The position numbers and the translations under genes are program-made. Shown in pieces: positions 1 through 64,000 of a stretch of DNA of 64,000 nucleotides (position 1 is the stretch's first letter; every line of letters begins with the position of its first letter). The stretch is from positions 3,712,001 through 3,776,000 of the forward strand of contig NZ_JAUALB010000001.1 in NCBI RefSeq assembly GCF_030345795.1. The letters are read 5' to 3'. Source of the stretch: Micromonospora sp. WMMA1363. Lineage in GTDB: Bacteria; Actinomycetota; Actinomycetes; Mycobacteriales; Micromonosporaceae. Under the pieces are notes generated by a model that searched no databases, was not told where the DNA came from, and saw only the letters and a list, made by a program, of their open reading frames with translations.

Positions 1-897
1 GACCTGACCCTGGACGTGGCGGCCGGTGAGCTGACGGTGCTGATCGGGCCGTCGGGCTGCGGCAAGTCGACCGTGCTGCGGATGGTGAACCGGCTCATCG
101 AACCGACCGGCGGGCGGATCCTGCTCGGTGGGGAGGATGTGACGCGGGTGAACCCGGTGCGGCTGCGCCGCCGGATCGGGTACGTGATCCAGAACGTCGG
201 TCTCTTCCCTCACCAGACCGTGAGCGCGAACGTCGGCACCGTGCCCCACCTGCTCGGCTGGCCCTCGGAGCGCCGTCGCCAGCGGGTGACGGCGCTACTC
301 GACCTGGTCGGGCTCGACCCGGCGCGGTTCGGGCGCCGCTATCCACACGAACTCTCCGGCGGCCAGCGGCAACGGGTGGGGGTGGCCCGCGCGCTCGCCG
401 CGGACCCGGTGGTGCTGCTGATGGACGAGCCCTTCTCCGCCGTCGACCCCATCGTGCGGACTCGTTTGCAGGAGGAGTTCCTCCGGTTGCAGGCCGAGGT
501 GCGCAAGACCATCGTGCTGGTGACCCACGACCTCGACGAGGCCGTCCGGCTGGGCGACCGGATCGCGGTGCTGTCCCAGGGCGGCCACCTGGAGCAGTAC
601 GACACCCCGTCCGCCGTCCTGGGCACGCCCGCCACTCCGTTCGTCCGCGAGTTCGTCGGCGCCGACCGGGGCATCCGTCGGCTGGCCGTCACCGCGATCA
701 CCCGGGAAGCGGTCGAACCGCTGCCCGCGACGACGGTGGCCGGGCTGCCCACGGTCCCGCTCGGCGGATCAGCGTACGACGCACTCAGCGTCCTGCTGAC
801 CTCCGCCGCCGACCAGGTGGTGGTGACCGACACGGACCGGCCGGTCGGCGTGCTCACCCGGGGCCGGCTGCTCGACCTGGTTGGCCGGGTCCACTGA
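1..897 (+). CDS. ABC transporter ATP-binding protein, glycine betaine/choline (OpuCA/ProV) type, 5' end outside window
   Basis: ATPase of an osmoprotectant (betaine, proline or choline) import complex, acting at the inner face of the membrane. The frame is open from base 1, so roughly 20 N-terminal residues lie outside the window. Visible in order: Walker A GPSGCGKST (residues 16-24 of the visible part), Q-loop in VIQNVGLF, signature LSGGQRQR (about 117-124), Walker B VVLLMDEP (about 137-144) and the switch histidine in LVTHD (about 175). A short CBS-like regulatory tail covers about residues 240-295, as is common in OpuCA-type ATPases. Permease and binding-protein genes would be expected on the missing side, because the next gene here is on the opposite strand. 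Family call is firm; substrate is inferred from the family. Confidence 0.88.
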   Translation, partial: DLTLDVAAGELTVLIGPSGCGKSTVLRMVNRLIEPTGGRILLGGEDVTRVNPVRLRRRIGYVIQNVGLFPHQTVSANVGTVPHLLGWPSERRRQRVTALLDLVGLDPARFGRRYPHELSGGQRQRVGVARALAADPVVLLMDEPFSAVDPIVRTRLQEEFLRLQAEVRKTIVLVTHDLDEAVRLGDRIAVLSQGGHLEQYDTPSAVLGTPATPFVREFVGADRGIRRLAVTAITREAVEPLPATTVAGLPTVPLGGSAYDALSVLLTSAADQVVVTDTDRPVGVLTRGRLLDLVGRVH

Positions 898-926
898 CGG
901 CCGCACGCCGGTCGGCCTCGCGCCGC

Positions 927-1013
927 TCAGGCACAACCGGTCGGCACCCGGGTCAGGCGCCTCGGGTCGGCAACCGGCTCAAGGCACAACCAGTCGGCAA
1001 CCGGCTCAGGCAC
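927..1013. repeat. Three and a half degenerate tandem copies of a 26-27 bp unit
   Basis: Units begin at 927, 953 and 979, and a partial fourth begins at 1006. Each starts TCAGG or TCAAGG and carries a core close to GTCGGCAACCGGC. The last unit begins at the stop codon of the minus-strand gene ending at 1006, so each copy carries a minus-strand TGA. Copies differ by a few substitutions and one inserted base. Confidence 0.75.
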
Positions 1014-1503
1014 GGCCGCCGAGGCTCGCCGCGCCGACGATCCAGCCGAAGAGGAATCCGTACGAGGCCCCGCCGCCCCCGGACTGCACGACGGTGAGCA
1101 GCGAAGAGTCGGAGGCGACCGGAGAGGCCACCAGGGAGGCGAGGCCACCGGCCAGCGAGTACCCAGCCCACCCCGTGAAGAACTGGCTGGCCGAGCCGGG
1201 CACCCGGGCCGCCTGCGCGGCGGGAAGCAGATAGAGCAGGCCCGCGGTGAAGAGCACCAGCAGGACGGCCCGCAGGTTCGCGCCGAACAGCCCGCCCGGC
1301 ACGTCCGGGTCGGACGACCACGCGGGCCAGGTGAGCAGGCGGAGGACCCAGCCGCCCGCCGACGCCTCGTCGGTGTGGTCCCCGGCCCACCCGACGTACG
1401 CCGGGCTTCCCCCGACGGCGACCAGCAGAAACGCGGCAACGGCACCGGTGCCCACCGGCGTAACGTACCGGGCGGTGGTGCCGGTCCGGTTGGTAGACGC
1501 CAC
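1006..1503 (-). CDS. Small integral membrane protein of unknown function
   Basis: A 165-residue hydrophobic protein that I do not recognise as a named family. About four transmembrane segments are visible: residues ~18-40, ~80-102, ~112-134 and ~145-162, separated by short loops. A Gly-rich stretch (SGGGGAS) precedes the last helix, and the C-terminus is short and small-residue rich. The start is GTG at 1503. It is the last gene of a minus-strand run that also includes the genes ending at 1555 and 1918, all closely spaced, so they may form one operon. The stop codon sits at the edge of the 26-bp tandem repeats. No catalytic or binding motif is visible. Confidence 0.6.
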   Translation of the reverse strand: MASTNRTGTTARYVTPVGTGAVAAFLLVAVGGSPAYVGWAGDHTDEASAGGWVLRLLTWPAWSSDPDVPGGLFGANLRAVLLVLFTAGLLYLLPAAQAARVPGSASQFFTGWAGYSLAGGLASLVASPVASDSSLLTVVQSGGGGASYGFLFGWIVGAASLGGRA

Positions 1504-1554
1504 GGTCGGATCAGTCCCCGGGCAACGGCGAGGGGCAGATTCGCCCGGCGGCGG

Positions 1555-1869
1555 TCATTCGGGATGCCTCATCAGGTAGTCGATGAAAGCCGCCCGCAGC
1601 AGGGGGGCCGACTCCTCGTACCCGTGACCGGTCAGTTCCCGCCACAACGCCACCGCCTCGTCAACGGTCGGCCCGACCGAGTTCGGCGCCCCGTCGAGGG
1701 CGGCGGCCTCGTCGGCGTTCGGCAGATGCCGCAGCACCGACCAGAAGAAACGCACGTCGCGACGCTCCCGGGCCGCCGCGAACGCCAACTCCCGCAACTC
1801 CTCGGTGGACAGTGCGTCCAGTTCTGTGAGGGACCGGCCGGCCGGGGACCTCGATGGTTTGTCGGTCAT
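1555..1869 (-). CDS. Conserved-looking small soluble protein of unknown function
   Basis: A 104-residue acidic protein, probably mostly helical. The ATG at 1869 (MTDKPSRS) is preferred over an in-frame upstream start at 1896, because the latter would encode an atypical segment and approach the neighbouring gene. The middle contains TEELRELAFAAARERRD and a Trp-containing helix around FFWSVLRHLP; the C-terminus ends DYLMRHPE. No signal peptide, membrane segment or known catalytic motif is visible. It lies 48 bases downstream of the permease-like gene and 51 bases upstream of the small membrane protein gene on the same strand, so co-transcription is likely. Function unknown. Confidence 0.6.
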   Translation of the reverse strand: MTDKPSRSPAGRSLTELDALSTEELRELAFAAARERRDVRFFWSVLRHLPNADEAAALDGAPNSVGPTVDEAVALWRELTGHGYEESAPLLRAAFIDYLMRHPE

Positions 1870-1917
1870 GCCGCCGAGCCTAACCGGCGAGATCACCGCT
1901 GGCCGGGTGGACGGGGC

Positions 1918-3129
1918 TCACCGGCCACCGGAGTCCCAGCGTCGGTCGGCGTCCCACTGCGGGACGCCCCAGGGGTCCACCGGGTTCTCCACGGACTGGG
2001 TCGGCAAGGCCGGCGGCCAGTCACCGATCGGGTCGGCGCGGGTCACCGCCCAGCCGGTGCTGATCCGGCCGTCCGGGTCCAGGCCCCGGTCCGCAACGGA
2101 CCCACCGGCACGCGGCCGACCGTACGCCTCGACCAGGCGGGTGACCACCAGCCCGACGCCGAGCGCCGCCGCGCCGACCGCCCACCGGCTCACCGAGTGG
2201 CCCTCCGACCGCAGGTCCGTGACGACGAGCGTCACCAGCGCCACCGCTAAGGGGGTGCCGAGGATGCCGCCACGACGACCGAAAGCGCTGGTCCCGGCGA
2301 GCAGCGACGTGCCGACCGCCAACACCGTCCAGTCGAGCCCGGTGGCCGGCACGACCGGCCCGGCGCCGCCGGTGGCCAGCAGCGCTCCCGCCAGCACCGC
2401 CAGCACGGTCGAGACGACCAGCGCGCCACCGGCTACCACCGCCGCGAGCACGCCCCGGCGGCGGGCCGGGTCGACGACCGGCCGGAACCGGCCGCCCAGC
2501 CGGCGGACCGGCCGCAGCGCCCCGAACAGCCCGCCGAGCACCGCGACCGCCGCGAACCCGGCAGCCAGGTACACCGCGTCGCCCGTCGGGTCGTAGCCGC
2601 CCTGCGGGATCACGGGTGTCGACCGTCGCTCGATGAACACGACCGCTCCTGCCCCGGCGGCGAGGCTGGCCGCCCAGGCGGGGACGTGCAGCACCACCAC
2701 CGCGAGAGCCAGAAGCAGGCCGCCCAGCGCCGCGGCGGCGAGGGCCAGGCCCACGGCGACGCCCATCCCGCGGTCACCCTGCTCCGCCACGTGCAGAGCC
2801 GCCGCGACGGCCACCGGCCCGATCGCCAGGTTCACCACGGCGGCACGCAGGCTCAGCCCCGCCGCCAGCACCAGCAGGCCGAGCACGACCGCGTCGACCA
2901 GCAGGCCGCGCAATCCGTCGCCCCGAAATGTTCCCGGCGCCTCGCGCCAGAGCAGGTAGCCGACGCCGGCCAGGCCGGCCAGGAGCATGATCTCCCACAC
3001 GACGTGCACACCGAGCCGGTCCCGACCGGGCTCACCGTGCACCGGGTCGTCGAAGACGTTTTCCAGCACCGCGCTCGGAATCCCGGACGAGGTGTCGGCG
3101 GAGTCCCGGCCCGGTTCGTCGTACCGCAT
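1918..3129 (-). CDS. Solitary integral membrane protein resembling the RbsC/BPD_transp_2 ABC permease family
   Basis: A 403-residue protein with a hydrophilic N-terminus (about 45 residues) followed by 8-10 predicted membrane helices. Two segments look like the sugar and branched-chain amino-acid permease fold. One is SLRAAVVNLAIGPVAVAAAL, where family members have the N-terminal helix pair. The other is GTSLLAGTSAFGRRGGILGT, matching the conserved GG(T)S-GGRG-GT loop of RbsC-like permeases. No ATPase or binding-protein gene lies beside it on this strand; the ATPase fragment at 1-897 is of another class and on the other strand. The start is ATG at 3129. It may be a transporter subunit serving a distant partner, or a repurposed membrane protein. 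Moderate confidence in the family, low in function. Confidence 0.6.
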   Translation of the reverse strand: MRYDEPGRDSADTSSGIPSAVLENVFDDPVHGEPGRDRLGVHVVWEIMLLAGLAGVGYLLWREAPGTFRGDGLRGLLVDAVVLGLLVLAAGLSLRAAVVNLAIGPVAVAAALHVAEQGDRGMGVAVGLALAAAALGGLLLALAVVVLHVPAWAASLAAGAGAVVFIERRSTPVIPQGGYDPTGDAVYLAAGFAAVAVLGGLFGALRPVRRLGGRFRPVVDPARRRGVLAAVVAGGALVVSTVLAVLAGALLATGGAGPVVPATGLDWTVLAVGTSLLAGTSAFGRRGGILGTPLAVALVTLVVTDLRSEGHSVSRWAVGAAALGVGLVVTRLVEAYGRPRAGGSVADRGLDPDGRISTGWAVTRADPIGDWPPALPTQSVENPVDPWGVPQWDADRRWDSGGR

Positions 3130-3249
3130 GCGCCCGCCCTTCAGGTGGCCGCCCGTCCGGGTCCGACGCGCACGGGCGGACCGGCGCGGCCGCTGCTCTC
3201 CGGTTCGCAGGCAACGTACCTGCGCCGGTAGCCGGGCGAAACCCCCTGC

Positions 3250-3780
3250 TCAGCGTGGACCGGGACGGCTCTCCCGATCACCGGGCTCACGGTCCTCGTC
3301 GTCCTCCTGCTCCGGCACCCGACAGGACCGTTCCAGCCAGAGCGCCGCGGCCACCAGCGCGAGCCCAGCGAGCAGCCCCGCACCGGCGACGGACCGGTCG
3401 TTCTGCGCCGCGTCGGTACGCTCCACGAACAGCCACCCGGTCAGGCCGGCGTAGAAACCGGCGAAGATGGCGCCGGCCAGCGCCGACGCCTTGGCGAGCA
3501 CGACGAAGCGGGCGACCAGCAGCGGATTCACCGGCTCCCTACCCGGACGGCGCTCGATCCGCCCCCGGGTGTTGATCGCGGCGTACGCCTCCAGTACGGC
3601 CAGCGCGGCCAGCGTGATCGCCGGCAGCCACGGCAGGTCGGGCAGATAGTCGTAGTACAGGAAGCTGATCAGCAACCAGGCCACCGCGGCGGCCGCGAGA
3701 CCAGCCACCACCAGGGTCGAGATCCGCGTCGGTCCCATCCGGCCGGGGCCACCCGGAGGCGGCGTCTGGGAACGCGTCAT
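3250..3780 (-). CDS. DUF3180 membrane protein, last gene of the folate operon
   Basis: A 176-residue membrane protein of the DUF3180 family, which in actinobacteria habitually follows folK. Two helices lie near residues 20-55 (with a DYLPDLPW loop) and two more at about 90-112 and 130-152. The C-terminus is highly charged (EQEDDEDREP). The ATG at 3780 is chosen because a GGAG lies about 10 bases upstream; a GTG at 3795 is an in-frame alternative adding five residues. It begins 20 bases after the folK stop. Its biochemical role is unknown. The link to folate rests only on its constant position in the operon, also seen in M. tuberculosis (Rv3605c next to folK). Confidence 0.85.
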   Translation of the reverse strand: MTRSQTPPPGGPGRMGPTRISTLVVAGLAAAAVAWLLISFLYYDYLPDLPWLPAITLAALAVLEAYAAINTRGRIERRPGREPVNPLLVARFVVLAKASALAGAIFAGFYAGLTGWLFVERTDAAQNDRSVAGAGLLAGLALVAAALWLERSCRVPEQEDDEDREPGDRESRPGPR

Positions 3781-3799
3781 GCTGGTCGACTCCACTTCC

Positions 3800-4327
3800 T
3801 CATGACGTCGACTCTAACGCCAGATCGGGACGGGGACGCAGTTCCAGCGCGTCGGCGGCGACCCGCCCGGCGTTGAGCAGGTCGGTCAGCCAGCCGCGCC
3901 CGGGTAGCTGCCCGTACGGCTGGATGTCGATCCACGGGCGCAGCACGAAGGCCCGCAGGTGGGCCCGCGGGTGCGGCAGGGTCAGCTCGGGGTCGTCGCG
4001 GAGCACCGGCTCGCCGTCGCCGGTCCAGACGGCGATCACGTCGACGTCCAGGGTGCGCGGCCCGAAGCGCCGCGCCGGGTCGCGCTCACGACCGGCCGCA
4101 CGCTCCGCCGCCCGGGCCCGCACCAACCAGTCGTCGGGGGCCGCGGCCGGATCCTGCGCCAGCACGACCGCGTTCAGGTACGCGGGCTGGTCGGTGTCCC
4201 CCCACGGTGGAGTCTCGTAGACCCCGGAGACCAGCAGCACGGATTCGCCCAGCGCGCCGACCGCCGACCGCAGGTGGGCAAGGCGGTCGCCGAGATTACT
4301 GCCGAGGGAGAGCAGGGCACGAGTCAT
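3800..4327 (-). CDS. folK: 2-amino-4-hydroxy-6-hydroxymethyldihydropteridine pyrophosphokinase
   Basis: Transfers pyrophosphate from ATP to 6-hydroxymethyl-7,8-dihydropterin, the step before dihydropteroate synthase in folate synthesis; cytosolic. The 175-residue length is normal. The N-terminal ALLSLGSNLGDR motif and the family signature RRFGPRTLDVDVI, with the Mg-binding aspartates in LDVDV, are present. The PHPRAHLRAFVLRPW motif near residue 130 also fits the family. The start codon overlaps the folB stop (ATGA, 4324-4327), implying translational coupling. Confidence 0.95.
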   Translation of the reverse strand: MTRALLSLGSNLGDRLAHLRSAVGALGESVLLVSGVYETPPWGDTDQPAYLNAVVLAQDPAAAPDDWLVRARAAERAAGRERDPARRFGPRTLDVDVIAVWTGDGEPVLRDDPELTLPHPRAHLRAFVLRPWIDIQPYGQLPGRGWLTDLLNAGRVAADALELRPRPDLALESTS

Positions 4328-4689
4328 CGGACGCGGGTCCGCGTCATCGTGACGGCCACGTCGGTGAAGGCGTACGGGACAGGCGCCGCCGGCTTGTGCA
4401 CGGTGACCGTGGCGGTGTGCACCCGGGCGTCCGCCAGGCAGACCGCGAGTAGCCGATCGGCGAGCGTCTCGATCAGGTTGACCGGCTCCCCGGTGACCAC
4501 CTCGACCAGCCGCTCGGCCAGCTCACCGTAGTGGATTGTGTCGGCCACCTCGTCAGAGACGGCGGCGGGGACCAGATCCAGCTCCAGGACGGCGTCGACG
4601 ACGAAGTCCTGACCCTGGGCGCGCTCGAAGTCGTACACCCCGTGCCGGCCGTGCGCGCGCAGGCCGGTCAGGGTGATCCGGTCGGTCAT
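4324..4689 (-). CDS. folB: Dihydroneopterin aldolase
   Basis: Cleaves 7,8-dihydroneopterin to 6-hydroxymethyldihydropterin and glycolaldehyde, feeding FolK. It is 121 residues long, the usual size of a FolB subunit (octameric in known structures). Visible family features are the N-terminal TGLRAHGRHGVYDFER, the IHYGELAERL segment and the conserved lysine in TVHKP near residue 102, which corresponds to the catalytic lysine. It overlaps both neighbours by four bases: its start at 4689 overlaps the folP stop and its stop overlaps the folK start. Confidence 0.95.
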   Translation of the reverse strand: MTDRITLTGLRAHGRHGVYDFERAQGQDFVVDAVLELDLVPAAVSDEVADTIHYGELAERLVEVVTGEPVNLIETLADRLLAVCLADARVHTATVTVHKPAAPVPYAFTDVAVTMTRTRVR

Positions 4690-5654
4690 CGTTCTCCTCC
4701 GTGCCGGTCGGCGGCCGGGACCCCGGTGGCCAGATCGGCCGCGGTCGCCCCGCCCCCGCGGTTGCCGTGCTGATCGGCCGTGCGATGGCCGCCCGCGGTG
4801 GAGTGGCTGTCGGCGGCGGCCAGTCGGGGAGCGCCCGTGGCCCGCCAGACGGCCAAGGCGTCCACGGTGGCACGGACGTCGTGCACCCGGACGCCCCAGG
4901 CACCCGCCGCCACCGCGAGCAGGCTGGTGGCGACCGTCGCGATCTCGCGCCCCTCGGTCGGCCGCGGCGTGCCGTCGGGCGCGGCCAGCAGCGCGCCCAG
5001 GTAGGACTTGCGGCTGGTCGCGAAGAGCAGCGGGAAACCGAGATCGAGCAGTTCGGGCAGGCGGGCGCTGAGCTCCCAGTTGTGCGCCGCGGTCTTGGCG
5101 AAGCCGAGCCCCGGGTCGACCACGATGCGATCGGCCGCGACCCCGGCCCGTAGTGCCGCGTCGACCCGCTGTGTCAGCTCGGACCGGACGTCGGCGACGA
5201 CGTCGCCGTAGCGCGCCAGCTCACTCATCGTGCGCGAGTGGCCGCGCGAGTGCACCAGCACCCAGGGGCACCCGGCGGCGGCCACGACGCGGGCCATGTC
5301 CGGGTCGGTCAGTCCACCGGAGACGTCGTTGACCACGCTCGCACCGGCGGCGAGCGCCAGCTCGGCGAGCCGCGCACGGGTGGTGTCGACGCTGACCGGC
5401 ACACCGGCGGCGGCCAGCGCGCGCACCACCGGCAGCACCCGGGTCGCCTCGGTCTCCGCGTCCACCCGGGCGGCTCCCGGCCGGGTCGACTCACCACCCA
5501 CGTCGACCAGACCAGCGCCGTCAGACCGCAGCCGCACGCCGTGTGCGACGGCAGCGTCGAGGTCGGCGTACCGTCCGCCGTCGGAAAAGGAGTCCGGCGT
5601 GACATTCAGGATGCCCATCACCATCGGGTCCGGGGCCTTTGCCAGATCGGTCAC
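4686..5654 (-). CDS. folP: Dihydropteroate synthase
   Basis: Condenses p-aminobenzoate with hydroxymethyldihydropterin pyrophosphate; the classical sulfonamide target. About 322 residues. Signature 1 MGILNVTPDSFSDGG is near the N-terminus, followed by GGESTRPGA, then the SxxNDVSG-like VVNDVSGG, DPGLGFAKT and SRKSYLG. The GTG at 5654 is chosen. The frame stays open much further upstream, but that extension has no family similarity and lies in the spacer before the divergent secretion operon. A low-complexity C-terminal tail of about 45 residues follows the domain. It is first in the folP-folB-folK-DUF3180 run. folE, usually directly upstream, is 12.9 kb away. Confidence 0.95.
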   Translation of the reverse strand: MTDLAKAPDPMVMGILNVTPDSFSDGGRYADLDAAVAHGVRLRSDGAGLVDVGGESTRPGAARVDAETEATRVLPVVRALAAAGVPVSVDTTRARLAELALAAGASVVNDVSGGLTDPDMARVVAAAGCPWVLVHSRGHSRTMSELARYGDVVADVRSELTQRVDAALRAGVAADRIVVDPGLGFAKTAAHNWELSARLPELLDLGFPLLFATSRKSYLGALLAAPDGTPRPTEGREIATVATSLLAVAAGAWGVRVHDVRATVDALAVWRATGAPRLAAADSHSTAGGHRTADQHGNRGGGATAADLATGVPAADRHGGER

Positions 5655-5774
5655 GGGTAGACCGTACCGGTCTCCGTCGGCGGCCCCGAGCAGCCGCGGC
5701 GGGTGTGCCGACAAGGGTATTGGCACAGGAGTGCGATCGGACAACGAGGTCGGACCGGGTCGGCTCTTCGCGGC

Positions 5775-5803
5775 TTGTCGCAAACAGTGGCTGGCCGTAC
5801 GCT
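5775..5803 (+). promoter_or_regulatory. Candidate sigma-70-type promoter for the type IV secretion-like operon
   Basis: TTGTCG at 5775-5780 and TACGCT at 5798-5803 are separated by 17 bases, reading toward the secretion-like operon. The surrounding 5655-5824 spacer separates it from the divergent folP gene and otherwise shows only a short TGTGCC...GGCACA inverted repeat near 5704-5727. Identified by eye only. Confidence 0.4.
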
Positions 5804-5824
5804 TTGGAATTGCCCGGGATCGAG

Positions 5825-5998
5825 ATGGCGAAGCCTGGAGGGAAGGCCGGAGCGGAACAATCCGCCCAAAGCTCATCACCGACCGTGGTGAGTGACGAAC
5901 GCGGCACCGTGGCCGCATCACAAGAGCACCGTTCCCGCCAGGCACGTCTACTGCACCACCGCGGCGCCGCCGGCCGCGACATGGGGAGGTTCCAGTGA
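5825..5998 (+). CDS. Possible 57-residue leader protein of the secretion-like operon
   Basis: A short reading frame begins with ATG at 5825, shortly downstream of the candidate promoter. Its stop TGA overlaps the GTG start of the next gene (GTGA, 5995-5998). That is the same coupling found at other junctions in this operon, which is the main reason to report it. The product is hydrophilic, rich in Ser, Ala, Gly, Arg and His, with no membrane segment or recognised motif. The frame also stays open upstream of the ATG. It could be a genuine small protein, a translated leader that couples the next gene, or chance. Function unknown. Confidence 0.35.
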   Translation: MAKPGGKAGAEQSAQSSSPTVVSDERGTVAASQEHRSRQARLLHHRGAAGRDMGRFQ

Positions 5999-6306
5999 TC
6001 GCCATCGAGCTGATGGAGACGGCGCCCGCCGCCGCCGACGCTCTCTCCACCCTGGCGTTGACGCCACTCGCCGAGCCGGCACCCAAGGGCATCGACACCG
6101 AGAACATCGTCACCTTCTTCGCCAGCAAGATCGCCCCGATCCTGCTGGCCGCCCTGGGAGTCATCTTCATCGGGCGGGCCAGCCGGGGAGAGATCTCCAA
6201 AGTGTTGACCAGCTCGGCGATCGCAATCGTCGGGTTAGCCTTCATCGCCGGGGCCGCCACCCTCTTCTTCGTCGGCGACTACCTGATCGACCTGATCTTC
6301 GAATAG
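5995..6306 (+). CDS. VirB2-like/TrbC-like small membrane protein of the secretion-like operon
   Basis: A 103-residue protein with two transmembrane helices (about 44-66 and 74-99) joined by a short positively charged loop (GRASRGEISK). That is the architecture of pilin-like VirB2/TrbC proteins and of small subunits in Gram-positive type IV secretion systems. The start is GTG at 5995 with a good ribosome-binding site (GGGGAGG, 5983-5989). It precedes PrgI/VirB3-like and VirB4-like genes, which supports the assignment. Sequence similarity is not visible to me beyond topology, so the family call is inferred from topology and position. Confidence 0.6.
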   Translation: MIAIELMETAPAAADALSTLALTPLAEPAPKGIDTENIVTFFASKIAPILLAALGVIFIGRASRGEISKVLTSSAIAIVGLAFIAGAATLFFVGDYLIDLIFE

Positions 6307-6319
6307 GCGCGGGCAGGAC

Positions 6320-6721
6320 ATGCGGCTGCGCACCGACGATGACATCTACCGGGCTCGCCTGGTCTACCTCGGGCCGCCCGGCTACACCCTTCCGGTCCAC
6401 CTCCCGTACGCCCAGTACGGGCTGTTCATGTTGCTCGTTCCCCTCTACATGTTCATCCACTGGTTGTTCACGTTGCAGGTCGAGCTCTTTCCCGCCTGGG
6501 AGATCGCGCTCGCCATCGTGACGACCTCGTTCGTCTTCCGGCACGTCGACCCGGACCGGCCGGCGCGCATGGTGATTCGCACCGCGCTGACCGACTGGCG
6601 ACGCACCCGGGAGCCGGCCGCCGAGCAGCGCGACCCCCGTCTGGTCGGCAGCCGGATCAGGATCCGAGAGGAACTTGGCATGACCGGGCAGGGCAACGAC
6701 ACGGGTGAGGCGGTCGCATGA
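6320..6721 (+). CDS. PrgI/VirB3-like membrane protein
   Basis: A 133-residue protein with two closely spaced helices (about 32-54 and 58-75) after a short N-terminal domain. A cytosolic C-terminal tail of about 55 residues follows. The pattern and the position directly before a VirB4 ATPase match PrgI-family proteins of Gram-positive conjugation systems, the counterpart of VirB3. The start ATG at 6320 has a GGCAGGA sequence just upstream. The stop overlaps the VirB4 start (ATGA, 6718-6721). In known systems the VirB3/PrgI protein docks the ATPase to the membrane; that role here is inferred. Confidence 0.7.
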   Translation: MRLRTDDDIYRARLVYLGPPGYTLPVHLPYAQYGLFMLLVPLYMFIHWLFTLQVELFPAWEIALAIVTTSFVFRHVDPDRPARMVIRTALTDWRRTREPAAEQRDPRLVGSRIRIREELGMTGQGNDTGEAVA

Positions 6722-9700
6722 GTCGCTCCTCCACGCCGGGATCTCCGGCCGCCCCACATGGTGACCGCACGCGTTCGTTCGACTACGCGGAGGTGGTCGA
6801 GGTGGACGAGGCCGTCCTCGACCCGGCCCTGGCCAGCACACCGGGCTACGGCGGGGTAGGCGTCTTCCAGGCTCCCCGCCCCCTGTCCCGGCGGGCGCCG
6901 ACGGAAGGCGCCCCGGCAGACGGCACGGACATCGACTCCCCGTTCCTCGATCTGTTCGGTGCGAACCGCCCGGCACGCTCCGCTCCCGCCCGGCCACCGG
7001 TACGCGAGCTGCCGACGATCCCGCAGCAGCCGGCCGCCGCCGAGCCGGCGGAACGGCGGCAACCGGCCGTCCGAGCTGCCCGGGTCGAGTCGGTTCAACA
7101 ACCCGCAACGCCGGCCGAACCGCCCACGCGGACCAGTGCACGGGCGGCCGACGACCAAGCGGCGCTCGCGCCGTCCCAGTCCGGTCGAGCCACCGGTCAG
7201 CGGCCAGCCACACCGTCGACGCCCTGCTCGTACGACGACGAGGTCGAGTCACCCGCGCGGTCGCCCCGGGTCCCGCACCAGGTCGGCGACCGCCTTCCCG
7301 CGCTCCGACTCCCGGCGGACCAACCGACCACGGCACCGGCACCGGCACCGGCACCGGCCGAGCCGAACGCGCACCGCGACTCCGAGCAGATACCCGAGCG
7401 GGCGGGCACCCGGGACGTGACGCCACGACAGCGGTCCGCCGGCCGCCCGGGCCGCCCCACAAAGCCAGTTCGGGTGAATGCACCAAGGATCAAGTTTGGC
7501 GACCGTGATCCAGCGGTCGAGCTGGCCATCACCGAAATCGCCGGGCATCTCACCTTCACCCCGAACACCGTCACCGCCTGGTACTGGCTGCCCGAGGTGC
7601 GCTGGGCGTTCCGGCCGGACGCCGAGCGGGAAGCACTGCTCTCGGCCATCTCCGAGCAGTACGCCGGGCTCGCCGGGTTCCGCCTGCACCTGCGGCGCAC
7701 CACCCGCCCGTTCCCGGCCGACGAATGGGCCCGCACCATCGACACGCACACCTCGGTGCCGCTGCCCGACGTGCCCGGCACACCCGGCTGGGGCGACCAT
7801 CTCGTGGCGGCGCAGCGGCACCTGCTGTCGGTCAACCACGCCGAGGGGCAGACGTACCTCGGGGTGACCTTCGCCCGGCGATCGTTGGGTGACTCGCTGA
7901 CGGAGCGGTTGCTGCGCACCTTCGGTCGGGGCGTAGCCGAGGGTGAACGGCGTAAGCTCGGCCGTACCGTCGAGCAGTTCGACGAGGTGCTGGGCGCCTT
8001 CGGCATGCGCGGGCGGCGGGTCACAGCCCAGGAACTGGAGTGGCTGCTCTACCGCTCGGTCGCCCTTTGCATGGCACCGCCCGGTCGGCTCTCCCCGGTC
8101 ACCGACGGGCGGTGGGAACGCGGCGACCTACTCGCCCTGACCGAGCAGGTGGAGCGCTACCGCACCCCGTACGGCTCCACGGTCAAGCTGGTCAATCGGA
8201 TGACCGGCGAGGAACGGCACGTCGCGGTGCTCGCCGTCGGTCGGATGGAGCCGCTGGAGATCCCCGAGCGGCACGAGCCCTGGCTACACTTCCACGAGCG
8301 GCTGCCCTGGCCGATGGAGCTCTCGAGCCGGGTCGACATCCTCGGCTCCGGCGACTCCTTCCGCAACCTGGAGCACCGGCTCCGGATGATCCGCTCCCAG
8401 CAGCTCGACTACGCCGAACACGGCATCGACGCGCCGCCCGAGCTGGAACGGCTCGCGAAACGGGCGCTCGTGATCGGCGACGAAATGACCACCGGGTTGC
8501 CCGTCGACTCCGCACGCGCGCACGGCTGGCACCGGATCGCGGTCGGTGGCCGGACGCGCGAGGAGTGTCTGGAACGCGCCCGGCGGCTGATCCAGCTCTA
8601 CTCCCGGGAACTGCGGATCTCACTACAGCATCCGAAGAACCAGGACTGGCTGGCCCGCGAGTTCATTCCCGGCGAGCCGATCGCCAACACCGGCTACGTC
8701 CGACGGATGCCCGTCAACCTCCTCGCCGCCGCCCTCCCGCAGGCCGCTTCCACCGTCGGCGACCGCCGCGGCGACCTGATCGGGCGGACGGCCGGCACCT
8801 GCCGCCGTCCGGTCTTCCTCGACCTGCACTTCCCGATGGAGGTCCGGGAGCGTTCGGGGCTCGCGGTCTTCGTCGCCGAACCGGGTGGCGGCAAGTCCAC
8901 CCTGCTCGGTGCCCTCGGCTATCTGGCGGCGCGGCGTGGTGTCCAGGTGACGCTGCTCGACCCGTCCGGCCCGCTCGCCCGGCTCTGCGCGATGCCCGAG
9001 CTGCGGCCGTACGCGCGCGTGCTGAACCTGACCGGCTCCGAGCACGGCACCCTCGCACCGTACTCGCTGATCCCCACACCGCTGCGCAGCGAGTTCGCAA
9101 GTGGCGCGGCAGGCGACCGGGAGTTCGAGATCGCCGTGTCCAACGCCCGCGCGGAGCGCCGGATGCTCGTGCAGGACATCTGCATGATGCTGGTGCCGCC
9201 GCAGGTGGCCCGGGAGGCGTCCACCGCCACCCTGTTCCGGCACGCCGTCCGCCAGGTGCCGGCCGAGGAGACGTCCACGCTGGACGACGTGGTCGCCTGC
9301 CTCGGACAGCTCGACGACCACGCCGGCAAGGAACTGGCCAACCTGCTGTTGGACACCGCCGAGATGCCGCTGGCCATGCTCTTCTTCGGCCGCCCGCCGG
9401 AGGGACTACTCGGCTCCGAAGCCGCGCTCACCGTGATCACCATGGCCGGGCTCCGCCTGCCCGACCTGAAGATCGAGCGTGAGTACTGGTCGGCCGAGGA
9501 GGCACTCGCCCTGCCCATGCTGCACACCGCCCATCGGCTGGCGGTACGACGCTGCTACGGCGGTTCGATGTCGTCCCGTAAGCTGGTCGGCCTCGATGAG
9601 GCGCACTTCATGGAGGGATGGCGCTCCGGCCGGTCGTTCCTGGTCCGACTCGCTCGTGACTCCCGCAAGTGGAACCTCGCCGCCCTGGTCGCCTCACAGA

Positions 9701-10050
9701 ATCCGAAGGACATCCTGGGCCTCGACGTGCAGAATCTGGTCTCCACCGTGTTCGTCGGCCGAATCGCCGAGGACGCGGAGATCGCCACCGAGGCTCTGCG
9801 GCTGCTGCGGGTCCCCGTCGACGACGGGTACGAGGCGACCCTCGCCTCCCTGTCCGCCGCCGACGCCACGTCGGCCGCCAGGCTGGGCTTCCGTGAGTTC
9901 GTCATGCGCGACGTCGACGGGCGGGTGCAGAAGGTCCGGGTCGACGTCTCCTACGTCGACCGGCTGCTCGACCACCTGGACACCACGCCGGCGGCGGTCG
10001 CCGCCGCGTCCGGGGCGCTGCCGACGGCAGCAGCGGATCTGGAGGCGTGA
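6718..10050 (+). CDS. VirB4/TraC-type ATPase of a type IV secretion-like system
   Basis: An 1110-residue hexameric-type ATPase predicted to energise substrate transfer or assembly at the cytosolic membrane face. The first ~250 residues are low-complexity, Pro/Ala/Arg-rich and probably disordered, with an (AP)n run near residue 210. A VirB4 N-terminal domain follows (~260-700). The ATPase core has Walker A AEPGGGKST near residue 725 and a DEAH-type Walker B (VGLDEAHF) near 956, then the ASQNPKD segment typical of VirB4/TraC proteins. Motifs look intact, so activity is likely. The start overlaps the preceding stop. The long disordered N-terminus is unusual among VirB4 proteins. Confidence 0.88.
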   Translation: MSRSSTPGSPAAPHGDRTRSFDYAEVVEVDEAVLDPALASTPGYGGVGVFQAPRPLSRRAPTEGAPADGTDIDSPFLDLFGANRPARSAPARPPVRELPTIPQQPAAAEPAERRQPAVRAARVESVQQPATPAEPPTRTSARAADDQAALAPSQSGRATGQRPATPSTPCSYDDEVESPARSPRVPHQVGDRLPALRLPADQPTTAPAPAPAPAEPNAHRDSEQIPERAGTRDVTPRQRSAGRPGRPTKPVRVNAPRIKFGDRDPAVELAITEIAGHLTFTPNTVTAWYWLPEVRWAFRPDAEREALLSAISEQYAGLAGFRLHLRRTTRPFPADEWARTIDTHTSVPLPDVPGTPGWGDHLVAAQRHLLSVNHAEGQTYLGVTFARRSLGDSLTERLLRTFGRGVAEGERRKLGRTVEQFDEVLGAFGMRGRRVTAQELEWLLYRSVALCMAPPGRLSPVTDGRWERGDLLALTEQVERYRTPYGSTVKLVNRMTGEERHVAVLAVGRMEPLEIPERHEPWLHFHERLPWPMELSSRVDILGSGDSFRNLEHRLRMIRSQQLDYAEHGIDAPPELERLAKRALVIGDEMTTGLPVDSARAHGWHRIAVGGRTREECLERARRLIQLYSRELRISLQHPKNQDWLAREFIPGEPIANTGYVRRMPVNLLAAALPQAASTVGDRRGDLIGRTAGTCRRPVFLDLHFPMEVRERSGLAVFVAEPGGGKSTLLGALGYLAARRGVQVTLLDPSGPLARLCAMPELRPYARVLNLTGSEHGTLAPYSLIPTPLRSEFASGAAGDREFEIAVSNARAERRMLVQDICMMLVPPQVAREASTATLFRHAVRQVPAEETSTLDDVVACLGQLDDHAGKELANLLLDTAEMPLAMLFFGRPPEGLLGSEAALTVITMAGLRLPDLKIEREYWSAEEALALPMLHTAHRLAVRRCYGGSMSSRKLVGLDEAHFMEGWRSGRSFLVRLARDSRKWNLAALVASQNPKDILGLDVQNLVSTVFVGRIAEDAEIATEALRLLRVPVDDGYEATLASLSAADATSAARLGFREFVMRDVDGRVQKVRVDVSYVDRLLDHLDTTPAAVAAASGALPTAAADLEA

Positions 10051-10051
10051 G

Positions 10052-11983
10052 ATGGCCGGGCCCCGGAGACGGACGACGACATTCCTGCTCGTCCTCGGCA
10101 TCCTGGCCGGGGCGACGATCAGCTGGCCGGCCGTCGGTACGGCAGCGGCATCGGCCGCCCCGCTGACCGCCCAGGCCCCGGGCGACCTCTGCACCACGCA
10201 GGAGTGGCAGGCCGACTTCCGCGCCTGCGTGACCAAGCTGAAGGAGGTCGCCGAGGACGACGTCAGGTGTCGGAACGCCCCGACTCCGACCGCCCCCGAC
10301 TCGGGGATCGCCGGATGGTTCGCGGCCCGTCCCGAGTCCGCGAAGCTGCCCGGCCCGAAGGGCTTCTACAGCGACTACGGCTACGCCGGTTACAGCTACA
10401 CCACGTACGACGTTGACGCCGGGTGTGCCACCGCCGTACTCCATCCCGACTACAAGTTCACCAACACCGTCGCGAACGGCGAATTCATGATCGCAACAGC
10501 GATCATCGGCGCCTCGAACGCGCTGCGGGAACGGGCCTGGGATCCGCGGACGATGTGGGGCTGGGCGGACCCGCTGGTGGACCAGGCGACCAAGGCCGTC
10601 TACCAGAAGGTGTTCAGCGTCTTCGGCATCATCACGCTCTGCGTGGTCGGCCTCTACCTGCTCTGGCGCTCCCGCCAGTCGGACATGAGCAACACGATGA
10701 CGACCGCGGGCTGGGCGCTGCTGGTCATGGTCGCGGTGACCGCCCTGGCCGCCTGGCCGGTGAAGTCGGCCAACATCGCGGACGGCACCCTGATCACCAC
10801 GCTGGGCGTCGTCCACGAAGCCGTCGGTCCCGCCCCGAAGGACACGCCACCGGACTTGTGCGACGATCCTAATCCCGCATCGTGTAGAGATAATCGACCG
10901 CCGGCGGTCCGGGCGAGCGACACGGCGACCGAGGCGATGCTGTATCGAAACTGGCTGCGGGGTTCGCTGGGCTCCGCCGACAGCGAAACGGCGAAAAAGT
11001 ACGGCCCCGCGCTGTACGACGCGAAGTCGCTCTCCTGGGAGGAGGCGGAGAAACTCCGCTCGAACCCGGCGACCCGGGAGGCGACCATCAAGGCAAAGCA
11101 GCAGCAGTGGGCCCGGGTCGCGCAGCAGATCCAGACGGAGGACCCGGAGGCGTACGAATACCTCCAGGGTGTCCGGGACATGGACCGCGTGGGCGCCGGG
11201 TTCATCGCGGTGTTCGCCGCGCTGCTCTTCGCCATGTTCGACCTGACCGCGTCGGTGCTGGTGCTGCTCGGCTTCCTGATCTTCCGGTGGGCGGTGATCG
11301 CCGCCCCCATCCTGGGCACGGTGGGGCTGCTGCGGCCGGCCAGCGCCGGCCTGCGCCGGCTGGGCAACGCCGTCGTCGCCGCCATCTTCAACATCGCCAT
11401 CTTCGGCACCGGCGCCGCGATCTACCTGTTCGCGGTGGACCTCATCATGAGCACGCCGACCCTGCCCGGCTGGTTGCAGGTCGTCCTGGTCTGGCTCTGC
11501 GGCGTGGTCGGCTGGCTGCTGCTCCGCCCGTACCGGCGGATCACCCAGCTCGGCGGCAAGGACAACAGCGAGGCGATCAGCTCCGCCGGCTCCTGGCACC
11601 GCCGGTTCTTCCGGGACATGCGCACGGCTGCCCGGCTCGACGTCGCCGAGCCCGGCGGCACCGCAGAGCCGGCGATGACGCGACGCCGGTCGGTCGTCGC
11701 GAAGCAAACCAGCCTGCGACCGGAGGCCCGCCTGGAGGATCCGGTGCGCTCCGACGATCGCGGCGGCCGGCCGGACGTACGCGAACGGCCCGCCGACGCT
11801 CCGGCGGCGGGGCGGTCGGCCGACGGTCGGCGACCGGTCACGCCTCGGCAGCGACGACAACCCGCCAACTGGACCGAGCCGGACGTCCCGGAGGAAAGCC
11901 CCTCCTTCGCGATCTACCGGCCAGGATCGACGGACGCCGCCCCCGCGCGCCACACCTCACGGATCCGCTCCGAGGCTCGGTGA
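10052..11983 (+). CDS. VirB6/TrbL-like polytopic membrane protein
   Basis: A 643-residue protein with an N-terminal signal-like helix (about 8-35) and an extracellular domain of about 150 residues containing several cysteines. A first pair of helices lies near 190-235, then a second hydrophilic region, then a cluster of four to six helices (about 385-500). The C-terminal ~130 residues are hydrophilic, Arg-rich and probably cytosolic. This layout is that of the large channel component (VirB6/TrbL/TcpH-like) of Gram-positive type IV systems. The ATG at 10052 lies one base after the VirB4 stop. The stop overlaps the next start (GTGA, 11980-11983). The assignment rests on topology and gene order. 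Confidence 0.65.
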   Translation: MAGPRRRTTTFLLVLGILAGATISWPAVGTAAASAAPLTAQAPGDLCTTQEWQADFRACVTKLKEVAEDDVRCRNAPTPTAPDSGIAGWFAARPESAKLPGPKGFYSDYGYAGYSYTTYDVDAGCATAVLHPDYKFTNTVANGEFMIATAIIGASNALRERAWDPRTMWGWADPLVDQATKAVYQKVFSVFGIITLCVVGLYLLWRSRQSDMSNTMTTAGWALLVMVAVTALAAWPVKSANIADGTLITTLGVVHEAVGPAPKDTPPDLCDDPNPASCRDNRPPAVRASDTATEAMLYRNWLRGSLGSADSETAKKYGPALYDAKSLSWEEAEKLRSNPATREATIKAKQQQWARVAQQIQTEDPEAYEYLQGVRDMDRVGAGFIAVFAALLFAMFDLTASVLVLLGFLIFRWAVIAAPILGTVGLLRPASAGLRRLGNAVVAAIFNIAIFGTGAAIYLFAVDLIMSTPTLPGWLQVVLVWLCGVVGWLLLRPYRRITQLGGKDNSEAISSAGSWHRRFFRDMRTAARLDVAEPGGTAEPAMTRRRSVVAKQTSLRPEARLEDPVRSDDRGGRPDVRERPADAPAAGRSADGRRPVTPRQRRQPANWTEPDVPEESPSFAIYRPGSTDAAPARHTSRIRSEAR

Positions 11984-12531
11984 CGGCCGTGCGACGGACG
12001 ATCGAATCCCTGCTCACCCGGGTCCTCCGGTCCCGGATCGGGATCGCGCTCGCGCTCGCCGTCGTGGTGTTCGGCGTGATCGGCACCGCCCGACTGGCCG
12101 CCGGCCCGTCGGATCCGGGGCTCAGCAACCGCCCGGACCGGCCGATCACCACGGTGCCGCCGACCGCCGGGGACGACGGGGCCATCGCCACGGAGCCGCC
12201 GCCCACACCGGTCACCCGGCCCGGTGAGCTGACGCCGGAGCAGGCAACCGACCGGTTCGTCGCAGCCTGGCGTGGGCGGCCGGGGCTCAGCCCCGAGCAG
12301 TGGCACGCCGGCCTGCGACCGCTCTCCACATTGGCACTGACCGAGAAGCTCGCCGGCGCGGATCCGGCGGGCGTCCCCGCCGGTCAGGTGACGGGCGGAG
12401 CGACAGTCCGACCGCGGACGGAGACCTTCGTCGAGGTGCTCGTGCCGTTCGACACCGGGCGACTCCGACTCGACCTGGTGGCACCCGACGGCCGGTGGCT
12501 GGTGGATGCGGTGGACTGGGAGCAGGAATGA
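11980..12531 (+). CDS. VirB8/TcpC-like single-pass membrane protein with NTF2-like domain
   Basis: A 183-residue protein with a short basic N-terminus, one membrane helix (about 19-38), a Pro/Thr-rich linker and a C-terminal domain of about 100 residues. That domain runs from TPEQATDRFVAAW to WLVDAVDWEQ. This is the arrangement of VirB8 and TcpC, whose periplasmic or extracellular domains have an NTF2-like fold and help assemble the secretion channel. The GTG start at 11980 overlaps the previous stop, and its own stop overlaps the next start (ATGA, 12528-12531). The fold call is from pattern and context, so moderate confidence. Confidence 0.6.
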   Translation: MTAVRRTIESLLTRVLRSRIGIALALAVVVFGVIGTARLAAGPSDPGLSNRPDRPITTVPPTAGDDGAIATEPPPTPVTRPGELTPEQATDRFVAAWRGRPGLSPEQWHAGLRPLSTLALTEKLAGADPAGVPAGQVTGGATVRPRTETFVEVLVPFDTGRLRLDLVAPDGRWLVDAVDWEQE

Positions 12532-13700
12532 GTGATCATGTAGCCCGGCCCCTCCGTCGTCCGCTTCGAGCCGGGGCGCTGGCCGCCGCGCTCGCCGCGG
12601 CCTTCACGCTGCTCTGCTGCACCGGTGGGGCCGGCGCCTTCTTCCTCACCGAGTTGGGCGGGACCGGTGGCGACGGGCTGCGGCTGGCGAGCCAGGACTG
12701 CACCGGCGACTTCCGCATCAAGATCACCGGTGAGATGCCCCGGATGTCGCAGTACGGGGAGATCCAGCTCCGCAACGCCGCGCGCATCGTCAAGGTCGGC
12801 CAGGAGCTGAAGGTCCCGCCCCGAGGGTGGGTGATCGCCGTGGCGACAGCGATGCAGGAATCACGGCTCCGCAACCTCGCCAACCCGACGGTGCCCGGTT
12901 CGCGGACCCAGCCGAACGAGGGCGTCGGCTCCGACCACGACTCGGTCGGCCTGTTCCAGCAGCGGGCAGGCTGGGGCACCGTCGCCCAGCGGATGACGCC
13001 CGAGTACGCCGCCGGCAAATTCTACGAGAAGCTGCTCCAGGTACCCGACTGGGAGCGAATCCCGTTGACCCAGGCGGCGCAGGCGGTGCAGATCAGCGCC
13101 TTCCCAGACGCGTACGCCAAGCACGAGATGCTCGCCTCGACCATCGTCAACGCGCTCGCCGGCGGAGCCGCCCGCACCGTCCCGGTCGACGGTGGGCAGG
13201 CCTGCGACGCGGCGGCGGCCGGGCGGGTCGCCGCCTCCGGGTGGACCGCTCCGATCCCCGGCGGAGTCGGCTCCGGCTTCCGCACCGCGGACCGGCCCGC
13301 GCACAACGGTGTGGACATCGCGGCACCGAAGGGCCTACCGATCCGAGCTGCTGCCACCGGACGGGTGCTGGTTTCCCGCTGCGACCCGGACCGGGCCGGT
13401 CAGGTGAGCTGCAAGGTGGACGGCTGGCCGGGTAAGGGCGGCTGCGGCTGGTTTGTCGACATCCTGCACGCCGGCGGGATCGTGACCCGCTATTGCCACC
13501 TGGTCGACAAACCCCTGGTCCGGGTCGGCCAGGTGGTGCAGGCGGGGGAGAAGATCGGCCAGGTGGGCAGCAGCGGCAACTCTTCCGGGCCGCACCTGCA
13601 CTTCGAGGTGCACACCGACGGCGACCGGAGCAGCCGTGGCGCGATCGATCCGGTGCCGTTCATGCGGGATCGGGGGGCACCGCTGCGAGGCACGGAATGA
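12528..13700 (+). CDS. Cell-wall hydrolase with transglycosylase-like and M23 (LytM) peptidase domains
   Basis: A 390-residue exported enzyme expected to open peptidoglycan for the secretion channel, a VirB1-type role. A membrane anchor or signal lies at about 14-40. A lysozyme/transglycosylase-like domain covers about 75-215, with the probable catalytic glutamate in ATAMQESRL (Glu111) and the active-site-like SVGLFQQR. The M23 domain covers about 245-375, with zinc ligands in HNGVDIA (His259, Asp263) and PHLHFEV (His356, His358). All expected zinc residues are present, so the peptidase is probably active. Start and stop codon arrangement places it in the same operon. Confidence 0.85.
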   Translation: MSDHVARPLRRPLRAGALAAALAAAFTLLCCTGGAGAFFLTELGGTGGDGLRLASQDCTGDFRIKITGEMPRMSQYGEIQLRNAARIVKVGQELKVPPRGWVIAVATAMQESRLRNLANPTVPGSRTQPNEGVGSDHDSVGLFQQRAGWGTVAQRMTPEYAAGKFYEKLLQVPDWERIPLTQAAQAVQISAFPDAYAKHEMLASTIVNALAGGAARTVPVDGGQACDAAAAGRVAASGWTAPIPGGVGSGFRTADRPAHNGVDIAAPKGLPIRAAATGRVLVSRCDPDRAGQVSCKVDGWPGKGGCGWFVDILHAGGIVTRYCHLVDKPLVRVGQVVQAGEKIGQVGSSGNSSGPHLHFEVHTDGDRSSRGAIDPVPFMRDRGAPLRGTE

Positions 13701-13713
13701 GGCGCCGACCGCC

Positions 13714-14307
13714 ATGACCGATCCGCTGCCCGACCCCTTCGCCGGCCAGCCGGACTGGGCGCCGCTGCCGCCCCACCCGATCGAGATCGTGCCGGCCAGC
13801 GCCCACGTGAACCTGCGCGGGCGTCGGGTGCTCGTCGGGCTGCCCGGCCTGGGCTGGCGGGGCGACCTCCGCGCGGACGACCGCGTGGTGCAGGGCAGCC
13901 GCACCTACGTACCGGTCATCCCGGAGCACGAGTGGTACCGCGCGGAGGCCGACCAGGTGGAGGTCTTCGCGCCGCTGGTGCCCGTGGACCGGGTCTGGGT
14001 GGAGACCGTCGGTGAGCGCCGGCCGCCGACCGGCGGGGAGGCTGACCGGCTCGTGTCGCTGGACGCGCCGGCGCATCGCGCCCCCACCCCCGTTTTCGAG
14101 GCGGACGCCGTCGCGGGCCGACGGGTCGTGCACGTGGCCGACTCGGTTGAGCACCGCGACCTGCGGGCGGTCACCGAGACCTACTCCGGCGCCGACGGGG
14201 ACATCTGCGTCCGGATCGCCCAAGAGTTCGAGTGGTACCGCTGGGCCTGGCGCGGCCAGTCACCCACCACTCTCGAGGTCCCGGTTCACCTCCTGTGGCT
14301 CGAATGA
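13714..14307 (+). CDS. Unknown soluble protein with an internal duplication
   Basis: A 197-residue protein without signal peptide or membrane helix, thirteen bases after the cell-wall hydrolase gene and apparently the last gene of the secretion-like operon. It contains two related segments. Each has a (R)DLRA motif, then about 25 residues, then E-x-EWYR, then a V-rich strand ending W-x-E: DLRADDRV...EHEWYR...VWVE around residues 50-97, and DLRAVTET...EFEWYR...LWLE around 150-197. I do not recognise a family. The position suggests a substrate, adaptor or regulator of the system, but nothing in the sequence proves it. Confidence 0.65.
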   Translation: MTDPLPDPFAGQPDWAPLPPHPIEIVPASAHVNLRGRRVLVGLPGLGWRGDLRADDRVVQGSRTYVPVIPEHEWYRAEADQVEVFAPLVPVDRVWVETVGERRPPTGGEADRLVSLDAPAHRAPTPVFEADAVAGRRVVHVADSVEHRDLRAVTETYSGADGDICVRIAQEFEWYRWAWRGQSPTTLEVPVHLLWLE

Positions 14308-14311
14308 GTGC

Positions 14312-14887
14312 TCAGCTCACCTTGCGACCGCCGCAGACTCGCCAATCCTTCTCGTTTCGAACGACATCGAAGATCCAGTCCTCCCGGCGGCTACTTCGCG
14401 GCTGGCCGTTTGCGGAACTCGAGATGCTGAGCGTCGTAGCAACCGACTCACCCCGCTGGTTCTCCGACCGGTTAAGCGGGCCCCAGCTGACCCTAACATC
14501 CACGCCAAAGCTCGCCTCCCGCTGTTCAACCTCGGCGCGTAGCGCCGTCAATGCGGCCAAGTCCACAGGTTCTTCGCTGCAAATGTAGAGGGTAGCCCGG
14601 ATATCGTTGCGGTCCACGAGAAAGGCACGCAGGTAGTTGTCCACGACCACGTCGGGGGCGCTGCGGTCGGGGGCGGTCGCGCGGTCGTACAGCAGATAGC
14701 CGGCCGCCAGCCCGCTCAGGAAAAGGGCCGTCAGCATCGCCGCGGTCACGGTCAGAATCGTGCGGACCCGGCGGCGCGGCGGGTCCGGTGCCGACGTGGG
14801 GGGCGGGGGCCCCAACTGGTCGGAGGGGGGTCGCTGGGCCGGTACCCGGGAGACCTGGGAACCGGCGGGGGGCTGCACTGATTCCAC
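14312..14887 (-). CDS. Membrane-anchored protein with NTF2-like/DUF4878-like extracellular domain
   Basis: A 191-residue protein with a Pro-rich cytosolic N-terminus (~1-42), one membrane helix (about 43-66) and a ~115-residue outer domain. That domain starts APDVVVDNYLRAFL and ends DWRVCGG, and carries two cysteines that could pair. The layout resembles small lipoprotein-like NTF2 domain proteins and echoes the VirB8-like protein of the adjacent operon. It is transcribed convergently to that operon and divergently from the FtsK-like gene. The start is GTG at 14887. Function unknown; association with the secretion-like locus is by position only. Confidence 0.6.
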   Translation of the reverse strand: MESVQPPAGSQVSRVPAQRPPSDQLGPPPPTSAPDPPRRRVRTILTVTAAMLTALFLSGLAAGYLLYDRATAPDRSAPDVVVDNYLRAFLVDRNDIRATLYICSEEPVDLAALTALRAEVEQREASFGVDVRVSWGPLNRSENQRGESVATTLSISSSANGQPRSSRREDWIFDVVRNEKDWRVCGGRKVS

Positions 14888-15073
14888 CCCCTGAGGCTAA
14901 CCGCTGCTGGCGGGAGACCCAATGCCCCAGATTTCGCGGATCGTGACGGCCCCATACCCATCGGTGACATCTGCGACAACACCGGTGCAGCACCGCCGCA
15001 CCTCCGCCGAGGGCGGGTCATCCTGGGTTACCGTCTCTGCGCGGGGAGGGCTTGCCGACCTCGCGTAGAGGGG

Positions 15074-17692
15074 GTGGACACGGTGGCCGGTCCGAGGACA
15101 CGGGCGAGCCGGGCCGCCGCCCTGCACCGCCGGGCCGCCGCCACTGCGAGCGCCGCCGCCGATGTCCTCGACGGTATCCGTCCCGCACCCGCCGACCACG
15201 TCCGCCAGTACGAGCTGGCCGACCGACTGCGCAGCGCCGCCGCACTGCTCGCCCCGGACTGGGCGGGTGCGGCGCTGGACACGCTCACTCCGTCCACTCC
15301 CGCCGGCGAGAACCCGCCACCGTTCGTCCGCGTCGGTACAGCGGCACCGCTCGACGACGCCCGGTTCCCCGCCCTGGTCCCGCTGATCGGCACGGGGAAC
15401 CTCGCGATCGACACCGACGCCCGGGATCCCCGGGTGGCGGGCCTGCTTCGGGCCGTACTACTGCGCCTGCTGGCAGCCACGCCCGCCGGTTCGCTGCTGG
15501 TCCGCGCGGTGGACGCGACCGGTACGGCGCTCGCCCCGTTCGCGACGCTCGCGGACGCCGGGATCCTCCCGCCGCCGGCGACGGACGTGGCCGGTCTACG
15601 CGCGGTACTGTCCGAGGCGGAGCAGTGGGTGACGCCCGGCGCGGGCGGTCGCCGCCGTCACGACCGGGTACTCCTGCTGGTGATCGCCGTGCTACCCGAG
15701 CCGACCGGCCGCACCGACCTGGCCCGGATCGAGGCGCTCGCCGAGCAGGGCCGGTTGAACGGGTTGCATCTCCTGGTGGCGGGCAGGCCGCCCGCCTGCC
15801 CGCCGGTGCCCAGAGCCGCGCTGCTCGCGATCCGCACCGCGTACGCCCTGCTCGGGGATCCACCGGACGCGTCGTTCGCCGGCCCGGGCCGCCATCCGGT
15901 CGACCTCCCGGGCGGCCCGCACGGTGCGCCGCCCCCCGGACCGCCCGGCAGCACGGCCGACGGCCCGTGCAGCGTGGATCCGCCGGGGGGCCTGAACTCT
16001 CCGGTCTTCATCGAGCCGGATCCGCCGGCCGACCTCGTCGAAACGGTCTGCCGCCGGCTCGCCGACCAGGTGGAAGCCGGTTCGCGGCTGGCCCTGGCCG
16101 ACCTGCTGCCGGACCAGTGCGAGCCGCTGTGGACGGCGAGTTCGGTCGACGGCCTGTCGACGACGGTGGGCGACGCGAGCGGTCGGCCCGTCTCGCTGGG
16201 CTTCACGGAGCTGACCCCGCACTGGCTGGTCAGTGGCCGTTCCGGCGCCGGCCGGTCGACTTTCCTCACCACCGCCCTGCTCGGCCTGACGGCCCGGTAC
16301 GGTCCCAGCGAACTGGTCCTCTACCTGGCCGACCTCGGCGTCGGTGAGTCCTTCGTGGAGTTTCTGCAGACCGAGCGGGACCGGTCGTGGATTCCCCAGG
16401 TGCGGGCCGCCGCGATGGCGACCGACCGGGAGTACCTACTGGATCTGTTCGACCTGTTGGCGACGGAGGTGCGCCGCCGGGAGGACGCCGGCGCGCGGGC
16501 CGGTGGCCAACGCTTCGCCGAGTTGCGGCAGCACCGGGAGCTGCCGCGGATCGTCTGCGTGGTCGACAATCTCCCGGTGCTCCTCACCGGCCGGGACCGG
16601 ATCGCCACCGAGGCGGCCGCCCGGCTTGACGCCCTCGCCCGGGCTGGCCGTTCGTACGGGGTGCACCTGCTGCTGGCCGGCGAAGGTGACCTGGGCCTGG
16701 GGACGCGGGCGGATCGGGACTCGGTCCTCGGCCAGTTCCCGGTGCGGGTGGCGCTGCCCGGCGGCGGCGCGGTGCTCGAGCCGACCAACGATTCCGCCGC
16801 CGGGCTGCCGGTGGGCAGCGCGGTCGTGAACACCGCCGGCGGGCTGGGCGGCCCCCGGGGCGCCATCCGCGGGCACGAGCGAACGGTCCGTTTCCCCGAC
16901 CCGCAGGACCATCCCGACGTGGTGGAGTCGTTGCGACACCGGCTGTGGGACGCCCGCCCGCTGCGCTCCGCGCCACCGGTTGTCTTCGCCGGGTACGCAC
17001 GCCCGGCGCTGCGCAACGATCCCCGCTACCGCGCGGCGGTCGCCGACGGAGCACCGGGACCGGCGGCTCTGCTGGGCCGGGCACTGGACGTGACCCGGTC
17101 GACGGTGACGGTGCCGCTGGGCCCCTCTCCGGGCCGCAACCTGGCCGTACTGGGGCCGGGCCCGGAGGCGGCTGGGCTTCTGGTCACCGCCGCCCGCAGC
17201 GTCGCCGCTCACCACCCGCCCGGTGCCGCTCGATTCGTGGTGGTGGCTCCGGAGAACGACTTCCGGAGGCTCGCCGGTGCGCTCGCCGCCGAGCTGGCCG
17301 GTCGGCATCCGGTCGAGGCCGTCGACCGCACTGGTCTACTCGACGCCCTCGACGCGACCGGGCCGACCTACCTCGTCGACTTCGAGCTGGACGCCGGGCA
17401 GCTCCCGCCGGACCGGCTGCGCACCCTGCTGCGGGAGGGGCCGCCGGCCGGGCGGCACCTGCTGGGCCGTTGGCGCACCGTTGCACCGTTCGCGTCTCTG
17501 CTGGAGCCCGAGGGTGAGGTGGCCAAGCTGGCTGCGGTCGCCGTGGTCGACGTGCCCGGGGCACAGCTCGCGACCGTCTTCGGCCGGACGGTGGACTGGC
17601 GGCCCCGGGCCGCCCGGGCGATGCTCTGGGACGGGCCCGGTGAGCAGGGCACCGTGCTGGTTCCGTTCGACGAGGAGGGTGTGCCGGCATGA
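15074..17692 (+). CDS. FtsK/SpoIIIE-family (EccC-like) protein with degenerate nucleotide-binding motifs
   Basis: An 872-residue cytosolic protein, probably two FtsK/EccC-like modules. In the first, the Walker A position reads GRSGAGRST (about 387-395), with arginine replacing the essential lysine. The Walker B position is VCVVDNLP (about 494), with Asn instead of Glu. The segment AGRSYGVHLLLAG matches the conserved GRSLGVHLLLAS region of EccC. The second module (~670-870) is more decayed, with GPGPEAAG at the Walker A position. The GTG start at 15074 has a purine-rich site (GAGGGG) just upstream. It may be a coupling-protein relative that has lost hydrolysis or acts as a scaffold. The stop overlaps the next gene by four bases. 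Confidence 0.75.
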   Translation: MDTVAGPRTRASRAAALHRRAAATASAAADVLDGIRPAPADHVRQYELADRLRSAAALLAPDWAGAALDTLTPSTPAGENPPPFVRVGTAAPLDDARFPALVPLIGTGNLAIDTDARDPRVAGLLRAVLLRLLAATPAGSLLVRAVDATGTALAPFATLADAGILPPPATDVAGLRAVLSEAEQWVTPGAGGRRRHDRVLLLVIAVLPEPTGRTDLARIEALAEQGRLNGLHLLVAGRPPACPPVPRAALLAIRTAYALLGDPPDASFAGPGRHPVDLPGGPHGAPPPGPPGSTADGPCSVDPPGGLNSPVFIEPDPPADLVETVCRRLADQVEAGSRLALADLLPDQCEPLWTASSVDGLSTTVGDASGRPVSLGFTELTPHWLVSGRSGAGRSTFLTTALLGLTARYGPSELVLYLADLGVGESFVEFLQTERDRSWIPQVRAAAMATDREYLLDLFDLLATEVRRREDAGARAGGQRFAELRQHRELPRIVCVVDNLPVLLTGRDRIATEAAARLDALARAGRSYGVHLLLAGEGDLGLGTRADRDSVLGQFPVRVALPGGGAVLEPTNDSAAGLPVGSAVVNTAGGLGGPRGAIRGHERTVRFPDPQDHPDVVESLRHRLWDARPLRSAPPVVFAGYARPALRNDPRYRAAVADGAPGPAALLGRALDVTRSTVTVPLGPSPGRNLAVLGPGPEAAGLLVTAARSVAAHHPPGAARFVVVAPENDFRRLAGALAAELAGRHPVEAVDRTGLLDALDATGPTYLVDFELDAGQLPPDRLRTLLREGPPAGRHLLGRWRTVAPFASLLEPEGEVAKLAAVAVVDVPGAQLATVFGRTVDWRPRAARAMLWDGPGEQGTVLVPFDEEGVPA

Positions 17693-18411
17693 GCCGCTCC
17701 CGTACCCGCGCCACGGGCCCTGGACGGCAACGGGTCGCGGCAGACCCCGCAGCCGCCGGGGTCGATCCCGATCCGGTCGCCGTGGCCTGGACCGGCTATC
17801 TCGCCGCGGCCCGCCAGCTCGACGGGGTTCGCCGGGACGCGGCCGTCGCCGCCGGTGAGCAGGCGCGGGCGGTGCAGACCGCTCGTGCGGAGTTGGCCAT
17901 GGTACGCGCCCGTCTGGCCAGGCAGGAGGCACGGCTGCGGGAGGCGGGCGTACCACCGATCTCGCTGGTGCCGACGCCACCGGAGCTGTCGGAGGCGACC
18001 CGGTCCATGGCGAACAGTCCGACGGCGGTGCTGGCCGCGCTGCGCAGCGCCGGCGACCGGGCGGAGGCGGCGGACGCCGCGCTGGCCGCCCGCGGGCTGG
18101 TCGGGGCGGCTGGCTGGCCGGCTGCGGCCCGCAACCTCCTGGTGTACGCGCCGCTGGCCCTCGTGGTGCCGCTGATCCAGTTGGTGGTGTTCGTCGCGAC
18201 CGGTCCGGGACCGGTGACCGGCGCCGCACTCATCTGCGGCCTGCCGATGCCGGCGGTGGCGTTCGTGGCGGGCTGGTTGGCGGTCGGCCGGCTCTTTCCA
18301 CCGGCCGCCGGCGGGCGGGTGGACCGCACCACACGGCTGGGTGGGTTGGTCAGCCTGGTTCCGGCGGTTCTGGTCAGCGGCGCGCTGCTGCTCGTGCTCC
18401 TGTCTGGTTGA
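17689..18411 (+). CDS. Coiled-coil membrane protein coupled to the FtsK-like gene
   Basis: A 240-residue protein. The N-terminal ~100 residues are Ala/Arg/Glu-rich and probably form a coiled coil (QTARAELAMVRARLARQEAR near 60-80). Three to four membrane helices follow, at about 145-172, 176-200 and 215-238. The ATG start overlaps the FtsK-like stop (17689-17692), so the two are translated together and probably interact. I do not recognise a family. In type IV and type VII systems small coiled-coil membrane proteins often tether the ATPase; that is a suggestion only. Confidence 0.65.
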   Translation: MSRSRTRATGPGRQRVAADPAAAGVDPDPVAVAWTGYLAAARQLDGVRRDAAVAAGEQARAVQTARAELAMVRARLARQEARLREAGVPPISLVPTPPELSEATRSMANSPTAVLAALRSAGDRAEAADAALAARGLVGAAGWPAAARNLLVYAPLALVVPLIQLVVFVATGPGPVTGAALICGLPMPAVAFVAGWLAVGRLFPPAAGGRVDRTTRLGGLVSLVPAVLVSGALLLVLLSG

Positions 18412-18423
18412 GCCACACGTGTC

Positions 18424-18487
18424 GTGACCGCTGGTCGTGTTGGTTGCCGCGACGCGCGTCCCGGGCGATCCGGAGCGTCGTGGTCAC
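18424..18487. terminator. Candidate bidirectional terminator between convergent genes
   Basis: The spacer between the coiled-coil membrane gene and folE holds nested inverted repeats: GTGACC (18424-18429) with GGTCAC (18482-18487), and inside it CGACGC (18450-18455) with GCGTCG (18475-18480). There is no T-run, which is usual for actinobacterial terminators. Stability not computed. Confidence 0.4.
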
Positions 18488-18506
18488 CCCGAGGGGGCGG
18501 GGCTGG

Positions 18507-19133
18507 TCAGCGAGAGTTGATCAGTGTCATCGCTTCGGCGCGGGACTTCGCGTCCCGCTGTAGAGTGCCGCGGACAGCCGAGGTGATGGTCCGCGCGCCC
18601 GACTTCCGAACGCCGCGCATCGCCATGCACAAGTGTTCGCATTCCAGCACGACGATCACGCCGCGCGGCTCGAGTCGCTCCATGAGCAGGTCGGCAATCT
18701 GCGACGTGAGCCGCTCCTGCACCTGGGGGCGGCGCGCGAAGACCTCGACCAGCCGGGCCAGCTTGGACAGGCCGGTGATCCGGCCGTCCGGCCCGGGGAT
18801 GTAGCCGATGTGCGCGCTGCCGTGGAACGGCAGCAGGTGGTGCTCGCACAGGCTCATCACGTCGATGTCCCGGACGACAACCAGCTCTTCGTGGTTGGCC
18901 TCGAAGGTGGTGGTGAGCACCTGAGCCGGGTCGACGCGGAGCCCGGCGAACAGCTCGGTGTACGCGCGAGCCACCCGGGCCGGGGTCTGCTGGAGTCCGT
19001 CCCGGTCGGGATCCTCGCCGACCGCGATCAGGATCTCGCGGACCGCCTTCTCTATCCGGCCGAGGTCGATGGTCTCCTCGACCGGACGGCCGGTCAGCTT
19101 GCCGCCGATGAGCCGGGCGGCGACGTAGTCCAT
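18507..19133 (-). CDS. folE: GTP cyclohydrolase I
   Basis: Converts GTP to 7,8-dihydroneopterin triphosphate, the first step of tetrahydrofolate synthesis; a cytosolic homodecamer in known cases. The 208-residue length fits. The zinc site is visible as [10 protein letters not shown] near residue 80 (Cys and His ligands) and the second cysteine in [11 protein letters not shown] near 170. GYIPG and ERLTSQIAD are also family hallmarks. The ATG at 19133 is used; the frame is open to the ftsH stop but has no ATG or GTG there. It follows ftsH by 71 bases and was probably once followed directly by folP. Confidence 0.96.
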
Positions 19134-19204
19134 GGCGTCGTCGCCCGGCTCGGTGGCGGAGGCGGCCAGCCCTCGGTCGAGGCTGGCGGCCGCGTCGTCG
19201 CTGA

Positions 19205-21232
19205 TCAGTGCGAACCGTCCGAGTGGTTGGCGGCCGGACCGCCGCTGACGGAGGCACCGTCGGCCTGGGCCTGGGCCTTGAGCTCGTCCTTCTCGGCCGG
19301 GGTCAGCACCGGCGGTTCGGTGGAGGGCTGGCGCTTGCCGAAGCCGTTGTACGGGGCCATCGGCGGACGCTTCGCCACCCGGGCGCAGATGCGGGCCATG
19401 TCGGCGGTGGAGAGGGTTTCCTTCTCCATCAGCTCAAGCACGATATTGTCCAGGACGTCCCGGTACTCGACCAGGATCTCCCAGGCCTCGTCGTGGGCCA
19501 GCTCGATCAGCGCCCGCATCTCGGCGTCGATCTCGGCCGCCACCGCGTCGGAGTAGTCCCGCTCGTGGCCCATGTTGCGGCCGAGGAACGGCTCGTCGCC
19601 GCTGGTGCCGTACTTGATCGCACCGAGCTTGGAGCTCATACCGTACTGAGTGATCATCGCTCGGGCCAGCTGGGTGGCCTTCTCGATGTCGTTGCCGGCG
19701 CCGGTGGTCGGCTCGTGGAAGACCAGTTCCTCGGCGGCCCGACCGCCCAACGCGTACGCCAGGGTGTCGACCATCTCGGCCCGGGTCTGCGTGTACTTGT
19801 CCTCGGTGGGCAGCACCAGAGTGTGGCCCAGTGACCGGCCCCGGGACAGGATCGTCACCTTGTGCACCGGCGCGGCGTGTGGCAGCGCCCAGGCGACCAG
19901 CGCGTGCCCACCCTCGTGGTACGCGGTGATCTTCTTCTCCTGGTCGCTCATCACCCGGGTCCGGCGCTGCGGGCCGGCGATCACCCGGTCGATTGACTCC
20001 TCCAGCGAGTCGTTGGTGATGGCCCGCTGGTCCCTGCGGGCGGTGAGCAGGGCAGCCTCGTTGATCACGTTCGCCAGGTCTGCGCCGCTGAAGCCCGGGG
20101 TCCGCCGGGCCACCGCGTCGAGGTCGACGTCGGGGGTGAACGGCTTGCCCTTGCCGTGCACCCGCAGGATGGCCTTGCGGCCTTCCATGTCCGGAGCATC
20201 CACCGGGATCTGCCGGTCGAAGCGGCCAGGACGCAGCAGCGCCGGGTCGAGGATGTCCGGCCGGTTGGTGGCGGCGATCAGGATGACCCCACCCTTGACG
20301 TCGAAGCCGTCCATCTCGACGAGTAGCTGGTTGAGGGTCTGCTCGCGCTCGTCGTGGCCGCCGCCCATACCGGCGCCACGGTGCCGACCGACCGCGTCGA
20401 TCTCGTCAACGAAGACGATCGCCGGGGCGTTGGCCTTGGCCTGCTCGAACAGGTCACGGACCCGGCTCGCGCCGACACCCACGAACATCTCGACGAAGTC
20501 GGAGCCGGAGATGGAGTAGAAGGGCACCCCGGCCTCACCGGCGACCGCGCGGGCCAGCAGCGTCTTACCGGTACCGGGCGGGCCGAAGAGCAGCACACCC
20601 TTCGGGATCTTCGCGCCGAGGGCCTGGTACTTCGCCGGGTTCTGCAGGAAGTCCTTGATCTCGTGCAGCTCCTCGACAGCCTCCTCGGCACCGGCGACGT
20701 CCGCGAAGGTGGTCTTCGGCGTGTCCTTGGTGATCATCTTGGCTTTGGACTTGCCGAAGTTGAGCACCCGGGAGCCGCCGCCCTGCATCTGGGACATGAA
20801 GAACAGCAGCAGCAGCACGAGCAGCGCGATGGGGAGCAGGTTGACCAGCAGGCTCACCCAGATGCTGTCGGACGACACCTCGACGTTGGCCGGGCCGGTG
20901 ACCCGGTTGTTCGCCTTGGCCTCGAGGACCTTGTTCCAGACCTCGCCCCCGACCTCGTACGGGAACTGCGCCTCGATCCGGTCGGTGGTGGTGTTGCCGA
21001 ACTTCGTCTTCTCGGCCAGGTCGAGCCGGAGCGTCTGCTCCTTGTCCTGGAAGACGACCTCTTTGATGCCACCGGAGTTGAGTTGGTCGAGCGCAACGGA
21101 AGTGTCCACCCGGTGGTAGCTGGGACCACCGGTGAACAGCTGACTGAGCACAACGGCGCCGAGGATGACCAGGATGATCCAGACCACCGGTCGGCGGAAG
21201 AAACGCGTACGTTCCATACTGTCGTCGGGCAC
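19205..21232 (-). CDS. ftsH: ATP-dependent zinc metalloprotease FtsH
   Basis: Membrane-bound AAA+ protease that degrades misassembled membrane proteins and selected regulators. 675 residues from the GTG at 21232; an in-frame ATG at 21217 (MERTRFFRR) is an equally plausible start. An AGGAGG lies 14 bases before the GTG. Two membrane helices flank an extracellular domain (about 15-34 and 125-147). Walker A GPPGTGKT is near residue 210, Walker B IVFVDEID near 270, the second region of homology [20 protein letters not shown] near 320, and the zinc site HEGGH near 440. The C-terminal tail is variable. It leads into folE, as in other actinobacteria. Confidence 0.97.
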
Positions 21233-21573
21233 CGCGGCGCCCGCATCCTCCTGATCGACGTCCTGACCGTCTGATGGTGTCGCCGCCAGCGCGGCGGCCG
21301 AGCCGCCGGCGGACCGGCCTCGACCCCGAGGCGCGAAGTTGCGCCGCGGTCATTCGACGGTACACCGTGCGCGCGAGGTGCGACCTTGCCAGCCGGGCAC
21401 TTACGCGTAGGGCGAACCGGGGTTTCAGCCGGCGCGGCGGGAGCTCCGCACCCGGCCACCCTACCGCCCGGTCACGCGGTGCGAGGGGTCGGGCGTGGAG
21501 AGTGCCTCCAAGCCACCGGCCTCCACCGTAGTCCGCCTGGCTGAGAGTCCGCTGAATGTCGGCCGGGGCGGCC
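21233..21573. other. Spacer upstream of ftsH, probably its leader and promoter
   Basis: No gene is visible on either strand. It holds a perfect short palindrome ACGGT-AC-ACCGT at 21357-21368, an AGGAGG ahead of the ftsH start, and a minus-strand TAGGGT hexamer near 21470. No clear promoter pair could be assigned by eye. Confidence 0.4.
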
Positions 21574-22149
21574 TCAGGACCGGGCGTACACCTCGGGCTT
21601 GAGCACGCCGACGTAGGGCAGCTCGCGGTAGCGTTCGCCGAAGTCGAGGCCGTAGCCGACGACGAACTCGGTCGGAATGTCGAAGCCGACGTACTTGACC
21701 GGCACCTGGACCTTCACCGCGTCCGGCTTGCGGAACAGGGCGACCACCTCGACGCTGGCCGCCGAACGGGACTCCAGGTAGCGCAGGAGCCAGGAAAGGG
21801 TCAGCCCGGAGTCGACGATGTCCTCCACCACGACCACGTGCCGGCCGGCGATGTCCCGGTCCAGGTCCTTGAGGATCCGCACCACACCGGAGGAGCTGGT
21901 GCCCTGGCCGTACGAGGAGACGGCCATGAACTCCAGCTCGGCCGGCGGGCCGTGCCGGCCCAACGCCCGGGCGAAGTCGGCCATGAACATGACCGCGCCC
22001 TTGAGGACGCAGACGAGCAGGAGTCCGTCCTCGACGTCGGCGTAGTCCGCCGAGACTTGCTTGGCGAGTTCGGCGGTCTTCTCGCGGATCTGCGCCTCGG
22101 AAATGATCACGTGGTCGATGTCGGCGTCGTACCAGGAGCCGTCAGCCAT
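21574..22149 (-). CDS. hpt: Hypoxanthine phosphoribosyltransferase
   Basis: Salvages hypoxanthine and guanine to IMP and GMP using PRPP. 191 residues from the ATG at 22149 ([11 protein letters not shown]); a longer frame to 22230 lacks similarity. The PRPP-binding motif [17 protein letters not shown] lies near residues 105-121, with the two acidic residues intact. The flexible-loop [14 protein letters not shown] and the purine-binding [17 protein letters not shown] follow the family pattern. In M. tuberculosis hpt is adjacent to tilS (Rv3624c-Rv3625c). Here a regulator and a microprotein lie between them. Confidence 0.95.
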
Positions 22150-22268
22150 GGCTCCTAGCCTGCCGTACGCAGGATGGTGCCCGTCGGCGGGGCCGCCCCT
22201 TTCCGGTGCGGTCCTGCCTGGGATTTTCACGGCGAATCCACTCAGAATGCCCAGCAGGCGCGAGACCG

Positions 22269-22388
22269 TCAGCGGCGGCCTCCGTTGGTTGGCTTCCAGT
22301 CCGCCGAATCCCGGCTGTCGGCGGTCAGGCCGGCCGCCGAAGCGGCGGCGAGAAGAATGAAGAAGAGCAGGAACAGCAGGAACTCCAT
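22269..22388 (-). CDS. Possible 39-residue single-pass membrane microprotein
   Basis: Short frame with ATG at 22388; an in-frame GTG four codons upstream is an alternative start. The product has one strongly hydrophobic helix ([20 protein letters not shown]) and then a short polar tail ([16 protein letters not shown]). That clean helix-plus-tail layout, with no stop-rich or repetitive character, looks like a real small protein rather than noise. It sits on the hpt strand, 119 bases upstream of the hpt start. No known family recognised. Confidence 0.45.
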
Positions 22389-22491
22389 GGCGGCGCTCAC
22401 TTTCGCGAGATGTGGTTCGGTTTCACCGCCGGTGCGCACCGGGCTGTTCTCGAGTCTGCGGCCTACCCAGCCGCCCAACCAGAGGCAGGAT

Positions 22492-22520
22492 TGCCACTGG
22501 TCCTCGATTTCCTGCCACTG
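22492..22520 (+). promoter_or_regulatory. Direct repeat TGCCACTG x2, spaced 21 bp, before the GlxA-type regulator
   Basis: TGCCACTG occurs at 22492-22499 and 22513-22520, exactly 21 bases apart on the same helical face. The second copy ends 19 bases before the ATG. Tandem half-sites at about this spacing are typical of AraC-family autoregulation. Inference from spacing and position. Confidence 0.4.
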
Positions 22521-22539
22521 CTCGGGTTACCCTCGTCAC

Positions 22540-23502
22540 ATGCTCCGGTCCATCGCCGTCGTCGCCCTGGACGAGGTCGCCGCATTCGAGCTCGGTGTGC
22601 TGGCCGAGGTCTTCGGTACCGACCGCACCGCCGACGGATTCCCCGGCTACCGCTTCTCCGTCTGCACGGTCGACGGCGGCCCGGTCCGCACCCGCTCCGG
22701 ATTCCACCTCACCCCGCACAGCGACCTGACGCCGGTCGACGAGGCTGACCTGGTGGCCGTGCCGGCGTACACGCACGGCGCACCGGTCCCCGTGCCGGTG
22801 CTCGACGCGCTGCGCCGCGCCGCCGACCGGGGCGCGTACGTGTTGAGCGTCTGTTCCGGCGCGTTCGTGCTGGGCGAAGCCGGCCTGCTCGACGGCCGAC
22901 AGTGCACCACCCACTGGAAGTACGTCGACGACCTGCAGCGCCGACACCCCACCGCGAAGGTGCAGTGCGACTCGCTCTACGTGCCGGACGGACGGCTGCT
23001 CACCAGCGCCGGCACCGCCGCGGGTATCGACGCATGCCTGCATCTGATCCGCCAGGAGCACGGATCGGCGACGGCCACCCGGCTGGCCCGCCGGATGGTG
23101 GTCCCCCCGCACCGGGACGGTGGGCAGTCACAGTTCGTCGAGGCACCGGTCCCCACGGCACCCGAGGCACCAACGCTACAGCCGGTGCTGGCGTGGCTGC
23201 TGGGCCACCTGGACCGACCGCTCCGGGTGGACGACCTCGCAGCTCAGGCCGACATGGCGCCGCGAACGTTCGCCCGGCGGTTCCGCGCGGAGACCGGCAC
23301 CACGCCGCACGACTGGCTCACCAACCAGCGGGTGCTGCTGGCCCGGCGGCTGTTGGAGGAGACCCGACTCAGCGTGGAGGACGTCGCCGACCAGGCCGGC
23401 TTCTCCGACGCTGCCGCCCTTCGCCACCACTTCACCCGCCGGGTGGGCGCCACCCCGCACGCCTACCGCACTGCCTTTCGGGACCGCGCCCTTGCAAGCT
23501 GA
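22540..23502 (+). CDS. GlxA-type transcriptional regulator (DJ-1/PfpI domain plus AraC-type HTH)
   Basis: A 320-residue DNA-binding regulator. Residues ~1-185 form a DJ-1/PfpI-like glutamine-amidotransferase fold, with the nucleophile-elbow-like segment SVCSGAFVLGEAG near 105-115. Residues ~215-318 hold a double helix-turn-helix AraC domain, with MAPRTFARRFRAETG and the second helix region VADQAGFSDAAALRHHFTRR matching the family signature. The ATG at 22540 is chosen as the domain start, although the frame is open further upstream. It lies on the plus strand between hpt and tilS, interrupting a normally contiguous minus-strand run. Target genes unknown. Confidence 0.88.
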   Translation: MLRSIAVVALDEVAAFELGVLAEVFGTDRTADGFPGYRFSVCTVDGGPVRTRSGFHLTPHSDLTPVDEADLVAVPAYTHGAPVPVPVLDALRRAADRGAYVLSVCSGAFVLGEAGLLDGRQCTTHWKYVDDLQRRHPTAKVQCDSLYVPDGRLLTSAGTAAGIDACLHLIRQEHGSATATRLARRMVVPPHRDGGQSQFVEAPVPTAPEAPTLQPVLAWLLGHLDRPLRVDDLAAQADMAPRTFARRFRAETGTTPHDWLTNQRVLLARRLLEETRLSVEDVADQAGFSDAAALRHHFTRRVGATPHAYRTAFRDRALAS

Positions 23503-23628
23503 CGGTGCCCGCCCTCACCGACACCCGCCCCGGCGCGGATCCCCGACCGTCGGCCGCCTGCTACAGCGTGGGGTGGCTCGCGATCGGATGGGGGAGTCGC
23601 CCCGCGGGCACGGACGACGAACCTGGGT

Positions 23629-24639
23629 CTACGACGTTGTCGGATGCTCAGCGCGGCCGGCTGCGGTCAGCCGGTCGGCGCGACGGACCGCGCGCAGGCC
23701 CCCGGGCAGGTGTGCCGCACCCTGTCCGTGCCAGCCGGTCACCAGGGCGTCCAGGGCCGCGACGTGCCGGTACGACAGCGCAGCCGGTGGTACACCCAGT
23801 TCCCGGGCCCAGGCGTGCAGAACCCGCCCCCGGACGGCGGGCGCGAGACCGACCAGACCGGCGACGGACAGTCCGCCGTCGGGGTGCCGGACGGCGGCCA
23901 GCGCGGCGGCAGCCAGGTCGTCGAGTGCCTCGTTGTCGGCGGCGACCAGCCGGGCGGTTCGGGCCAGGTTGTCCAGCACCCCGGGCCCGAGCGCGCGGAC
24001 CAGCGCTGGCAGCACGTCGCCCCGGACCCGGGCGCGGGCAAAAGACGGGTCGGCGTTGTGCGGGTCCACCCACGGGTCCAACCCGAGCGCGACGCACGCT
24101 GTGCGGGTCTGCTCGCGGCTGACCTCCAGCAGCGGGCGCAGCAGCGGGATCCCGGCCAGCTCCCGGCGGGCCGGCATCCCGGCCAGCCCGCGCGGGCCGG
24201 CCCCCCGGGCGAGGGCGAGCAGCACGGTCTCCGCCTGGTCGTCCCGGGTGTGCCCGGTGAGCAACGCCGACGCCCGGAGCCGGCCGGCGACGTCGGCCAG
24301 CGCCTGGTAGCGGGCCTCGCGGGCGGCGGCCTCCGGACCTCCGGGCCGCCCGGCCACGTCGACCCGGATCGACTCGACCGGGTCGAGGCCGGCCTCGCGG
24401 GCCCACGCCACCACGGCGGCAGCCCGCTCCGCAGAGCCGTCCTGGAGGCCGTGGTCGATGGTCACCAGCCCGGCGACACGATCCAGTCGCGGCGCCACGA
24501 AGGCCGTGGCCGCGGCGAGCGCCAGCGAGTCGGCCCCGCCCGAACAGGCCACCAGCACCGGTCCGGGACCGGGCAGGCCGGTCAGTGAGCGGCGGACCGC
24601 GACCCGGAGTGCGGCGACCGACGGGGCGAGCGCTGCCAT
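23629..24639 (-). CDS. tilS: tRNA(Ile)-lysidine synthase
   Basis: Adds lysine to C34 of the CAU-anticodon isoleucine tRNA, changing its specificity from AUG to AUA. 336 residues from the ATG at 24639. The PP-loop SGGADS is at residues 33-38, followed by TIDHGLQ and TGHTRDDQAETVLLALARG, all diagnostic. The start is 10 bases after the stop of the upstream zinc protease gene, so the pair is probably co-transcribed. The C-terminal domain is short, as in other actinobacterial TilS proteins. Confidence 0.94.
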   Translation of the reverse strand: MAALAPSVAALRVAVRRSLTGLPGPGPVLVACSGGADSLALAAATAFVAPRLDRVAGLVTIDHGLQDGSAERAAAVVAWAREAGLDPVESIRVDVAGRPGGPEAAAREARYQALADVAGRLRASALLTGHTRDDQAETVLLALARGAGPRGLAGMPARRELAGIPLLRPLLEVSREQTRTACVALGLDPWVDPHNADPSFARARVRGDVLPALVRALGPGVLDNLARTARLVAADNEALDDLAAAALAAVRHPDGGLSVAGLVGLAPAVRGRVLHAWARELGVPPAALSYRHVAALDALVTGWHGQGAAHLPGGLRAVRRADRLTAAGRAEHPTTS

Positions 24640-24649
24640 GGACCAGCGG

Positions 24650-25720
24650 TCAGCCGGCAGCCGGCAGCGGACCGGCCGGCCCATGTACGCGGGCCACCCA
24701 GGCGTCCGGGTCGCCCAACTCCTCGAGCCGGGGCAGGGTCAACGGCGAGGCGAAGACCCGGTTGAAGCCCGCCATGCCGACCCGTTCGACCACCCCGTGC
24801 ACGAACGTGCGCCCCTCGGCGTACTGGCGCATCTTGACATCGACGCCGAGCAGCCGACGGATCCCCTTCTCCAACGGGTTACCGGCCTCCCGGCGGCGGT
24901 TGAACGCCGCCCGGATCCGTTCCACGCTCGGTATCACCTGCGGGCCGACGCCGTCCATCACGAACTCGGCGTGCCCCTCAAGCAGGGTCATCAGCGCGGT
25001 CAGCCGGTCGAGTACGGCCTTCTGGGCCGGGGTCTGGACGAGATCCAGCACGCTGGTGCGGCTCTCCGGATCCTTCACCGCGTCGGCGAGGGTGGCGATC
25101 CCCCGACGCAGCCGCTCCAGCAGGTGGTCACCGCCGCTGGCGGAGGCGTCGACGAACGCCTGCACCTCGCCGAGGAAGTACGCCCGCATCCACGGCACGG
25201 CGGTGAACTGACTGCGGTGGGTGACCTCGTGCAGGCAGACCCAGAGCCGGAAGTCTCGCGGCTCCGCCGCCAGCTTCCGCTCCACCTCGACGATGTTCGG
25301 TGCGACCAGCAGCAGCTGGCCCGGTTCGGCGGAGAACACCTCGTACTGGCCGAGGACCCGGCCGGACAGGTACGCCAGCACGGTGCCGGCCTGCACGCCC
25401 GTGATCCGCGAACCGACCGCCCCGGTCAGCGCGCCGGGCTGCTTGTCCTTCGTGAGCCGGCCGACCAGGGGACCGACGACCTCGCGCAGCCCCGCGATGT
25501 TGGTCGCCGCCCAGTCCCGACGGTCCACCACCCGCACCGGTGGATGCGACACCTGCGACCGCAGCCCGGTGAAGTCGGCGACGTGCCCGACCGCCTCGTC
25601 GGTCAACCGACGCAGGTCGCCGACCACCTCGGTGGCCTCCGCGTACGACACGGGCGGGCCCGACTTGCCGAGCACCCCCGCGGTTGCAGCGGCCAGATCC
25701 CAGTCCACGAACTGCGCCAT
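24650..25720 (-). CDS. Zinc-dependent metalloprotease of the actinobacterial DUF2342 (coenzyme F420-associated) family
   Basis: A 356-residue protein with an HExxH zinc motif, HEVTH at residues 164-168. A long helical domain with a downstream glutamate-rich segment (EGHAEFVMDG) could supply the third ligand. No signal peptide is seen, so it is probably cytosolic. The ATG at 25720 (MAQFVDWDL) is chosen; the upstream extension to 25846 is Pro/Arg-rich shadow. It sits between dacB and tilS, exactly as Rv3626c does in M. tuberculosis. Substrate unknown; the F420 association comes from family naming, not from this sequence. Confidence 0.85.
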   Translation of the reverse strand: MAQFVDWDLAAATAGVLGKSGPPVSYAEATEVVGDLRRLTDEAVGHVADFTGLRSQVSHPPVRVVDRRDWAATNIAGLREVVGPLVGRLTKDKQPGALTGAVGSRITGVQAGTVLAYLSGRVLGQYEVFSAEPGQLLLVAPNIVEVERKLAAEPRDFRLWVCLHEVTHRSQFTAVPWMRAYFLGEVQAFVDASASGGDHLLERLRRGIATLADAVKDPESRTSVLDLVQTPAQKAVLDRLTALMTLLEGHAEFVMDGVGPQVIPSVERIRAAFNRRREAGNPLEKGIRRLLGVDVKMRQYAEGRTFVHGVVERVGMAGFNRVFASPLTLPRLEELGDPDAWVARVHGPAGPLPAAG

Positions 25721-25775
25721 GGGCCCACCGTACCCGCGCCGCCACAGCCCGGTCCGGGTCGACCGCGGCGCAGGG

Positions 25776-27692
25776 TCAGCGGCAGCCGCAGCCGGCGAGG
25801 GCGGCGGCGATGCGGTCGAGCGCGGCGCGGGCCTCCGTTGTCCCACCGGGGGCCTGGTCGGTGAGCACGGCGAAGCTCAACAGCCGGCCGTCGGCGGTCG
25901 TCACCACGCCGGCGATCGCGTGCACGCTGGTCAGCGTGCCGGTCTTGGCCCGCACGACCCCGGCGCCGGCCTTCGCCGTGCTGCCCGCGAACCGGTCGGC
26001 GAGGGTGCCGGACCAGGCGGCGACCGGCAGGCCACCGAAGATCGCGGCCAGCTCGGGCCGGCTGCCGTTAGCGGCGAGCACGATCAGGTCGGTGACCAGC
26101 GAGGGAGTGATCCGGTTGCTGCGGGACAAACCGCTGCCGTCGGCGAGGGACAGCTCGTCGGCCGGCAGGCCCAGCTCACCGGCGACCGCGTCCATCGCCT
26201 TCGCTGCCCCGGCGAACGACGCCGGCTGGTCCCGGGCCAGGGCGACCTGCCGGGCCAGCGCCTCGGCGACCACGTTGTCGCTGTCACTGATCATGATGTC
26301 GACCAGGTGCAGTAGCGGCGGCGACCGCACGATGCCCAGTTCGCTGCCCGGGGAGCCGGTGGTCGCATCCGCCCCGGGCGGGGGCGCCGTGCCGCGGGCC
26401 ACGACGGTGGTCGGCACGCCCAGCAGGCGGGCGAATGCCCGGCCGGCCGTGAGGTCCGGGTGGGCGAACCGGTCAGCTCCGTGCTCGCCGTTGGCCTGGT
26501 CCTTCTTCGCCTTCGCGACGTCGCTGCGCGCGCCGTCGGTCGTCAGCGCGGTGATCGACGCGCCGTAGCGAATGGGGATGTCGTCGTCCCAGCCGGGCTC
26601 GTGCACCGGCCCGCTGTAGCGCGACGAGTCGACCACCACCTTGGTGGGGGCGGTGCCGCCGAGGGCCTTCTTCACCTGCTCGGCCAGGTCGTCCAGCCGC
26701 GCCGCGCCGGGATAGAACCCATTGCGGTCGACGGCGAGGGTCGGGTCACCGCCGCCGACGAGCACCACCTCGCCGGGATTGGCGCCGGCGACCGCCCGGG
26801 TGGGGATCCGGTGACCGGGCCCCAACGCGGCGAGCACCGTCACCCCGGTGACCAGCTTCGTCACCGACGCCGGCACCGTGCCGGCGTCCGCGCCTCGGCC
26901 GTAGAGCGGTTCACCGGTGGCGACGTCGGCCACCGAGACGTTCACCCGGTCGCCCAGGGCGGCGGCCCGGACCAGCGGGTCGAGCACCGCACCCAGGCCG
27001 GCCTCAGTGGGCAGCGGCGCGTTCGGGTCGGCGGCGCCCAGCACCGCCGCCGGCAGCCGCTCCGGTGGCTCCGCGGCAACCGGGTCGCCGGCCGGCTCGC
27101 CGCCAAGCCACTCCGCCACCGGGCCTGGGCGGATCACGACGACGCCCGCCACGGCCAGCACGAGGACAAGCATCGTCACCAGCGCGGCGGGCCAGCGTCG
27201 GCGGCGCCGCGCCGAGTTGACGGGCGGCGCGACGGACGGGCTGGCGAGCGGCCGGGCCGAACCCGACGGCGGCGGGCCGGCGGCCGAGCCGGACGCGGCG
27301 GATGCCCAGGAATCGAGCGGTTCGGGGCGGGGCGGGGCGCCGGGGGTCCCGGTGACGCGCCCGTGCCCGTTGCCGGGCATTCCGCCGGGGAACACCCCGG
27401 CCCGCCCGTGCCCGTTGCCGGCCAACGGGACGTGTCCGCCGGCCGGGGCCGGGTCAGGGCGGCCGACGTCGGGGAGCCGCCCTGGGGCAGGCCCGCCCGG
27501 AGGTGGCCACGGCGCCGGGGGGCCCTGGTCCGGGGTGGGCCGCTTCGAGGCGGAGCCGTACACCCGACCGGTGGGCTGGGACGGGTGGACTCCCGGCACC
27601 GGGACCCGCCCATCGGCACCGCCCCGAGCAGATCCGCCGGTCCCCCGTCCAGCGCCCTCCTCCGGCCGGCGGTGTGAATCTTCCCTCCCCAC
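25776..27692 (-). CDS. dacB: D-alanyl-D-alanine carboxypeptidase/endopeptidase (PBP4, peptidase S13) with long N-terminal region
   Basis: Trims peptidoglycan stem peptides outside the membrane. 638 residues from the GTG at 27692, which has a strong AGGAG-type site upstream. Residues 1-165 are a Pro/Gly-rich, probably disordered cytosolic segment with a repeated GNGHGR (92-97 and 107-112). One membrane helix lies at 167-187. The S13 domain has SVTK (Ser276, Lys279), the SxN motif in SDSDNVVAE and KTG in RAKTGTLTS; all three catalytic motifs are intact. The frame continues upstream over ppa, but that part is a shadow. The N-terminal segment is much longer than in the enterobacterial enzyme. Confidence 0.92.
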   Translation of the reverse strand: MGREDSHRRPEEGAGRGTGGSARGGADGRVPVPGVHPSQPTGRVYGSASKRPTPDQGPPAPWPPPGGPAPGRLPDVGRPDPAPAGGHVPLAGNGHGRAGVFPGGMPGNGHGRVTGTPGAPPRPEPLDSWASAASGSAAGPPPSGSARPLASPSVAPPVNSARRRRRWPAALVTMLVLVLAVAGVVVIRPGPVAEWLGGEPAGDPVAAEPPERLPAAVLGAADPNAPLPTEAGLGAVLDPLVRAAALGDRVNVSVADVATGEPLYGRGADAGTVPASVTKLVTGVTVLAALGPGHRIPTRAVAGANPGEVVLVGGGDPTLAVDRNGFYPGAARLDDLAEQVKKALGGTAPTKVVVDSSRYSGPVHEPGWDDDIPIRYGASITALTTDGARSDVAKAKKDQANGEHGADRFAHPDLTAGRAFARLLGVPTTVVARGTAPPPGADATTGSPGSELGIVRSPPLLHLVDIMISDSDNVVAEALARQVALARDQPASFAGAAKAMDAVAGELGLPADELSLADGSGLSRSNRITPSLVTDLIVLAANGSRPELAAIFGGLPVAAWSGTLADRFAGSTAKAGAGVVRAKTGTLTSVHAIAGVVTTADGRLLSFAVLTDQAPGGTTEARAALDRIAAALAGCGCR

Positions 27693-27734
27693 GACCCCCT
27701 CCTCCCCCCGCGAAATCTGCTTGGGTGACACTAC

Positions 27735-27745
27735 TTCGGTCCGAA
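27735..27745. promoter_or_regulatory. Palindrome in the dacB-ppa divergent promoter region
   Basis: TTCGG-T-CCGAA is a perfect 5-bp inverted repeat around one central base. It is flanked by CACTA on both sides in direct orientation, in the 156-bp divergent spacer. A weak plus-strand promoter for ppa may overlap it (TTGGGT at 27721, CACTAT at 27746). Observation by eye. Confidence 0.3.
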
Positions 27746-27848
27746 CACTATGCGGCAGCCGGAGCGGCGGGCAGGCGTTCGCCCCTGTCCGGAGAGCGAC
27801 GACGCCGCTGGTCCGTTGGCCAGCGTGGGCAAACGAGGGAGCGTGCAG

Positions 27849-28355
27849 ATGGATTTCGACGTCACGGTTGAGATCCCCAAGGGTCACCGCAACAAGTACG
27901 AGGTCGACCACGCGACCGGCCGGATCCGGCTGGACCGCACCCTCTTCACCTCCACCCAGTACCCGGCTGACTACGGCTTCATCGAGGGCACCCTGGGTGA
28001 GGACGGCGACCCGCTGGACGCCCTGGTGCTGGTCCCCGAGCCGACGTTCCCGGGCTGCCTCATCCGCTGCCGCACCATCGGCATGTTCCGGATGACCGAC
28101 GAGAAGGGCGGCGACGACAAGGTCCTCTGCGTGCCATACGAGGACCCGCGTCAGGAGCACCTGCGCGACATCCACCACCTCGGCGAGTTCGACCGGCTGG
28201 AGATCCAGCACTTCTTCGAGGTGTACAAGGACCTGGAGCCCGGCAAGTCCGTCGAGGGTGCGACCTGGGTGGGGCGTCAGGAGGCCGAGGCCGAGATCGT
28301 CGCCTCGTTCCGGCGGGCCCGGGAGGCCGAGGAGCGCGGCGAGTCCACACACTGA
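27849..28355 (+). CDS. ppa: Inorganic pyrophosphatase (family I)
   Basis: Hydrolyses pyrophosphate to phosphate, pulling biosynthetic reactions forward; cytosolic. 168 residues, the normal length of a bacterial family I enzyme. The active-site signature [11 protein letters not shown], with the metal-binding aspartates, is near residues 50-60. The N-terminal [16 protein letters not shown] and later [13 protein letters not shown] are also family features. The ATG at 27849 is chosen over upstream frame extension. It is divergent from dacB, as in M. tuberculosis (Rv3627c/Rv3628). Confidence 0.97.
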
Positions 28356-28360
28356 CACCC

Positions 28361-28406
28361 GACCGTGCCCGGGGCCCGCTCAACCGAGCAGCCCCCGGGC
28401 ACGGTC
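28361..28406. terminator. Perfect 14-bp-stem hairpin between ppa and eccD
   Basis: GACCGTGCCCGGGG (28361-28374) pairs perfectly with CCCCGGGCACGGTC (28393-28406), with an 18-base loop. The right arm is inside the last codons of eccD, whose stop lies in the loop at 28380-28382. It probably terminates both convergent genes. Confidence 0.6.
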
Positions 28407-29783
28407 GTACAGGTCGAGCACCGCGCAGGCGACCGGGACGACGGAGACCACGAGGGTGGTGTCGGCCAGGTCGGCGATCCGGCCGACGTACGGGGAGACC
28501 GGGCGCCGGGCGTAGGTGGTACCGGCCGCGACCGTGACCAGCCCCAGCGCCAGGCCAGCGATGGTCAACACGAGCAGACCGCCCGGGCCCGACCGGTCGG
28601 CGAGCACCGCGCCGAGCACGGCGTAGCCGGCCAGACCGGCGAGCACGGCGGGCACCCGATGCCGGACGGCCACGAAGAGCCGGGCCCGTAGCAGCAGGAC
28701 GGTGGCGGCGACGCCGACCAGCACCCGCCCGGCGACCCCACCGGCCAACCCGAGCAGCACCACGGCGAAGACGACCAGCACGGCGTGCCCGAGGAGCATC
28801 CCGGTGAGCATCTCGTCGGTTCGCGCCACCGCCGCGTGGACGCGCTCGCGATCCGGCAGGTCCCGGACCCGGTCGAGGTCGGAGGTGGGTGCACCGGACG
28901 GCAGGGTGGTCGGCGGTAACGGCACCCTGCCGAGCCGGATCGCCACCAGCGGGATCGCCCCCACCGCGAAGACCAGCACGCAGAGCAGGACCGCCGCGGC
29001 GCCAGCCGGGTCGAGCAGCATCCCGGCGACCGCCGCCACCGCCCCGGCGAGACCCACCACCGCGCCGGCGACGAAGACCCGGACTCGGCTCGCCACGCCG
29101 ACCAGGGCGAGGATCGACGCGAGCAGCAGCGCCGTCGCACCGGCGAGCAGTTCGGGTACGCCGAGCCAGCGCAGCCCCGGCACCACGCCGACCGGATCTC
29201 CGCTGCTGACCGCGAGCGCGCCGGCGATGGCGGCGTACGGCAGTGCGTACCCGCCCAGGGTGGCACCCGCCACGGCGTCCCCGTACGCCCGTGATGCGGC
29301 TGCCGCGGCGAGGGTGAGCAGCAGGGCGACCACGGCCGCGACCGGCCAGCCACCGCGGTCACCTGGACCACCGACGAGTACGGCGAGCAGCCCGACGGCC
29401 AGCGGTACGGCGGCACTGGCCAGGGCCGCGATCCGGGTGGCACCCGCAGACCAGGCGCCGCCGCGCCGCCGCGCCCCGTCCGCGATCGCCTCGACGACGT
29501 CGTCGTACTCCAGTTCCGGCCACTGCGTACGCGCCGGCAGTAGGTGCAGCACCTCGCCGTCGCGGATGCCCTGGGGCAGCAGGGGCGCGGCGGTGGCCAG
29601 CACGGCCCCGTCGGCGCGCCGCAGGACCCAGCCGCCGTGCCGCTCCCCGTCGTCGGCGAGCCCGACGCCGGCGTGCCGCAAGACCTCGGGCAGCAGCTCG
29701 GCCAACGGAACCTGCTCCGGCAGGGCCACGTCCAGCCGCCGTTGGGGCGCGTTGATGGTGACCCGGGCCAACCCGATCGTCAT
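28380..29783 (-). CDS. eccD: Type VII secretion integral membrane protein EccD
   Basis: Channel-forming core component of an ESX/type VII secretion system. 467 residues: an N-terminal ubiquitin-like domain (about 1-85, beginning LARVTINAPQRRLDVALP) followed by about eleven transmembrane helices from residue ~105 to the end. The order of a YukD-like domain then eleven helices is diagnostic of EccD. ATG at 29783 with GGAG upstream. It is divergent from eccC across a 101-bp spacer. The C-terminal codons form one arm of a terminator hairpin. Confidence 0.9.
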   Translation of the reverse strand: MTIGLARVTINAPQRRLDVALPEQVPLAELLPEVLRHAGVGLADDGERHGGWVLRRADGAVLATAAPLLPQGIRDGEVLHLLPARTQWPELEYDDVVEAIADGARRRGGAWSAGATRIAALASAAVPLAVGLLAVLVGGPGDRGGWPVAAVVALLLTLAAAAASRAYGDAVAGATLGGYALPYAAIAGALAVSSGDPVGVVPGLRWLGVPELLAGATALLLASILALVGVASRVRVFVAGAVVGLAGAVAAVAGMLLDPAGAAAVLLCVLVFAVGAIPLVAIRLGRVPLPPTTLPSGAPTSDLDRVRDLPDRERVHAAVARTDEMLTGMLLGHAVLVVFAVVLLGLAGGVAGRVLVGVAATVLLLRARLFVAVRHRVPAVLAGLAGYAVLGAVLADRSGPGGLLVLTIAGLALGLVTVAAGTTYARRPVSPYVGRIADLADTTLVVSVVPVACAVLDLYDRARGLLG

Positions 29784-29884
29784 CGACCGATCTCCATATC
29801 GAGGGGTGTTGGTGGCTGCGCGGACGACAGGACTCTACCTACGATGAGCCAGGCTCGGATCATCCAGCACGGCCAGGAGGTCGG

Positions 29885-32800
29885 GTGTCCACTGTCGTCA
29901 TCAAGCGGCCAGCTCGCCGACCGGCACCGGAGATTCCGGTTGGCGAGCTGCCGGTGGAGGCGCCTCCGGAGATTCCGCCGGTCACCGGAGGGCGCTGGCA
30001 GCAGCTACTCCTGGTCCTGCCGATGCTCGGCGGCACCGTGGCGATGGCGATGATGTTCGGCCGCGGCGGGGGCACCTACTCCTACGTCATCGGCGGGATG
30101 TTCGGGCTGTCGTCGCTGGCGATGCTGGTCACCTCCTGGGGCAACGCCGCCGGCGGCCCGAAGAAGGCAGAGATGATGGCCGCCCGGCGGGAGTACCTGC
30201 GGCACCTGACCGGGCTACGCCGGCGGGTCCGGGAGACCGCCGGTCGGCAGCGGGCCGGGCTCTACTACCGGCACCCGGACCCGGGCCGGCTCTGGTCGAC
30301 CGTTGACAGCCATCGGGTCTGGGAACGGCGGCCGGCCGACCCGGACTTCGCCGTGGCCCGGGTCGCCATCGGGCCGCAGACCCTGGCCACTCCGCTGGTG
30401 CCCCCGGTCACCCGGCCGCTCGAGGAGCTGGAGCCGATGACCGCCGGCGCGCTCCGCCGGTTCCTGGACGCGCACTCGGTCGTACCCGATCTGCCGGTGG
30501 CGCTCTCGTTGCGCAGTTTCGCCCGGGTCCACATCCGGGACACCGCCGCCGGGCCGGGCAGCCCGCCCGCCGCCGCCCAGGCCCTGGCCCGGGCGCTGCT
30601 CACCCAACTCGCCGTTTTCCACGCCCCCGACGAGCTGCTGATCGCGGTCTGCACCGGGCCCGAACGGCGACTGACCTGGGAGTGGGTGAAGTGGCTGCCG
30701 CACGCCCACCATCCCGCCCGTACCGACGCCCTCGGCCCGATCCGGTTGGTCAGCAGCGCGGCGACCGAGCTGGAGGGGCTGCTCGACGAGGTGCTCGGCA
30801 GCCGCTCCCGGTTCAGCCCCGCCGGGCCCGCCACCGACGGCCCGCACGTGGTCGTCGTGCTCGACGGGGGCGACCTGGGCGGCGCCACCGACCTGGCCGG
30901 GGAGAGCGGCATCGACGCGGTCACGGTCATCGACCTGGAGACGCCGCCCCCGCGCCTGTTGGACCGGTACACCCTGCTGTTGGAGTTGCGGGCGGGCCGC
31001 CTGCACTCGCACTCCGCCGAGGGACACGCCGAGGTCGGCGCCGCCGACCGGCTCGACCTAGCCGACGCCGAGGCGGTGGCCCGCCGGCTCGCGCCGTTGC
31101 GACCGGCGACCGCCATGCGCGGGGGTGATGCGGCGCCGGGTGCCGACCTGGGCCTGCTCGACCTGCTCGGGTTGGGCGACCCGGAGAGCTTCACCGCTGA
31201 ACGCGGCTGGACACCCCGGCCACCGCGGGACCGGCTGCGGGTACCGATCGGAGTCGGCACCGACGGCGGCGCCGTGGAGCTGGACCTGAAGGAGTCGGCG
31301 CAGGACGGGATGGGCCCACACGGCCTGCTGATCGGCGCCACCGGCTCCGGTAAGTCCGAGCTGCTCCGCACGCTGGTGCTCGGGCTGGCCGCCACGCACA
31401 GCTCCGAGCAGCTCAACTTCGTCCTGGTCGATTTCAAGGGCGGCGCCACCTTCGCCTCGTTCGACCGGCTGCCGCACACCGCGGCGGTCATCACCAATCT
31501 GGCCGACGCGCTCCCGCTGGTCGACCGGATGGTCGACGCGATCAACGGCGAGCTCGTCCGGCGCCAGGAGCTGCTGCGCCACGCCGGCAACTTCGCCAGC
31601 GTGCGCGACTACGAGCGGGCCAGGGCCGGCGGCACCCCGCTCGCCCCGCTGCCGTCGCTGCTGCTGGTCTGCGACGAGTTCTCCGAACTGCTGTCGGCGA
31701 AGCCCGACTTCATCGACCTGTTCGTCCAGATCGGCCGGCTGGGCCGCTCGCTCGGCGTGCACCTGCTGCTGGCGTCCCAGCGCCTCGAGGAGGGCCGGCT
31801 GCGCGGGCTGGATACCCACCTTTCCTACCGAATCGGGTTGCGGACGTTCTCAGCGCTGGAGTCCCGTACGGTGCTCGGGGTGCCCGACGCGCACGAGCTG
31901 CCACGCTCTCCCGGGCACGGATACCTGCGCTCCGGCACCGATCCGCTGGTCCGTCTCAGAGCCGCGTACGTCTCCGGGGCGGTCCGCCAGCCGGCCACGG
32001 CTCCGGGTCGGGACGCGTCGGGGGCGGCACGGGTGCTCACCTTCACCTCTCACCTCGTCCCGGTCCCGGAGCCGATCGGTCCGCCGGCTTCGCCGACCGC
32101 CGAGGACGAGAGCGACACCACCCTGCTGGAACTGCTGGTCGGCCGCCTTGCCGGGCAGGGCCCGCCGGCACACCAGGTCTGGCTCCCCCCGCTCGGCCCG
32201 CCGCCGGCGCTGGACGAACTGCTCGGCCCGGCCGCCGTCGACCCGGCCCGCGGCCTCACCGTCGGCAACCCGGAGCTGCACGGCGCCCTCCGGGTGCCGG
32301 TGGCCGCCGTGGACAAGCCCTTCGAGCAGCGGCGGGACCTGCTTTGGCTCTCCCTCGACGGCGCGGCCGGGCACGTCGCCGTCGTGGGGGCCCCGCAGAG
32401 CGGCAAGTCGACCGCGCTCCGCACGCTGATCTGCGCGCTGGCGCTCACCCACACGCCGGCCGAGGTTCAGGTCTACTGCCTCGACTTCGGTGGCGGTGGC
32501 CTGGCCGCGCTGCGAGAGCTGCCGCACGTCGGCGGGGTGGCTGGCCGCGCCGACCCGACGGCTGTCCGGCGTACCGTGGGCGAGGTGACCACGCTGTTGG
32601 CCGACCGGGAGCGCCGCTTCGCCGACCTCGGGGTGGAGTCGATGACGGCGTGGCGGCAGCGGCGGGCCGCGCTGGCCGGTGCCGGCCAGCCGGCCGCCGA
32701 CCCGTTCGGGGACGTGTTCCTCGTGGTCGACGGGTGGGCCACCCTGCGTGGCGAGTATGACGACCTGGAGCCTTCGATCACCGATTTGGCCACCCGGGGC

Positions 32801-33841
32801 CTGTCGTACGGGGTGCACGTCGTGGCGACCGCCGTGCGGTGGCTGGACCTCCGGCCGGCGATCCGGGACCTCTTCGGCTCCCGGTTGGAGTTGCGGCTCG
32901 GGGAACCGGCTGACTCGCTGGTCGCCCGTCGGGCCGCGGCCAACGTGCCGGAGAAGACACCCGGCCGGGGTGTCACCGCGGAGAGGCTGCACTTCCTCAC
33001 CGCGCTGCCGCAGCTGACCGCCGGTGCGGACACCGCCGACCTGGTCAGGCGGGTGGCCGCCGGCTGGCGCGGGCCGACCGCCCCGCCGGTCCGGCTGCTG
33101 CCACCGGTGTTGCCGTACGCCGATCTGGACGTCACCGCCGCCACCGGGCTGCGGATCCCGGTCGGGGTCGCCGAGGCCGATCTACGTCCGGTGGTGCTGG
33201 ACTTCGCGACCGAGCCGCACTTCGTGGTCTTCGGCGACGCGGAGTGTGGCAAGTCGTCCTTCCTCCGCGCGCTGGCCACCTCGATCATGACCCGTTTCAC
33301 CCCCGAGCAGGCCCGGATGATCCTGGTCGACTACCGGCGCAGCCTGGTGGACCTCACCGAGGCGGTGCACGTCATCGGCTACGGCACCGCCGACACGCAC
33401 ACCACCGAGCTGCTGGAGTCGGCCGCGGGCTACCTCCGGGCCCGGGGCCCGGGCCCGGAGGTCACCCCCGCCCAGTTGCGGGAGCGCTCCTGGTGGCATG
33501 GCCCGGAGCTGTTCGTGCTGGTCGACGACTACGACCTGGTCGCCAGCGGTCCGGCGAATCCGTTGCGGACGCTGGACGAACACCTCCCGCACGCACGGGA
33601 CGTCGGCCTGCACGTGGTGCTCGCGCGTCGGTCGGGCGGCGCGGGACGGGCGCAGTACGAGCCGGTCGCGCAACGGCTGCGCGAGCTCTCCACCGCCGGG
33701 TTGGTGATGGCGGGCAGTCCGGACGAGGGCGCGCTGGTCGGTCCCGCGCGTCCCGGGCCGCTGCCTCCGGGACGTGGGCGGCTGGTCACCAGGCGGGAGG
33801 GCGTACGCCTGGTCCAGCTGGCCCACCTGCCGCCACCATGA
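29885..33841 (+). CDS. eccC: Type VII secretion ATPase EccC (EccCa and EccCb fused)
   Basis: Motor ATPase of ESX secretion, recognising WXG100 substrates. 1318 residues: two N-terminal membrane helices (about 40-60 and 65-84) and three FtsK/SpoIIIE domains. Their Walker A motifs are GATGSGKSE (about 483), GAPQSGKST (about 834) and GDAECGKSS (about 1116). Domain 1 has a full Walker B (LLLVCDEFSE). Domains 2 and 3 have VVDGWA and LVDDYD, lacking the catalytic glutamate, as is usual for EccC. A TACGAT hexamer at 29840 may be its -10 element. mycP follows 96 bases downstream. Confidence 0.95.
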   Translation: MSTVVIKRPARRPAPEIPVGELPVEAPPEIPPVTGGRWQQLLLVLPMLGGTVAMAMMFGRGGGTYSYVIGGMFGLSSLAMLVTSWGNAAGGPKKAEMMAARREYLRHLTGLRRRVRETAGRQRAGLYYRHPDPGRLWSTVDSHRVWERRPADPDFAVARVAIGPQTLATPLVPPVTRPLEELEPMTAGALRRFLDAHSVVPDLPVALSLRSFARVHIRDTAAGPGSPPAAAQALARALLTQLAVFHAPDELLIAVCTGPERRLTWEWVKWLPHAHHPARTDALGPIRLVSSAATELEGLLDEVLGSRSRFSPAGPATDGPHVVVVLDGGDLGGATDLAGESGIDAVTVIDLETPPPRLLDRYTLLLELRAGRLHSHSAEGHAEVGAADRLDLADAEAVARRLAPLRPATAMRGGDAAPGADLGLLDLLGLGDPESFTAERGWTPRPPRDRLRVPIGVGTDGGAVELDLKESAQDGMGPHGLLIGATGSGKSELLRTLVLGLAATHSSEQLNFVLVDFKGGATFASFDRLPHTAAVITNLADALPLVDRMVDAINGELVRRQELLRHAGNFASVRDYERARAGGTPLAPLPSLLLVCDEFSELLSAKPDFIDLFVQIGRLGRSLGVHLLLASQRLEEGRLRGLDTHLSYRIGLRTFSALESRTVLGVPDAHELPRSPGHGYLRSGTDPLVRLRAAYVSGAVRQPATAPGRDASGAARVLTFTSHLVPVPEPIGPPASPTAEDESDTTLLELLVGRLAGQGPPAHQVWLPPLGPPPALDELLGPAAVDPARGLTVGNPELHGALRVPVAAVDKPFEQRRDLLWLSLDGAAGHVAVVGAPQSGKSTALRTLICALALTHTPAEVQVYCLDFGGGGLAALRELPHVGGVAGRADPTAVRRTVGEVTTLLADRERRFADLGVESMTAWRQRRAALAGAGQPAADPFGDVFLVVDGWATLRGEYDDLEPSITDLATRGLSYGVHVVATAVRWLDLRPAIRDLFGSRLELRLGEPADSLVARRAAANVPEKTPGRGVTAERLHFLTALPQLTAGADTADLVRRVAAGWRGPTAPPVRLLPPVLPYADLDVTAATGLRIPVGVAEADLRPVVLDFATEPHFVVFGDAECGKSSFLRALATSIMTRFTPEQARMILVDYRRSLVDLTEAVHVIGYGTADTHTTELLESAAGYLRARGPGPEVTPAQLRERSWWHGPELFVLVDDYDLVASGPANPLRTLDEHLPHARDVGLHVVLARRSGGAGRAQYEPVAQRLRELSTAGLVMAGSPDEGALVGPARPGPLPPGRGRLVTRREGVRLVQLAHLPPP

Positions 33842-33937
33842 CCCGCGTTCCCGGATCGGCCCGAAGTGGCGGCGAGAACCGGTAGTCTCCCATCGTCATG
33901 TGTGCTTCGAGGTGAAGTAGCCGAGGATGTGACCAGG

Positions 33938-35302
33938 ATGCGGGTGAGCGGCGCGTCGGTCGCGCGACGAGGTGCCGGGCGGGTGTTGCCCGCTATGGCT
34001 GCTGTCGTCGTCGCCGTGCCGGTGCCGGTCGCCGGGTCCGGCCGGGTCCCGGCCGAGCCGCCGGTCGCGCATGCCACGGCGGTCGGTTCCGGCGGCACGC
34101 TGGCCGGCGGCACCGGTGTCCTGCTCGCCGCCCCACCGACGGGCCGCGCGCCTGACACGAAGGGGCGCAGCGACCAGATCCGCGACGAGCAGTGGCAGAT
34201 CGACTCGCTGAACGCCGCCACCGCGTGGCACACCTCCACCGGCTCCGGCGTCACCGTAGCGGTGGTCGACTCCGGGGTGGACGCCGCCCACCCGGACCTG
34301 GCCGGCCAGGTCCTGCCCGGCCTCGATCTGGTCGCCCCGGCGGGTAGCACAGTCGATCCGGATCCGGTGGGCCACGGCACCACCGTCGCCGGTCTCATCG
34401 CCGGCCGCAACGACGACAGCCGCGGTGTGGTGGGCCTCGCGCCCGGAGCCCGGATCCTGCCGGTCCGGGTCCTCGACGCCGAGAACCGCTACGACGACGC
34501 GCTGATCGTCGCCAAGGGTGTCCGCTGGGCGGTCGACAACGGCGCCCGGGTGATCAACCTATCGCTCGGTGGTCGGAGTGACAGCCCGGCCCTGGCCGCC
34601 GCGCTGGACTACGCCTTCGCCCGAGACGTGGTGGTCGTCGCCTGCACCGGCAACGTGGCGACCTCGACCGACAGCAAGGTGTGGTATCCGGCCCGCGAGC
34701 CCGGCGTGGTGGCGGTCTCCGGTCTGGAGCGGGACAGCGAGAATCTCTGGTCCGGCGCGATCACCGGCCACCAGACGGTGCTCACCGCGCCCGCCACCGG
34801 GCTGGTCGGCGCCCGCCCCCGGGAGGGGTACTGGCGGGTGCAGGGCACCAGCTTCGCCGCGCCCCTGGTCGCCGCCACCGCAGCGCTGGTCCGGTCCCGC
34901 TACCCGCAGATGTCCGCCGGTGACGTGGTCAACCGGCTGATGGCCACCGCCCGCGACATCGGCCCCACCGGGCGCGACGACCGGTTCGGGTACGGGTTGG
35001 TCGACCCGGTGGCCGCGCTGACAGCCGAGGTGCCGCCGGTCGGGCGCAACCCGCTGGACGACCAGTCGTCGCCCGGCGTAGTCGGCTTCGGTCCGGCGCC
35101 CCGGACAGCCGACGAGAAGCCGGCCGGCAGCGAGGCGCTGGGCTTCGATGCGACCCAGCAGCAGGCCCGGTGGGCGGCGCAGCCGGGCGGCGCCCACCAC
35201 GATGCCGCACCGCAGCGGCTCTGGTCCGCCGTGGCGCTCGCCGTCGCGCTGCTCACCTGCGCTGTGCTGGTGGTGCTCCGGTTCCGACGGTGGGACCGCT
35301 GA
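33938..35302 (+). CDS. mycP: Type VII secretion-associated serine protease mycosin
   Basis: Subtilisin-like protease required for stability and function of ESX complexes; anchored with its catalytic domain outside. 454 residues from the ATG at 33938. A signal helix lies at about 10-35. The catalytic triad is in VVDSGVD (Asp), VGHGTTVAG (His) and GTSFAAP (Ser), with the oxyanion Asn in CTGNVA. The DEQWQIDSLNAATAW prologue is typical of mycosins. A C-terminal membrane helix (about 428-450) ends in a short basic tail. It follows eccC in the same direction. Confidence 0.93.
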   Translation: MRVSGASVARRGAGRVLPAMAAVVVAVPVPVAGSGRVPAEPPVAHATAVGSGGTLAGGTGVLLAAPPTGRAPDTKGRSDQIRDEQWQIDSLNAATAWHTSTGSGVTVAVVDSGVDAAHPDLAGQVLPGLDLVAPAGSTVDPDPVGHGTTVAGLIAGRNDDSRGVVGLAPGARILPVRVLDAENRYDDALIVAKGVRWAVDNGARVINLSLGGRSDSPALAAALDYAFARDVVVVACTGNVATSTDSKVWYPAREPGVVAVSGLERDSENLWSGAITGHQTVLTAPATGLVGARPREGYWRVQGTSFAAPLVAATAALVRSRYPQMSAGDVVNRLMATARDIGPTGRDDRFGYGLVDPVAALTAEVPPVGRNPLDDQSSPGVVGFGPAPRTADEKPAGSEALGFDATQQQARWAAQPGGAHHDAAPQRLWSAVALAVALLTCAVLVVLRFRRWDR

Positions 35303-35365
35303 CGGCGGCCCGGTCCCGCCCGATACCAGCCCCAACCAGGTCACCTTCCCGGTAAAACGGACATC

Positions 35366-36106
35366 ATGACGTCGTCCGGCTCCCGTCCCCTGGACCGGCC
35401 GACCCGACTGTCGTGGCACCGACGCCGGCTGCACCCGCACCACGCGCGAGGTCTGCGGCTGACCCTCGCCGTGGCGGCCGCCTTTCTGGCACTGGTGCCG
35501 TTCACGTTGCTCGCCCTGCTGGTGCTGTCCGCCTGGTCGCCGCTGCGCCGGCTGGACGACACCGTGACCGGGACGCTCGTCGGCTACGGCGTCGACCATC
35601 CGAGCTGGACACGGGCGATGAACCTCTGGACCGACCTCTTCGGCCCGATGCCGCTGCGGGTGGGGGCACTGCTGCTCGTGCTCTGGCTGGTCGGGCGGGG
35701 GGCCCGACAACTGGCGCTCTGGAGCGCCACCACCATGACCGTCGGCGGTCTGCTGGGACCACTGCTCAAGCTGCTCGTCGGGCGGCCCCGACCGGCGTTT
35801 CCGGAACCGCTGGCACAGGCGGTCGGGCTGGCGTTCCCGTCCGGGCACGCGCTGAACGCCACGTTGGCTGCCGGGGTGCTGCTGGTGGTCTGCTTTGCCC
35901 GGGCGACCCGGCCCGCCGGGCGGTACGCGGCCTGCGCCGCCGCGCTGCTGCTCACCGGGGTGACCGGGTTCAGCCGGGTGGCGCTCGGGGTGCACTGGAC
36001 CACCGACGTGGTGGCCGGCTGGCTGCTGGGCGCCGCCGTGGTGGCGGGCTTCACCGTGTGGCGGGTCGTTCCGCCGACGCTTCACCCGCCGTCATCGGCA
36101 CGCTGA
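35366..36106 (+). CDS. PAP2-family membrane phosphatase
   Basis: A 246-residue membrane phosphatase of the PAP2 superfamily, acting on a lipid phosphate or pyrophosphate at the outer face. The three signature motifs are present: KLLVGRPRP, PSGHALN and SRVALGVHWTTD, with the catalytic histidines intact. About six helices are predicted. The ATG at 35366 follows mycP by 63 bases in the same direction, so it may be co-transcribed. A role in undecaprenyl pyrophosphate recycling or phospholipid turnover is possible but not determinable from sequence. Confidence 0.88.
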   Translation: MTSSGSRPLDRPTRLSWHRRRLHPHHARGLRLTLAVAAAFLALVPFTLLALLVLSAWSPLRRLDDTVTGTLVGYGVDHPSWTRAMNLWTDLFGPMPLRVGALLLVLWLVGRGARQLALWSATTMTVGGLLGPLLKLLVGRPRPAFPEPLAQAVGLAFPSGHALNATLAAGVLLVVCFARATRPAGRYAACAAALLLTGVTGFSRVALGVHWTTDVVAGWLLGAAVVAGFTVWRVVPPTLHPPSSAR

Positions 36107-36135
36107 CCGGTTTTCCGGGTCCGGTGGCTACGTCG

Positions 36136-37314
36136 TCACGTGCATTCGCCGGTGCCGACGGCCCGGGTGCGCTCCGCGCCGGTCAGGGCGGCCGGGCGGG
36201 CCTCGGCCGCGGTCACCGCGAACCCGGTGTTCGGGTCGTCAGCCGCCGCCGCGAAGATCACACCGAGCACGAGGCCGTTGGCGGAGACCAGCGGGCCGCC
36301 GGAGTTGCCGCTCTGCACCAGCGCCCGGATCGTGTAGATCTCCCGGGTCACGTTCCCGGCGGAGTAGATGTCCGGTCCGGTGATCTCGTCGACGTCCCGG
36401 ATCCGGGCCGACTGGGCGTTATACGGGCCGTCGAGCGGAAAGCCCAGCACGATCGCGTCGGAACCGCTTCCCGCGTTGCCGGCGGCGAAGCGCATCGACG
36501 GACCTGGCAGCCCCGGCACGTACAGCACGGCCAGGTCCCGGTCCGGGTCGTACACGACCACTCGGGCGTCGTACCGGTCACCGTTCAGCTCGACCACCGT
36601 GGAACGGGTGCCCGCCACCACGTGCGCGTTGGTCATCACCCGGTCGTCGGCGTACACGAAGCCGGAGCCCTCGATCCGGCGCGAGCAGCTCGGGGCGGAG
36701 CCGAGCACCTTGACCACCGACCGTTGGCTGTTGGCCACGACCTGGGATCCGGCGAGCGCCGGGTCGGGTGGGGCGACCTGCCGGGCGCGGGTGGGTGCCA
36801 GGTCGCCGAAGACGTCCGGGAAACCGTTGGTGTCGACGGTGTCGCGCAGGGCGGCGGAAAGCTCCTGCGCTCGGTCCGGCAGCACCCGGTCCACCACCGT
36901 GAGTAGCGCGCTGTTCCGGACCGAGGCGGCCAGCCAAGGCAGCGACGACGAGCCCAGCGGCACCGCCACCAGCCAGGCCACCAAGAGAACGGCGAACAGC
37001 GACACGAACGCGCCGCCGATGTCGTCGGCCTGGCGCCCGACATCGCTGGTGATCGTCCGGCGCAGGTGGGAACCGATCCAGCCGGCGAGCGCCTGACCCA
37101 CCACCGCCAGCCCGAAGACCGCGACCAGGGAGATCAGCACCCGGGTGCCGCTGTCGAGGAACTGCTGCGCGAGCAGCGGCCCCACCTGAAGGCCGACCAG
37201 CGCCCCCAGGAAGAACCCGGAGAACGACAGCACCCCGACGACGAAGCCCTGACGATATCCACTGATCGCGAAGACGAGCATGAGCAGCAGAAGTACGAGA
37301 TCCACGGCGGACAC
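36136..37314 (-). CDS. marP: Membrane-anchored serine protease MarP (CvpA domain plus trypsin-like protease)
   Basis: A 392-residue protein with four N-terminal helices (CvpA/colicin V production domain, about 1-130) and an extracellular trypsin-like protease domain (about 195-390). The triad is visible in TNAHVVAG (His), DPDRDLAVL (Asp) and QSGNSGGPLV (Ser). Two cysteines may form the redox-sensitive disulfide known in mycobacterial MarP. In M. tuberculosis MarP (Rv3671c) protects against acid and oxidative stress; the same role here is inferred. The start is GTG at 37314. It heads the same neighbourhood as in mycobacteria: NUDIX, TlpA-like, nth, crp. Confidence 0.92.
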   Translation of the reverse strand: MSAVDLVLLLLMLVFAISGYRQGFVVGVLSFSGFFLGALVGLQVGPLLAQQFLDSGTRVLISLVAVFGLAVVGQALAGWIGSHLRRTITSDVGRQADDIGGAFVSLFAVLLVAWLVAVPLGSSSLPWLAASVRNSALLTVVDRVLPDRAQELSAALRDTVDTNGFPDVFGDLAPTRARQVAPPDPALAGSQVVANSQRSVVKVLGSAPSCSRRIEGSGFVYADDRVMTNAHVVAGTRSTVVELNGDRYDARVVVYDPDRDLAVLYVPGLPGPSMRFAAGNAGSGSDAIVLGFPLDGPYNAQSARIRDVDEITGPDIYSAGNVTREIYTIRALVQSGNSGGPLVSANGLVLGVIFAAAADDPNTGFAVTAAEARPAALTGAERTRAVGTGECT

Positions 37315-37378
37315 GCGTCAAGCGTACGGGCACCACGCACCCCGGGATGACCGCCGCTTGCGGAAGGTGACGGTGGAG

Positions 37379-38070
37379 TCAGCGCAGGGCCGTCTCGTCA
37401 ACCTCGTCGGTGCTGGCCGACGGCGCGGGACTGGCGCCGGTCGGCGGGAGGTCCACCACCCGGCCCGAATGCCACGGGCGGGCCCAGCCGCCCATCTCCA
37501 ACAGCGCCGACAGCACACCGGCGGTGAAGCCCCAGACCAGCATCCCGCGCACCGCGAAGGCCGGGCCGATCCAGCCGCTCGGGTGGCGTACCTGCATCCG
37601 GTTCTCCGGGGCGACCAGCTCGGCGACCGACAACCGGGCCACGTGCGCCACCTCGGCCGGTTCCCGGGAGTGCACCGGGTGCGGGGCGTGCCACCAGGCG
37701 AGCACCGGGGTCACCACGAAGTCGCTCACCGGGATCCAGAGTCTCGGTAGCTCGGCGAGCACGGTGACACTGTCCGGGTTGAGGCCCACCTCCTCGTTCG
37801 CCTCCCGTAGCGCGGTCGCCGACGCGTCGGCGTCCCCCGGATCGGCGGCGCCCCCGGGAAGGCCGGCTGACCGGCGTGGTTACGCAGGGTGGCGGCCCGC
37901 TGGAGCACCAGCACGTCCGGGCCGGCGCCGGCCGCCTCGCCGAGCAGCACCAGCACGGCACTTTCGCGCCCGCCACTGTCCGGGGTCGCCAGCCGGGTGA
38001 AGTCCTCCGTCCGCGCGCTGCCGAGCCGGGTCAGCAGCGGGTCCAGCCAGGGTGGTGGTGTCTGGGTCAC
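37379..38070 (-). pseudogene. NUDIX hydrolase (CoA pyrophosphatase-like) broken by a single-base deletion
   Basis: The N-terminal part is read from GTG at 38070 (MTQTPPPWLDPLLTRL ... RNHAGQPAFPG). The C-terminal part continues in another frame (EEVGLNPDSV ... DETALR). The break is at the C-run 37851-37855. Adding one C (one G on the coding strand) restores a continuous Nudix box: FPGGAADPG, then TALREANEEVGL. The restored protein would be about 230 residues, normal for this family, which cleaves coenzyme A and related pyrophosphates. In M. tuberculosis the homologue (Rv3672c) lies in the same place next to marP. Either a recent pseudogene or a sequence error in a G/C run. Confidence 0.85.
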
Positions 38071-38125
38071 CGTGCCACCGCCCCGTGCCGCGGCGCCGCG
38101 GACGCCGCCATCGACCGCGATCCGC

Positions 38126-38767
38126 TCACTGCGGAACCGCCACGGCCAGGTGCCGACGGACCAGCTCGGCGAGACGGGCGTCGTCGAGCGCGCCGGAGGC
38201 GTCGACGTGCCGGACCCGCCCGTCCGCGTCGACGAGGACGGTCAGCGGGATCGCGCTGCGTCCCAGCGACCGTTGCAGGGACTCGCCCTGGTCGACCAGG
38301 GTCGGAAACCGGACGCCGAAGTCCTCGCCGATGGACTGCGCGCCACTGCGGGTGTCCCGCGTGTTCACGCCCAGCACCGTCAGGCGTCCCTCGGCCCGCT
38401 CGCTGAGTCGTTGGAACGCCGGCAGTTCCGTGCGGCAGGGGGCGCACCAGGAGGCCCACAGGTTGATCACGGCGGGGCCGCGAACGTCCCGCAACGCGAT
38501 TGGCGCCCCACCGGTGAAGCAGGTCAGGGTCAGCTCCGGTAGCGGCGGTCCGCCGGCCGGCGGGTCGGCAGCGTTCGGCACCGACTCGGACACCGCGCCA
38601 TGCGGGGTAGCCCCGGCTGGCGTGGTCAGCCCCGCGCAGTCCTGGAACGGGGATGGTCGGCCCTGGGCCGCGCCGTCGCGCGTGGTGGCGCCCTCCCCGC
38701 CGGCGGCGGTGCAGCCGGCGAGCGCCAGCAGCACGGGGGCCAACAGGGCGGCGAGCCGCGTCCTCAC
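38126..38767 (-). CDS. TlpA/ResA-like thiol-disulfide lipoprotein
   Basis: A 213-residue membrane-anchored thioredoxin-fold protein acting outside the cytoplasm. The signal peptide ends in the lipobox LALAGC (Cys19). The thioredoxin-like domain (about 75-210) has the active site WASWCAPC, the cis-proline-containing AIPLTVLVD and VINLWASW. It probably reduces or oxidises exported proteins or cytochrome apoproteins. The GTG start at 38767 overlaps the nth stop (GTGA), matching the Rv3673c-nth arrangement in M. tuberculosis. Start chosen for that overlap and the signal peptide; the longer frame to 39073 is nth shadow. Confidence 0.88.
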
Positions 38768-39543
38768 GGCGCCTCCGCGGCGGCGGCCTGGACGGATACC
38801 AGCCCCGGATCCACTCCGGCTGCCACCGCCAACTCCTGGGCCCGGGGCCCCTTGAGTAGCTTCGCGGCCGCCGCCGGCTCGGTCGGGCCGACACCGTACG
38901 ACGGGCAGAGCCTGACCAGCGTGCACGCCCCGCAGGCCGGCTTGCGGGCGTGGCACACCCGCCGCCCGTGGAAGATGATCCGGTGCGACAGCATGGTCCA
39001 GTCGCGCTTCGGAAAGAGTGCCCCGATCGCGTGCTCGATCTTGACCGGGTCGGTCTCGGCGGTCAGCCGCCACCGTTGCACCAGCCGCTGGAAGTGCGTG
39101 TCGACGGTGATCCCCGGCACGTCGAAGGCGTTGCCGAGGATGACGTTGGCCGTCTTACGGCCGATCCCGGGCAGCGTCACCAGGTCGGCGAGCTTCCCGG
39201 GCACCCGTCCGTCGTACCGCTCGACGAGGGCCTGTCCCAGCTTGATCAGTGAGTCGGTCTTGTTGCGGTAGAAGCCGGTGGGCCGGATCAGCTCCTCCAG
39301 CTCACCCCGGTCGGCACCGGCGTAGTCGGCCGCCCGCGGGTAGCGGACGAACAGCTTCGGGGTGACCTCGTTGACCTTCTTGTCGGTGCACTGCGCGGAG
39401 AGGATCGTCGCGACGGCGAGCTCCAACGCGGTGGAATGGTCGAGTTCACAGTGCGCGTCGGGGTGGGTCTCGGTCAGCACCCGCCCGATCCGCCGGGCGC
39501 GGCGCGTCCGCCCGAGGTCCGTCTCGGTGAAGCTGGTGGTCAC
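38764..39543 (-). CDS. nth: Endonuclease III
   Basis: DNA glycosylase/AP lyase for oxidised pyrimidines. 259 residues from GTG at 39543. The catalytic lysine lies in the [11 protein letters not shown] region, the helix-hairpin-helix [13 protein letters not shown] at about 115-127, and the catalytic aspartate in TVDTHFQR at about 140. The 4Fe-4S cluster has the C-x6-C-x2-C-x5-C pattern ([17 protein letters not shown]). The C-terminal ~40 residues are an Ala-rich extension. All key residues present. Confidence 0.96.
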
Positions 39544-39606
39544 GCCGGCCAGCCTACGTCGGCACGCCGACCGGCTGTCGGCCCACGCCCACGCCCGCCG
39601 CGTCGG

Positions 39607-40764
39607 TCATCCCGCCTCGGGCGGACTGATCTTCCCGGAGTCGTCGAGCACCGCCCCGGTCTCCGGGAAGTCCTTTCCGCTCAGCTCCCGCACCAGAGCC
39701 AGACCACGGTCGTCCGGATCCAGCGTCGGCAGGCCGGCCGAGTTCATGTACGTCGAGGCGAAGGAGCCGCTGGTCCACGTACCGTCCGGCCTGAGCGACA
39801 CCTTGAGCACCCCGCCCCAGCCGAGCCGGCCGCTGTTGTTGAGCATCTTTCCGCCGCCGGCGAAGTTGCCCAGGCTGTACGCGATCAGGCGGCCCCGGTA
39901 GAACTCCAGGCCGCGCAGAACGTGCGGGCCGTGCCCCACGATCAGGTCCGCCCCGGCGTCGATCATCGCCTTGGCGAACCGCACCGGGTCGCCGCGGTTC
40001 TCGCCGAGGTACATCTCGGTGCCTGGCTTCACCCTGGTCCGGTCCGCCCCCTCGGCGCCCATGTGCACCTGCACGACCACCAGGTCCGCCATCCCCGCTG
40101 CCTTGGTGACGATCTGCGCGGCCGCCGCGATGTCGGTCAGCGGATTCGACCACGAGTACGGCGAGAAACCAGCGACCGCCACCTTGACGCCCCGCACGTC
40201 GACCACGGTGATCTGGCCGGGAGCACCAGTGTGCGCGAGCTCGTACTTCTCCAGCGCGGCCTGGGTGTTCTGGTAGCCCTCCGCCCCGAAGTCGTGCCCG
40301 TGGTTGTTGGCCTGGTTGAGCAGGTCGAATCCGGCGTCGCGCAGGTGCGCCGCGTACTCCGGGGGCACGCGGAACTGGAAGCAGCGGGTGGCGTCCGCCC
40401 CGCACTTGCCGACGCCGGTGTCGACGGTGAGCGGTTCCTCCAGGTTGCCCATCACCAGGTCGGCGGCGAGCGCCCCCTCGACGTCAGCGAAGAAGTCCTT
40501 ACCGTCGTTCGCCGGCAGCCGGTTCGGGGCGTTGCCCATGATGATGTCACCGGTGGCGGAGAGGGAGATCGCCGTTGCGGCCGGCTCGGCAGCTCCGGTT
40601 GAGGCGGCCGGGGCGCTGCCCCCGGCGCCGGGTTGCCAGACCGCGCCGGCTCCCGGATCGGCGTCGCCACATCCGGCCGCGAGCAGGGTACCGAGGAGCG
40701 CACCAACCAGGGGCGACAGGCGTCTGCGGGGTGGGTGGGGCTTGCGAGAGGCGGCGGAATACAT
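39607..40764 (-). CDS. CapA-family (poly-gamma-glutamate synthesis-like) metallophosphatase lipoprotein
   Basis: A 385-residue exported protein of the CapA/PgsA calcineurin-like family. A lipoprotein signal ends LLAAGC (Cys32). The domain starts ATGDIIMGN and carries LVMGNLEEPLT, NNHGHDFG, VVQVHMGAE and GHGPHVLRG, the metal-binding motifs of the family. CapA proteins are linked to capsule or gamma-polyglutamate export, but no capB/capC genes are near, so the substrate is unknown. It lies between nth and cbiZ, a place where the mycobacterial block has no such gene. Confidence 0.85.
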   Translation of the reverse strand: MYSAASRKPHPPRRRLSPLVGALLGTLLAAGCGDADPGAGAVWQPGAGGSAPAASTGAAEPAATAISLSATGDIIMGNAPNRLPANDGKDFFADVEGALAADLVMGNLEEPLTVDTGVGKCGADATRCFQFRVPPEYAAHLRDAGFDLLNQANNHGHDFGAEGYQNTQAALEKYELAHTGAPGQITVVDVRGVKVAVAGFSPYSWSNPLTDIAAAAQIVTKAAGMADLVVVQVHMGAEGADRTRVKPGTEMYLGENRGDPVRFAKAMIDAGADLIVGHGPHVLRGLEFYRGRLIAYSLGNFAGGGKMLNNSGRLGWGGVLKVSLRPDGTWTSGSFASTYMNSAGLPTLDPDDRGLALVRELSGKDFPETGAVLDDSGKISPPEAG

Positions 40765-40818
40765 CGCCCGCGACCCTACCGGGCGGTCACCGTACTGACG
40801 AGACCGGATGCGGGGCTG

Positions 40819-41478
40819 TCACGCGAAGGTCCGCTCCGACCATGGCACGACGGCGACGGCGCCCCCGGCCACCACGGCGGCGCGCACCGCCCGGGCCAGC
40901 GGAGCGCCCCAGGTCGAGCGGGGGCCGCCGTACGCCGCCTCCGGCCCGTCGGCCGGGCAGAGGACGGTCACCGCGTCGGTCGGGGTGCCGGTGCCGGGAA
41001 TGCCCAGCTCCGCGAGGGCCTGCACCTTTGCCTCCGTGGCCGTCGCCACCGCGTTGACCAGGGCGGCGTCGCCGAGCCGGGCCGGCACGTACGCCACGAT
41101 GTTGACCGTGCCGGCCCGCTGGGTCAGCACCGCCGGGGCCGCCGCCGCCCAGACCGGGGCACCGAGTCCGACCGTCGCCCAGACCCGCACGCCGGTGTCG
41201 GCCCGGTCCACCACCTCCGCGACGTCCACCCCGGTCAGCAGGCCCACCCCGGGTCCGTCGAGGCCGAGTTGGTCGGCCAGGTCGGCCAGGTGGTCGGCCG
41301 GGTCCTCCCGGTCGTACGACATCGGCACGGTGGCGTTGAGCACCCACTTTCGCCCGCCGAGGCCACCACCGAGCGGCCCAGAGCTTACGCTGGGTAGCAG
41401 CCGGTCGGCTCGCCAGACCAGCAGTGGGATGTCCCGTCCGTCCTCGTGGCGGGCGGTCAGCAACGGCTCGTTCAGCAC
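40819..41478 (-). CDS. cbiZ: Adenosylcobinamide amidohydrolase
   Basis: A 219-residue cytosolic enzyme of the CbiZ family, which hydrolyses adenosylcobinamide to adenosylcobyric acid for salvage of vitamin B12 precursors. Family-like features are [48 protein letters not shown] and the C-terminal [13 protein letters not shown]. Start GTG at 41478. No cobalamin transporter or biosynthesis gene is nearby, so it is a lone salvage gene here, divergent from crp. Confidence 0.85.
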
Positions 41479-41692
41479 GTGGCGACCCTACTGCCCGCGC
41501 TGCAGTATCAGGCGGGACATCCGGGCGCGCGATTCTAGCGGGTGTTCGCGTCGGGCAGGTTACGACCAACGATCAAGATTCCAGGGGTGCAGCTCGGATA
41601 ACAGCTCACGTGCGCCTAGACTGGCGACGCGCGAGGGATCAGCGGACGGCGGACCCGGCCGAGAAGACGGCACGCGCAGGCGGAGGTGCGCG

Positions 41693-42370
41693 ATGGACGA
41701 GGTACTGGCTCGCAGCGGGATCTTCCAGGGCGTTGACCCGGAGGCTGCCGAGGCGCTCGCCAAGGAGATGGAGACACTGGAGGTCCGCAAGGGCGAGGTG
41801 GTCTTCAACGAAGGCGAGCCCGGCGACAGCCTGTACATCCTGCTGACCGGCAAGATCAAGGTTGGCCGGCGGGCGGCGGACGGCCGGCAGAACCTGATCG
41901 CGGTCATGGGGCCGTCGGACATGGTCGGCGAGCTGTCCCTCTTCGACCCGGGCCCGCGCACGGCGACCGCCACCGCAGTGACCGACACCCGCCTGGTGCG
42001 GCTGCGCAAGCAGGCGCTGCGCCCCTGGCTCAACAACCGACCGGAAATCGCCGAGCAGCTACTGCGGGTGCTGGCCCGTCGCCTGCGCCGGACGAACGAC
42101 TCGCTGGCCGATCTGATCTTCACCGATGTTCCCGGCCGGGTGGCGAAGAACCTGCTCCAGATGGCCGGCCGGTTCGGCACCCGCGACGGTGGCGTCCTGC
42201 GGGTGACGCACGACCTCACCCAGGAGGAGATCGCCCAGCTGGTCGGCGCTTCCCGGGAGACGGTCAACAAGGCGCTCGCCGACTTCGCCTCGCGCGGCTG
42301 GCTGCGCCTGGACGGCAAGAGCATCATCATCCTCGACCCGGAACGCCTGGCCCGGCGCGCCCGCGTCTGA
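41693..42370 (+). CDS. crp: Crp/Fnr-family cyclic-AMP-responsive regulator
   Basis: A 225-residue global regulator. The cyclic-nucleotide-binding domain occupies about 1-120, with [17 protein letters not shown] and the phosphate-binding cassette region [18 protein letters not shown] long dimerisation helix follows (about 120-150). The winged HTH (about 160-215) contains [21 protein letters not shown], the usual Crp recognition helix. The ATG at 41693 has GGAGG upstream. Equivalent in sequence pattern and position to mycobacterial Crp (Rv3676) near nth and marP. Target operons not deducible. Confidence 0.93.
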
Positions 42371-42418
42371 CCGCGAGCTCAGCACGAACGGCCCGGCACC
42401 ACGCCGGCGCACCGAAAT

Positions 42419-42447
42419 CCGCGCCCGGGGACGGTCACCGGGCGCGG
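42419..42447. terminator. Perfect 10-bp-stem hairpin after crp
   Basis: CCGCGCCCGG (42419-42428) pairs with CCGGGCGCGG (42438-42447) across a 9-base loop. It lies 48 bases after the crp stop. The stop of the broken minus-strand gene (42435-42437) falls in its loop, so it may act in both directions. Confidence 0.55.
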
Positions 42448-42646
42448 TACCACGCGTTCGGTCCGACGGTGCCGGCCGATCGCCAGCGAGGGTCAGCCTC
42501 CAGGATCGCGCCGATCCGCTCGACCGCGCGTCCAGCGCCCACCGCCGGTCGGCGGACAGCGGGGGCGATAGTTCCACCGTCACGTGGATGGCGCGCCCCG
42601 CGCGGCGCTCGTCGCGCACGAGGCGGAGATCGGCGCGCGACCCCAT
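42435..42646 (-). pseudogene. Small unknown gene broken by one missing base
   Basis: Minus-strand frame from ATG at 42646 reads ...GRAIHVTVELSPPLSADRRWALDAR. It then loses sense, while the next frame continues VERIGAILEADPRW...TVGPNAWYRAR to a TGA at 42435-42437. Inserting one base at the CC at 42524-42525 joins them into a ~70-residue protein with a strand-rich first half, a helix and a compact C-terminus. The recovered C-terminus looks protein-like rather than random. I do not recognise the family. The gene would be convergent with crp and divergent from the TetR gene. Evidence is coding character only, so moderate confidence. Confidence 0.45.
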
Positions 42647-42726
42647 CCGGGCCCGCCGGCTAGCTGTCCGCACGGGCCGGCCAGAACTACTAGTGGCTCG
42701 CACGGGCCGGCCCGGCCGGAAAAAGT

Positions 42727-42738
42727 CAGTCTTGACTG
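42727..42738. promoter_or_regulatory. Palindromic operator candidate overlapping a -35 element, before the TetR gene
   Basis: CAGTC-TT-GACTG is a perfect inverted repeat whose right half overlaps TTGACT (42732-42737), a near-consensus -35. It lies 28 bases before the TetR GTG, in a stretch that is AT-rich for this genome. Position and symmetry suggest autorepression by the TetR protein and control of the downstream catabolic operon. Inference. Confidence 0.55.
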
Positions 42739-42766
42739 TTTCTTTTCTGGGCGGCACGCTGGGGCC

Positions 42767-43372
42767 GTGTCCCGCGTATCGACCCGCGTACCGCAACAGG
42801 AACGCAGTCGCGCCACCCAGGCCCGGTTGCTGGAGGCGACCGTGGACTGCCTCGTCGAGCGGGGCTGGTCAGGCACCACCACGACCGTGGTGGCGACCCG
42901 GGCGGGCGTGTCGCGCGGTGCCCAGCTCCACCACTACCCGACCAAGGCCGCTCTGGTCACCGCTGCGGTCGCACACCTCGCCGAGCGGCGGGCGGAGGAG
43001 CTACGCGTCGAGGCGCAGGCCCTGCCGGCCGGGCCGCAGCGGCTCGACCGGGTGATCGACCTGCTCGCCGTGGCCTTCACCGGCCCGCTCTTCGTCGCCG
43101 CCCTGGAACTGTGGGTCGCCGCCCGCACCGACCGGGACCTACGGAAGTCACTGGTGCCGTTGGAAGCGCAGGTCGGCCGCGAGATGCACCGGCTGACCGT
43201 CACGCTGCTCGACGTCGACGAGCGTCGCGCCGGCGTACGCGAGGCGGTGCAGGCGACCCTCGACCTGCTTCGCGGCCTGGGCGTCGCCAACCTGCTCAAC
43301 GACGACTCCGCCCGCCGCACCGCGCTGCTCGCCACCTGGAAACGACAGCTCACCCACCTGCTCGCCACCTGA
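42767..43372 (+). CDS. TetR-family transcriptional regulator
   Basis: A 201-residue repressor-type protein. The N-terminal HTH (about 17-62) contains RLLEATVDCLVERGWSGTTT and the recognition segment GVSRGAQLHHYPTKAALV. The C-terminal ligand-binding helices (about 65-200) are divergent, as usual. The GTG at 42767 is chosen because the operator palindrome lies just upstream and the family N-terminus starts here. It precedes the acyl-CoA catabolic genes by 113 bases in the same direction and probably senses an acyl-CoA intermediate. Confidence 0.88.
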   Translation: MSRVSTRVPQQERSRATQARLLEATVDCLVERGWSGTTTTVVATRAGVSRGAQLHHYPTKAALVTAAVAHLAERRAEELRVEAQALPAGPQRLDRVIDLLAVAFTGPLFVAALELWVAARTDRDLRKSLVPLEAQVGREMHRLTVTLLDVDERRAGVREAVQATLDLLRGLGVANLLNDDSARRTALLATWKRQLTHLLAT

Positions 43373-43485
43373 CCGCGCCGCACCGACGCCCCCACGTCCG
43401 AATCGCACCGCACGCCCGTTCCCCGGCACCGCCGCATTCCCGGCACCGCCGCACCGTCACCCGCCCCCCGAGCCCCGGAGGCACC

Positions 43486-44310
43486 ATGGTCGACCTCACG
43501 GACCTGCTGACCGACTTTGCGGCCGAGTCAGCTGACCTGGACTCCCTCGTCGCCCCACTGCCCGCCACCGACTGGGCCCGCTCCACCCCCGCTCCGGGCT
43601 GGACGATCGGCCACCAGATCGCTCACCTGGCCTGGACGGATCACGTCGCCCTGCTGGCCGCGACGGACGCCGATGCGTTCTTCGCCTCGGTGACCACCGC
43701 GCCGGAGCCGGCCCGGCTGGTCGACGCCGGCGCCGAGGAGTTCCTCGCGCCGCCGGACGAGTTGCTGCCCCGCTGGCGGACCGGCCGGGCAGCCCTCGCC
43801 ACCGCGCTCGCGGCCGTGCCGGCCGGCGAGAAACTGCCGTGGTACGGCACCTCGATGTCCCCCACGTCGATGGCCACAGCCCGGATCATGGAGACCTGGG
43901 CGCACGGCCAGGACGTGGCGGACGCGCTCGGCGTCACCCGGCCCGCCACGGCGCGACTGCGGCACGTCGCGCACCTCGGCTTCCGGACGCTGCGGCACTC
44001 CTTCGCCGTGCACGACCGGGAGGTGCCGACGGTGCCGGTGCGGGTCGAACTGGCCGCACCGGCGAGTGAGCCCGGCGACGCGATCTGGTCGTACGGCCCG
44101 GCGGACGCGGCCGACCGAGTCAGTGGCCCGGCGTTGGACTTCTGTCTGCTGGTCACCCAGCGCCGGCACCGCGCGGACCTCGCCCTCACGGCGACTGGGC
44201 CGGTGGCCGACACCTGGCTCGACGTGGCACAGGCCTTCGCCGGCCCGCCCGGTCCCGGTCGGACACCGCTGTCCACTCCAGACATGACGCCTACCGGGGT
44301 GACGGCGTGA
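43486..44310 (+). CDS. TIGR03084-family metal-binding protein (DinB/maleylpyruvate isomerase-like)
   Basis: A 274-residue protein of the DinB-like four-helix superfamily related to mycothiol-dependent maleylpyruvate isomerase. The N-terminal WTIGHQIAHLAWTDHVAL, and the later MSPTSMATARIMETWAHGQDVAD with its histidines, supply the probable metal site. A C-terminal domain of about 90 residues follows. In actinobacteria this family accompanies AtuA-like and carboxylase genes. The ATG at 43486 has GGAGG 6-10 bases upstream. The stop overlaps the next start (GTGA, 44307-44310). Confidence 0.8.
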   Translation: MVDLTDLLTDFAAESADLDSLVAPLPATDWARSTPAPGWTIGHQIAHLAWTDHVALLAATDADAFFASVTTAPEPARLVDAGAEEFLAPPDELLPRWRTGRAALATALAAVPAGEKLPWYGTSMSPTSMATARIMETWAHGQDVADALGVTRPATARLRHVAHLGFRTLRHSFAVHDREVPTVPVRVELAAPASEPGDAIWSYGPADAADRVSGPALDFCLLVTQRRHRADLALTATGPVADTWLDVAQAFAGPPGPGRTPLSTPDMTPTGVTA

Positions 44311-45995
44311 CCGACGTGCTACGCGTCGGCAACGCGTCCGGCTTCTACGGCGACCGGTTCGCCGCGTGGCGGGAGATGCTCGACGGCGGTGAGCTGGACG
44401 TGCTCACCGGTGACTACCTGGCCGAGCTGACCATGCTCGTCCTTGGCCGGGACCGGCGGCGCGACCCCCACCTCGGATACGCGAAGACCTTCCTCCGCCA
44501 GTTGGAGGGCACCCTCGGCACGGCGCTGGACCGGGGCGTCCGGATCGTCACCAACGCCGGTGGGCTGAACCCCGCCGGTTTGGCCGCCGCCGTCCAGTCG
44601 CTCGCCGGCCGACTCGGGCTCGACGTCAGGGTCGGGTACGTCGAGGGCGACACCCTTCAGCGGCCGGACGCGCTGACCGCGAACGCGTACCTCGGGGCGT
44701 TCGGCATCGCCGCCGCCCTCGGCGGCGGCGCGGACGTGGTGGTCACCGGGCGGGTGACCGACGCTTCGCTGGTGGTCGGCCCGGCCGTCGCCCGCTTCGG
44801 CTGGGGTCGGGACGACCTGGACGCCCTCGCCGGAGCGACCGTCGCCGGCCATCTGCTGGAGTGCGGCGCACAGGTGACCGGCGGGAACTTCAGCTTCTTC
44901 ACGGAGCTGCCGGACGGCGGGCACCACCCCGGTTTTCCCGTCGCCGAGCTACACGGCGACGGTTCCTCGGTGATCACCAAGCATCCGGGCACCGGCGGTG
45001 CGGTCACCGTCGAGACGGTCACCGCGCAGCTGCTGTACGAGGTGGGCGGGCCGGCGTACCTCGGGCCGGACGTGGTGACCCGGCTGGACACCGTGCGGCT
45101 GGCGCAGGACGGGCCGGACCGGGTACGCGTGTCCGGCGTCCGGGGGACACCACCGCCGGACACGCTGAAGGTCGGCGTCAACGACCTCGGTGGCTTCCGC
45201 AACTCGATGACCTTCGTGCTCTGCGGGCTGGACATCCCGGCGAAGGCCGCCCTGGTCCGGAGGCAGATCGAGGAGGCGGTCGGCAAGGACGGGCTGGAGT
45301 TCGTCCTGGCCCGCACCGACCACCCGGACGCCGTCGACACCGAGGCGGCGAGCGCGCTGCTACACGTGCACCTGCAGGACGGGGACCGGGCGCGGGCCGG
45401 ACGGGCCTTCTCGGCGGCGGCGGTGGAACTGGCCCTGGCCTCCTACCCGGGCTGCACGCTGACCACGCCGCCCGGCGACGCGGCGCCGTACGGGGTCTTC
45501 ACCGCCGACACGGTGCCGCAGACCGCGGTGGCCCACGTCGCCGTGCTTCCCGGCGGCGAGCGCGTCCCGATCCCCCCGCCGCCTGTGACGGGTTCGGATC
45601 GGCCTCTCGCACACCAGCAGGCGTCACCAGGGGACCCGTCCCGACATCCGACCCGACGCGGGGCGCTGGGTGAGCTGGTCGGGGCGCGCTCGGGGGACAA
45701 GGGCGGCAACGCCAACCTGGGCGTCTGGGCGCGTACCGACGCGACCTGGGCCTGGTTGCGCGGCTGGCTCAGTGTCGCGCGGCTGGCCGAGCTGCTGCCG
45801 GAGACCACTCCGCTGACCGTCGAGCGGTACGAGCTGCCGAACCTGCGGGCGGTCAACTTCGTGATCCGGGGACTGCTCGGGCCGGGGGTGGCCGCCTCCA
45901 CTCGCTTCGACCCGCAGGCCAAGGCGCTCGGCGAGCTGCTCCGCTCACGCCTGGTCGACCTACCGGCCGACCTCACTCCGGGAGCGCCGGCATGA
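44307..45995 (+). CDS. AtuA-like (DUF1446) acyclic terpene utilisation protein
   Basis: A 562-residue protein of the DUF1446/AtuA family, named from the acyclic terpene utilisation cluster of Pseudomonas. Its catalytic role is not established. The conserved N-terminal RVGNASGFYGDRF and GDYLAELTMLVLGR, then VVVTGRVTDASLVVGPA and GAQVTGGNF, fit the family. A C-terminal segment (about 440-560) starting RRGALGELVGARSGDKGGNANLGVWA matches the second domain often fused or separate in this family. A Pro/Gly/Ser-rich linker lies between. It overlaps the dehydrogenase gene at its stop (ATGA). Confidence 0.83.
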   Translation: MTDVLRVGNASGFYGDRFAAWREMLDGGELDVLTGDYLAELTMLVLGRDRRRDPHLGYAKTFLRQLEGTLGTALDRGVRIVTNAGGLNPAGLAAAVQSLAGRLGLDVRVGYVEGDTLQRPDALTANAYLGAFGIAAALGGGADVVVTGRVTDASLVVGPAVARFGWGRDDLDALAGATVAGHLLECGAQVTGGNFSFFTELPDGGHHPGFPVAELHGDGSSVITKHPGTGGAVTVETVTAQLLYEVGGPAYLGPDVVTRLDTVRLAQDGPDRVRVSGVRGTPPPDTLKVGVNDLGGFRNSMTFVLCGLDIPAKAALVRRQIEEAVGKDGLEFVLARTDHPDAVDTEAASALLHVHLQDGDRARAGRAFSAAAVELALASYPGCTLTTPPGDAAPYGVFTADTVPQTAVAHVAVLPGGERVPIPPPPVTGSDRPLAHQQASPGDPSRHPTRRGALGELVGARSGDKGGNANLGVWARTDATWAWLRGWLSVARLAELLPETTPLTVERYELPNLRAVNFVIRGLLGPGVAASTRFDPQAKALGELLRSRLVDLPADLTPGAPA

Positions 45996-47184
45996 CCATC
46001 GTGGACACCGCCGAGCGCCGCCAGCTGCGCGAGTTGACCCGGGCGTTCGTGACCAGGGACGTGCTGCCGCACCTCGACGAGTGGGAGCGGGCCGGCGAGG
46101 TCCCCCGGAGTTACACGTTGCCGCGGCGAAGCTCGGCCTGCTCGGCATCGGGTTCCCCGAGTCGGTGGGTGGCAGCGGCGGCGATCTGCTCGACTCCATC
46201 GCCGTCACCGAGGAAATCATCCGCTCCGGCGGCTCGTCTGGGCTGGTAGCGGCGCTGTTCACGCACGGTATTGCGCTGCCGCACATCGTCGCCGCCAGCG
46301 CGGCGCTCGGCCCCGCCGTCGGCTCCCACGAAGGCAACGACTCCGCCGCCGAAGCGCATGATCTCGTGGACCGGTACGTGCGACCGACGCTGGCCGGCAC
46401 GATGATCGGTGCGCTCGCGGTCACCGAACCGGACGGCGGTTCGGACGTCGCGGGACTGCGCACCACCGCTCGCCGCGACGGCGACCACTACGTGGTCAAC
46501 GGCGCGAAGACGTACGTCACGAGCGGCCACCGGGCCGACTTCGTGACCACCGCCGTCCGCACCGGTGGGCCGGGCGCGGGCGGCGTTTCGCTGCTGGTGA
46601 TCGAGAAGGATGCGCCCGGCTGCACGGTCGGGCGGCGGCTGGAGAAGCTCGGCTGGCACTGTTCGGACACCGCCGAGCTGTCCTTCGCCGACGTCCGGGT
46701 CCCGGCGGCCAACCTGGTCGGCGCGGAGAACACCGGCTTCCTCGCGATCATGCAGAACTTCGCCGCCGAGCGGATCTCGCTGGCCGTGCAGGCGTATGCG
46801 ACCGCACAGCGCTGCGTCGAGTTGGCGACCCGGTGGTGCCGGGACCGGTCCACGTTCGGCCGCCCCCTCGCGAGCCGGCAGCTCGTCCGGCACCGGCTGG
46901 CCGAGCTGCACACCCGCGCCGAGGCCGCCCGGGAGTACGTGTGTGCGGTGGCTGCCCGGGTCGCGGCCGGGGAATCGGCGGTGACCGAGGTGGCGATGGC
47001 GAAGAATGTCGCGGTGGCCGCCTGCGCCGAGGTGGTCGACGCCGCGCTGCAACTGCACGGCGGATTCGGCTACCTGCGCGACGCGGAGGTGGAGCGGCAC
47101 TACCGCGACCAGCGCATCCTCGGTATCGGCGGCGGCACCACCGAGATCATGAACGACATCATCGCTAAGGGCATGGGGCTGTGA
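45992..47184 (+). pseudogene. Acyl-CoA dehydrogenase broken by a single-base deletion near the N-terminus
   Basis: The start ATG at 45992 overlaps the AtuA-like stop and reads TIVDTAERRQLREL...EWERAGEVPR. After 46100-46110 the dehydrogenase continues in a different frame (ELHVAAAKLGLLGIGFPESVGG ... GTTEIMNDIIAKGMGL). One extra G after CCCCCGG restores PRELHVAA and a ~397-residue flavoprotein of normal size. FAD- and substrate-binding regions are intact (ALAVTEPDGGSDVAG, QLHGGFGYLRDAEVERHYRD). It would oxidise isovaleryl-CoA or citronellyl-CoA in this pathway. Either a recent inactivation or a sequence error. The downstream ACAD gene could partly compensate. Confidence 0.85.
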
Positions 47185-47233
47185 GTGCGAGGAGTGAGCC
47201 GGGCCTGCGAGCCCCGCAGTCACGAACGAAGGG
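47181..47233 (+). repeat. Divergent copy of the GTGAGCG intergenic repeat
   Basis: GTGAGTGCGAGGA ... CCCCGCAGTCACGAACGAAGGG spans the gap between the dehydrogenase and carboxyltransferase genes. Its first bases overlap the dehydrogenase stop, and its 3' end supplies the GAAGGGA purine stretch before the next GTG. It aligns at both ends with the tandem copies at 48845-48954 but differs in the centre. Confidence 0.7.
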
Positions 47234-47239
47234 AACTCC

Positions 47240-48841
47240 GTGACCATACTCGACACCGCGATCGACCCTGTGGCGCCGGCGTTTCGGGTCAACCGCGAGG
47301 CCCTGCTGGAACGCCTCGCCGAACTGGACGCCGCGCTCGACCAGGCCCGAGCCGGCGGCGGCGAGAAGTACGTGGCCCGGCACCACAAGCGCGGCAGGCT
47401 GCTCCCCCGGGAGCGCGTCGAGCTGCTGCTCGACCAGGACAGCCCGTTTCTCGAGCTGTCGCCGGTGGCCGCGTTCGGCACGGACTTCCCGGTCGGCGCC
47501 AGCACGGTCACCGGCATCGGCGTGGTCGAGGGCGTCGAGTGCCTGGTGATCGCGAGCGACCCGACGGTCCGCGGCGGCGCGGTCAACTCGTGGTCGCTCG
47601 CCAAGACCCGGCGGGCCGGCGAGATCGCCCTGGCGAACCGGCTGCCGATGGTGAACCTGGTCGAGTCGGCCGGCGCGGACCTGCCCACCCAGGCGGAGAT
47701 CTTTATCCCCGGCGGGCGGGTGTTCCGGGACTTGACCCGGCTCTCCGCCGCGAAGATCCCGACGGTCAGCGTGGTCTTCGGCAACGCCACCGCCGGGGGC
47801 GCCTATGTGCCGGGAATGTCCGACCACGTGATCATGGTCCGGGAGCAGTCGCAGGTCTACCTGGCCGGGCCGCCGCTGGTGAAGATGGCCACCGGCGAGG
47901 ACGCCGACGACGAGTCGTTGGGCGGCGCGGCGATGCACGCCAACACGTCCGGCTTGGCCGACCACCTGGCGGAGGACGAGCGGGACGGCATCCGGTTGGC
48001 CCGGCAGTGCATTCGCCGGCTCAACTGGCGCAAGGAAGGCCCGCTGCCACGTACCGCCGCTCCCCAGCCGCCGAAGTACGACCCGGAGGAGTTGCTGGGC
48101 ATCGCCAGCGCCGACCTGAAGGTGCCGTTCGACCCGCGCGAGATCCTCGCGAGGGTGTTGGACGGCAGCGAGTTCGACGAGTTCAAGCCGACCTACGGCA
48201 CCGCGCTGGTGACCGGCTGGGGTGAACTGCACGGCTACCCGGTCGGCGTCCTCGCGAATGCCCGGGGCGTGCTGTTCAGCGCGGAGGCGCAGAAGGCGGC
48301 CCAGTTCATCCAGCTCGCCAACGCCGCCGACATCCCGCTGGTCTTCTTGCAGAACACCACCGGCTACATGGTCGGCACGGAGTACGAGCAGCGCGGCATC
48401 ATCAAACACGGCGCACTGATGATCAATGCGGTGTCGAACTCGACCGTGCCACACCTGACGGTCAATGTGGGCGCGTCGTACGGCGCCGGCAACTACGGCA
48501 TGTGTGGGCGGGCCTACGAGCCGAGGTTCCTTTTCACGTGGCCGAACGCCAAGTCCGCGGTGATGGGACCAGCGCAGCTCGCCGGGGTGCTGTCCATCGT
48601 GGCCCGGCAGGCCGCCGCCGCGAAGGGCCGGGATTACGACGAGGAGTCCGACGCGGCGATGCGGACGATGGTCGAGCAGCAGATCGAGTCCCAGTCCGGG
48701 GCGCTCTTCCTCTCGGGCCGCCTCTACGACGACGGTGTGATCGACCCCCGGGACACCCGCACCATCCTCGGGCTCTGTTTGTCGGCGATCCACAACGGAC
48801 CGGTGAAGGGCGCCGACGGCTTCGGCGTCTTCCGGATGTGA
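47240..48841 (+). CDS. Acyl-CoA carboxylase carboxyltransferase (beta) subunit, methylcrotonyl/geranyl-CoA carboxylase type
   Basis: A 533-residue carboxyltransferase that moves CO2 from carboxybiotin to an acyl-CoA. It has two crotonase-fold halves. KYVARHHKRGRLLPRERVELLLD is near the N-terminus, followed by NLVESAGADLPTQAE, FGNATAGGAYVPGMSDH, then VFLQNTTGYMVGTEYEQRGI and MCGRAYEPRFLFTWPNAKSAVMG. The FLQNTxGFMVG-like segment and length match LiuB/AtuC. GTG start at 47240, preceded by GAAGGGA from the repeat. The partner biotin subunit is next. Methylcrotonyl-CoA and geranyl-CoA specificity cannot be separated by eye. Confidence 0.9.
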   Translation: MTILDTAIDPVAPAFRVNREALLERLAELDAALDQARAGGGEKYVARHHKRGRLLPRERVELLLDQDSPFLELSPVAAFGTDFPVGASTVTGIGVVEGVECLVIASDPTVRGGAVNSWSLAKTRRAGEIALANRLPMVNLVESAGADLPTQAEIFIPGGRVFRDLTRLSAAKIPTVSVVFGNATAGGAYVPGMSDHVIMVREQSQVYLAGPPLVKMATGEDADDESLGGAAMHANTSGLADHLAEDERDGIRLARQCIRRLNWRKEGPLPRTAAPQPPKYDPEELLGIASADLKVPFDPREILARVLDGSEFDEFKPTYGTALVTGWGELHGYPVGVLANARGVLFSAEAQKAAQFIQLANAADIPLVFLQNTTGYMVGTEYEQRGIIKHGALMINAVSNSTVPHLTVNVGASYGAGNYGMCGRAYEPRFLFTWPNAKSAVMGPAQLAGVLSIVARQAAAAKGRDYDEESDAAMRTMVEQQIESQSGALFLSGRLYDDGVIDPRDTRTILGLCLSAIHNGPVKGADGFGVFRM

Positions 48842-48844
48842 CCC

Positions 48845-48895
48845 GTGAGCGCGAGGAACGCAGCGCAGCGGAGTCCCGCAGCCGCGAACGAAAGG
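48845..48895 (+). repeat. GTGAGCG intergenic repeat, tandem copy 1
   Basis: A 51-base unit beginning GTGAGCGCGAGGAACGCAGC and ending CGAACGAAAGG, three bases after the carboxyltransferase stop. It is identical to copy 2 over its first 46 bases; the repeat period is 59 bases. Rich in short self-complementary CGAGG/CGCAGC motifs. Confidence 0.9.
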
Positions 48896-48903
48896 CAGAC
48901 ACC

Positions 48904-48954
48904 GTGAGCGCGAGGAACGCAGCGCAGCGGAGTCCCGCAGCCGCGAACGGAAGG
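48904..48954 (+). repeat. GTGAGCG intergenic repeat, tandem copy 2
   Basis: Second 51-base copy, differing from copy 1 by one base near its 3' end (GAAGG for AAAGG). The copy ends GGAAGG, which continues into AGGG and forms the ribosome-binding site of the biotin carboxylase gene starting at 48969. Confidence 0.9.
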
Positions 48955-48968
48955 AGGGCTCAGTTCGG

Positions 48969-51014
48969 ATGATTCGCAGACTGCTGGTTGCCAACCGGGG
49001 CGAGATCGCCCGCCGGATCTTCGCCACCTGCCGGACGCTCGGGATCGAGACGGTCGCCGTGCACTCGGCAGCGGACGCCGACGCGCCCTTCGTCGCGGAG
49101 GCCGACCAGGCCGTCTGGCTGCCCGGGAACACGCCGGCCGAGACGTACCTCCGGGTCGACCTGATCCTGGGCGCGGCCCGCCGGGCCGGCGCGGACACCG
49201 TGCATCCGGGCTACGGTTTCCTCGCCGAGAACGCCGACTTCGCCACGGCGGTCACTGACGCCGGTCTGACCTGGATCGGACCGCCGCCGAAGGCGATCGC
49301 CGCGATGGGCGACAAGATGGCCGCGAAGGCGCTGCTCGCCGAGGCGGGCGTGCCGATGCTCCCCACCTGGACCGACGCCGACCAGGTCAGCGGCTTCCCA
49401 GTGCTGGTGAAGGCGTCCGCCGGGGGCGGCGGGCGCGGCATGCGCGTGGTCCGCGACGCCGAGGGGCTCGCCGAGGCCATCGCCAGCGCGCGCCGCGAGG
49501 CGGCGGCGGCGTTCGGCGACGGCACGGTCTTCGTCGAGCGGTACGTCGAACGCGGCCGGCACGTCGAGGTTCAGATCTTCGGCGACGGCTACGGGACGGT
49601 GGTGGCCCTTGGTGCGCGGGACTGCTCCATCCAGCGCCGTCACCAGAAGATCGTCGAGGAGGCACCTGGTGTCCTCCCGGCCGGGGTGCGGCAGCGGCTG
49701 CACGAGGCGGCGGTGGCCGCCGGTGGGGCGGTCGACTACGTCGGCGCGGGGACGGTCGAGTTCCTGCTCGCTCCGGACGGGGAAGTCTACTTCCTGGAGA
49801 TGAACACCCGCCTCCAGGTCGAGCACCCGGTCACCGACCTGACTACGGGGCTGGACCTGGTCCGGCTGCAGTTACTGGTCGCCGAGGGTGAGCCGCTGCC
49901 GCTGACCGCGACCCCGCCGACCGAAGGCCACGCGATCGAGGTGCGTCTCTGCGCCGAGGTCCCCGGCCAGGGGTACCGACCGGCGACGGGCACGCTGCAC
50001 CGATTCGGGGTTCCTGGTGTGGCCGCCGAGTTCGGGCCGTTGGCCGGGCCGGGCCTGCGGCTGGACTCGGGCGTGGTCGACGGCTCGGTGGTGAGCGTCC
50101 ACTACGACTCGATGCTCGCGAAGGTGATCGCCTGGGCGCCGACCCGCACCGAGGCGGCTCGTGCCCTGGCCGGCGCGCTGGCTCGGGCCGAGTTGCACGG
50201 CGTGCCGACCAACCGGGATCTGCTGGTCCGCATCCTGCGCAGCCCGGAGTTCGCCGCGGTCGACGTCGACACCGGCTTCCTGGATCGGCACCCTGAGGTC
50301 TTCGCCCCGCTGCTGCCGGCCGAGGAGGTTCCCATGGTCGCGCTGGCGGCAGCCCTCGCGGCGGCCGCCGGTCGCCGCGAGGCGGCTCCGGTGCTGGCCG
50401 GGCTGCCGTCGGGCTGGCGCAACGTCCCCGCCTTTCCACAGGTCACCCACTTCACCGGCCCAAACGGCGAGGAGATCAAGGTCCGCTACCGCCTGAACCG
50501 CACGGGGGACCTTGCCGAGTGGTCGGCGTCGGCAGGCGGAGCGACACAGGTCACCATCGGCTCCGCCGGCGCCCCGACCGCCGAGGGCGGAACCGCCGAT
50601 GTGATGCCAGCAGTCGCTCTCGTCGAGGCCAGACGGGAGCGGGTCGTGCTCGACGTGGCCGGGGTACGGCGGGCGTACCGCGTGCACCGGGTGGGGTCGC
50701 AGGTCTTCGTGGACGGCCCGGACGGCGCGGCGACCCTGGCCGAGCTGCCGCGTTTCCCCCTGCCCACCGCGGAGTTGGCCGCGGGGTCTCTGCTCGCGCC
50801 GCTGCCTGGCGCGGTGGCCCGGGTGCACGTCGAGGTCGGCCAGCGGGTCGCCGCCGGTGACCTGCTGCTGACTCTGGAAGCGATGAAGCTGGAACACCCT
50901 GTGCTCGCTCCAACCGGCGGCCTGGTCGCCGAGCTGCCGGTCCCCGCCGGCGGCCAGGTCGACACCGGCGCCGTGCTGGCCGTTGTCAATTCCCTCGAGG
51001 AGGCATCGTCATGA
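48969..51014 (+). CDS. Biotin carboxylase/biotin carboxyl carrier (alpha) subunit of acyl-CoA carboxylase
   Basis: A 681-residue subunit that carboxylates biotin with ATP and bicarbonate and carries it on its own BCCP domain. The biotin carboxylase domain (about 1-445) shows LLVANRGEIARRI, HPGYGFLAENA, VLVKASAGGGGRGM and EMNTRLQVEHPVT. The BCCP domain (about 600-675) carries the biotinylation motif EAMKLEH. The length, between AccC and longer MccA forms, fits LiuD/AtuF. It pairs with the preceding carboxyltransferase. The stop overlaps the next ACAD start (ATGA, 51011-51014). Confidence 0.93.
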   Translation: MIRRLLVANRGEIARRIFATCRTLGIETVAVHSAADADAPFVAEADQAVWLPGNTPAETYLRVDLILGAARRAGADTVHPGYGFLAENADFATAVTDAGLTWIGPPPKAIAAMGDKMAAKALLAEAGVPMLPTWTDADQVSGFPVLVKASAGGGGRGMRVVRDAEGLAEAIASARREAAAAFGDGTVFVERYVERGRHVEVQIFGDGYGTVVALGARDCSIQRRHQKIVEEAPGVLPAGVRQRLHEAAVAAGGAVDYVGAGTVEFLLAPDGEVYFLEMNTRLQVEHPVTDLTTGLDLVRLQLLVAEGEPLPLTATPPTEGHAIEVRLCAEVPGQGYRPATGTLHRFGVPGVAAEFGPLAGPGLRLDSGVVDGSVVSVHYDSMLAKVIAWAPTRTEAARALAGALARAELHGVPTNRDLLVRILRSPEFAAVDVDTGFLDRHPEVFAPLLPAEEVPMVALAAALAAAAGRREAAPVLAGLPSGWRNVPAFPQVTHFTGPNGEEIKVRYRLNRTGDLAEWSASAGGATQVTIGSAGAPTAEGGTADVMPAVALVEARRERVVLDVAGVRRAYRVHRVGSQVFVDGPDGAATLAELPRFPLPTAELAAGSLLAPLPGAVARVHVEVGQRVAAGDLLLTLEAMKLEHPVLAPTGGLVAELPVPAGGQVDTGAVLAVVNSLEEASS

Positions 51015-52201
51015 ACTTCGACCCCACCCCTGAGCAGGACCAGCTCCGCGACGCGGTCCGGGCGTTGGGCAAGCGGTACGGCCACCGATACTTCGTGGAG
51101 CAGGCCAGGGCCGGCGAGCACACCACCGAGCTGTGGAACGAGGCCGGCCGGCTGGGCTACCTCGGCGTGAACATCCCCACCGAGTACGGCGGCGGGGGCG
51201 GCGGCATCACCGACCTGACCATCGTCTGCGAGGAGTTGGCTGCGGCTGGCTGCCCGCTGCTGCTGCTCGTGGTCTCCCCCGCCATCGCCGCCACGGTCAT
51301 CAACCGGCACGGCACCGACGAACAGCGCAAGCGCCATCTGCCTGGCCTCGCCGACGGCTCGCAGAAGATCGCCTTCGCGATCACCGAGCCGGAGGCCGGG
51401 TCGAATTTCCACCGCCTCGGCACGGTGGCCCGCCGCGACGGTGACGACTGGGTGCTCTCCGGCCGCAAGTGCTACATCTCCGGGGTCGACGAGGCCGGTC
51501 ACGTGCTGGTGGTGGCCCGCGTCGCCGTCGGTGACGGCGGTGCCGGCTCGGCGGACGCGGCGCCAGAGAGGCTGAAGCCGGCGCTGTTCGTCGTGCCGAC
51601 CGACGCGGCCGGGCTGACCTGGTCCAAGCTGGACATGGAGATCCTGTCCCCGGAGAGCCAGTTCCTGCTCTACCTGGACGACGTCCGGGTGCCCGGGGAC
51701 GCGCTGGTCGGCGGGTCCCTGGACGCCGGTCTGCCGGCGCTCTTCTCCGGGCTGAACCCGGAGCGAATCATGATCGCCGCGCTGGGCGCCGGCACCGGCC
51801 GGTACGCCATCGAGCGGGCCTCGGAGTACACGGCGAGCCGAAAGGTGTGGGGTGGGCGGTCGATCGGCTCCCACCAGGGGGTGTCGCATCCGCTGGCCCA
51901 CGCGGCGGTGCAGGTCGAGCTGGCCCGGCTGATGATCCAGAAGGCGGCGGTGCTCTACGACGCCGGCCGCGACCTGGAGGCCGGCGTCGCCGGCAACATG
52001 GCGAAGTACGCGGCCGCCGAGGCCGCCGCGCTCGCCGTCGACACCGCCGTGCAGGTACACGGCGGGGCCGGCATGACCACGGAGTACGGGGTGGCGACGC
52101 TGCTCGGTGCGGTAAGGGCGGGACGGATCGCCCCGGTCAGCCGGGAGATGATCCTCAACTTCGTCGCCCAGCACGTCCTAGGCCAGGACAAGTCGTACTG
52201 A
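51011..52201 (+). CDS. Acyl-CoA dehydrogenase
   Basis: A 396-residue FAD-dependent enzyme introducing an alpha-beta double bond into an acyl-CoA. Seen: FAITEPEAGSNFHRLG (FAD/substrate loop), WVLSGRKCYISGV, GRSIGSHQGVSHPLAHAAVQ and QVHGGAGMTTEYGVATLLGAVRAGRI near the C-terminus. It belongs to the same operon as the carboxylase subunits, by overlap. It is only moderately similar in visible motifs to the broken dehydrogenase at 45992, so the two probably act on different chain types. It is the last intact gene of the operon; no hydratase or lyase gene follows. Confidence 0.92.
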   Translation: MNFDPTPEQDQLRDAVRALGKRYGHRYFVEQARAGEHTTELWNEAGRLGYLGVNIPTEYGGGGGGITDLTIVCEELAAAGCPLLLLVVSPAIAATVINRHGTDEQRKRHLPGLADGSQKIAFAITEPEAGSNFHRLGTVARRDGDDWVLSGRKCYISGVDEAGHVLVVARVAVGDGGAGSADAAPERLKPALFVVPTDAAGLTWSKLDMEILSPESQFLLYLDDVRVPGDALVGGSLDAGLPALFSGLNPERIMIAALGAGTGRYAIERASEYTASRKVWGGRSIGSHQGVSHPLAHAAVQVELARLMIQKAAVLYDAGRDLEAGVAGNMAKYAAAEAAALAVDTAVQVHGGAGMTTEYGVATLLGAVRAGRIAPVSREMILNFVAQHVLGQDKSY

Positions 52202-52214
52202 GACAAGTCACGGC

Positions 52215-52319
52215 TCAGGTGGCGAACTGCCCGTTCTTGTCGGCGTCGATGGCATAGCCCCACCCACCGGGGTCGAAGGACAACAGCGGCTCCTGCTGGT
52301 CCTTGCTGTCGCGAACCAT
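52215..52319 (-). pseudogene. C-terminal remnant of a DUF397-domain protein
   Basis: The minus strand encodes MVRDSKDQQEPLLSFDPGGW followed by a short tail to a stop at 52215. This matches the characteristic C-terminal half of DUF397 proteins (VAVRDSKDPxGPxLxF...W..F...V..G.F). The N-terminal half, with the WRKSSYS-type motif, is missing. It directly follows a DUF5753 fragment on the same strand but in another frame, as expected if a deletion fused a regulator gene to its DUF397 partner. Confidence 0.6.
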
Positions 52320-52430
52320 GACGGCCTCGGTAAACGCACGTGGCGTAAGCATCGGTCTGGAGCAGGCCCGGGATCAGTTGTGCCTCGTACTTGCGGAGAC
52401 GGCTCGCGGCGGTTTCGTATCGACCGAGCG
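52318..52430 (-). pseudogene. Fragment of an XRE-type regulator DUF5753 domain
   Basis: The minus strand reads RYETAASRLRKYEAQLIPGL then LQTDAYATCVYRGR. It matches the conserved E.....LR.YEPQLIPGLLQTE.YA motif of DUF5753, the domain following the HTH in WhiJ-like actinobacterial regulators. The HTH and the C-terminal half are absent, and no start or stop is associated. Remnant only. Confidence 0.6.
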
Positions 52431-52560
52431 GCCAGCCCCAGTTCGTGACTCCGCTGTTGTTCCGCCTGACCCGGGTCCTCGACTGGGCTACCTACGACGG
52501 CTGGATCTGGCTGGACGGCTACCAGCTCAATGTCAAGGGTGACGCCGTCGCCCGCCGGAC
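52424..52560 (+). pseudogene. Unrecognised plus-strand protein fragment
   Basis: The plus strand encodes PSGQPQFVTPLLFRLTRVLDWATYDGWIWL and then DGYQLNVKGDAVARRTIL. It is rich in Trp and Tyr and unlike random translation. It has no start codon of its own and runs into the hairpin at 52572. It abuts the DUF5753 fragment, suggesting a junction between two degraded genes. Family not recognised. Confidence 0.35.
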
Positions 52561-52571
52561 GATCCTCTCGG

Positions 52572-52620
52572 CGCCGCCTGCCGCTGAACTTCGCGTATGG
52601 GAGTTCAGCGGCAGGCGGCG
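52572..52620. terminator. Perfect 19-bp-stem hairpin, 11-base loop
   Basis: CGCCGCCTGCCGCTGAACT at 52572-52590 is matched exactly by its complement at 52602-52620. The stop codon of the minus-strand membrane gene (52605-52607) lies in the right arm, so it probably terminates that gene. No T-run follows. The length and perfection also resemble a small mobile element or recombination product. Confidence 0.65.
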
Positions 52621-53804
52621 TCGATCCGGTGTACCGGGCGTACCCGCCGACCCAATCCCTCCAGCAACGAGTCCTCCACGTGGAAGTCGTGGACTCGCAG
52701 CCGGTGCCGGGGCAGCTCCTCTTCCGTTGGGCAGAGCACCTGCCCGCGTACCTGGTCGACCGGGACGTAGCGAACCCCGCCGCGCTCCTGAAGGATCACC
52801 ATGTTGACGTCGTCGGTGGTCACCACGTGCCCCCGGATGTTCTCGGTGGCCCCGGCCGCCGCCCCGACCGTGGTGACGGTCAGTGGCAGCACCGGCGTGC
52901 TGATCACCGGTAGCGCCACCCAGACCAACATGGCCAGCACGGCGACCTGGGTGACCGTAGCCAGCGGCCGGATCACCATCCCGGGCAGCGGCCCGGCGAT
53001 GGCGAGCGCGAGCAGCGGTGCCACGACCAGCAGCACGATCGCCAGCGCCTCTTCCTGCCGCCACGCGTCGCGCAGCGTCGGCACGAGCAGCCACAGGTAA
53101 GCGGCGAACACCGCCACGACGATCATGACCCGCACGGCGGCGCGCTCGTACAGCCGTCCCGGCCACAGTTGGAAGGCCGCCGCGAGGGCGGGCACGAGGA
53201 GCGGCAGGTACAGCAGCGGCCAGGTGACCAGGGCCATCAGGAAGCTCCCGGCCACGAACCAGGCCGGGGTGACCTCCGTCCAGCGGGCGAAGAGCGGCCG
53301 GCGCCGCCCCGGCGGCAGGTTCCGCACACTTGCGGCGAGCACCGCGCCGAGCGCGAAGACCGCGACCAGCGCGGTGGAGAGCAGCCGGGCGGTCGTGGTG
53401 AGGAAGCCGGCCAGCAGGTTGATCGGCCCGACGTTGGCGACCAGCAGCAGGGTGGTCTGCAACTCGCCGCCGGCCTCCACCCCGAGCCGGAGCACCGAGA
53501 AGATCGTCGGTACGCCGACCACGGCCGTCCAGAACGACTGGCTGGCCCGTGCGCGACGCTCGACCTGCTCCCAGCCGGCCTCACCGCCCGCCATGGCCAA
53601 GGCCGGCGAGTGGCCCGTGGCGGGCACCGGCGTTGCCGGTGACGACGGCGCGGGCTGCGCCGGCAGCGTCGCCGGCACGGGTGGGCGCGGCACGGGCGGC
53701 GGCGCGGAAGCCGCCGCGCCACCCGCGTCCCGGTCACCGGGGGCGGTGGCCCTCGCGCCACCCGTGGCCGGGGCACCGGGGCCGGCCTCCGACGCCCGGC
53801 TCAT
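52605..53804 (-). CDS. Polytopic membrane protein coupled to a substrate-binding lipoprotein, unknown function
   Basis: A 399-residue protein. The N-terminal ~75 residues are Ala/Pro-rich and probably disordered. About seven to eight membrane helices follow (from ~90 to ~320). The C-terminal ~75-residue soluble segment starts NIRGHVVTTDDVNMVILQER and contains GVRYVPVDQVRGQVLCP. I do not recognise the family, and it lacks the EAA loop of ABC permeases. The ATG at 53804 overlaps the stop of the substrate-binding protein gene (ATGA, 53801-53804), so the two are coupled. A transporter or receptor role with that lipoprotein is possible. Confidence 0.7.
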   Translation of the reverse strand: MSRASEAGPGAPATGGARATAPGDRDAGGAAASAPPPVPRPPVPATLPAQPAPSSPATPVPATGHSPALAMAGGEAGWEQVERRARASQSFWTAVVGVPTIFSVLRLGVEAGGELQTTLLLVANVGPINLLAGFLTTTARLLSTALVAVFALGAVLAASVRNLPPGRRRPLFARWTEVTPAWFVAGSFLMALVTWPLLYLPLLVPALAAAFQLWPGRLYERAAVRVMIVVAVFAAYLWLLVPTLRDAWRQEEALAIVLLVVAPLLALAIAGPLPGMVIRPLATVTQVAVLAMLVWVALPVISTPVLPLTVTTVGAAAGATENIRGHVVTTDDVNMVILQERGGVRYVPVDQVRGQVLCPTEEELPRHRLRVHDFHVEDSLLEGLGRRVRPVHRIDAACR

Positions 53805-54742
53805 CGCCGGGGCGCCTTGTCGTCGAAGTCCACCAGCTCCGGCACGTCGAGCGGCTGCGGCTGCCGCTTCTCGCCGCGCAGCCACGGCCCCAGCGTCCGG
53901 TTGTACGCGGTCTGCCACGGGCTGATCTGCCCATCGCGCCCCTGCTGGTAGCTCTTGTCGAGGAAGTACGCCACCAGGTCCCGCAGCGCCGGGTCACCGA
54001 TCGGCACGCCGACGCCGAGCAGTTCGCTGGTGCCGAACGGCATGTCGACGATCTCGAACTCGGTCGGATAGCGGGCCAGGAAGCCGGCGAGGATCGTCTC
54101 GTCGGAGCTGACCGCGTCGTACTTGCCGGCCCGGATTCCTTCGACGCAGTCCCAGACGTCCTTCACCACCAGGGTGCGGACCTGGTGCTTCTCCAGCTCC
54201 GCCTCGGTGGTGGAGCCGCCGCTGGTGCAGATCTTGTACTTCGGGTTCCGCAGGTCCTCGATGGTGCGGATGCCGTCGGTGTGCCGGGCCGGGACCAGCA
54301 CCTCCTGGGTGGTGACGAAGTACGGCCCGGCGAAGTTGACCTGCTTCTTCCGCTCCTCGGTGATGGAGAAGCTGGACACCACGAGGTCGACCACGCCACC
54401 CTGGAGCGCGGGGATCCGATCCTCGGTGGACACGTTCACGAACTCGATCCGCTGCTCCCCCTCGTAGCCGAGGGAGGCGGCGATGTAGCGGGCGATCTCG
54501 ACGTCGAAACCCATGTGCGCGCCGTTGCGCACCTCACCCATCAGCGGTTCGTCGTTCGCCACCCCGATCCGCAGGACGGGTTGACCCCAGATGTGGGACT
54601 CGCGGAGCTTCTCCCGCACCGAGGGCCGGTCCGGCTCCTGCTGGCTGTCGCAGCCGGCGGCCGCGGCGAGGACCAGGGTCATCGTGACGGCCGCCGTGGT
54701 GGCGATCGAGCGGAACCGTGATCCGGCGGTGTGTTCGCGCAT
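53801..54742 (-). CDS. Amino-acid-type extracellular substrate-binding lipoprotein (SBP_bac_3), orphan
   Basis: A 313-residue lipoprotein with lipobox LAAAAGC (Cys31). The SBP family 3 domain runs from LRIGVANDEPLMG, through GFDVEIARYIAASLGY and DLVVSSFSITEERKKQVNFAGPYF, to DAVSSDETILAGFLARY. The pattern is that of glutamate/glutamine-binding proteins. No ABC permease or ATPase is adjacent; the only coupled gene is the unknown membrane protein downstream. The ATG at 54742 gives a proper signal peptide; the frame upstream is not used. Confidence 0.88.
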   Translation of the reverse strand: MREHTAGSRFRSIATTAAVTMTLVLAAAAGCDSQQEPDRPSVREKLRESHIWGQPVLRIGVANDEPLMGEVRNGAHMGFDVEIARYIAASLGYEGEQRIEFVNVSTEDRIPALQGGVVDLVVSSFSITEERKKQVNFAGPYFVTTQEVLVPARHTDGIRTIEDLRNPKYKICTSGGSTTEAELEKHQVRTLVVKDVWDCVEGIRAGKYDAVSSDETILAGFLARYPTEFEIVDMPFGTSELLGVGVPIGDPALRDLVAYFLDKSYQQGRDGQISPWQTAYNRTLGPWLRGEKRQPQPLDVPELVDFDDKAPRR

Positions 54743-54864
54743 GAATGACCTCGCTACGCGGCGGAACCTACGGGAGACCGACGGTAGCCGCCGTCGTCGA
54801 GCCGCCACCATCTACCGGAGCCGGGGTGCGGGGAGCGCCCGATCGCCCGCCGCACCCCGGGTCC

Positions 54865-56658
54865 TCAGCGGACGGTCAGCGTGCCGACCGCGGGCAGCGG
54901 TGCCACCACCGGCGGGAGCCGCTTGGGCGCGCCCCGCCCGGGAGCCGCGCTGCGGGCGTTCTCCGCCACCTCCGCCCGCTCGGTCGCCACCGGAGCGTCG
55001 GGCAGCGGCGCGAACGGCTGCACGTCACCCTTGCAGACCGTGCCCCTCGCCGGCAGCGTTCCCCGGAGCAGGTACGTGTCGATTGCGCCGGTGGCGCACG
55101 CCGACGTCCCGTACGCGGTGTGGCCCCAGCTGTCGCTGCTGAGCAGGCGGCTGTTCGGCAGCAGCTTCGCCGCGCCGACCGCACCCTGGTAGTTGGTAGC
55201 CGGATCCCAGTAGTTGCCGACGACCAGCACCGGGGCGCTGGTCCGCCGGGTGAACGGCCCGGTGAACCGGTCCTCGTCGCGTACCGTCCAGGTCTTCCGG
55301 GCACACGGCGCGGAAATCCAGGTCCAGAGCCGGCCGAAGTACGGGTCGCGCTGGTCGGCCCGCGCCGCCCGCGCCCGCCACGAACCGGCGTCCTTCGGGT
55401 GGTTCGCGTCGGTGCAGTCGACGCCGAGGAAGGTCTCCAAGCCGTTGTCGTACGGGAAGTCGAACGTGCGTTGCTGGCGTGCCCGCGCGGCGAGCCGGAC
55501 CACGCCGGCGCGGGCCTCGGTGCGGGCCGCCGGGCTCGCGGCCGGGTCGGTCAGTACCAGCAGTTCGGCGGTGATGCCGACGACCTGCTCGTACCCGAAC
55601 GGGCTGTACATCGCGCCCAGGGTGGCCGATACGAAATCCGCGTAGGTGACCCGGAAGTCGCCGAAATCCGGATCCTCGATCAGCAGCGGGTTGGCCCGCA
55701 GCCGCCGGGCCACCAGTTCGTACGAGGCGGCCGGGTCGCCGCCGGCCAGCACGCACTGCTCCTTGCCCGCCGCCGCGCACCGCGCCAGGATTTCGCGCAG
55801 CGCCTTGGACGCGCCCTGGGCACTGCGCATCCGGTCCTCCTGGGCCACGGTGCGCGTCCGGCCCTGGCCGACCCACGCGGTCGGGTCCACCACACCGTCG
55901 ATCACCAACGCGCGGACTCGGCCGGGGAACATGTTGGCGTAGTACTGGCCGAGGACGCTGCCGTAGCTGAATCCGAGGTAGTTGAGCTTCCGGTCGCCCA
56001 CTGCCCGGCGCAGCACGTCCATGTCGCGGGCGACCTGCGCGGTGGACATCGCACCGCTGAGCGGCTTGCCGGTGGTGGAGCAGCCCCTGCCGACCGCCTT
56101 CACGGAGGTGACGTAGGCCTGTTCCTCCGCCTTCGTCCAGGGAAAGGCGACGTTGAGCCCGGCGTAAGCCCGGGTCTGCTCCTTCACCGAGCCGAAGCAG
56201 CGGATCTGCTCGCTGGCGTTGACGCCACGTGGATCCACCCCGATCACGTCGAAGCGGTCGAGCACCTCGTCACCGAGGAAGTACGGTGCCGCGAGCGCGA
56301 TGCCGGTGCCGGAGCCACCGGGGCCACCGGGGTTGATGAAGAGGCTGCCGACCCGGTTCTGCTGGTCGCGGGCCTTGACCCGGAGGACGGCGATCTCGGT
56401 CGTCGCGCCCTTCGGCCGGTCGTAGTCCAGCGGCAGCTCGACCGTGGCGCACTCGGCGTATTCGTAGCACTGGTACCAGTCGAGTTTCGGCGTGGGGACG
56501 CGGTCGACCCGACGCGCCTCGGTGCGACTGGTGCGGTCGGAGGTGGCTGGTCGGTCTCGGTCGGCCTGGGTGGGGGCCGCTGTCGCGGGCACGGCAGCCA
56601 GTCCGCTGAGGAGAATGCCGGTGACCGCGGCGGCGAGGGACCGATGTCGTCGTGGCAT
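54865..56658 (-). CDS. Secreted alpha/beta hydrolase, tripeptidyl aminopeptidase type (peptidase S33/TAP)
   Basis: A 597-residue exported hydrolase that probably removes tripeptides from peptide N-termini. Signal peptide ~1-28 (ends ATAAP). The alpha/beta-hydrolase core has the oxyanion-type SLFINPGGPGGSG, the nucleophile GFSYGSVLG and DVIGVDPRG. The TAP-like C-terminal domain contains VLVVGNYWDPATNY (acid) and DSWGHTAYGTS (catalytic His). The WYQCYEYAECATVELPLDY segment is typical of the SlpD/Tap family. The ATG at 56658 is chosen because the signal peptide starts there; the longer frame upstream is AT-rich spacer and shadow. Mycelial actinobacteria carry many such enzymes. Confidence 0.9.
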   Translation of the reverse strand: MPRRHRSLAAAVTGILLSGLAAVPATAAPTQADRDRPATSDRTSRTEARRVDRVPTPKLDWYQCYEYAECATVELPLDYDRPKGATTEIAVLRVKARDQQNRVGSLFINPGGPGGSGTGIALAAPYFLGDEVLDRFDVIGVDPRGVNASEQIRCFGSVKEQTRAYAGLNVAFPWTKAEEQAYVTSVKAVGRGCSTTGKPLSGAMSTAQVARDMDVLRRAVGDRKLNYLGFSYGSVLGQYYANMFPGRVRALVIDGVVDPTAWVGQGRTRTVAQEDRMRSAQGASKALREILARCAAAGKEQCVLAGGDPAASYELVARRLRANPLLIEDPDFGDFRVTYADFVSATLGAMYSPFGYEQVVGITAELLVLTDPAASPAARTEARAGVVRLAARARQQRTFDFPYDNGLETFLGVDCTDANHPKDAGSWRARAARADQRDPYFGRLWTWISAPCARKTWTVRDEDRFTGPFTRRTSAPVLVVGNYWDPATNYQGAVGAAKLLPNSRLLSSDSWGHTAYGTSACATGAIDTYLLRGTLPARGTVCKGDVQPFAPLPDAPVATERAEVAENARSAAPGRGAPKRLPPVVAPLPAVGTLTVR

Positions 56659-56723
56659 GTGGATGCCTTCCAGTGGGCGACGGGGGACATGTCGAGGTGT
56701 CGCTCGACCCCGCCACTCTAAAT

Positions 56724-56752
56724 ATCGTAGGCAATGAATGTCGCTCCGGCAG
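56724..56752 (-). promoter_or_regulatory. Candidate promoter of the secreted hydrolase gene
   Basis: On the minus strand, CTGCCG (56747-56752) and TACGAT (56724-56729) are 17 bases apart. They lie 65 bases before the hydrolase ATG, in the unusually AT-rich stretch 56715-56825. The -10 is good, the -35 weak. Confidence 0.35.
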
Positions 56753-56879
56753 AGCCGCATTTCGGATAACAAACCCGACGATGTAACGGAAATGTCGCGA
56801 TCGACGTTGTTTTTGTTCATTCCGGCGGCGATCCGGCACCACAGGTTGACAGCCGGGCTGCGGTGGACATCCTGGACAG

Positions 56880-57215
56880 GTGACAGTACGCAGGCCCTAC
56901 GCACGGACGATCGCGCTCGTCGCCGGCGCGGCGGCGGTCGCGCTGCTGGTGACCCTGCTCGTGCTACGCCGGCAGGACCTCCTCGCGGTCGTGCTCGCAC
57001 TGCTCTGCATCCTGGCGGCGGCCATCTCGGGGGTCGCCGTGGCGGCCGTCCGCGACGGTCGGCAACCGCCCACGACCCCCGCCTCGCCACCGGCCGACGG
57101 CCTCTACGGCGTCGACGCCGACACGCTGGAGACCCTCGACCACCGGGACGCGGTGCGCGCGATGCGGGACCGCCGCCGGGGCCGGCCGCTGTCAGCCGAC
57201 GGTGAAGGTAGGTGA
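56880..57215 (+). CDS. Small two-helix membrane protein, unknown
   Basis: A 111-residue protein with two membrane helices (about 10-28 and 33-55) and a polar tail (DALTAxx-like, with LYGVDADTLETLDHRDAVRA). Start GTG at 56880. Its last 24 bases overlap the end of the convergent kinase gene. The helix-helix-tail layout resembles many uncharacterised actinobacterial envelope proteins. Function unknown; divergent from the hydrolase gene. Confidence 0.6.
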   Translation: MTVRRPYARTIALVAGAAAVALLVTLLVLRRQDLLAVVLALLCILAAAISGVAVAAVRDGRQPPTTPASPPADGLYGVDADTLETLDHRDAVRAMRDRRRGRPLSADGEGR

Positions 57216-58679
57216 CGCGAGCGCGTCCAGGCCACGACCGGCCAGGCAGCGGTACGTCCGGTCGGCGACCTCCGGCGGCAGCACCTCCAGGTTCCACCCG
57301 TCGACGGATGTGACGCCGCTGGTCAGCCGGAAGGTGGTCAGGTTGCAGACGCGACGCACCGTCGGATCGGCGCTGACCTCGTCGTAGCCGGCTCCGAGCA
57401 AGGCGTCGGGCAGTTCGCCCTCGGCGTAGCTCTCCCAGGTGTGCTCGCCGGCACAGGGCACCCTCGCCGCGCGGGCCCGGGCGCCGCGCACCTCCAGCGG
57501 CCCGAAACACTCCAGCTCGTCGCCGCAGTGCGCGCCGTCAGGCAACTCCGCCGCCTGAGCGCAGGCGGGCCGCGGGCCGCTGTCGGCCGCGAGGTCGGCG
57601 GTCGGCGAGGCAACGGGCGCGAACATTCCGCCGGCCAGCCAGGCGCCGGCGCCGGCTGCGGCGGCGAGCGCGACCGCCCCGGCCCCGCCGAGGAACCAGC
57701 GGCGTCGCCGCCGGCCGGCGGCGGGCACGGTGGGATGCTGGTCCTCGGCCGGCGGGCGGGGCGCGGGCCGGGCCGACCGGCCGACCACGTACGGCCCGGA
57801 CGGCGCGCCGCCGCCGGCGTCGTCCGGGAGTCCGCCGTGACCGGGTACGACGCCGCCGAGCGGAAGGCCAGCCAGCAGGTTCCGCAGCTCAGCCGCGGAC
57901 GGCCGGGCACCCGGGTCGTTGGACATGCCGGCGCGGAGGATGTCGATCATCTCCTCGGGGACGCCCGGCAGACCCTGAATCGGCTGGTGGAACATCTCCA
58001 GCACGGTGACCAGGCTCGGGTTGCGCTCGGAGCGCCAGCGGGGCGGCCGGCCGTGCATCACCGCGTAGAGGGTGGCACAGAGCGCGTACACGTCCACGGC
58101 CGGCGACGGCGGGCTGTGGTTGAACATCTCCGGCGGCGCGTACGCCGGGGTGAGCACCTCCAAGGCGACCGAAGCGTCCCGCATCTCGGCCACGACGGCC
58201 AGCCCGAAGTCGGCCAGCACCGCCGGGTTGAAGTGCGAATGGAGAATGTTGGCCGGTTTGACGTCGCGGTGCAGCACGCCGGCCGCGTGCGAGTGGGCGA
58301 TCGCGTCGGCGATCTTCATCCCGAGGTCGCGGGTCTCCAGCGGGCCGAGCGGGGAGGTCCGCATCCGCTCGGCGTACGACCCGTCGCACAGTTCCATGAT
58401 CAAGTATGGGTGTTGGTCGACCGTGACCCCGACGTCGAACAAGTCGACCACATGAGGGTGCGATGACATCCGGCCGGCGGCGCGCGCTTCCCGGAGGAAC
58501 CGCGCCTGGTCCCGCTCACTGTCCAGCGTACGGTTCTCGACCTTGAGCGCCACCTCGCGCCCCACCGAGATCTGGGTGGCCTTGTAGACCGTCGCGTAAC
58601 CACCTCGGGCGAACACCCGTAAATCAGTCAGCCCGGGCACGATGGGCATCGGCAGAGCGCCGGGCGGGGTGTCGGTCAC
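57192..58679 (-). CDS. Serine/threonine protein kinase, membrane-anchored
   Basis: A 495-residue Hanks-type kinase. The kinase domain (about 15-275) has the Gly-rich loop ARGGYATVYKA, the ATP lysine in VALKVE (Lys46), the catalytic loop HRDVKPANIL, DFGLA and APPEMF. A Pro/Gly-rich linker and one membrane helix (about 323-345) lead to an extracellular domain of about 140 residues with several cysteines and no PASTA repeats. Start GTG at 58679. It probably senses an envelope signal; substrates unknown. Its 3' end overlaps the convergent small membrane gene. Confidence 0.92.
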   Translation of the reverse strand: MTDTPPGALPMPIVPGLTDLRVFARGGYATVYKATQISVGREVALKVENRTLDSERDQARFLREARAAGRMSSHPHVVDLFDVGVTVDQHPYLIMELCDGSYAERMRTSPLGPLETRDLGMKIADAIAHSHAAGVLHRDVKPANILHSHFNPAVLADFGLAVVAEMRDASVALEVLTPAYAPPEMFNHSPPSPAVDVYALCATLYAVMHGRPPRWRSERNPSLVTVLEMFHQPIQGLPGVPEEMIDILRAGMSNDPGARPSAAELRNLLAGLPLGGVVPGHGGLPDDAGGGAPSGPYVVGRSARPAPRPPAEDQHPTVPAAGRRRRRWFLGGAGAVALAAAAGAGAWLAGGMFAPVASPTADLAADSGPRPACAQAAELPDGAHCGDELECFGPLEVRGARARAARVPCAGEHTWESYAEGELPDALLGAGYDEVSADPTVRRVCNLTTFRLTSGVTSVDGWNLEVLPPEVADRTYRCLAGRGLDALASPTFTVG

Positions 58680-58709
58680 AGCTCGAAAATACCGAATCCG
58701 GTGGGCAGC

Positions 58710-59204
58710 TCAGCGAACCGCGTCCGCGGCGGACGGTGAATCGCCCTGCTCGTCGGGCACGGTGGCGGACCCCTCGGGCACGGCTGCGGACTCGTCCGAC
58801 GATCCTGCGCGGCGCGTATCCCACCAGAGGCCGGCGGCGGTGGCGAGCGCACCCAGGCCTTCCCAGGCGGCCACACCGAAGAACCGGCCCGGCGCGACGT
58901 CGGCCAGCACCGCGATGGTGAACACGGTGCAGGTGACCAGCCGGAACCAGACGGTGAACCGGTAGAAGGGCCGCCACTCGGTGGCGGTGGCGAGCAGGTA
59001 GTAGACCCCCATGTTGAACGAGGCCATCGAGGACGCGGTCAGGAAGGTGCCGGTGTAGTCACCGGGTGCCCGGGAGGCGGGCACCTCGAAGCCGAGCAGC
59101 CGCAGCAGGAACTCCGGCCAGATCAGCCCGAGCGCGCCCATGACCAGCGCGAGCGCGCCGAAGACCGCGATCGTCCAGCCTGCGGCGGAACGCGGCAGCT
59201 TCAT
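58710..59204 (-). CDS. Four-helix membrane protein, unknown
   Basis: A 164-residue membrane protein with about four helices (about 10-32, 50-75, 82-104 and 108-128) and an acidic, Ser-rich C-terminal tail (about 135-164). The ATG at 59204 (MKLPRSAAGW) is preferred to an upstream start at 59258, which would add a Gly-rich stretch. The motif FNMGVYYLLATATEWRPFYRFTVW suggests an uncharacterised conserved membrane family. It lies upstream of the kinase on the same strand with a 30-base gap, so they may be co-transcribed. Function unknown. Confidence 0.6.
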   Translation of the reverse strand: MKLPRSAAGWTIAVFGALALVMGALGLIWPEFLLRLLGFEVPASRAPGDYTGTFLTASSMASFNMGVYYLLATATEWRPFYRFTVWFRLVTCTVFTIAVLADVAPGRFFGVAAWEGLGALATAAGLWWDTRRAGSSDESAAVPEGSATVPDEQGDSPSAADAVR

Positions 59205-59361
59205 CGGACCCTCCCCAGCCCGTGCGGTCACTCCCCCTGGACCGCATCCGACCCCCACACGTTAGCGACCACCGCCGCCCCCCACATCACCGAAACCGCC
59301 AATCCTGCCCCACTCCGGCCCACCGCGGGCTCCGGCGGCGCTCCCACCGCACCCACTGAAC

Positions 59362-62300
59362 TCAACCCGACGTGAGGCGGGCGAGCAGGGCGTCGGCGGC
59401 ACGGCGTTCGCTGCGCTGCCCGGTGGCGTACGCCAGGCGTACCGCCTCCTCGGCGCTGGCCCGCGCCTCGGCCAACCGGCCGGCGGCGGCGAGCGCCTCG
59501 GCCAGCACGCCGGCCGCGACCACCTGGCTGCGGACATCCTCCGCCGGGACGGTGACGGCCCGCCGCGCCCAGTCCAACGCCTGCTCCCACTGGCCGTGCG
59601 CGAGTAGGGCGGACCCGTACCGGGCCATCGTCTGGCACCGGGAGAACAGCAGTGTCGGGGCATTGAACGCGGCGGTGGCCACCGGGGCGAGCAGCCCGAC
59701 CGCGGTCGCCGAGTCACCGGCGGCCAGCCGCGCGGTGGCCAGCAGCACCCGGGGCGCCGCCTGGGCGGGGGCCTGCGGGTTGTGCGGCTCGACGGCGGTC
59801 AGCACCGCTCGGGCGTCCCGCTCGGCGAGATCGAAGTCACCCATGTCCAACGCCACGAACCCGCGCAGCGTGCCGGCCATGCCGGTGAGCAGCGGATGCG
59901 AGGTACGCCCGGCATACCCCAGGGCGTCGGTGAGGAGGTCGGCGGCGTGCTCCGGCTCGCCCAGGCCACGCGCGATGACACCCCGCACCACCAGCGCGAA
60001 GCCGCGCCCCCAGTCGTCGGAGACAGCGGCGAAGTCCCGGTACGCCCGCCGGGCCGCCCGGTCCGCCTCGGCCAGGTCGCCCAGCTCGGCGGTGGCGAAC
60101 GCCTCCACCGCGCGTAGCGTGCCCACCGCCCACTCCTCACCGACCCGCTCGCCGAAGGGCAGAAACACCCGCGCCATCCGGCAGGCCTCCCGCAGCCTGC
60201 CGGCGAGCAGCCGGGCGAACGCGGTCGTGCCGCGCAACCAGGCCCGCCCGTACGGGTCCTTCAACTCGGCGAAGAGCCGAGCGGCCCGGCCCAGCACCGC
60301 GTCGGTGCCGGCGAAGTCGCCCCGGGTGGTGGTGACCCAGGCCAGGTTCTGCAACGACCAGGCCTGCCCCCGGCGGTCCTGCACCGTCAGGCTGACCTGG
60401 TACGACGCGGCGAGCCGACTGCTCGCCTGGCCAAGCCGCCCGGCGATGAAGTCAGCCATACCGAGACGGCGCATCGCCGAGGCGCGCAGCGCCGGCAACC
60501 CCTGCGCGGTGGCCACCTGCAACGCCTCCTGCCAGCAGGTCACCGCCCGGCCCTGGTCGCCCATCGTCTGGTGGGCCTGGCCGGCGAGGAGCAGGGAGCC
60601 GGCCCGGGTGGCCGCCTCGTCACCGGCGTTGGCGGCGATCTTCTCGGCGAAGGCGAGCGCGTCGGTCGGCCGGCCGACCTGGAGCAACGCCCGCGCGTGC
60701 ACCACCCGGTCGGCCGCCGGCACAGCACCCCGCGCCAGCTCGGCGGCGCGTTCGGCGTACTCCACGGCCAGCGCCGGCTCCCCGGCGTTCAGCGACCGTC
60801 GGGCGGCGCGGCCCAGCGCGGCGACGCCCAGCGTGATCACCACCCGCGCCGACGCGTCCGGGCGCAGGCCCACCGCGTCGGCCAACACCGTCGCCCGCTC
60901 GACGTGTTCGGCCACGAAGTCGTCCCGGGCCGCCTCGGTGAAACCGCCTGGCGCGGGCGCCCCGGCCGGTGGGTCGGTGGCGGCCCACCGGGCGAGCGCC
61001 GCGTGCCGTTCGGCCAGTTCGGCCTTGCTCACCCCGGCGTACGCCGCCTCCCGCATCAGCGGGGTGGCGAACGCGTAGCCGACGCGGGTGCGATGCAGCA
61101 TCCGTCGTTGCAGCAGCTCCTCGACCGCGCGCTCCAGCTCGACGGCGACGACGGCCGCCGGCCGACCGTCCCTTCCGGTCCGCTGTTCGCGCAGCGCCTC
61201 CAGGGTGCCCGCCGGCACGTCATCCCCGACCACCGCCGCGTCCCGCAACACCGAGCGGGCGTCGGGCGGCAGCGCATCGATCCGCGCGGCGAGCACGGCG
61301 GCGAGATCCCGGGAGAGTAACCGGCTACCGAGTGAGCCCGGTGCGAGCCGCCAGCCGCTGCCGACACCGACGGTCAGCGCACCACGCTCCATCAGCAGCG
61401 TGACCAGCTCGGCGAGGTAGAACGGATTACCCAACGCGGTGGCCAGCAGCCGGTCGGTGTCGGCCTGCGGCAGCCGGCCACCACCGAGGTAGCTGGTGAG
61501 CAGCCGGGCCGCGTCCGCACCACGCAGCGGCGGCAGCGCGTGGACCTCGGCGTCGGCGACCAAGGTCAGGGCACCCGCGGTGCGGACCAACTCGGGGCGG
61601 CCGAGCAGCAACACCAACGCCGGCCCGGTGAGCCGGGACAGGCTCACGCCGAGCGCTCGGATCGTCTCGGTGGTGGCGTTGTGCAGGTCGTCGACGACGA
61701 CCACCAGGGGTGCCTCACCGGCGAGGGCGCTGAGCAGGTCGGCGACCGCGTTCGGGATCGCGTCGACGTCGGCTGCCTGGGCGGCGGGGCTCCACTCGCC
61801 CTGGTCGGTGGGGACGCCGCTGGGCAGCTCCGCATACCCGAGGAGGGCCAGCAGATGCTCGGTGGCGATCGGGGCGAGCCCGCCTCCGACCCGGCCCAAC
61901 CGCTGACCGAGCCGACGCAGCCGCTCCTCGACGGCTGGCCGGGTCAGCGCGGTGGCCGCGTCGGTGGGCAGGCCGACGGCGGCCCGGACCAGGTCGGCCA
62001 GCGGCCCGAGCCGACGCCGCTCGCCGAACGCCGCGCACCGGATCGAGAGCACCCGGGCGCCGGTGTGCGCCGCGAACCGCCCGGCGCCCACCTCGTAGCC
62101 GGCGGCGAGGCGTTCCACCTCGGCGGCGAAGCGGGACTTGCCGATCCCCGCTTCGGCGGTCATCAACAGCACCCGGGGCTCACCGCGGTCCACCACCTCG
62201 GCGAGCCGGCCGGCCGCCCGCCCGATCTCGGTCTCCCGGCCGACGAAGGGCGCCTCGTCGCCGAGACCGGACCGGGTGCCCGGAGCGTCCAGCAGGCCCA

Positions 62301-62934
62301 GCAGCTCGTACGCCTCGACCGGCTCGCGCTTGCCCTTCAGGCGCAACGGGCGCAGCGCCCGCCAGGACGCGACGTGCCGGGTGGCGGCAGCGGTCCGCGC
62401 GCCGGCGTAGACCGCACCGACGGCGGCGGCGTCGGCCAGCCGGGCGGCGGTGTTGACGGTGTCGCCGATGACCGTGTACTCGATGGCCGCCTGGATGCCG
62501 GCGATCACGTCTCCGGTGTTCAGGCCGACCCGCAGGCCGAGCGGCGCGCCGCCGCCCCGCTCGTCGTCGAGCACCCGGCGGACCGCCCGCTGCATGGACA
62601 GCGCGGCGCGCACGGCCCGTTCGGCATCGTCCTCGTGGGCCACGGGCGCGCCGAAGACCGCCATGATCCCATCGCCGGTCAGCTTGTCCACGTGCCCGCC
62701 GAAGGTCTTGACCGCGCCGGCCAGCGCCGCGAGCACCCGGTCGGTGACCGCGCCGACCCGCTCCGGGTCGAGGTCCTCCGACCAGGAGGTGAAGTCGGAC
62801 AGGTCACCGAAGAGCACGGTGACCACCCGGCGCTCGGTGGCCGGAAGGGTCGCCGCGGCCGGCAGCGCGGCACCACAGTTGTGGCAGAACCGCGCCCCGG
62901 GGACGGCGACGGTTCCACACACCGAGCAGGTCAC
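59362..62934 (-). CDS. Multidomain regulator: zinc ribbon, class III adenylate/guanylate cyclase, AAA ATPase, TPR region
   Basis: A 1190-residue cytosolic protein. Residues 1-21 form a zinc ribbon (CxxC...CxxC). The class III cyclase domain (about 35-215) has metal aspartates in FGDLSDF (Asp44) and GDGIMAVFG (Asp88) and a substrate-type lysine in KLTGDG (Lys84). An AAA/ORC-type ATPase follows, with Walker A EAGIGKS (about 261-267) and Walker B LVVVVDDLHN. About 600 C-terminal helical residues look like TPR repeats. This is a LuxR-less relative of large cyclase-ATPase regulators of mycobacteria and streptomycetes. GTG at 62934 overlaps the MBL stop (GTGA). Confidence 0.9.
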   Translation of the reverse strand: MTCSVCGTVAVPGARFCHNCGAALPAAATLPATERRVVTVLFGDLSDFTSWSEDLDPERVGAVTDRVLAALAGAVKTFGGHVDKLTGDGIMAVFGAPVAHEDDAERAVRAALSMQRAVRRVLDDERGGGAPLGLRVGLNTGDVIAGIQAAIEYTVIGDTVNTAARLADAAAVGAVYAGARTAAATRHVASWRALRPLRLKGKREPVEAYELLGLLDAPGTRSGLGDEAPFVGRETEIGRAAGRLAEVVDRGEPRVLLMTAEAGIGKSRFAAEVERLAAGYEVGAGRFAAHTGARVLSIRCAAFGERRRLGPLADLVRAAVGLPTDAATALTRPAVEERLRRLGQRLGRVGGGLAPIATEHLLALLGYAELPSGVPTDQGEWSPAAQAADVDAIPNAVADLLSALAGEAPLVVVVDDLHNATTETIRALGVSLSRLTGPALVLLLGRPELVRTAGALTLVADAEVHALPPLRGADAARLLTSYLGGGRLPQADTDRLLATALGNPFYLAELVTLLMERGALTVGVGSGWRLAPGSLGSRLLSRDLAAVLAARIDALPPDARSVLRDAAVVGDDVPAGTLEALREQRTGRDGRPAAVVAVELERAVEELLQRRMLHRTRVGYAFATPLMREAAYAGVSKAELAERHAALARWAATDPPAGAPAPGGFTEAARDDFVAEHVERATVLADAVGLRPDASARVVITLGVAALGRAARRSLNAGEPALAVEYAERAAELARGAVPAADRVVHARALLQVGRPTDALAFAEKIAANAGDEAATRAGSLLLAGQAHQTMGDQGRAVTCWQEALQVATAQGLPALRASAMRRLGMADFIAGRLGQASSRLAASYQVSLTVQDRRGQAWSLQNLAWVTTTRGDFAGTDAVLGRAARLFAELKDPYGRAWLRGTTAFARLLAGRLREACRMARVFLPFGERVGEEWAVGTLRAVEAFATAELGDLAEADRAARRAYRDFAAVSDDWGRGFALVVRGVIARGLGEPEHAADLLTDALGYAGRTSHPLLTGMAGTLRGFVALDMGDFDLAERDARAVLTAVEPHNPQAPAQAAPRVLLATARLAAGDSATAVGLLAPVATAAFNAPTLLFSRCQTMARYGSALLAHGQWEQALDWARRAVTVPAEDVRSQVVAAGVLAEALAAAGRLAEARASAEEAVRLAYATGQRSERRAADALLARLTSG

Positions 62935-63782
62935 GTCTGCTCCAACCCCAGGTCGGCACCGCCGGATTCCCGGCCCAGGTCGGCACCGCCGGATTCCCGG
63001 CCCAGGTACTCCAACTGCGCCCGGACCGACCACTCCGCCGCCCACCACAACGAGCGGTCCACGTCCGCGTAGACGACCGCGACGACCTCGGTGGCGGTAT
63101 TGGCGCCAGCGTCGAGCGCGGCCCGCACCTGGTCCAGCCGGGCCCGCCGGTGGGCTAGGTAGAACTCCGCCGCGGCACCGCAGTCGGCCAACGCCGGGCC
63201 GTGCCCGGGCAGGGCCGGGATCCCGACGTACGTCGAGAGCAGTTCCAGGCTGGCCAGGTAGTCCCCGAGGTGCCCGTCCGGGTGGGCGACGACGGTGGTG
63301 CCACGGCCCAGAATGGTGTCGCCGGTGAGGACGACCTGCTCACCGGCGTAGCTGGCGAGGACGCAAACGGAGTCACTCGTGTGCCCGGGCGTCGGAACAA
63401 GCCGCAGCTCGATGCCGGGGATGGTGGGCGACGCGCCGGCGCCGACCGGCTCCGCGGCAATGGTGTGCGCCGCGTCGACGGCACGGACCGGCACCCCGCC
63501 GAGCAGGTCGTGCAGCCGCGTCGATCCGTCCGTGTGGTCCGGATGGCCATGGGTGATCAACACCAGCCCGACCGGCCGGTGCGCGGCGATCGCGGCGAGG
63601 TGCCCCTCGTCGGCCGGCCCCGGGTCGACCACGACAGCTGGCTCGCCGGGGACGGCCCGCAACACCCAGGTGTTCGTGCCGTCGAGCGTCATCGGCCCCG
63701 GGTTGGGCGCCCGCAGCAGCGTGACCCATCCCGGCAGTTCGTCCGCGAGAGCCGCCGCCGGTGCCGTGAAGTGCCCGCTCAT
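62931..63782 (-). CDS. Metallo-beta-lactamase-fold hydrolase
   Basis: A 283-residue cytosolic hydrolase of the glyoxalase II-like/LACTB2-like group. Zinc motif THGHPDHTDG near residues 76-85, further ligands in TPGHTSDS and GDTILGRG, and the final His in LPGHGP. The C-terminal helical part ends with a doubled nine-residue unit (LGRESGGAD twice) encoded by the 27-bp tandem repeat. ATG at 63782. The stop overlaps the cyclase start, suggesting a functional pair, possibly in cyclic nucleotide or thioester turnover; substrate unproven. Confidence 0.88.
   Translation of the reverse strand: MSGHFTAPAAALADELPGWVTLLRAPNPGPMTLDGTNTWVLRAVPGEPAVVVDPGPADEGHLAAIAAHRPVGLVLITHGHPDHTDGSTRLHDLLGGVPVRAVDAAHTIAAEPVGAGASPTIPGIELRLVPTPGHTSDSVCVLASYAGEQVVLTGDTILGRGTTVVAHPDGHLGDYLASLELLSTYVGIPALPGHGPALADCGAAAEFYLAHRRARLDQVRAALDAGANTATEVVAVVYADVDRSLWWAAEWSVRAQLEYLGRESGGADLGRESGGADLGLEQT
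62951..63004. repeat. 27-bp perfect tandem duplication in the MBL gene C-terminus
   Basis: Two identical 27-base units at 62951-62977 and 62978-63004 encode LGRESGGAD twice, in frame, ending 18 bases before the coupled cyclase start. Perfect identity suggests a recent slippage event. Confidence 0.9.
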
Positions 63783-63810
63783 GGCTGAGATCGTACGACC
63801 CCGAGCGCCA

Positions 63811-63892
63811 CCCTCCGCGATCTTGCGCTGCTGACCCCCGCTTCATACCTATACAGGACCTGTGTCCGGACGAAACGCAAGATCGCGGAGGG
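63811..63892. repeat. 17-bp perfect inverted repeat flanking a 48-bp loop
   Basis: CCCTCCGCGATCTTGCG at 63811-63827 is mirrored exactly at 63876-63892. The loop is lower in GC and holds a small palindrome ACAGG-A-CCTGT (63853-63863). It lies between the RidA stop and the MBL start on the same strand. It could be a terminator for ridA, or a member of a dispersed palindromic repeat family. Confidence 0.75.
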
Positions 63893-63899
63893 CAGGAGA

Positions 63900-64000
63900 C
63901 TAGGCGGAGACCTCGACGATCACCTCGACCTCGACCGGGGCGTCGAGCGGGAGCTCGGCCACGCCCACCGCGCTGCGGGCATGGCGGCCGGCTTCACCGA
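63900..64000 (-). CDS. RidA family (YjgF/2-iminobutanoate deaminase) protein, C-terminal part only
   Basis: Only the last 33 codons are inside the window. They read GEAGRHARSAVGVAELPLDA and then PVEVEVIVEVSA, the standard C-terminus of RidA, where the conserved R-A-VGV-LP segment carries the catalytic arginine. RidA hydrolyses reactive enamine/imine intermediates from PLP enzymes. It ends 118 bases upstream of the MBL start on the same strand. Family call firm despite the short visible part. Confidence 0.85.
   Translation of the reverse strand, partial: GEAGRHARSAVGVAELPLDAPVEVEVIVEVSA

What the first reader, a model, noticed from the sequence alone, without database searches (positions are those of the whole stretch)
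5825..18411. Chromosomal type IV secretion-like operon without relaxase, coupling ATPase with intact motifs, or integrase
Seen: overlapping plus-strand genes encode VirB2-like, PrgI/VirB3-like, VirB4 (intact Walker motifs), VirB6-like, VirB8-like and a transglycosylase-M23 enzyme. An unknown protein, an FtsK/EccC-like protein and a coiled-coil membrane protein follow. Known: Gram-positive conjugative elements use this same set (VirB1/3/4/6/8). Here no relaxase, integrase, attachment site or replication gene is visible, and the base composition matches the host. Inference: a domesticated machine that exports protein or assembles a surface structure, rather than DNA. The unknown 197-residue protein and the divergent NTF2-like lipoprotein-type gene would be lineage-specific parts.
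Basis: partly seen in the sequence, partly recalled or inferred. Interest (0 to 1): 0.85.

Follow-up and report, generated by a model that had tools for sequence, protein, structure and literature searches.

The report
Chromosomally fixed, motor-less type IV channel
Micromonospora and nearly all of its sampled relatives carry, mostly at one place in the chromosome, a complete-looking set of channel genes of the kind that plasmids are thought to use to pump DNA between cells, but without the plasmids' DNA motor, which suggests that it was tamed long ago for another, still unknown job.

Summary
Genes at 5995-14307 encode A (two-TM, VirB2-like), B (VirB3/PrgI-like), VirB4, a VirB6-like protein, a VirB8 (modelled fold supports this), a transglycosylase-M23 enzyme and G. 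A-F are collinear homologues of presumed transfer operons on actinobacterial linear plasmids. G is not lineage-specific: it occurs on four Streptomyces plasmids with this operon and in Nocardioides, and is a new ~65-residue domain, doubled here.
The VirB4 ortholog is in 38 of 41 sampled genomes of the family (40 genera). At least 28 of 37 fetched loci lie at the folate cluster. Walker motifs are intact in 37 of 37, and in 58 further named loci. VirB4 distances track those of neighbouring Fol proteins, so inheritance looks vertical.
The plasmids' FtsK-type motor was not found in 12 of 12 whole genomes searched. Lack of a relaxase proves little: five of six plasmids are typed non-mobilizable too.
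Most likely this is a domesticated, VirB4-driven exporter or surface-structure assembler, analogous but not detectably homologous, gene by gene, to the Streptomyces cmd operon needed for normal sporulation. Substrate and phenotype are unknown. The FtsK/EccC-like gene is an accessory with no homology to the plasmid motor.

The parts
5995..6306 (+). A: 103 aa, two hydrophobic segments, VirB2-like by position and topology
   Evidence: homologues at the same place on plasmids: BLAST E 0.001 (L003) and 0.005 (L002), none in L001; profile E 1e-6 to 1e-3 in five of six plasmids; two TM; no Pfam match and no credible PDB relative
6320..6721 (+). B: 133 aa, VirB3/PrgI-like membrane protein
   Evidence: plasmid homologues E 1e-5 to 2.5e-11; median identity 83% in 34 family loci; no credible PDB relative
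6718..10050 (+). C: VirB4 ATPase, 1110 aa
   Evidence: PF12846 E 1e-23; plasmid VirB4 32-37%; Walker A [AS]EPGGGKS and LDEA in 37 of 37 loci and in 68 of 68 named loci, ten of which are the same loci as in the 37; profile hits solved VirB4 4ag5 E 2.2e-7
10052..11983 (+). D: VirB6-like polytopic membrane protein, 643 aa, about 7 hydrophobic segments
   Evidence: plasmid homologues E 9e-22 to 1e-50; no credible PDB relative
11980..12531 (+). E: VirB8-like, one TM plus NTF2-like domain
12528..13700 (+). F: lytic transglycosylase + M23 endopeptidase, one N-terminal TM
   Evidence: M23 PF01551 E 9.8e-26; profile hits muramidase E 7.5e-26 and M23 enzymes; putative catalytic E111, H259, D263, H356, H358 invariant in 11 of 11 aligned (motif roles recalled)
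13714..14307 (+). G: 197 aa soluble protein of two repeats of a new ~65-residue domain
   Evidence: plasmid hits only on 4 plasmids, all carrying the VirB4 relative; repeats align E 1.2e-7; single-domain forms in Nocardioides; weak SH3/Tudor-like model
14312..14887 (-). H: NTF2-like membrane protein on the opposite strand, lineage-specific accessory
   Evidence: tblastn hits in 26 of 37 family loci, median 38% identity; no profile hit in L169-L180 and L128
15083..17692 (+). I: FtsK/EccC-like accessory with Walker A GRSGAGRS
   Evidence: PF01580 E 5.5e-14, EccCa E 1.1e-15 but below cut-off; not homologous to the plasmid motor (E 0.45); Walker A variable in 52 loci
17689..18411 (+). J: 240 aa, three C-terminal hydrophobic segments, overlaps the end of I
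   Evidence: no family match

Best explanation
Genes A-G form a host-owned type IV secretion-type channel of the lineage found on linear plasmids, which an ancestor of Micromonosporaceae (with Glycomycetaceae) acquired and fixed in the chromosome. Shown: subunit homology and order, intact ATPase motifs, distances that fit vertical inheritance, purifying selection, and no plasmid-type FtsK motor found in the genomes searched. Inferred mechanism: F opens the peptidoglycan; B, D and E form the membrane channel with VirB4 (C) docked below; A is a pilin-like or channel subunit; VirB4 powers assembly and export; cytosolic G works as an adaptor or substrate-docking module. With no dedicated DNA motor the load is more likely protein, or the machine itself is a surface or septal structure. 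By analogy with the cmd operon a role in hyphal growth or sporulation is my first guess for the phenotype (about 0.3 on its own).
For: Collinear homology of A-F with plasmid operons. VirB4 ortholog in 38 of 41 family genomes, at the folate site in 28 of 37 fetched loci. Intact VirB4 motifs 37/37 and 68/68 named loci, ten shared. VirB4 vs Fol distances r 0.77, 0 of 2000 permutations as high. dN/dS 0.06-0.34 for A-G, folP 0.26, folE 0.16. Plasmid-type FtsK motor: best hits only 1.5e-10 to 4.9e-6 in 12 of 12 genomes, against 1e-218 and 7e-38 in two other plasmids; none within about 10 kb in 49 of 49 longer named loci. G kept though unlinked in 4 genomes. E has the VirB8 fold.
Against: No expression, localisation or mutant data. 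No substrate or signal known. A motor could be supplied by ordinary FtsK, by EccC-type ATPases or by a motor unlike the plasmid one. G was not found in 2 of 12 operon-bearing genomes tested (G035, G040) nor next to the three Kineosporia operons. One genus (G023) has no ortholog of VirB4 and no G; instead a VirB4 of another type (34-39% to L139 and L121) stands beside E- and F-like genes (F 46%, E 42% over 73 residues), so the channel can be swapped. Sister operons in Nocardioides lie at different sites, one about 3 kb from a serine recombinase, so the lineage may still move.
Confidence: 0.58

Rival explanations
1. It still moves DNA: a chromosomally encoded mating apparatus that exports chromosomal DNA between hyphae, driven by housekeeping FtsK or by an unrecognised motor.
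For: Channel parts are homologous to presumed conjugation systems; the plasmid relatives also lack a typed relaxase in five of six cases, so a relaxase may not be needed; FtsK-like frames are present in every genome searched (label by size).
Against: The FtsK-type gene annotated at all six plasmid loci has no close counterpart in 12 of 12 genomes; no such motor or ParA relative within about 10 kb in 49 of 49 longer named loci.
Confidence: 0.17
2. Host-encoded helper channel that mobilises resident elements bringing their own relaxase and motor.
For: A TrwC relaxase lies on another contig of the window's genome (G000 C4) and in 9 of 41 family genomes in all.
Against: 29 of 38 operon-bearing genomes have no TrwC match, so this can hardly explain the family-wide conservation; other relaxase families were not searched.
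Confidence: 0.08
3. Remnant of an integrated conjugative element or plasmid that is decaying.
For: Homology to plasmid operons; no plasmid-type motor.
Against: VirB4 open and with intact motifs in every locus examined, purifying selection, the same site in many genera, no flanking repeats.
Confidence: 0.03
4. It is the Micromonosporaceae version of the Streptomyces cmd operon (SCO4126-4131).
For: Both are chromosomal operons of a VirB4-type ATPase plus membrane proteins, kept across species; cmd mutants sporulate poorly (PMC2782261).
Against: Profiles A-J hit none of ten cmd-type loci at E 0.01; best profile-profile probability between the three cmd genes compared and A-G is 8.7% (shallow profiles); CmdB-type proteins are about 471 aa against 1110; the VirB4 tree places them apart. 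That the ten loci are cmd is my inference.
Confidence: 0.05

Closest known systems
T4SS operons of small linear Streptomyces plasmids (NZ_CP029542, NZ_CP050694, NZ_AP018367, NZ_CP109057), a Nonomuraea plasmid (NZ_CP107854) and R. jostii pRHL3
   Same: A-B-VirB4-VirB6-VirB8-peptidoglycan hydrolase in the same order (A not recognised in Nonomuraea, E not in pRHL3); G on the four Streptomyces plasmids
   Different: each plasmid locus adds an FtsK/SpoIIIE-domain gene; five of six annotate a C40/NlpC-P60 rather than M23 hydrolase; not fixed in a chromosome. That these plasmids transfer was not tested.
Streptomyces cmdABCDEF (SCO4126-4131)
   Same: chromosomal VirB4-like operon found in the Streptomyces species compared; its deletion did not change transfer of an SLP2-derived plasmid (PMC2782261, parts 1-3 of 4 read; data not shown there)
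   Different: gene-by-gene homology not detected apart from membership of both ATPases in PF12846; polytopic protein encoded before the ATPase; no hydrolase match in the ten loci
Gram-positive conjugative T4SS (pCF10, pIP501, TcpF/TcpC type)
   Same: VirB4 (TcpF match below cut-off), VirB8 fold (PrgL, TraM), cell-wall hydrolase
   Different: no coupling protein found, no linked relaxase, distances that fit vertical inheritance
Type VII (ESX) secretion
   Same: gene I resembles EccCa (below cut-off); a separate EccC-EccD-mycosin locus lies at 28380-35302
   Different: A-F are not recognised ESX parts; B matches EccE only at E 0.008, far below cut-off

Membership tests
Type IV secretion system (Gram-positive type) | VirB4 ATPase with intact Walker A and B | tested here: met
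Type IV secretion system (Gram-positive type) | VirB8-like periplasmic NTF2 fold | tested here: met
   predicted model only:
Type IV secretion system (Gram-positive type) | cell-wall hydrolase | tested here: met
Type IV secretion system (Gram-positive type) | VirB6- and VirB3-like membrane proteins | tested here: inconclusive
   homologous to and collinear with plasmid proteins, but no match to a characterised VirB6 or VirB3
Type IV secretion system (Gram-positive type) | secretion activity | not testable with these tools
   needs experiment
Conjugative element (ICE or plasmid) | FtsK-type motor / coupling protein of the plasmid kind | tested here: not met
   12 of 12 genomes with only weak hits, 0 of 49 loci. 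VirD4-type coupling proteins were not searched genome-wide
Conjugative element (ICE or plasmid) | relaxase linked to the channel genes | tested here: not met
   none in the 49 window ORFs scanned; only the TrwC family was searched genome-wide
Conjugative element (ICE or plasmid) | integrase, att repeats, variable site | tested here: not met
   6 of 37 family loci do lie at another site
Cmd operon | homologues of all six Cmd proteins | tested here: not met
   shallow profiles, and only three of the cmd genes were compared profile to profile
Type VII secretion | EccB/C/D/E set and WXG100 proteins among A-J | tested here: not met
   only I resembles EccC, below the curated cut-off

The most novel reading that the evidence does not exclude
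A whole bacterial family turned the channel of linear conjugative plasmids, without its DNA motor, into a core cell machine that exports proteins or builds a surface or septal structure during hyphal development, with G as a new cytosolic module that many channels of this lineage share; the cmd operon of Streptomyces and the different VirB4 operons seen in genomes of two further families would make this a repeated path in Actinomycetes.
Probability: 0.42. Interest if true: 0.82.

Novelty: new variant of a known kind. Interest (0 to 1): 0.66.

Why it matters
A conserved chromosomal T4SS channel with no plasmid-type DNA motor in a major antibiotic-producing family is, in the papers I could search, undescribed apart from one remark on a virB4 gene in M. 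lupini, which I did not compare with this one. If it is an exporter it opens a secretion route in Micromonospora, Salinispora and Actinoplanes. It also gives a natural contrast, the same channel with a motor on plasmids and without one on chromosomes, for asking what a VirB4-only T4SS does. G is a testable new component of the plasmid systems as well.

Full report
WHAT IS THERE. The window lies in a 6.48 Mb, 20-contig genome; the 120 nearest VirB4 relatives listed are, where named, Micromonospora or Verrucosispora, at least 95% identical over the core. On the + strand, between folP and folE, run A (5995-6306), B (6320-6721), C = VirB4 (6718-10050), D (10052-11983), E (11980-12531), F (12528-13700) and G (13714-14307), with gaps of 13, -4, 1, -4, -4 and 13 bp. 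H (14312-14887) is on the other strand; I (15083-17692) and J (17689-18411) follow. GC is 0.69-0.77 per kb, as in the surroundings. The 49 window ORFs I scanned with Pfam hold no relaxase, integrase, transposase or replication domain; there is no tRNA and no flanking direct repeat.

RELATIVES ON PLASMIDS. Searching 72,556 plasmid records with VirB4 gave 287 records (40 listed), the best at 31-37% identity in Nonomuraea, Streptomyces, Pseudonocardia and Rhodococcus. BLAST of three fetched loci: all six of A-F have a counterpart in the same order in Streptomyces plasmid L002; B-F in the Nonomuraea plasmid L001; A-D and F in pRHL3 (L003). E-values: A 0.001 and 0.005; B 1e-5 to 2.5e-11; C at most 1.1e-107; D 9e-22 to 1e-50; E 2e-9 and 3e-5; F 2e-12 to 7e-35. 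Profiles find A-G complete in L002 and three more Streptomyces plasmids. G hit exactly 4 plasmid records at E 0.01, and all 4 are among the VirB4-bearing Streptomyces plasmids. All six plasmid loci carry an annotated FtsK/SpoIIIE-domain gene, which I take for the DNA motor; I is not its homologue (E 0.45). Five of the six are typed 'non-mobilizable' by MOB-suite, pRHL3 'mobilizable, MOBP'. Transfer of these plasmids is presumed, not shown.

DISTRIBUTION. PF12846 over 41 genomes of the family (40 genera) matched 39. The two without a match are fragmented assemblies (69% complete in 1080 contigs; 94% in 780 contigs). Of the 39, G023 has only a VirB4 of another type (L077), so the ortholog is in 38 of 41. 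I fetched 37 loci besides the window: folP lies nearby upstream in 27, one more starts near a contig end but has folE-ftsH downstream, 3 contigs are too short to tell, and 6 lie elsewhere (L066-L069, L072, L073), one of which groups with Stackebrandtia, a Glycomycetaceae genus. Within the 37, tblastn found A in 34, B in 34, D in 36, E in 34, F in 34 and G in 29; short contigs account for part of the misses. A scan of genome contigs found 445 relatives and kept the best 80: 12 are Nocardioidaceae, Kineosporia and unassigned Actinomycetes, 68 are Micromonosporaceae, Stackebrandtia or unassigned MAGs; ten of the 68 are the same loci as in the 37. Of the 49 of these 68 with more than 20 kb, 49 have A-F, 48 have G, 47 have folP, 33 folE, and 0 the motor or the plasmid-type ParA. 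Named genera include Micromonospora, Salinispora, Actinoplanes, Dactylosporangium, Asanoa, Plantactinospora, Phytohabitans, Planosporangium, Actinocatenispora and Rugosimonospora.

INHERITANCE AND CONSTRAINT. Among 27 rows (window plus the 26 of 37 loci that had all the genes needed), VirB4 distances correlate with FolP+FolB+FolK distances (r 0.77; 0 of 2000 permutations as high), and their mean is half as large. Median identity to the window is 86% for VirB4 (37 loci), 83% for B, 61% for G, 43% for E, against 72% for folP (27) and 82% for ftsH (9). dN/dS against 10 Micromonospora loci that I picked is 0.06-0.34 for A-G, 0.28 for I, 0.40 for J, 0.26 for folP, 0.16 for folE. Walker A and B of VirB4 are intact in 37 of 37 and 68 of 68 named loci.

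NO PLASMID-TYPE MOTOR. With the plasmid motor of L002 as query, 12 of 12 family genomes (11 operon-bearing, plus G023) gave only weak hits: the best is 1.5e-10 to 4.9e-6, ten of them in open frames of 818-974 codons as expected for FtsK, one in a frame of 1724 and one of 1344 (FtsK and EccC are my labels from size). Two other plasmids gave 1e-218 and 7e-38. A TrwC relaxase occurs in 9 of 41 genomes, the window's own included (contig C4, not the window's contig), and was not found in 29 of 38 operon-bearing genomes. Other relaxase families and VirD4-type coupling proteins were not searched genome-wide.

SISTERS AND AN EXCEPTION. In Nocardioides the block A-G is conserved (VirB4 72-78% between most species) but the flanks differ from species to species: a type I restriction system in L171, a serine recombinase about 3 kb away in L173, an Eco57I-type methylase in L178; in three Kineosporia species the flanks are shared. 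No motor or ParA relative was found in L169-L180 and L128. G023 is the exception within the family: a VirB4 39% identical to that of L121 and 34% to L139 stands beside F-like (46%) and E-like genes, and G is absent.

OTHER VIRB4 OPERONS. In 148 genomes of the class, 45 match at 1e-9 or better: 14 in one family (f14), 13 in f16, 12 in f17 and 6 others; how many genomes of these families had no match is not shown, since 83 of the 103 without were not listed. The ten f16 proteins fetched have the Walker A lysine at residue 90 in 7 and are 466-481 aa in 8; CmdB's K90, needed for complementation (PMC2782261), makes me identify them as CmdB of Streptomyces, an inference. The 13 f14 loci match the C profile (E 9e-73 to 2e-80), 12 match D weakly, some A (4) or E (6), none B, F or G; the ten cmd-type loci match none of A-J. 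In the tree of 86 ATPase domains the 38 Micromonosporaceae rows form one clade (100/100); cmd and f17 lie on the other side of a supported branch.

MECHANISM. Shown: subunits, order, conservation, no plasmid-type motor. Inferred: an envelope channel opened by F, built from B, D, E and powered by VirB4, with A as pilin-like part and G as cytosolic adaptor, carrying protein or forming a structure rather than moving DNA. The closest functional precedent is cmd: deletion gave aberrant branching, poor sporulation and 6-8% anucleate spores, and did not significantly alter transfer of an SLP2-derived plasmid (PMC2782261, parts 1-3 of 4 read). An insertion-mutant study again found cmdBCDEF among genes whose loss raises actinorhodin production (PMC6585502, passages). 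M. lupini's virB4, surrounded by proteins of unknown function, was noted in 2014 (PMC4182475, passages); I did not compare that gene with this one. The actinobacterial ICE survey sought T4SS-type elements by integrase, coupling protein, VirB4 and relaxase together (PMC3218068, passages), so it would have passed over an operon like this.

Noticed in passing
window 28380-35302: A type VII secretion locus: EccD-like (-), EccC-like with three FtsK stretches (+, 1318 aa) and a subtilase of mycosin type (+; the name mycosin is my label), about 10 kb from the T4SS block.
   Followed up: no
G000 contig C4, 50421-50693 and 88483-89667: The window's own genome has a TrwC relaxase and a weak VirB4-family match about 38 kb apart on another contig, perhaps an integrated element.
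   Followed up: no
L109-L120, L148 (f14); L122-L127, L145-L147 (f17): Genomes of two other actinomycete families (14 and 12) have VirB4 operons of types different from this one and from cmd; how general they are in those families is not known.
   Followed up: partly
L077 (G023): A genus of the family where a VirB4 of another type stands beside E- and F-like genes of this operon and G is absent: a possible swap of the channel's front half.
   Followed up: partly
L049, L070, L071: In three genera folP and folB are on the opposite strand to that seen elsewhere, next to folK and the operon.
   Followed up: no
L171, L173, L178, L179: Nocardioides and Marmoricola sister operons sit at different sites beside restriction systems, a serine recombinase or a YobI-like NTPase, as if still mobile or in a defence-rich spot.
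   Followed up: partly
L169: In a Propionibacteriales MAG the sister operon lies between a ruvB-like and a secD-like gene.
   Followed up: no
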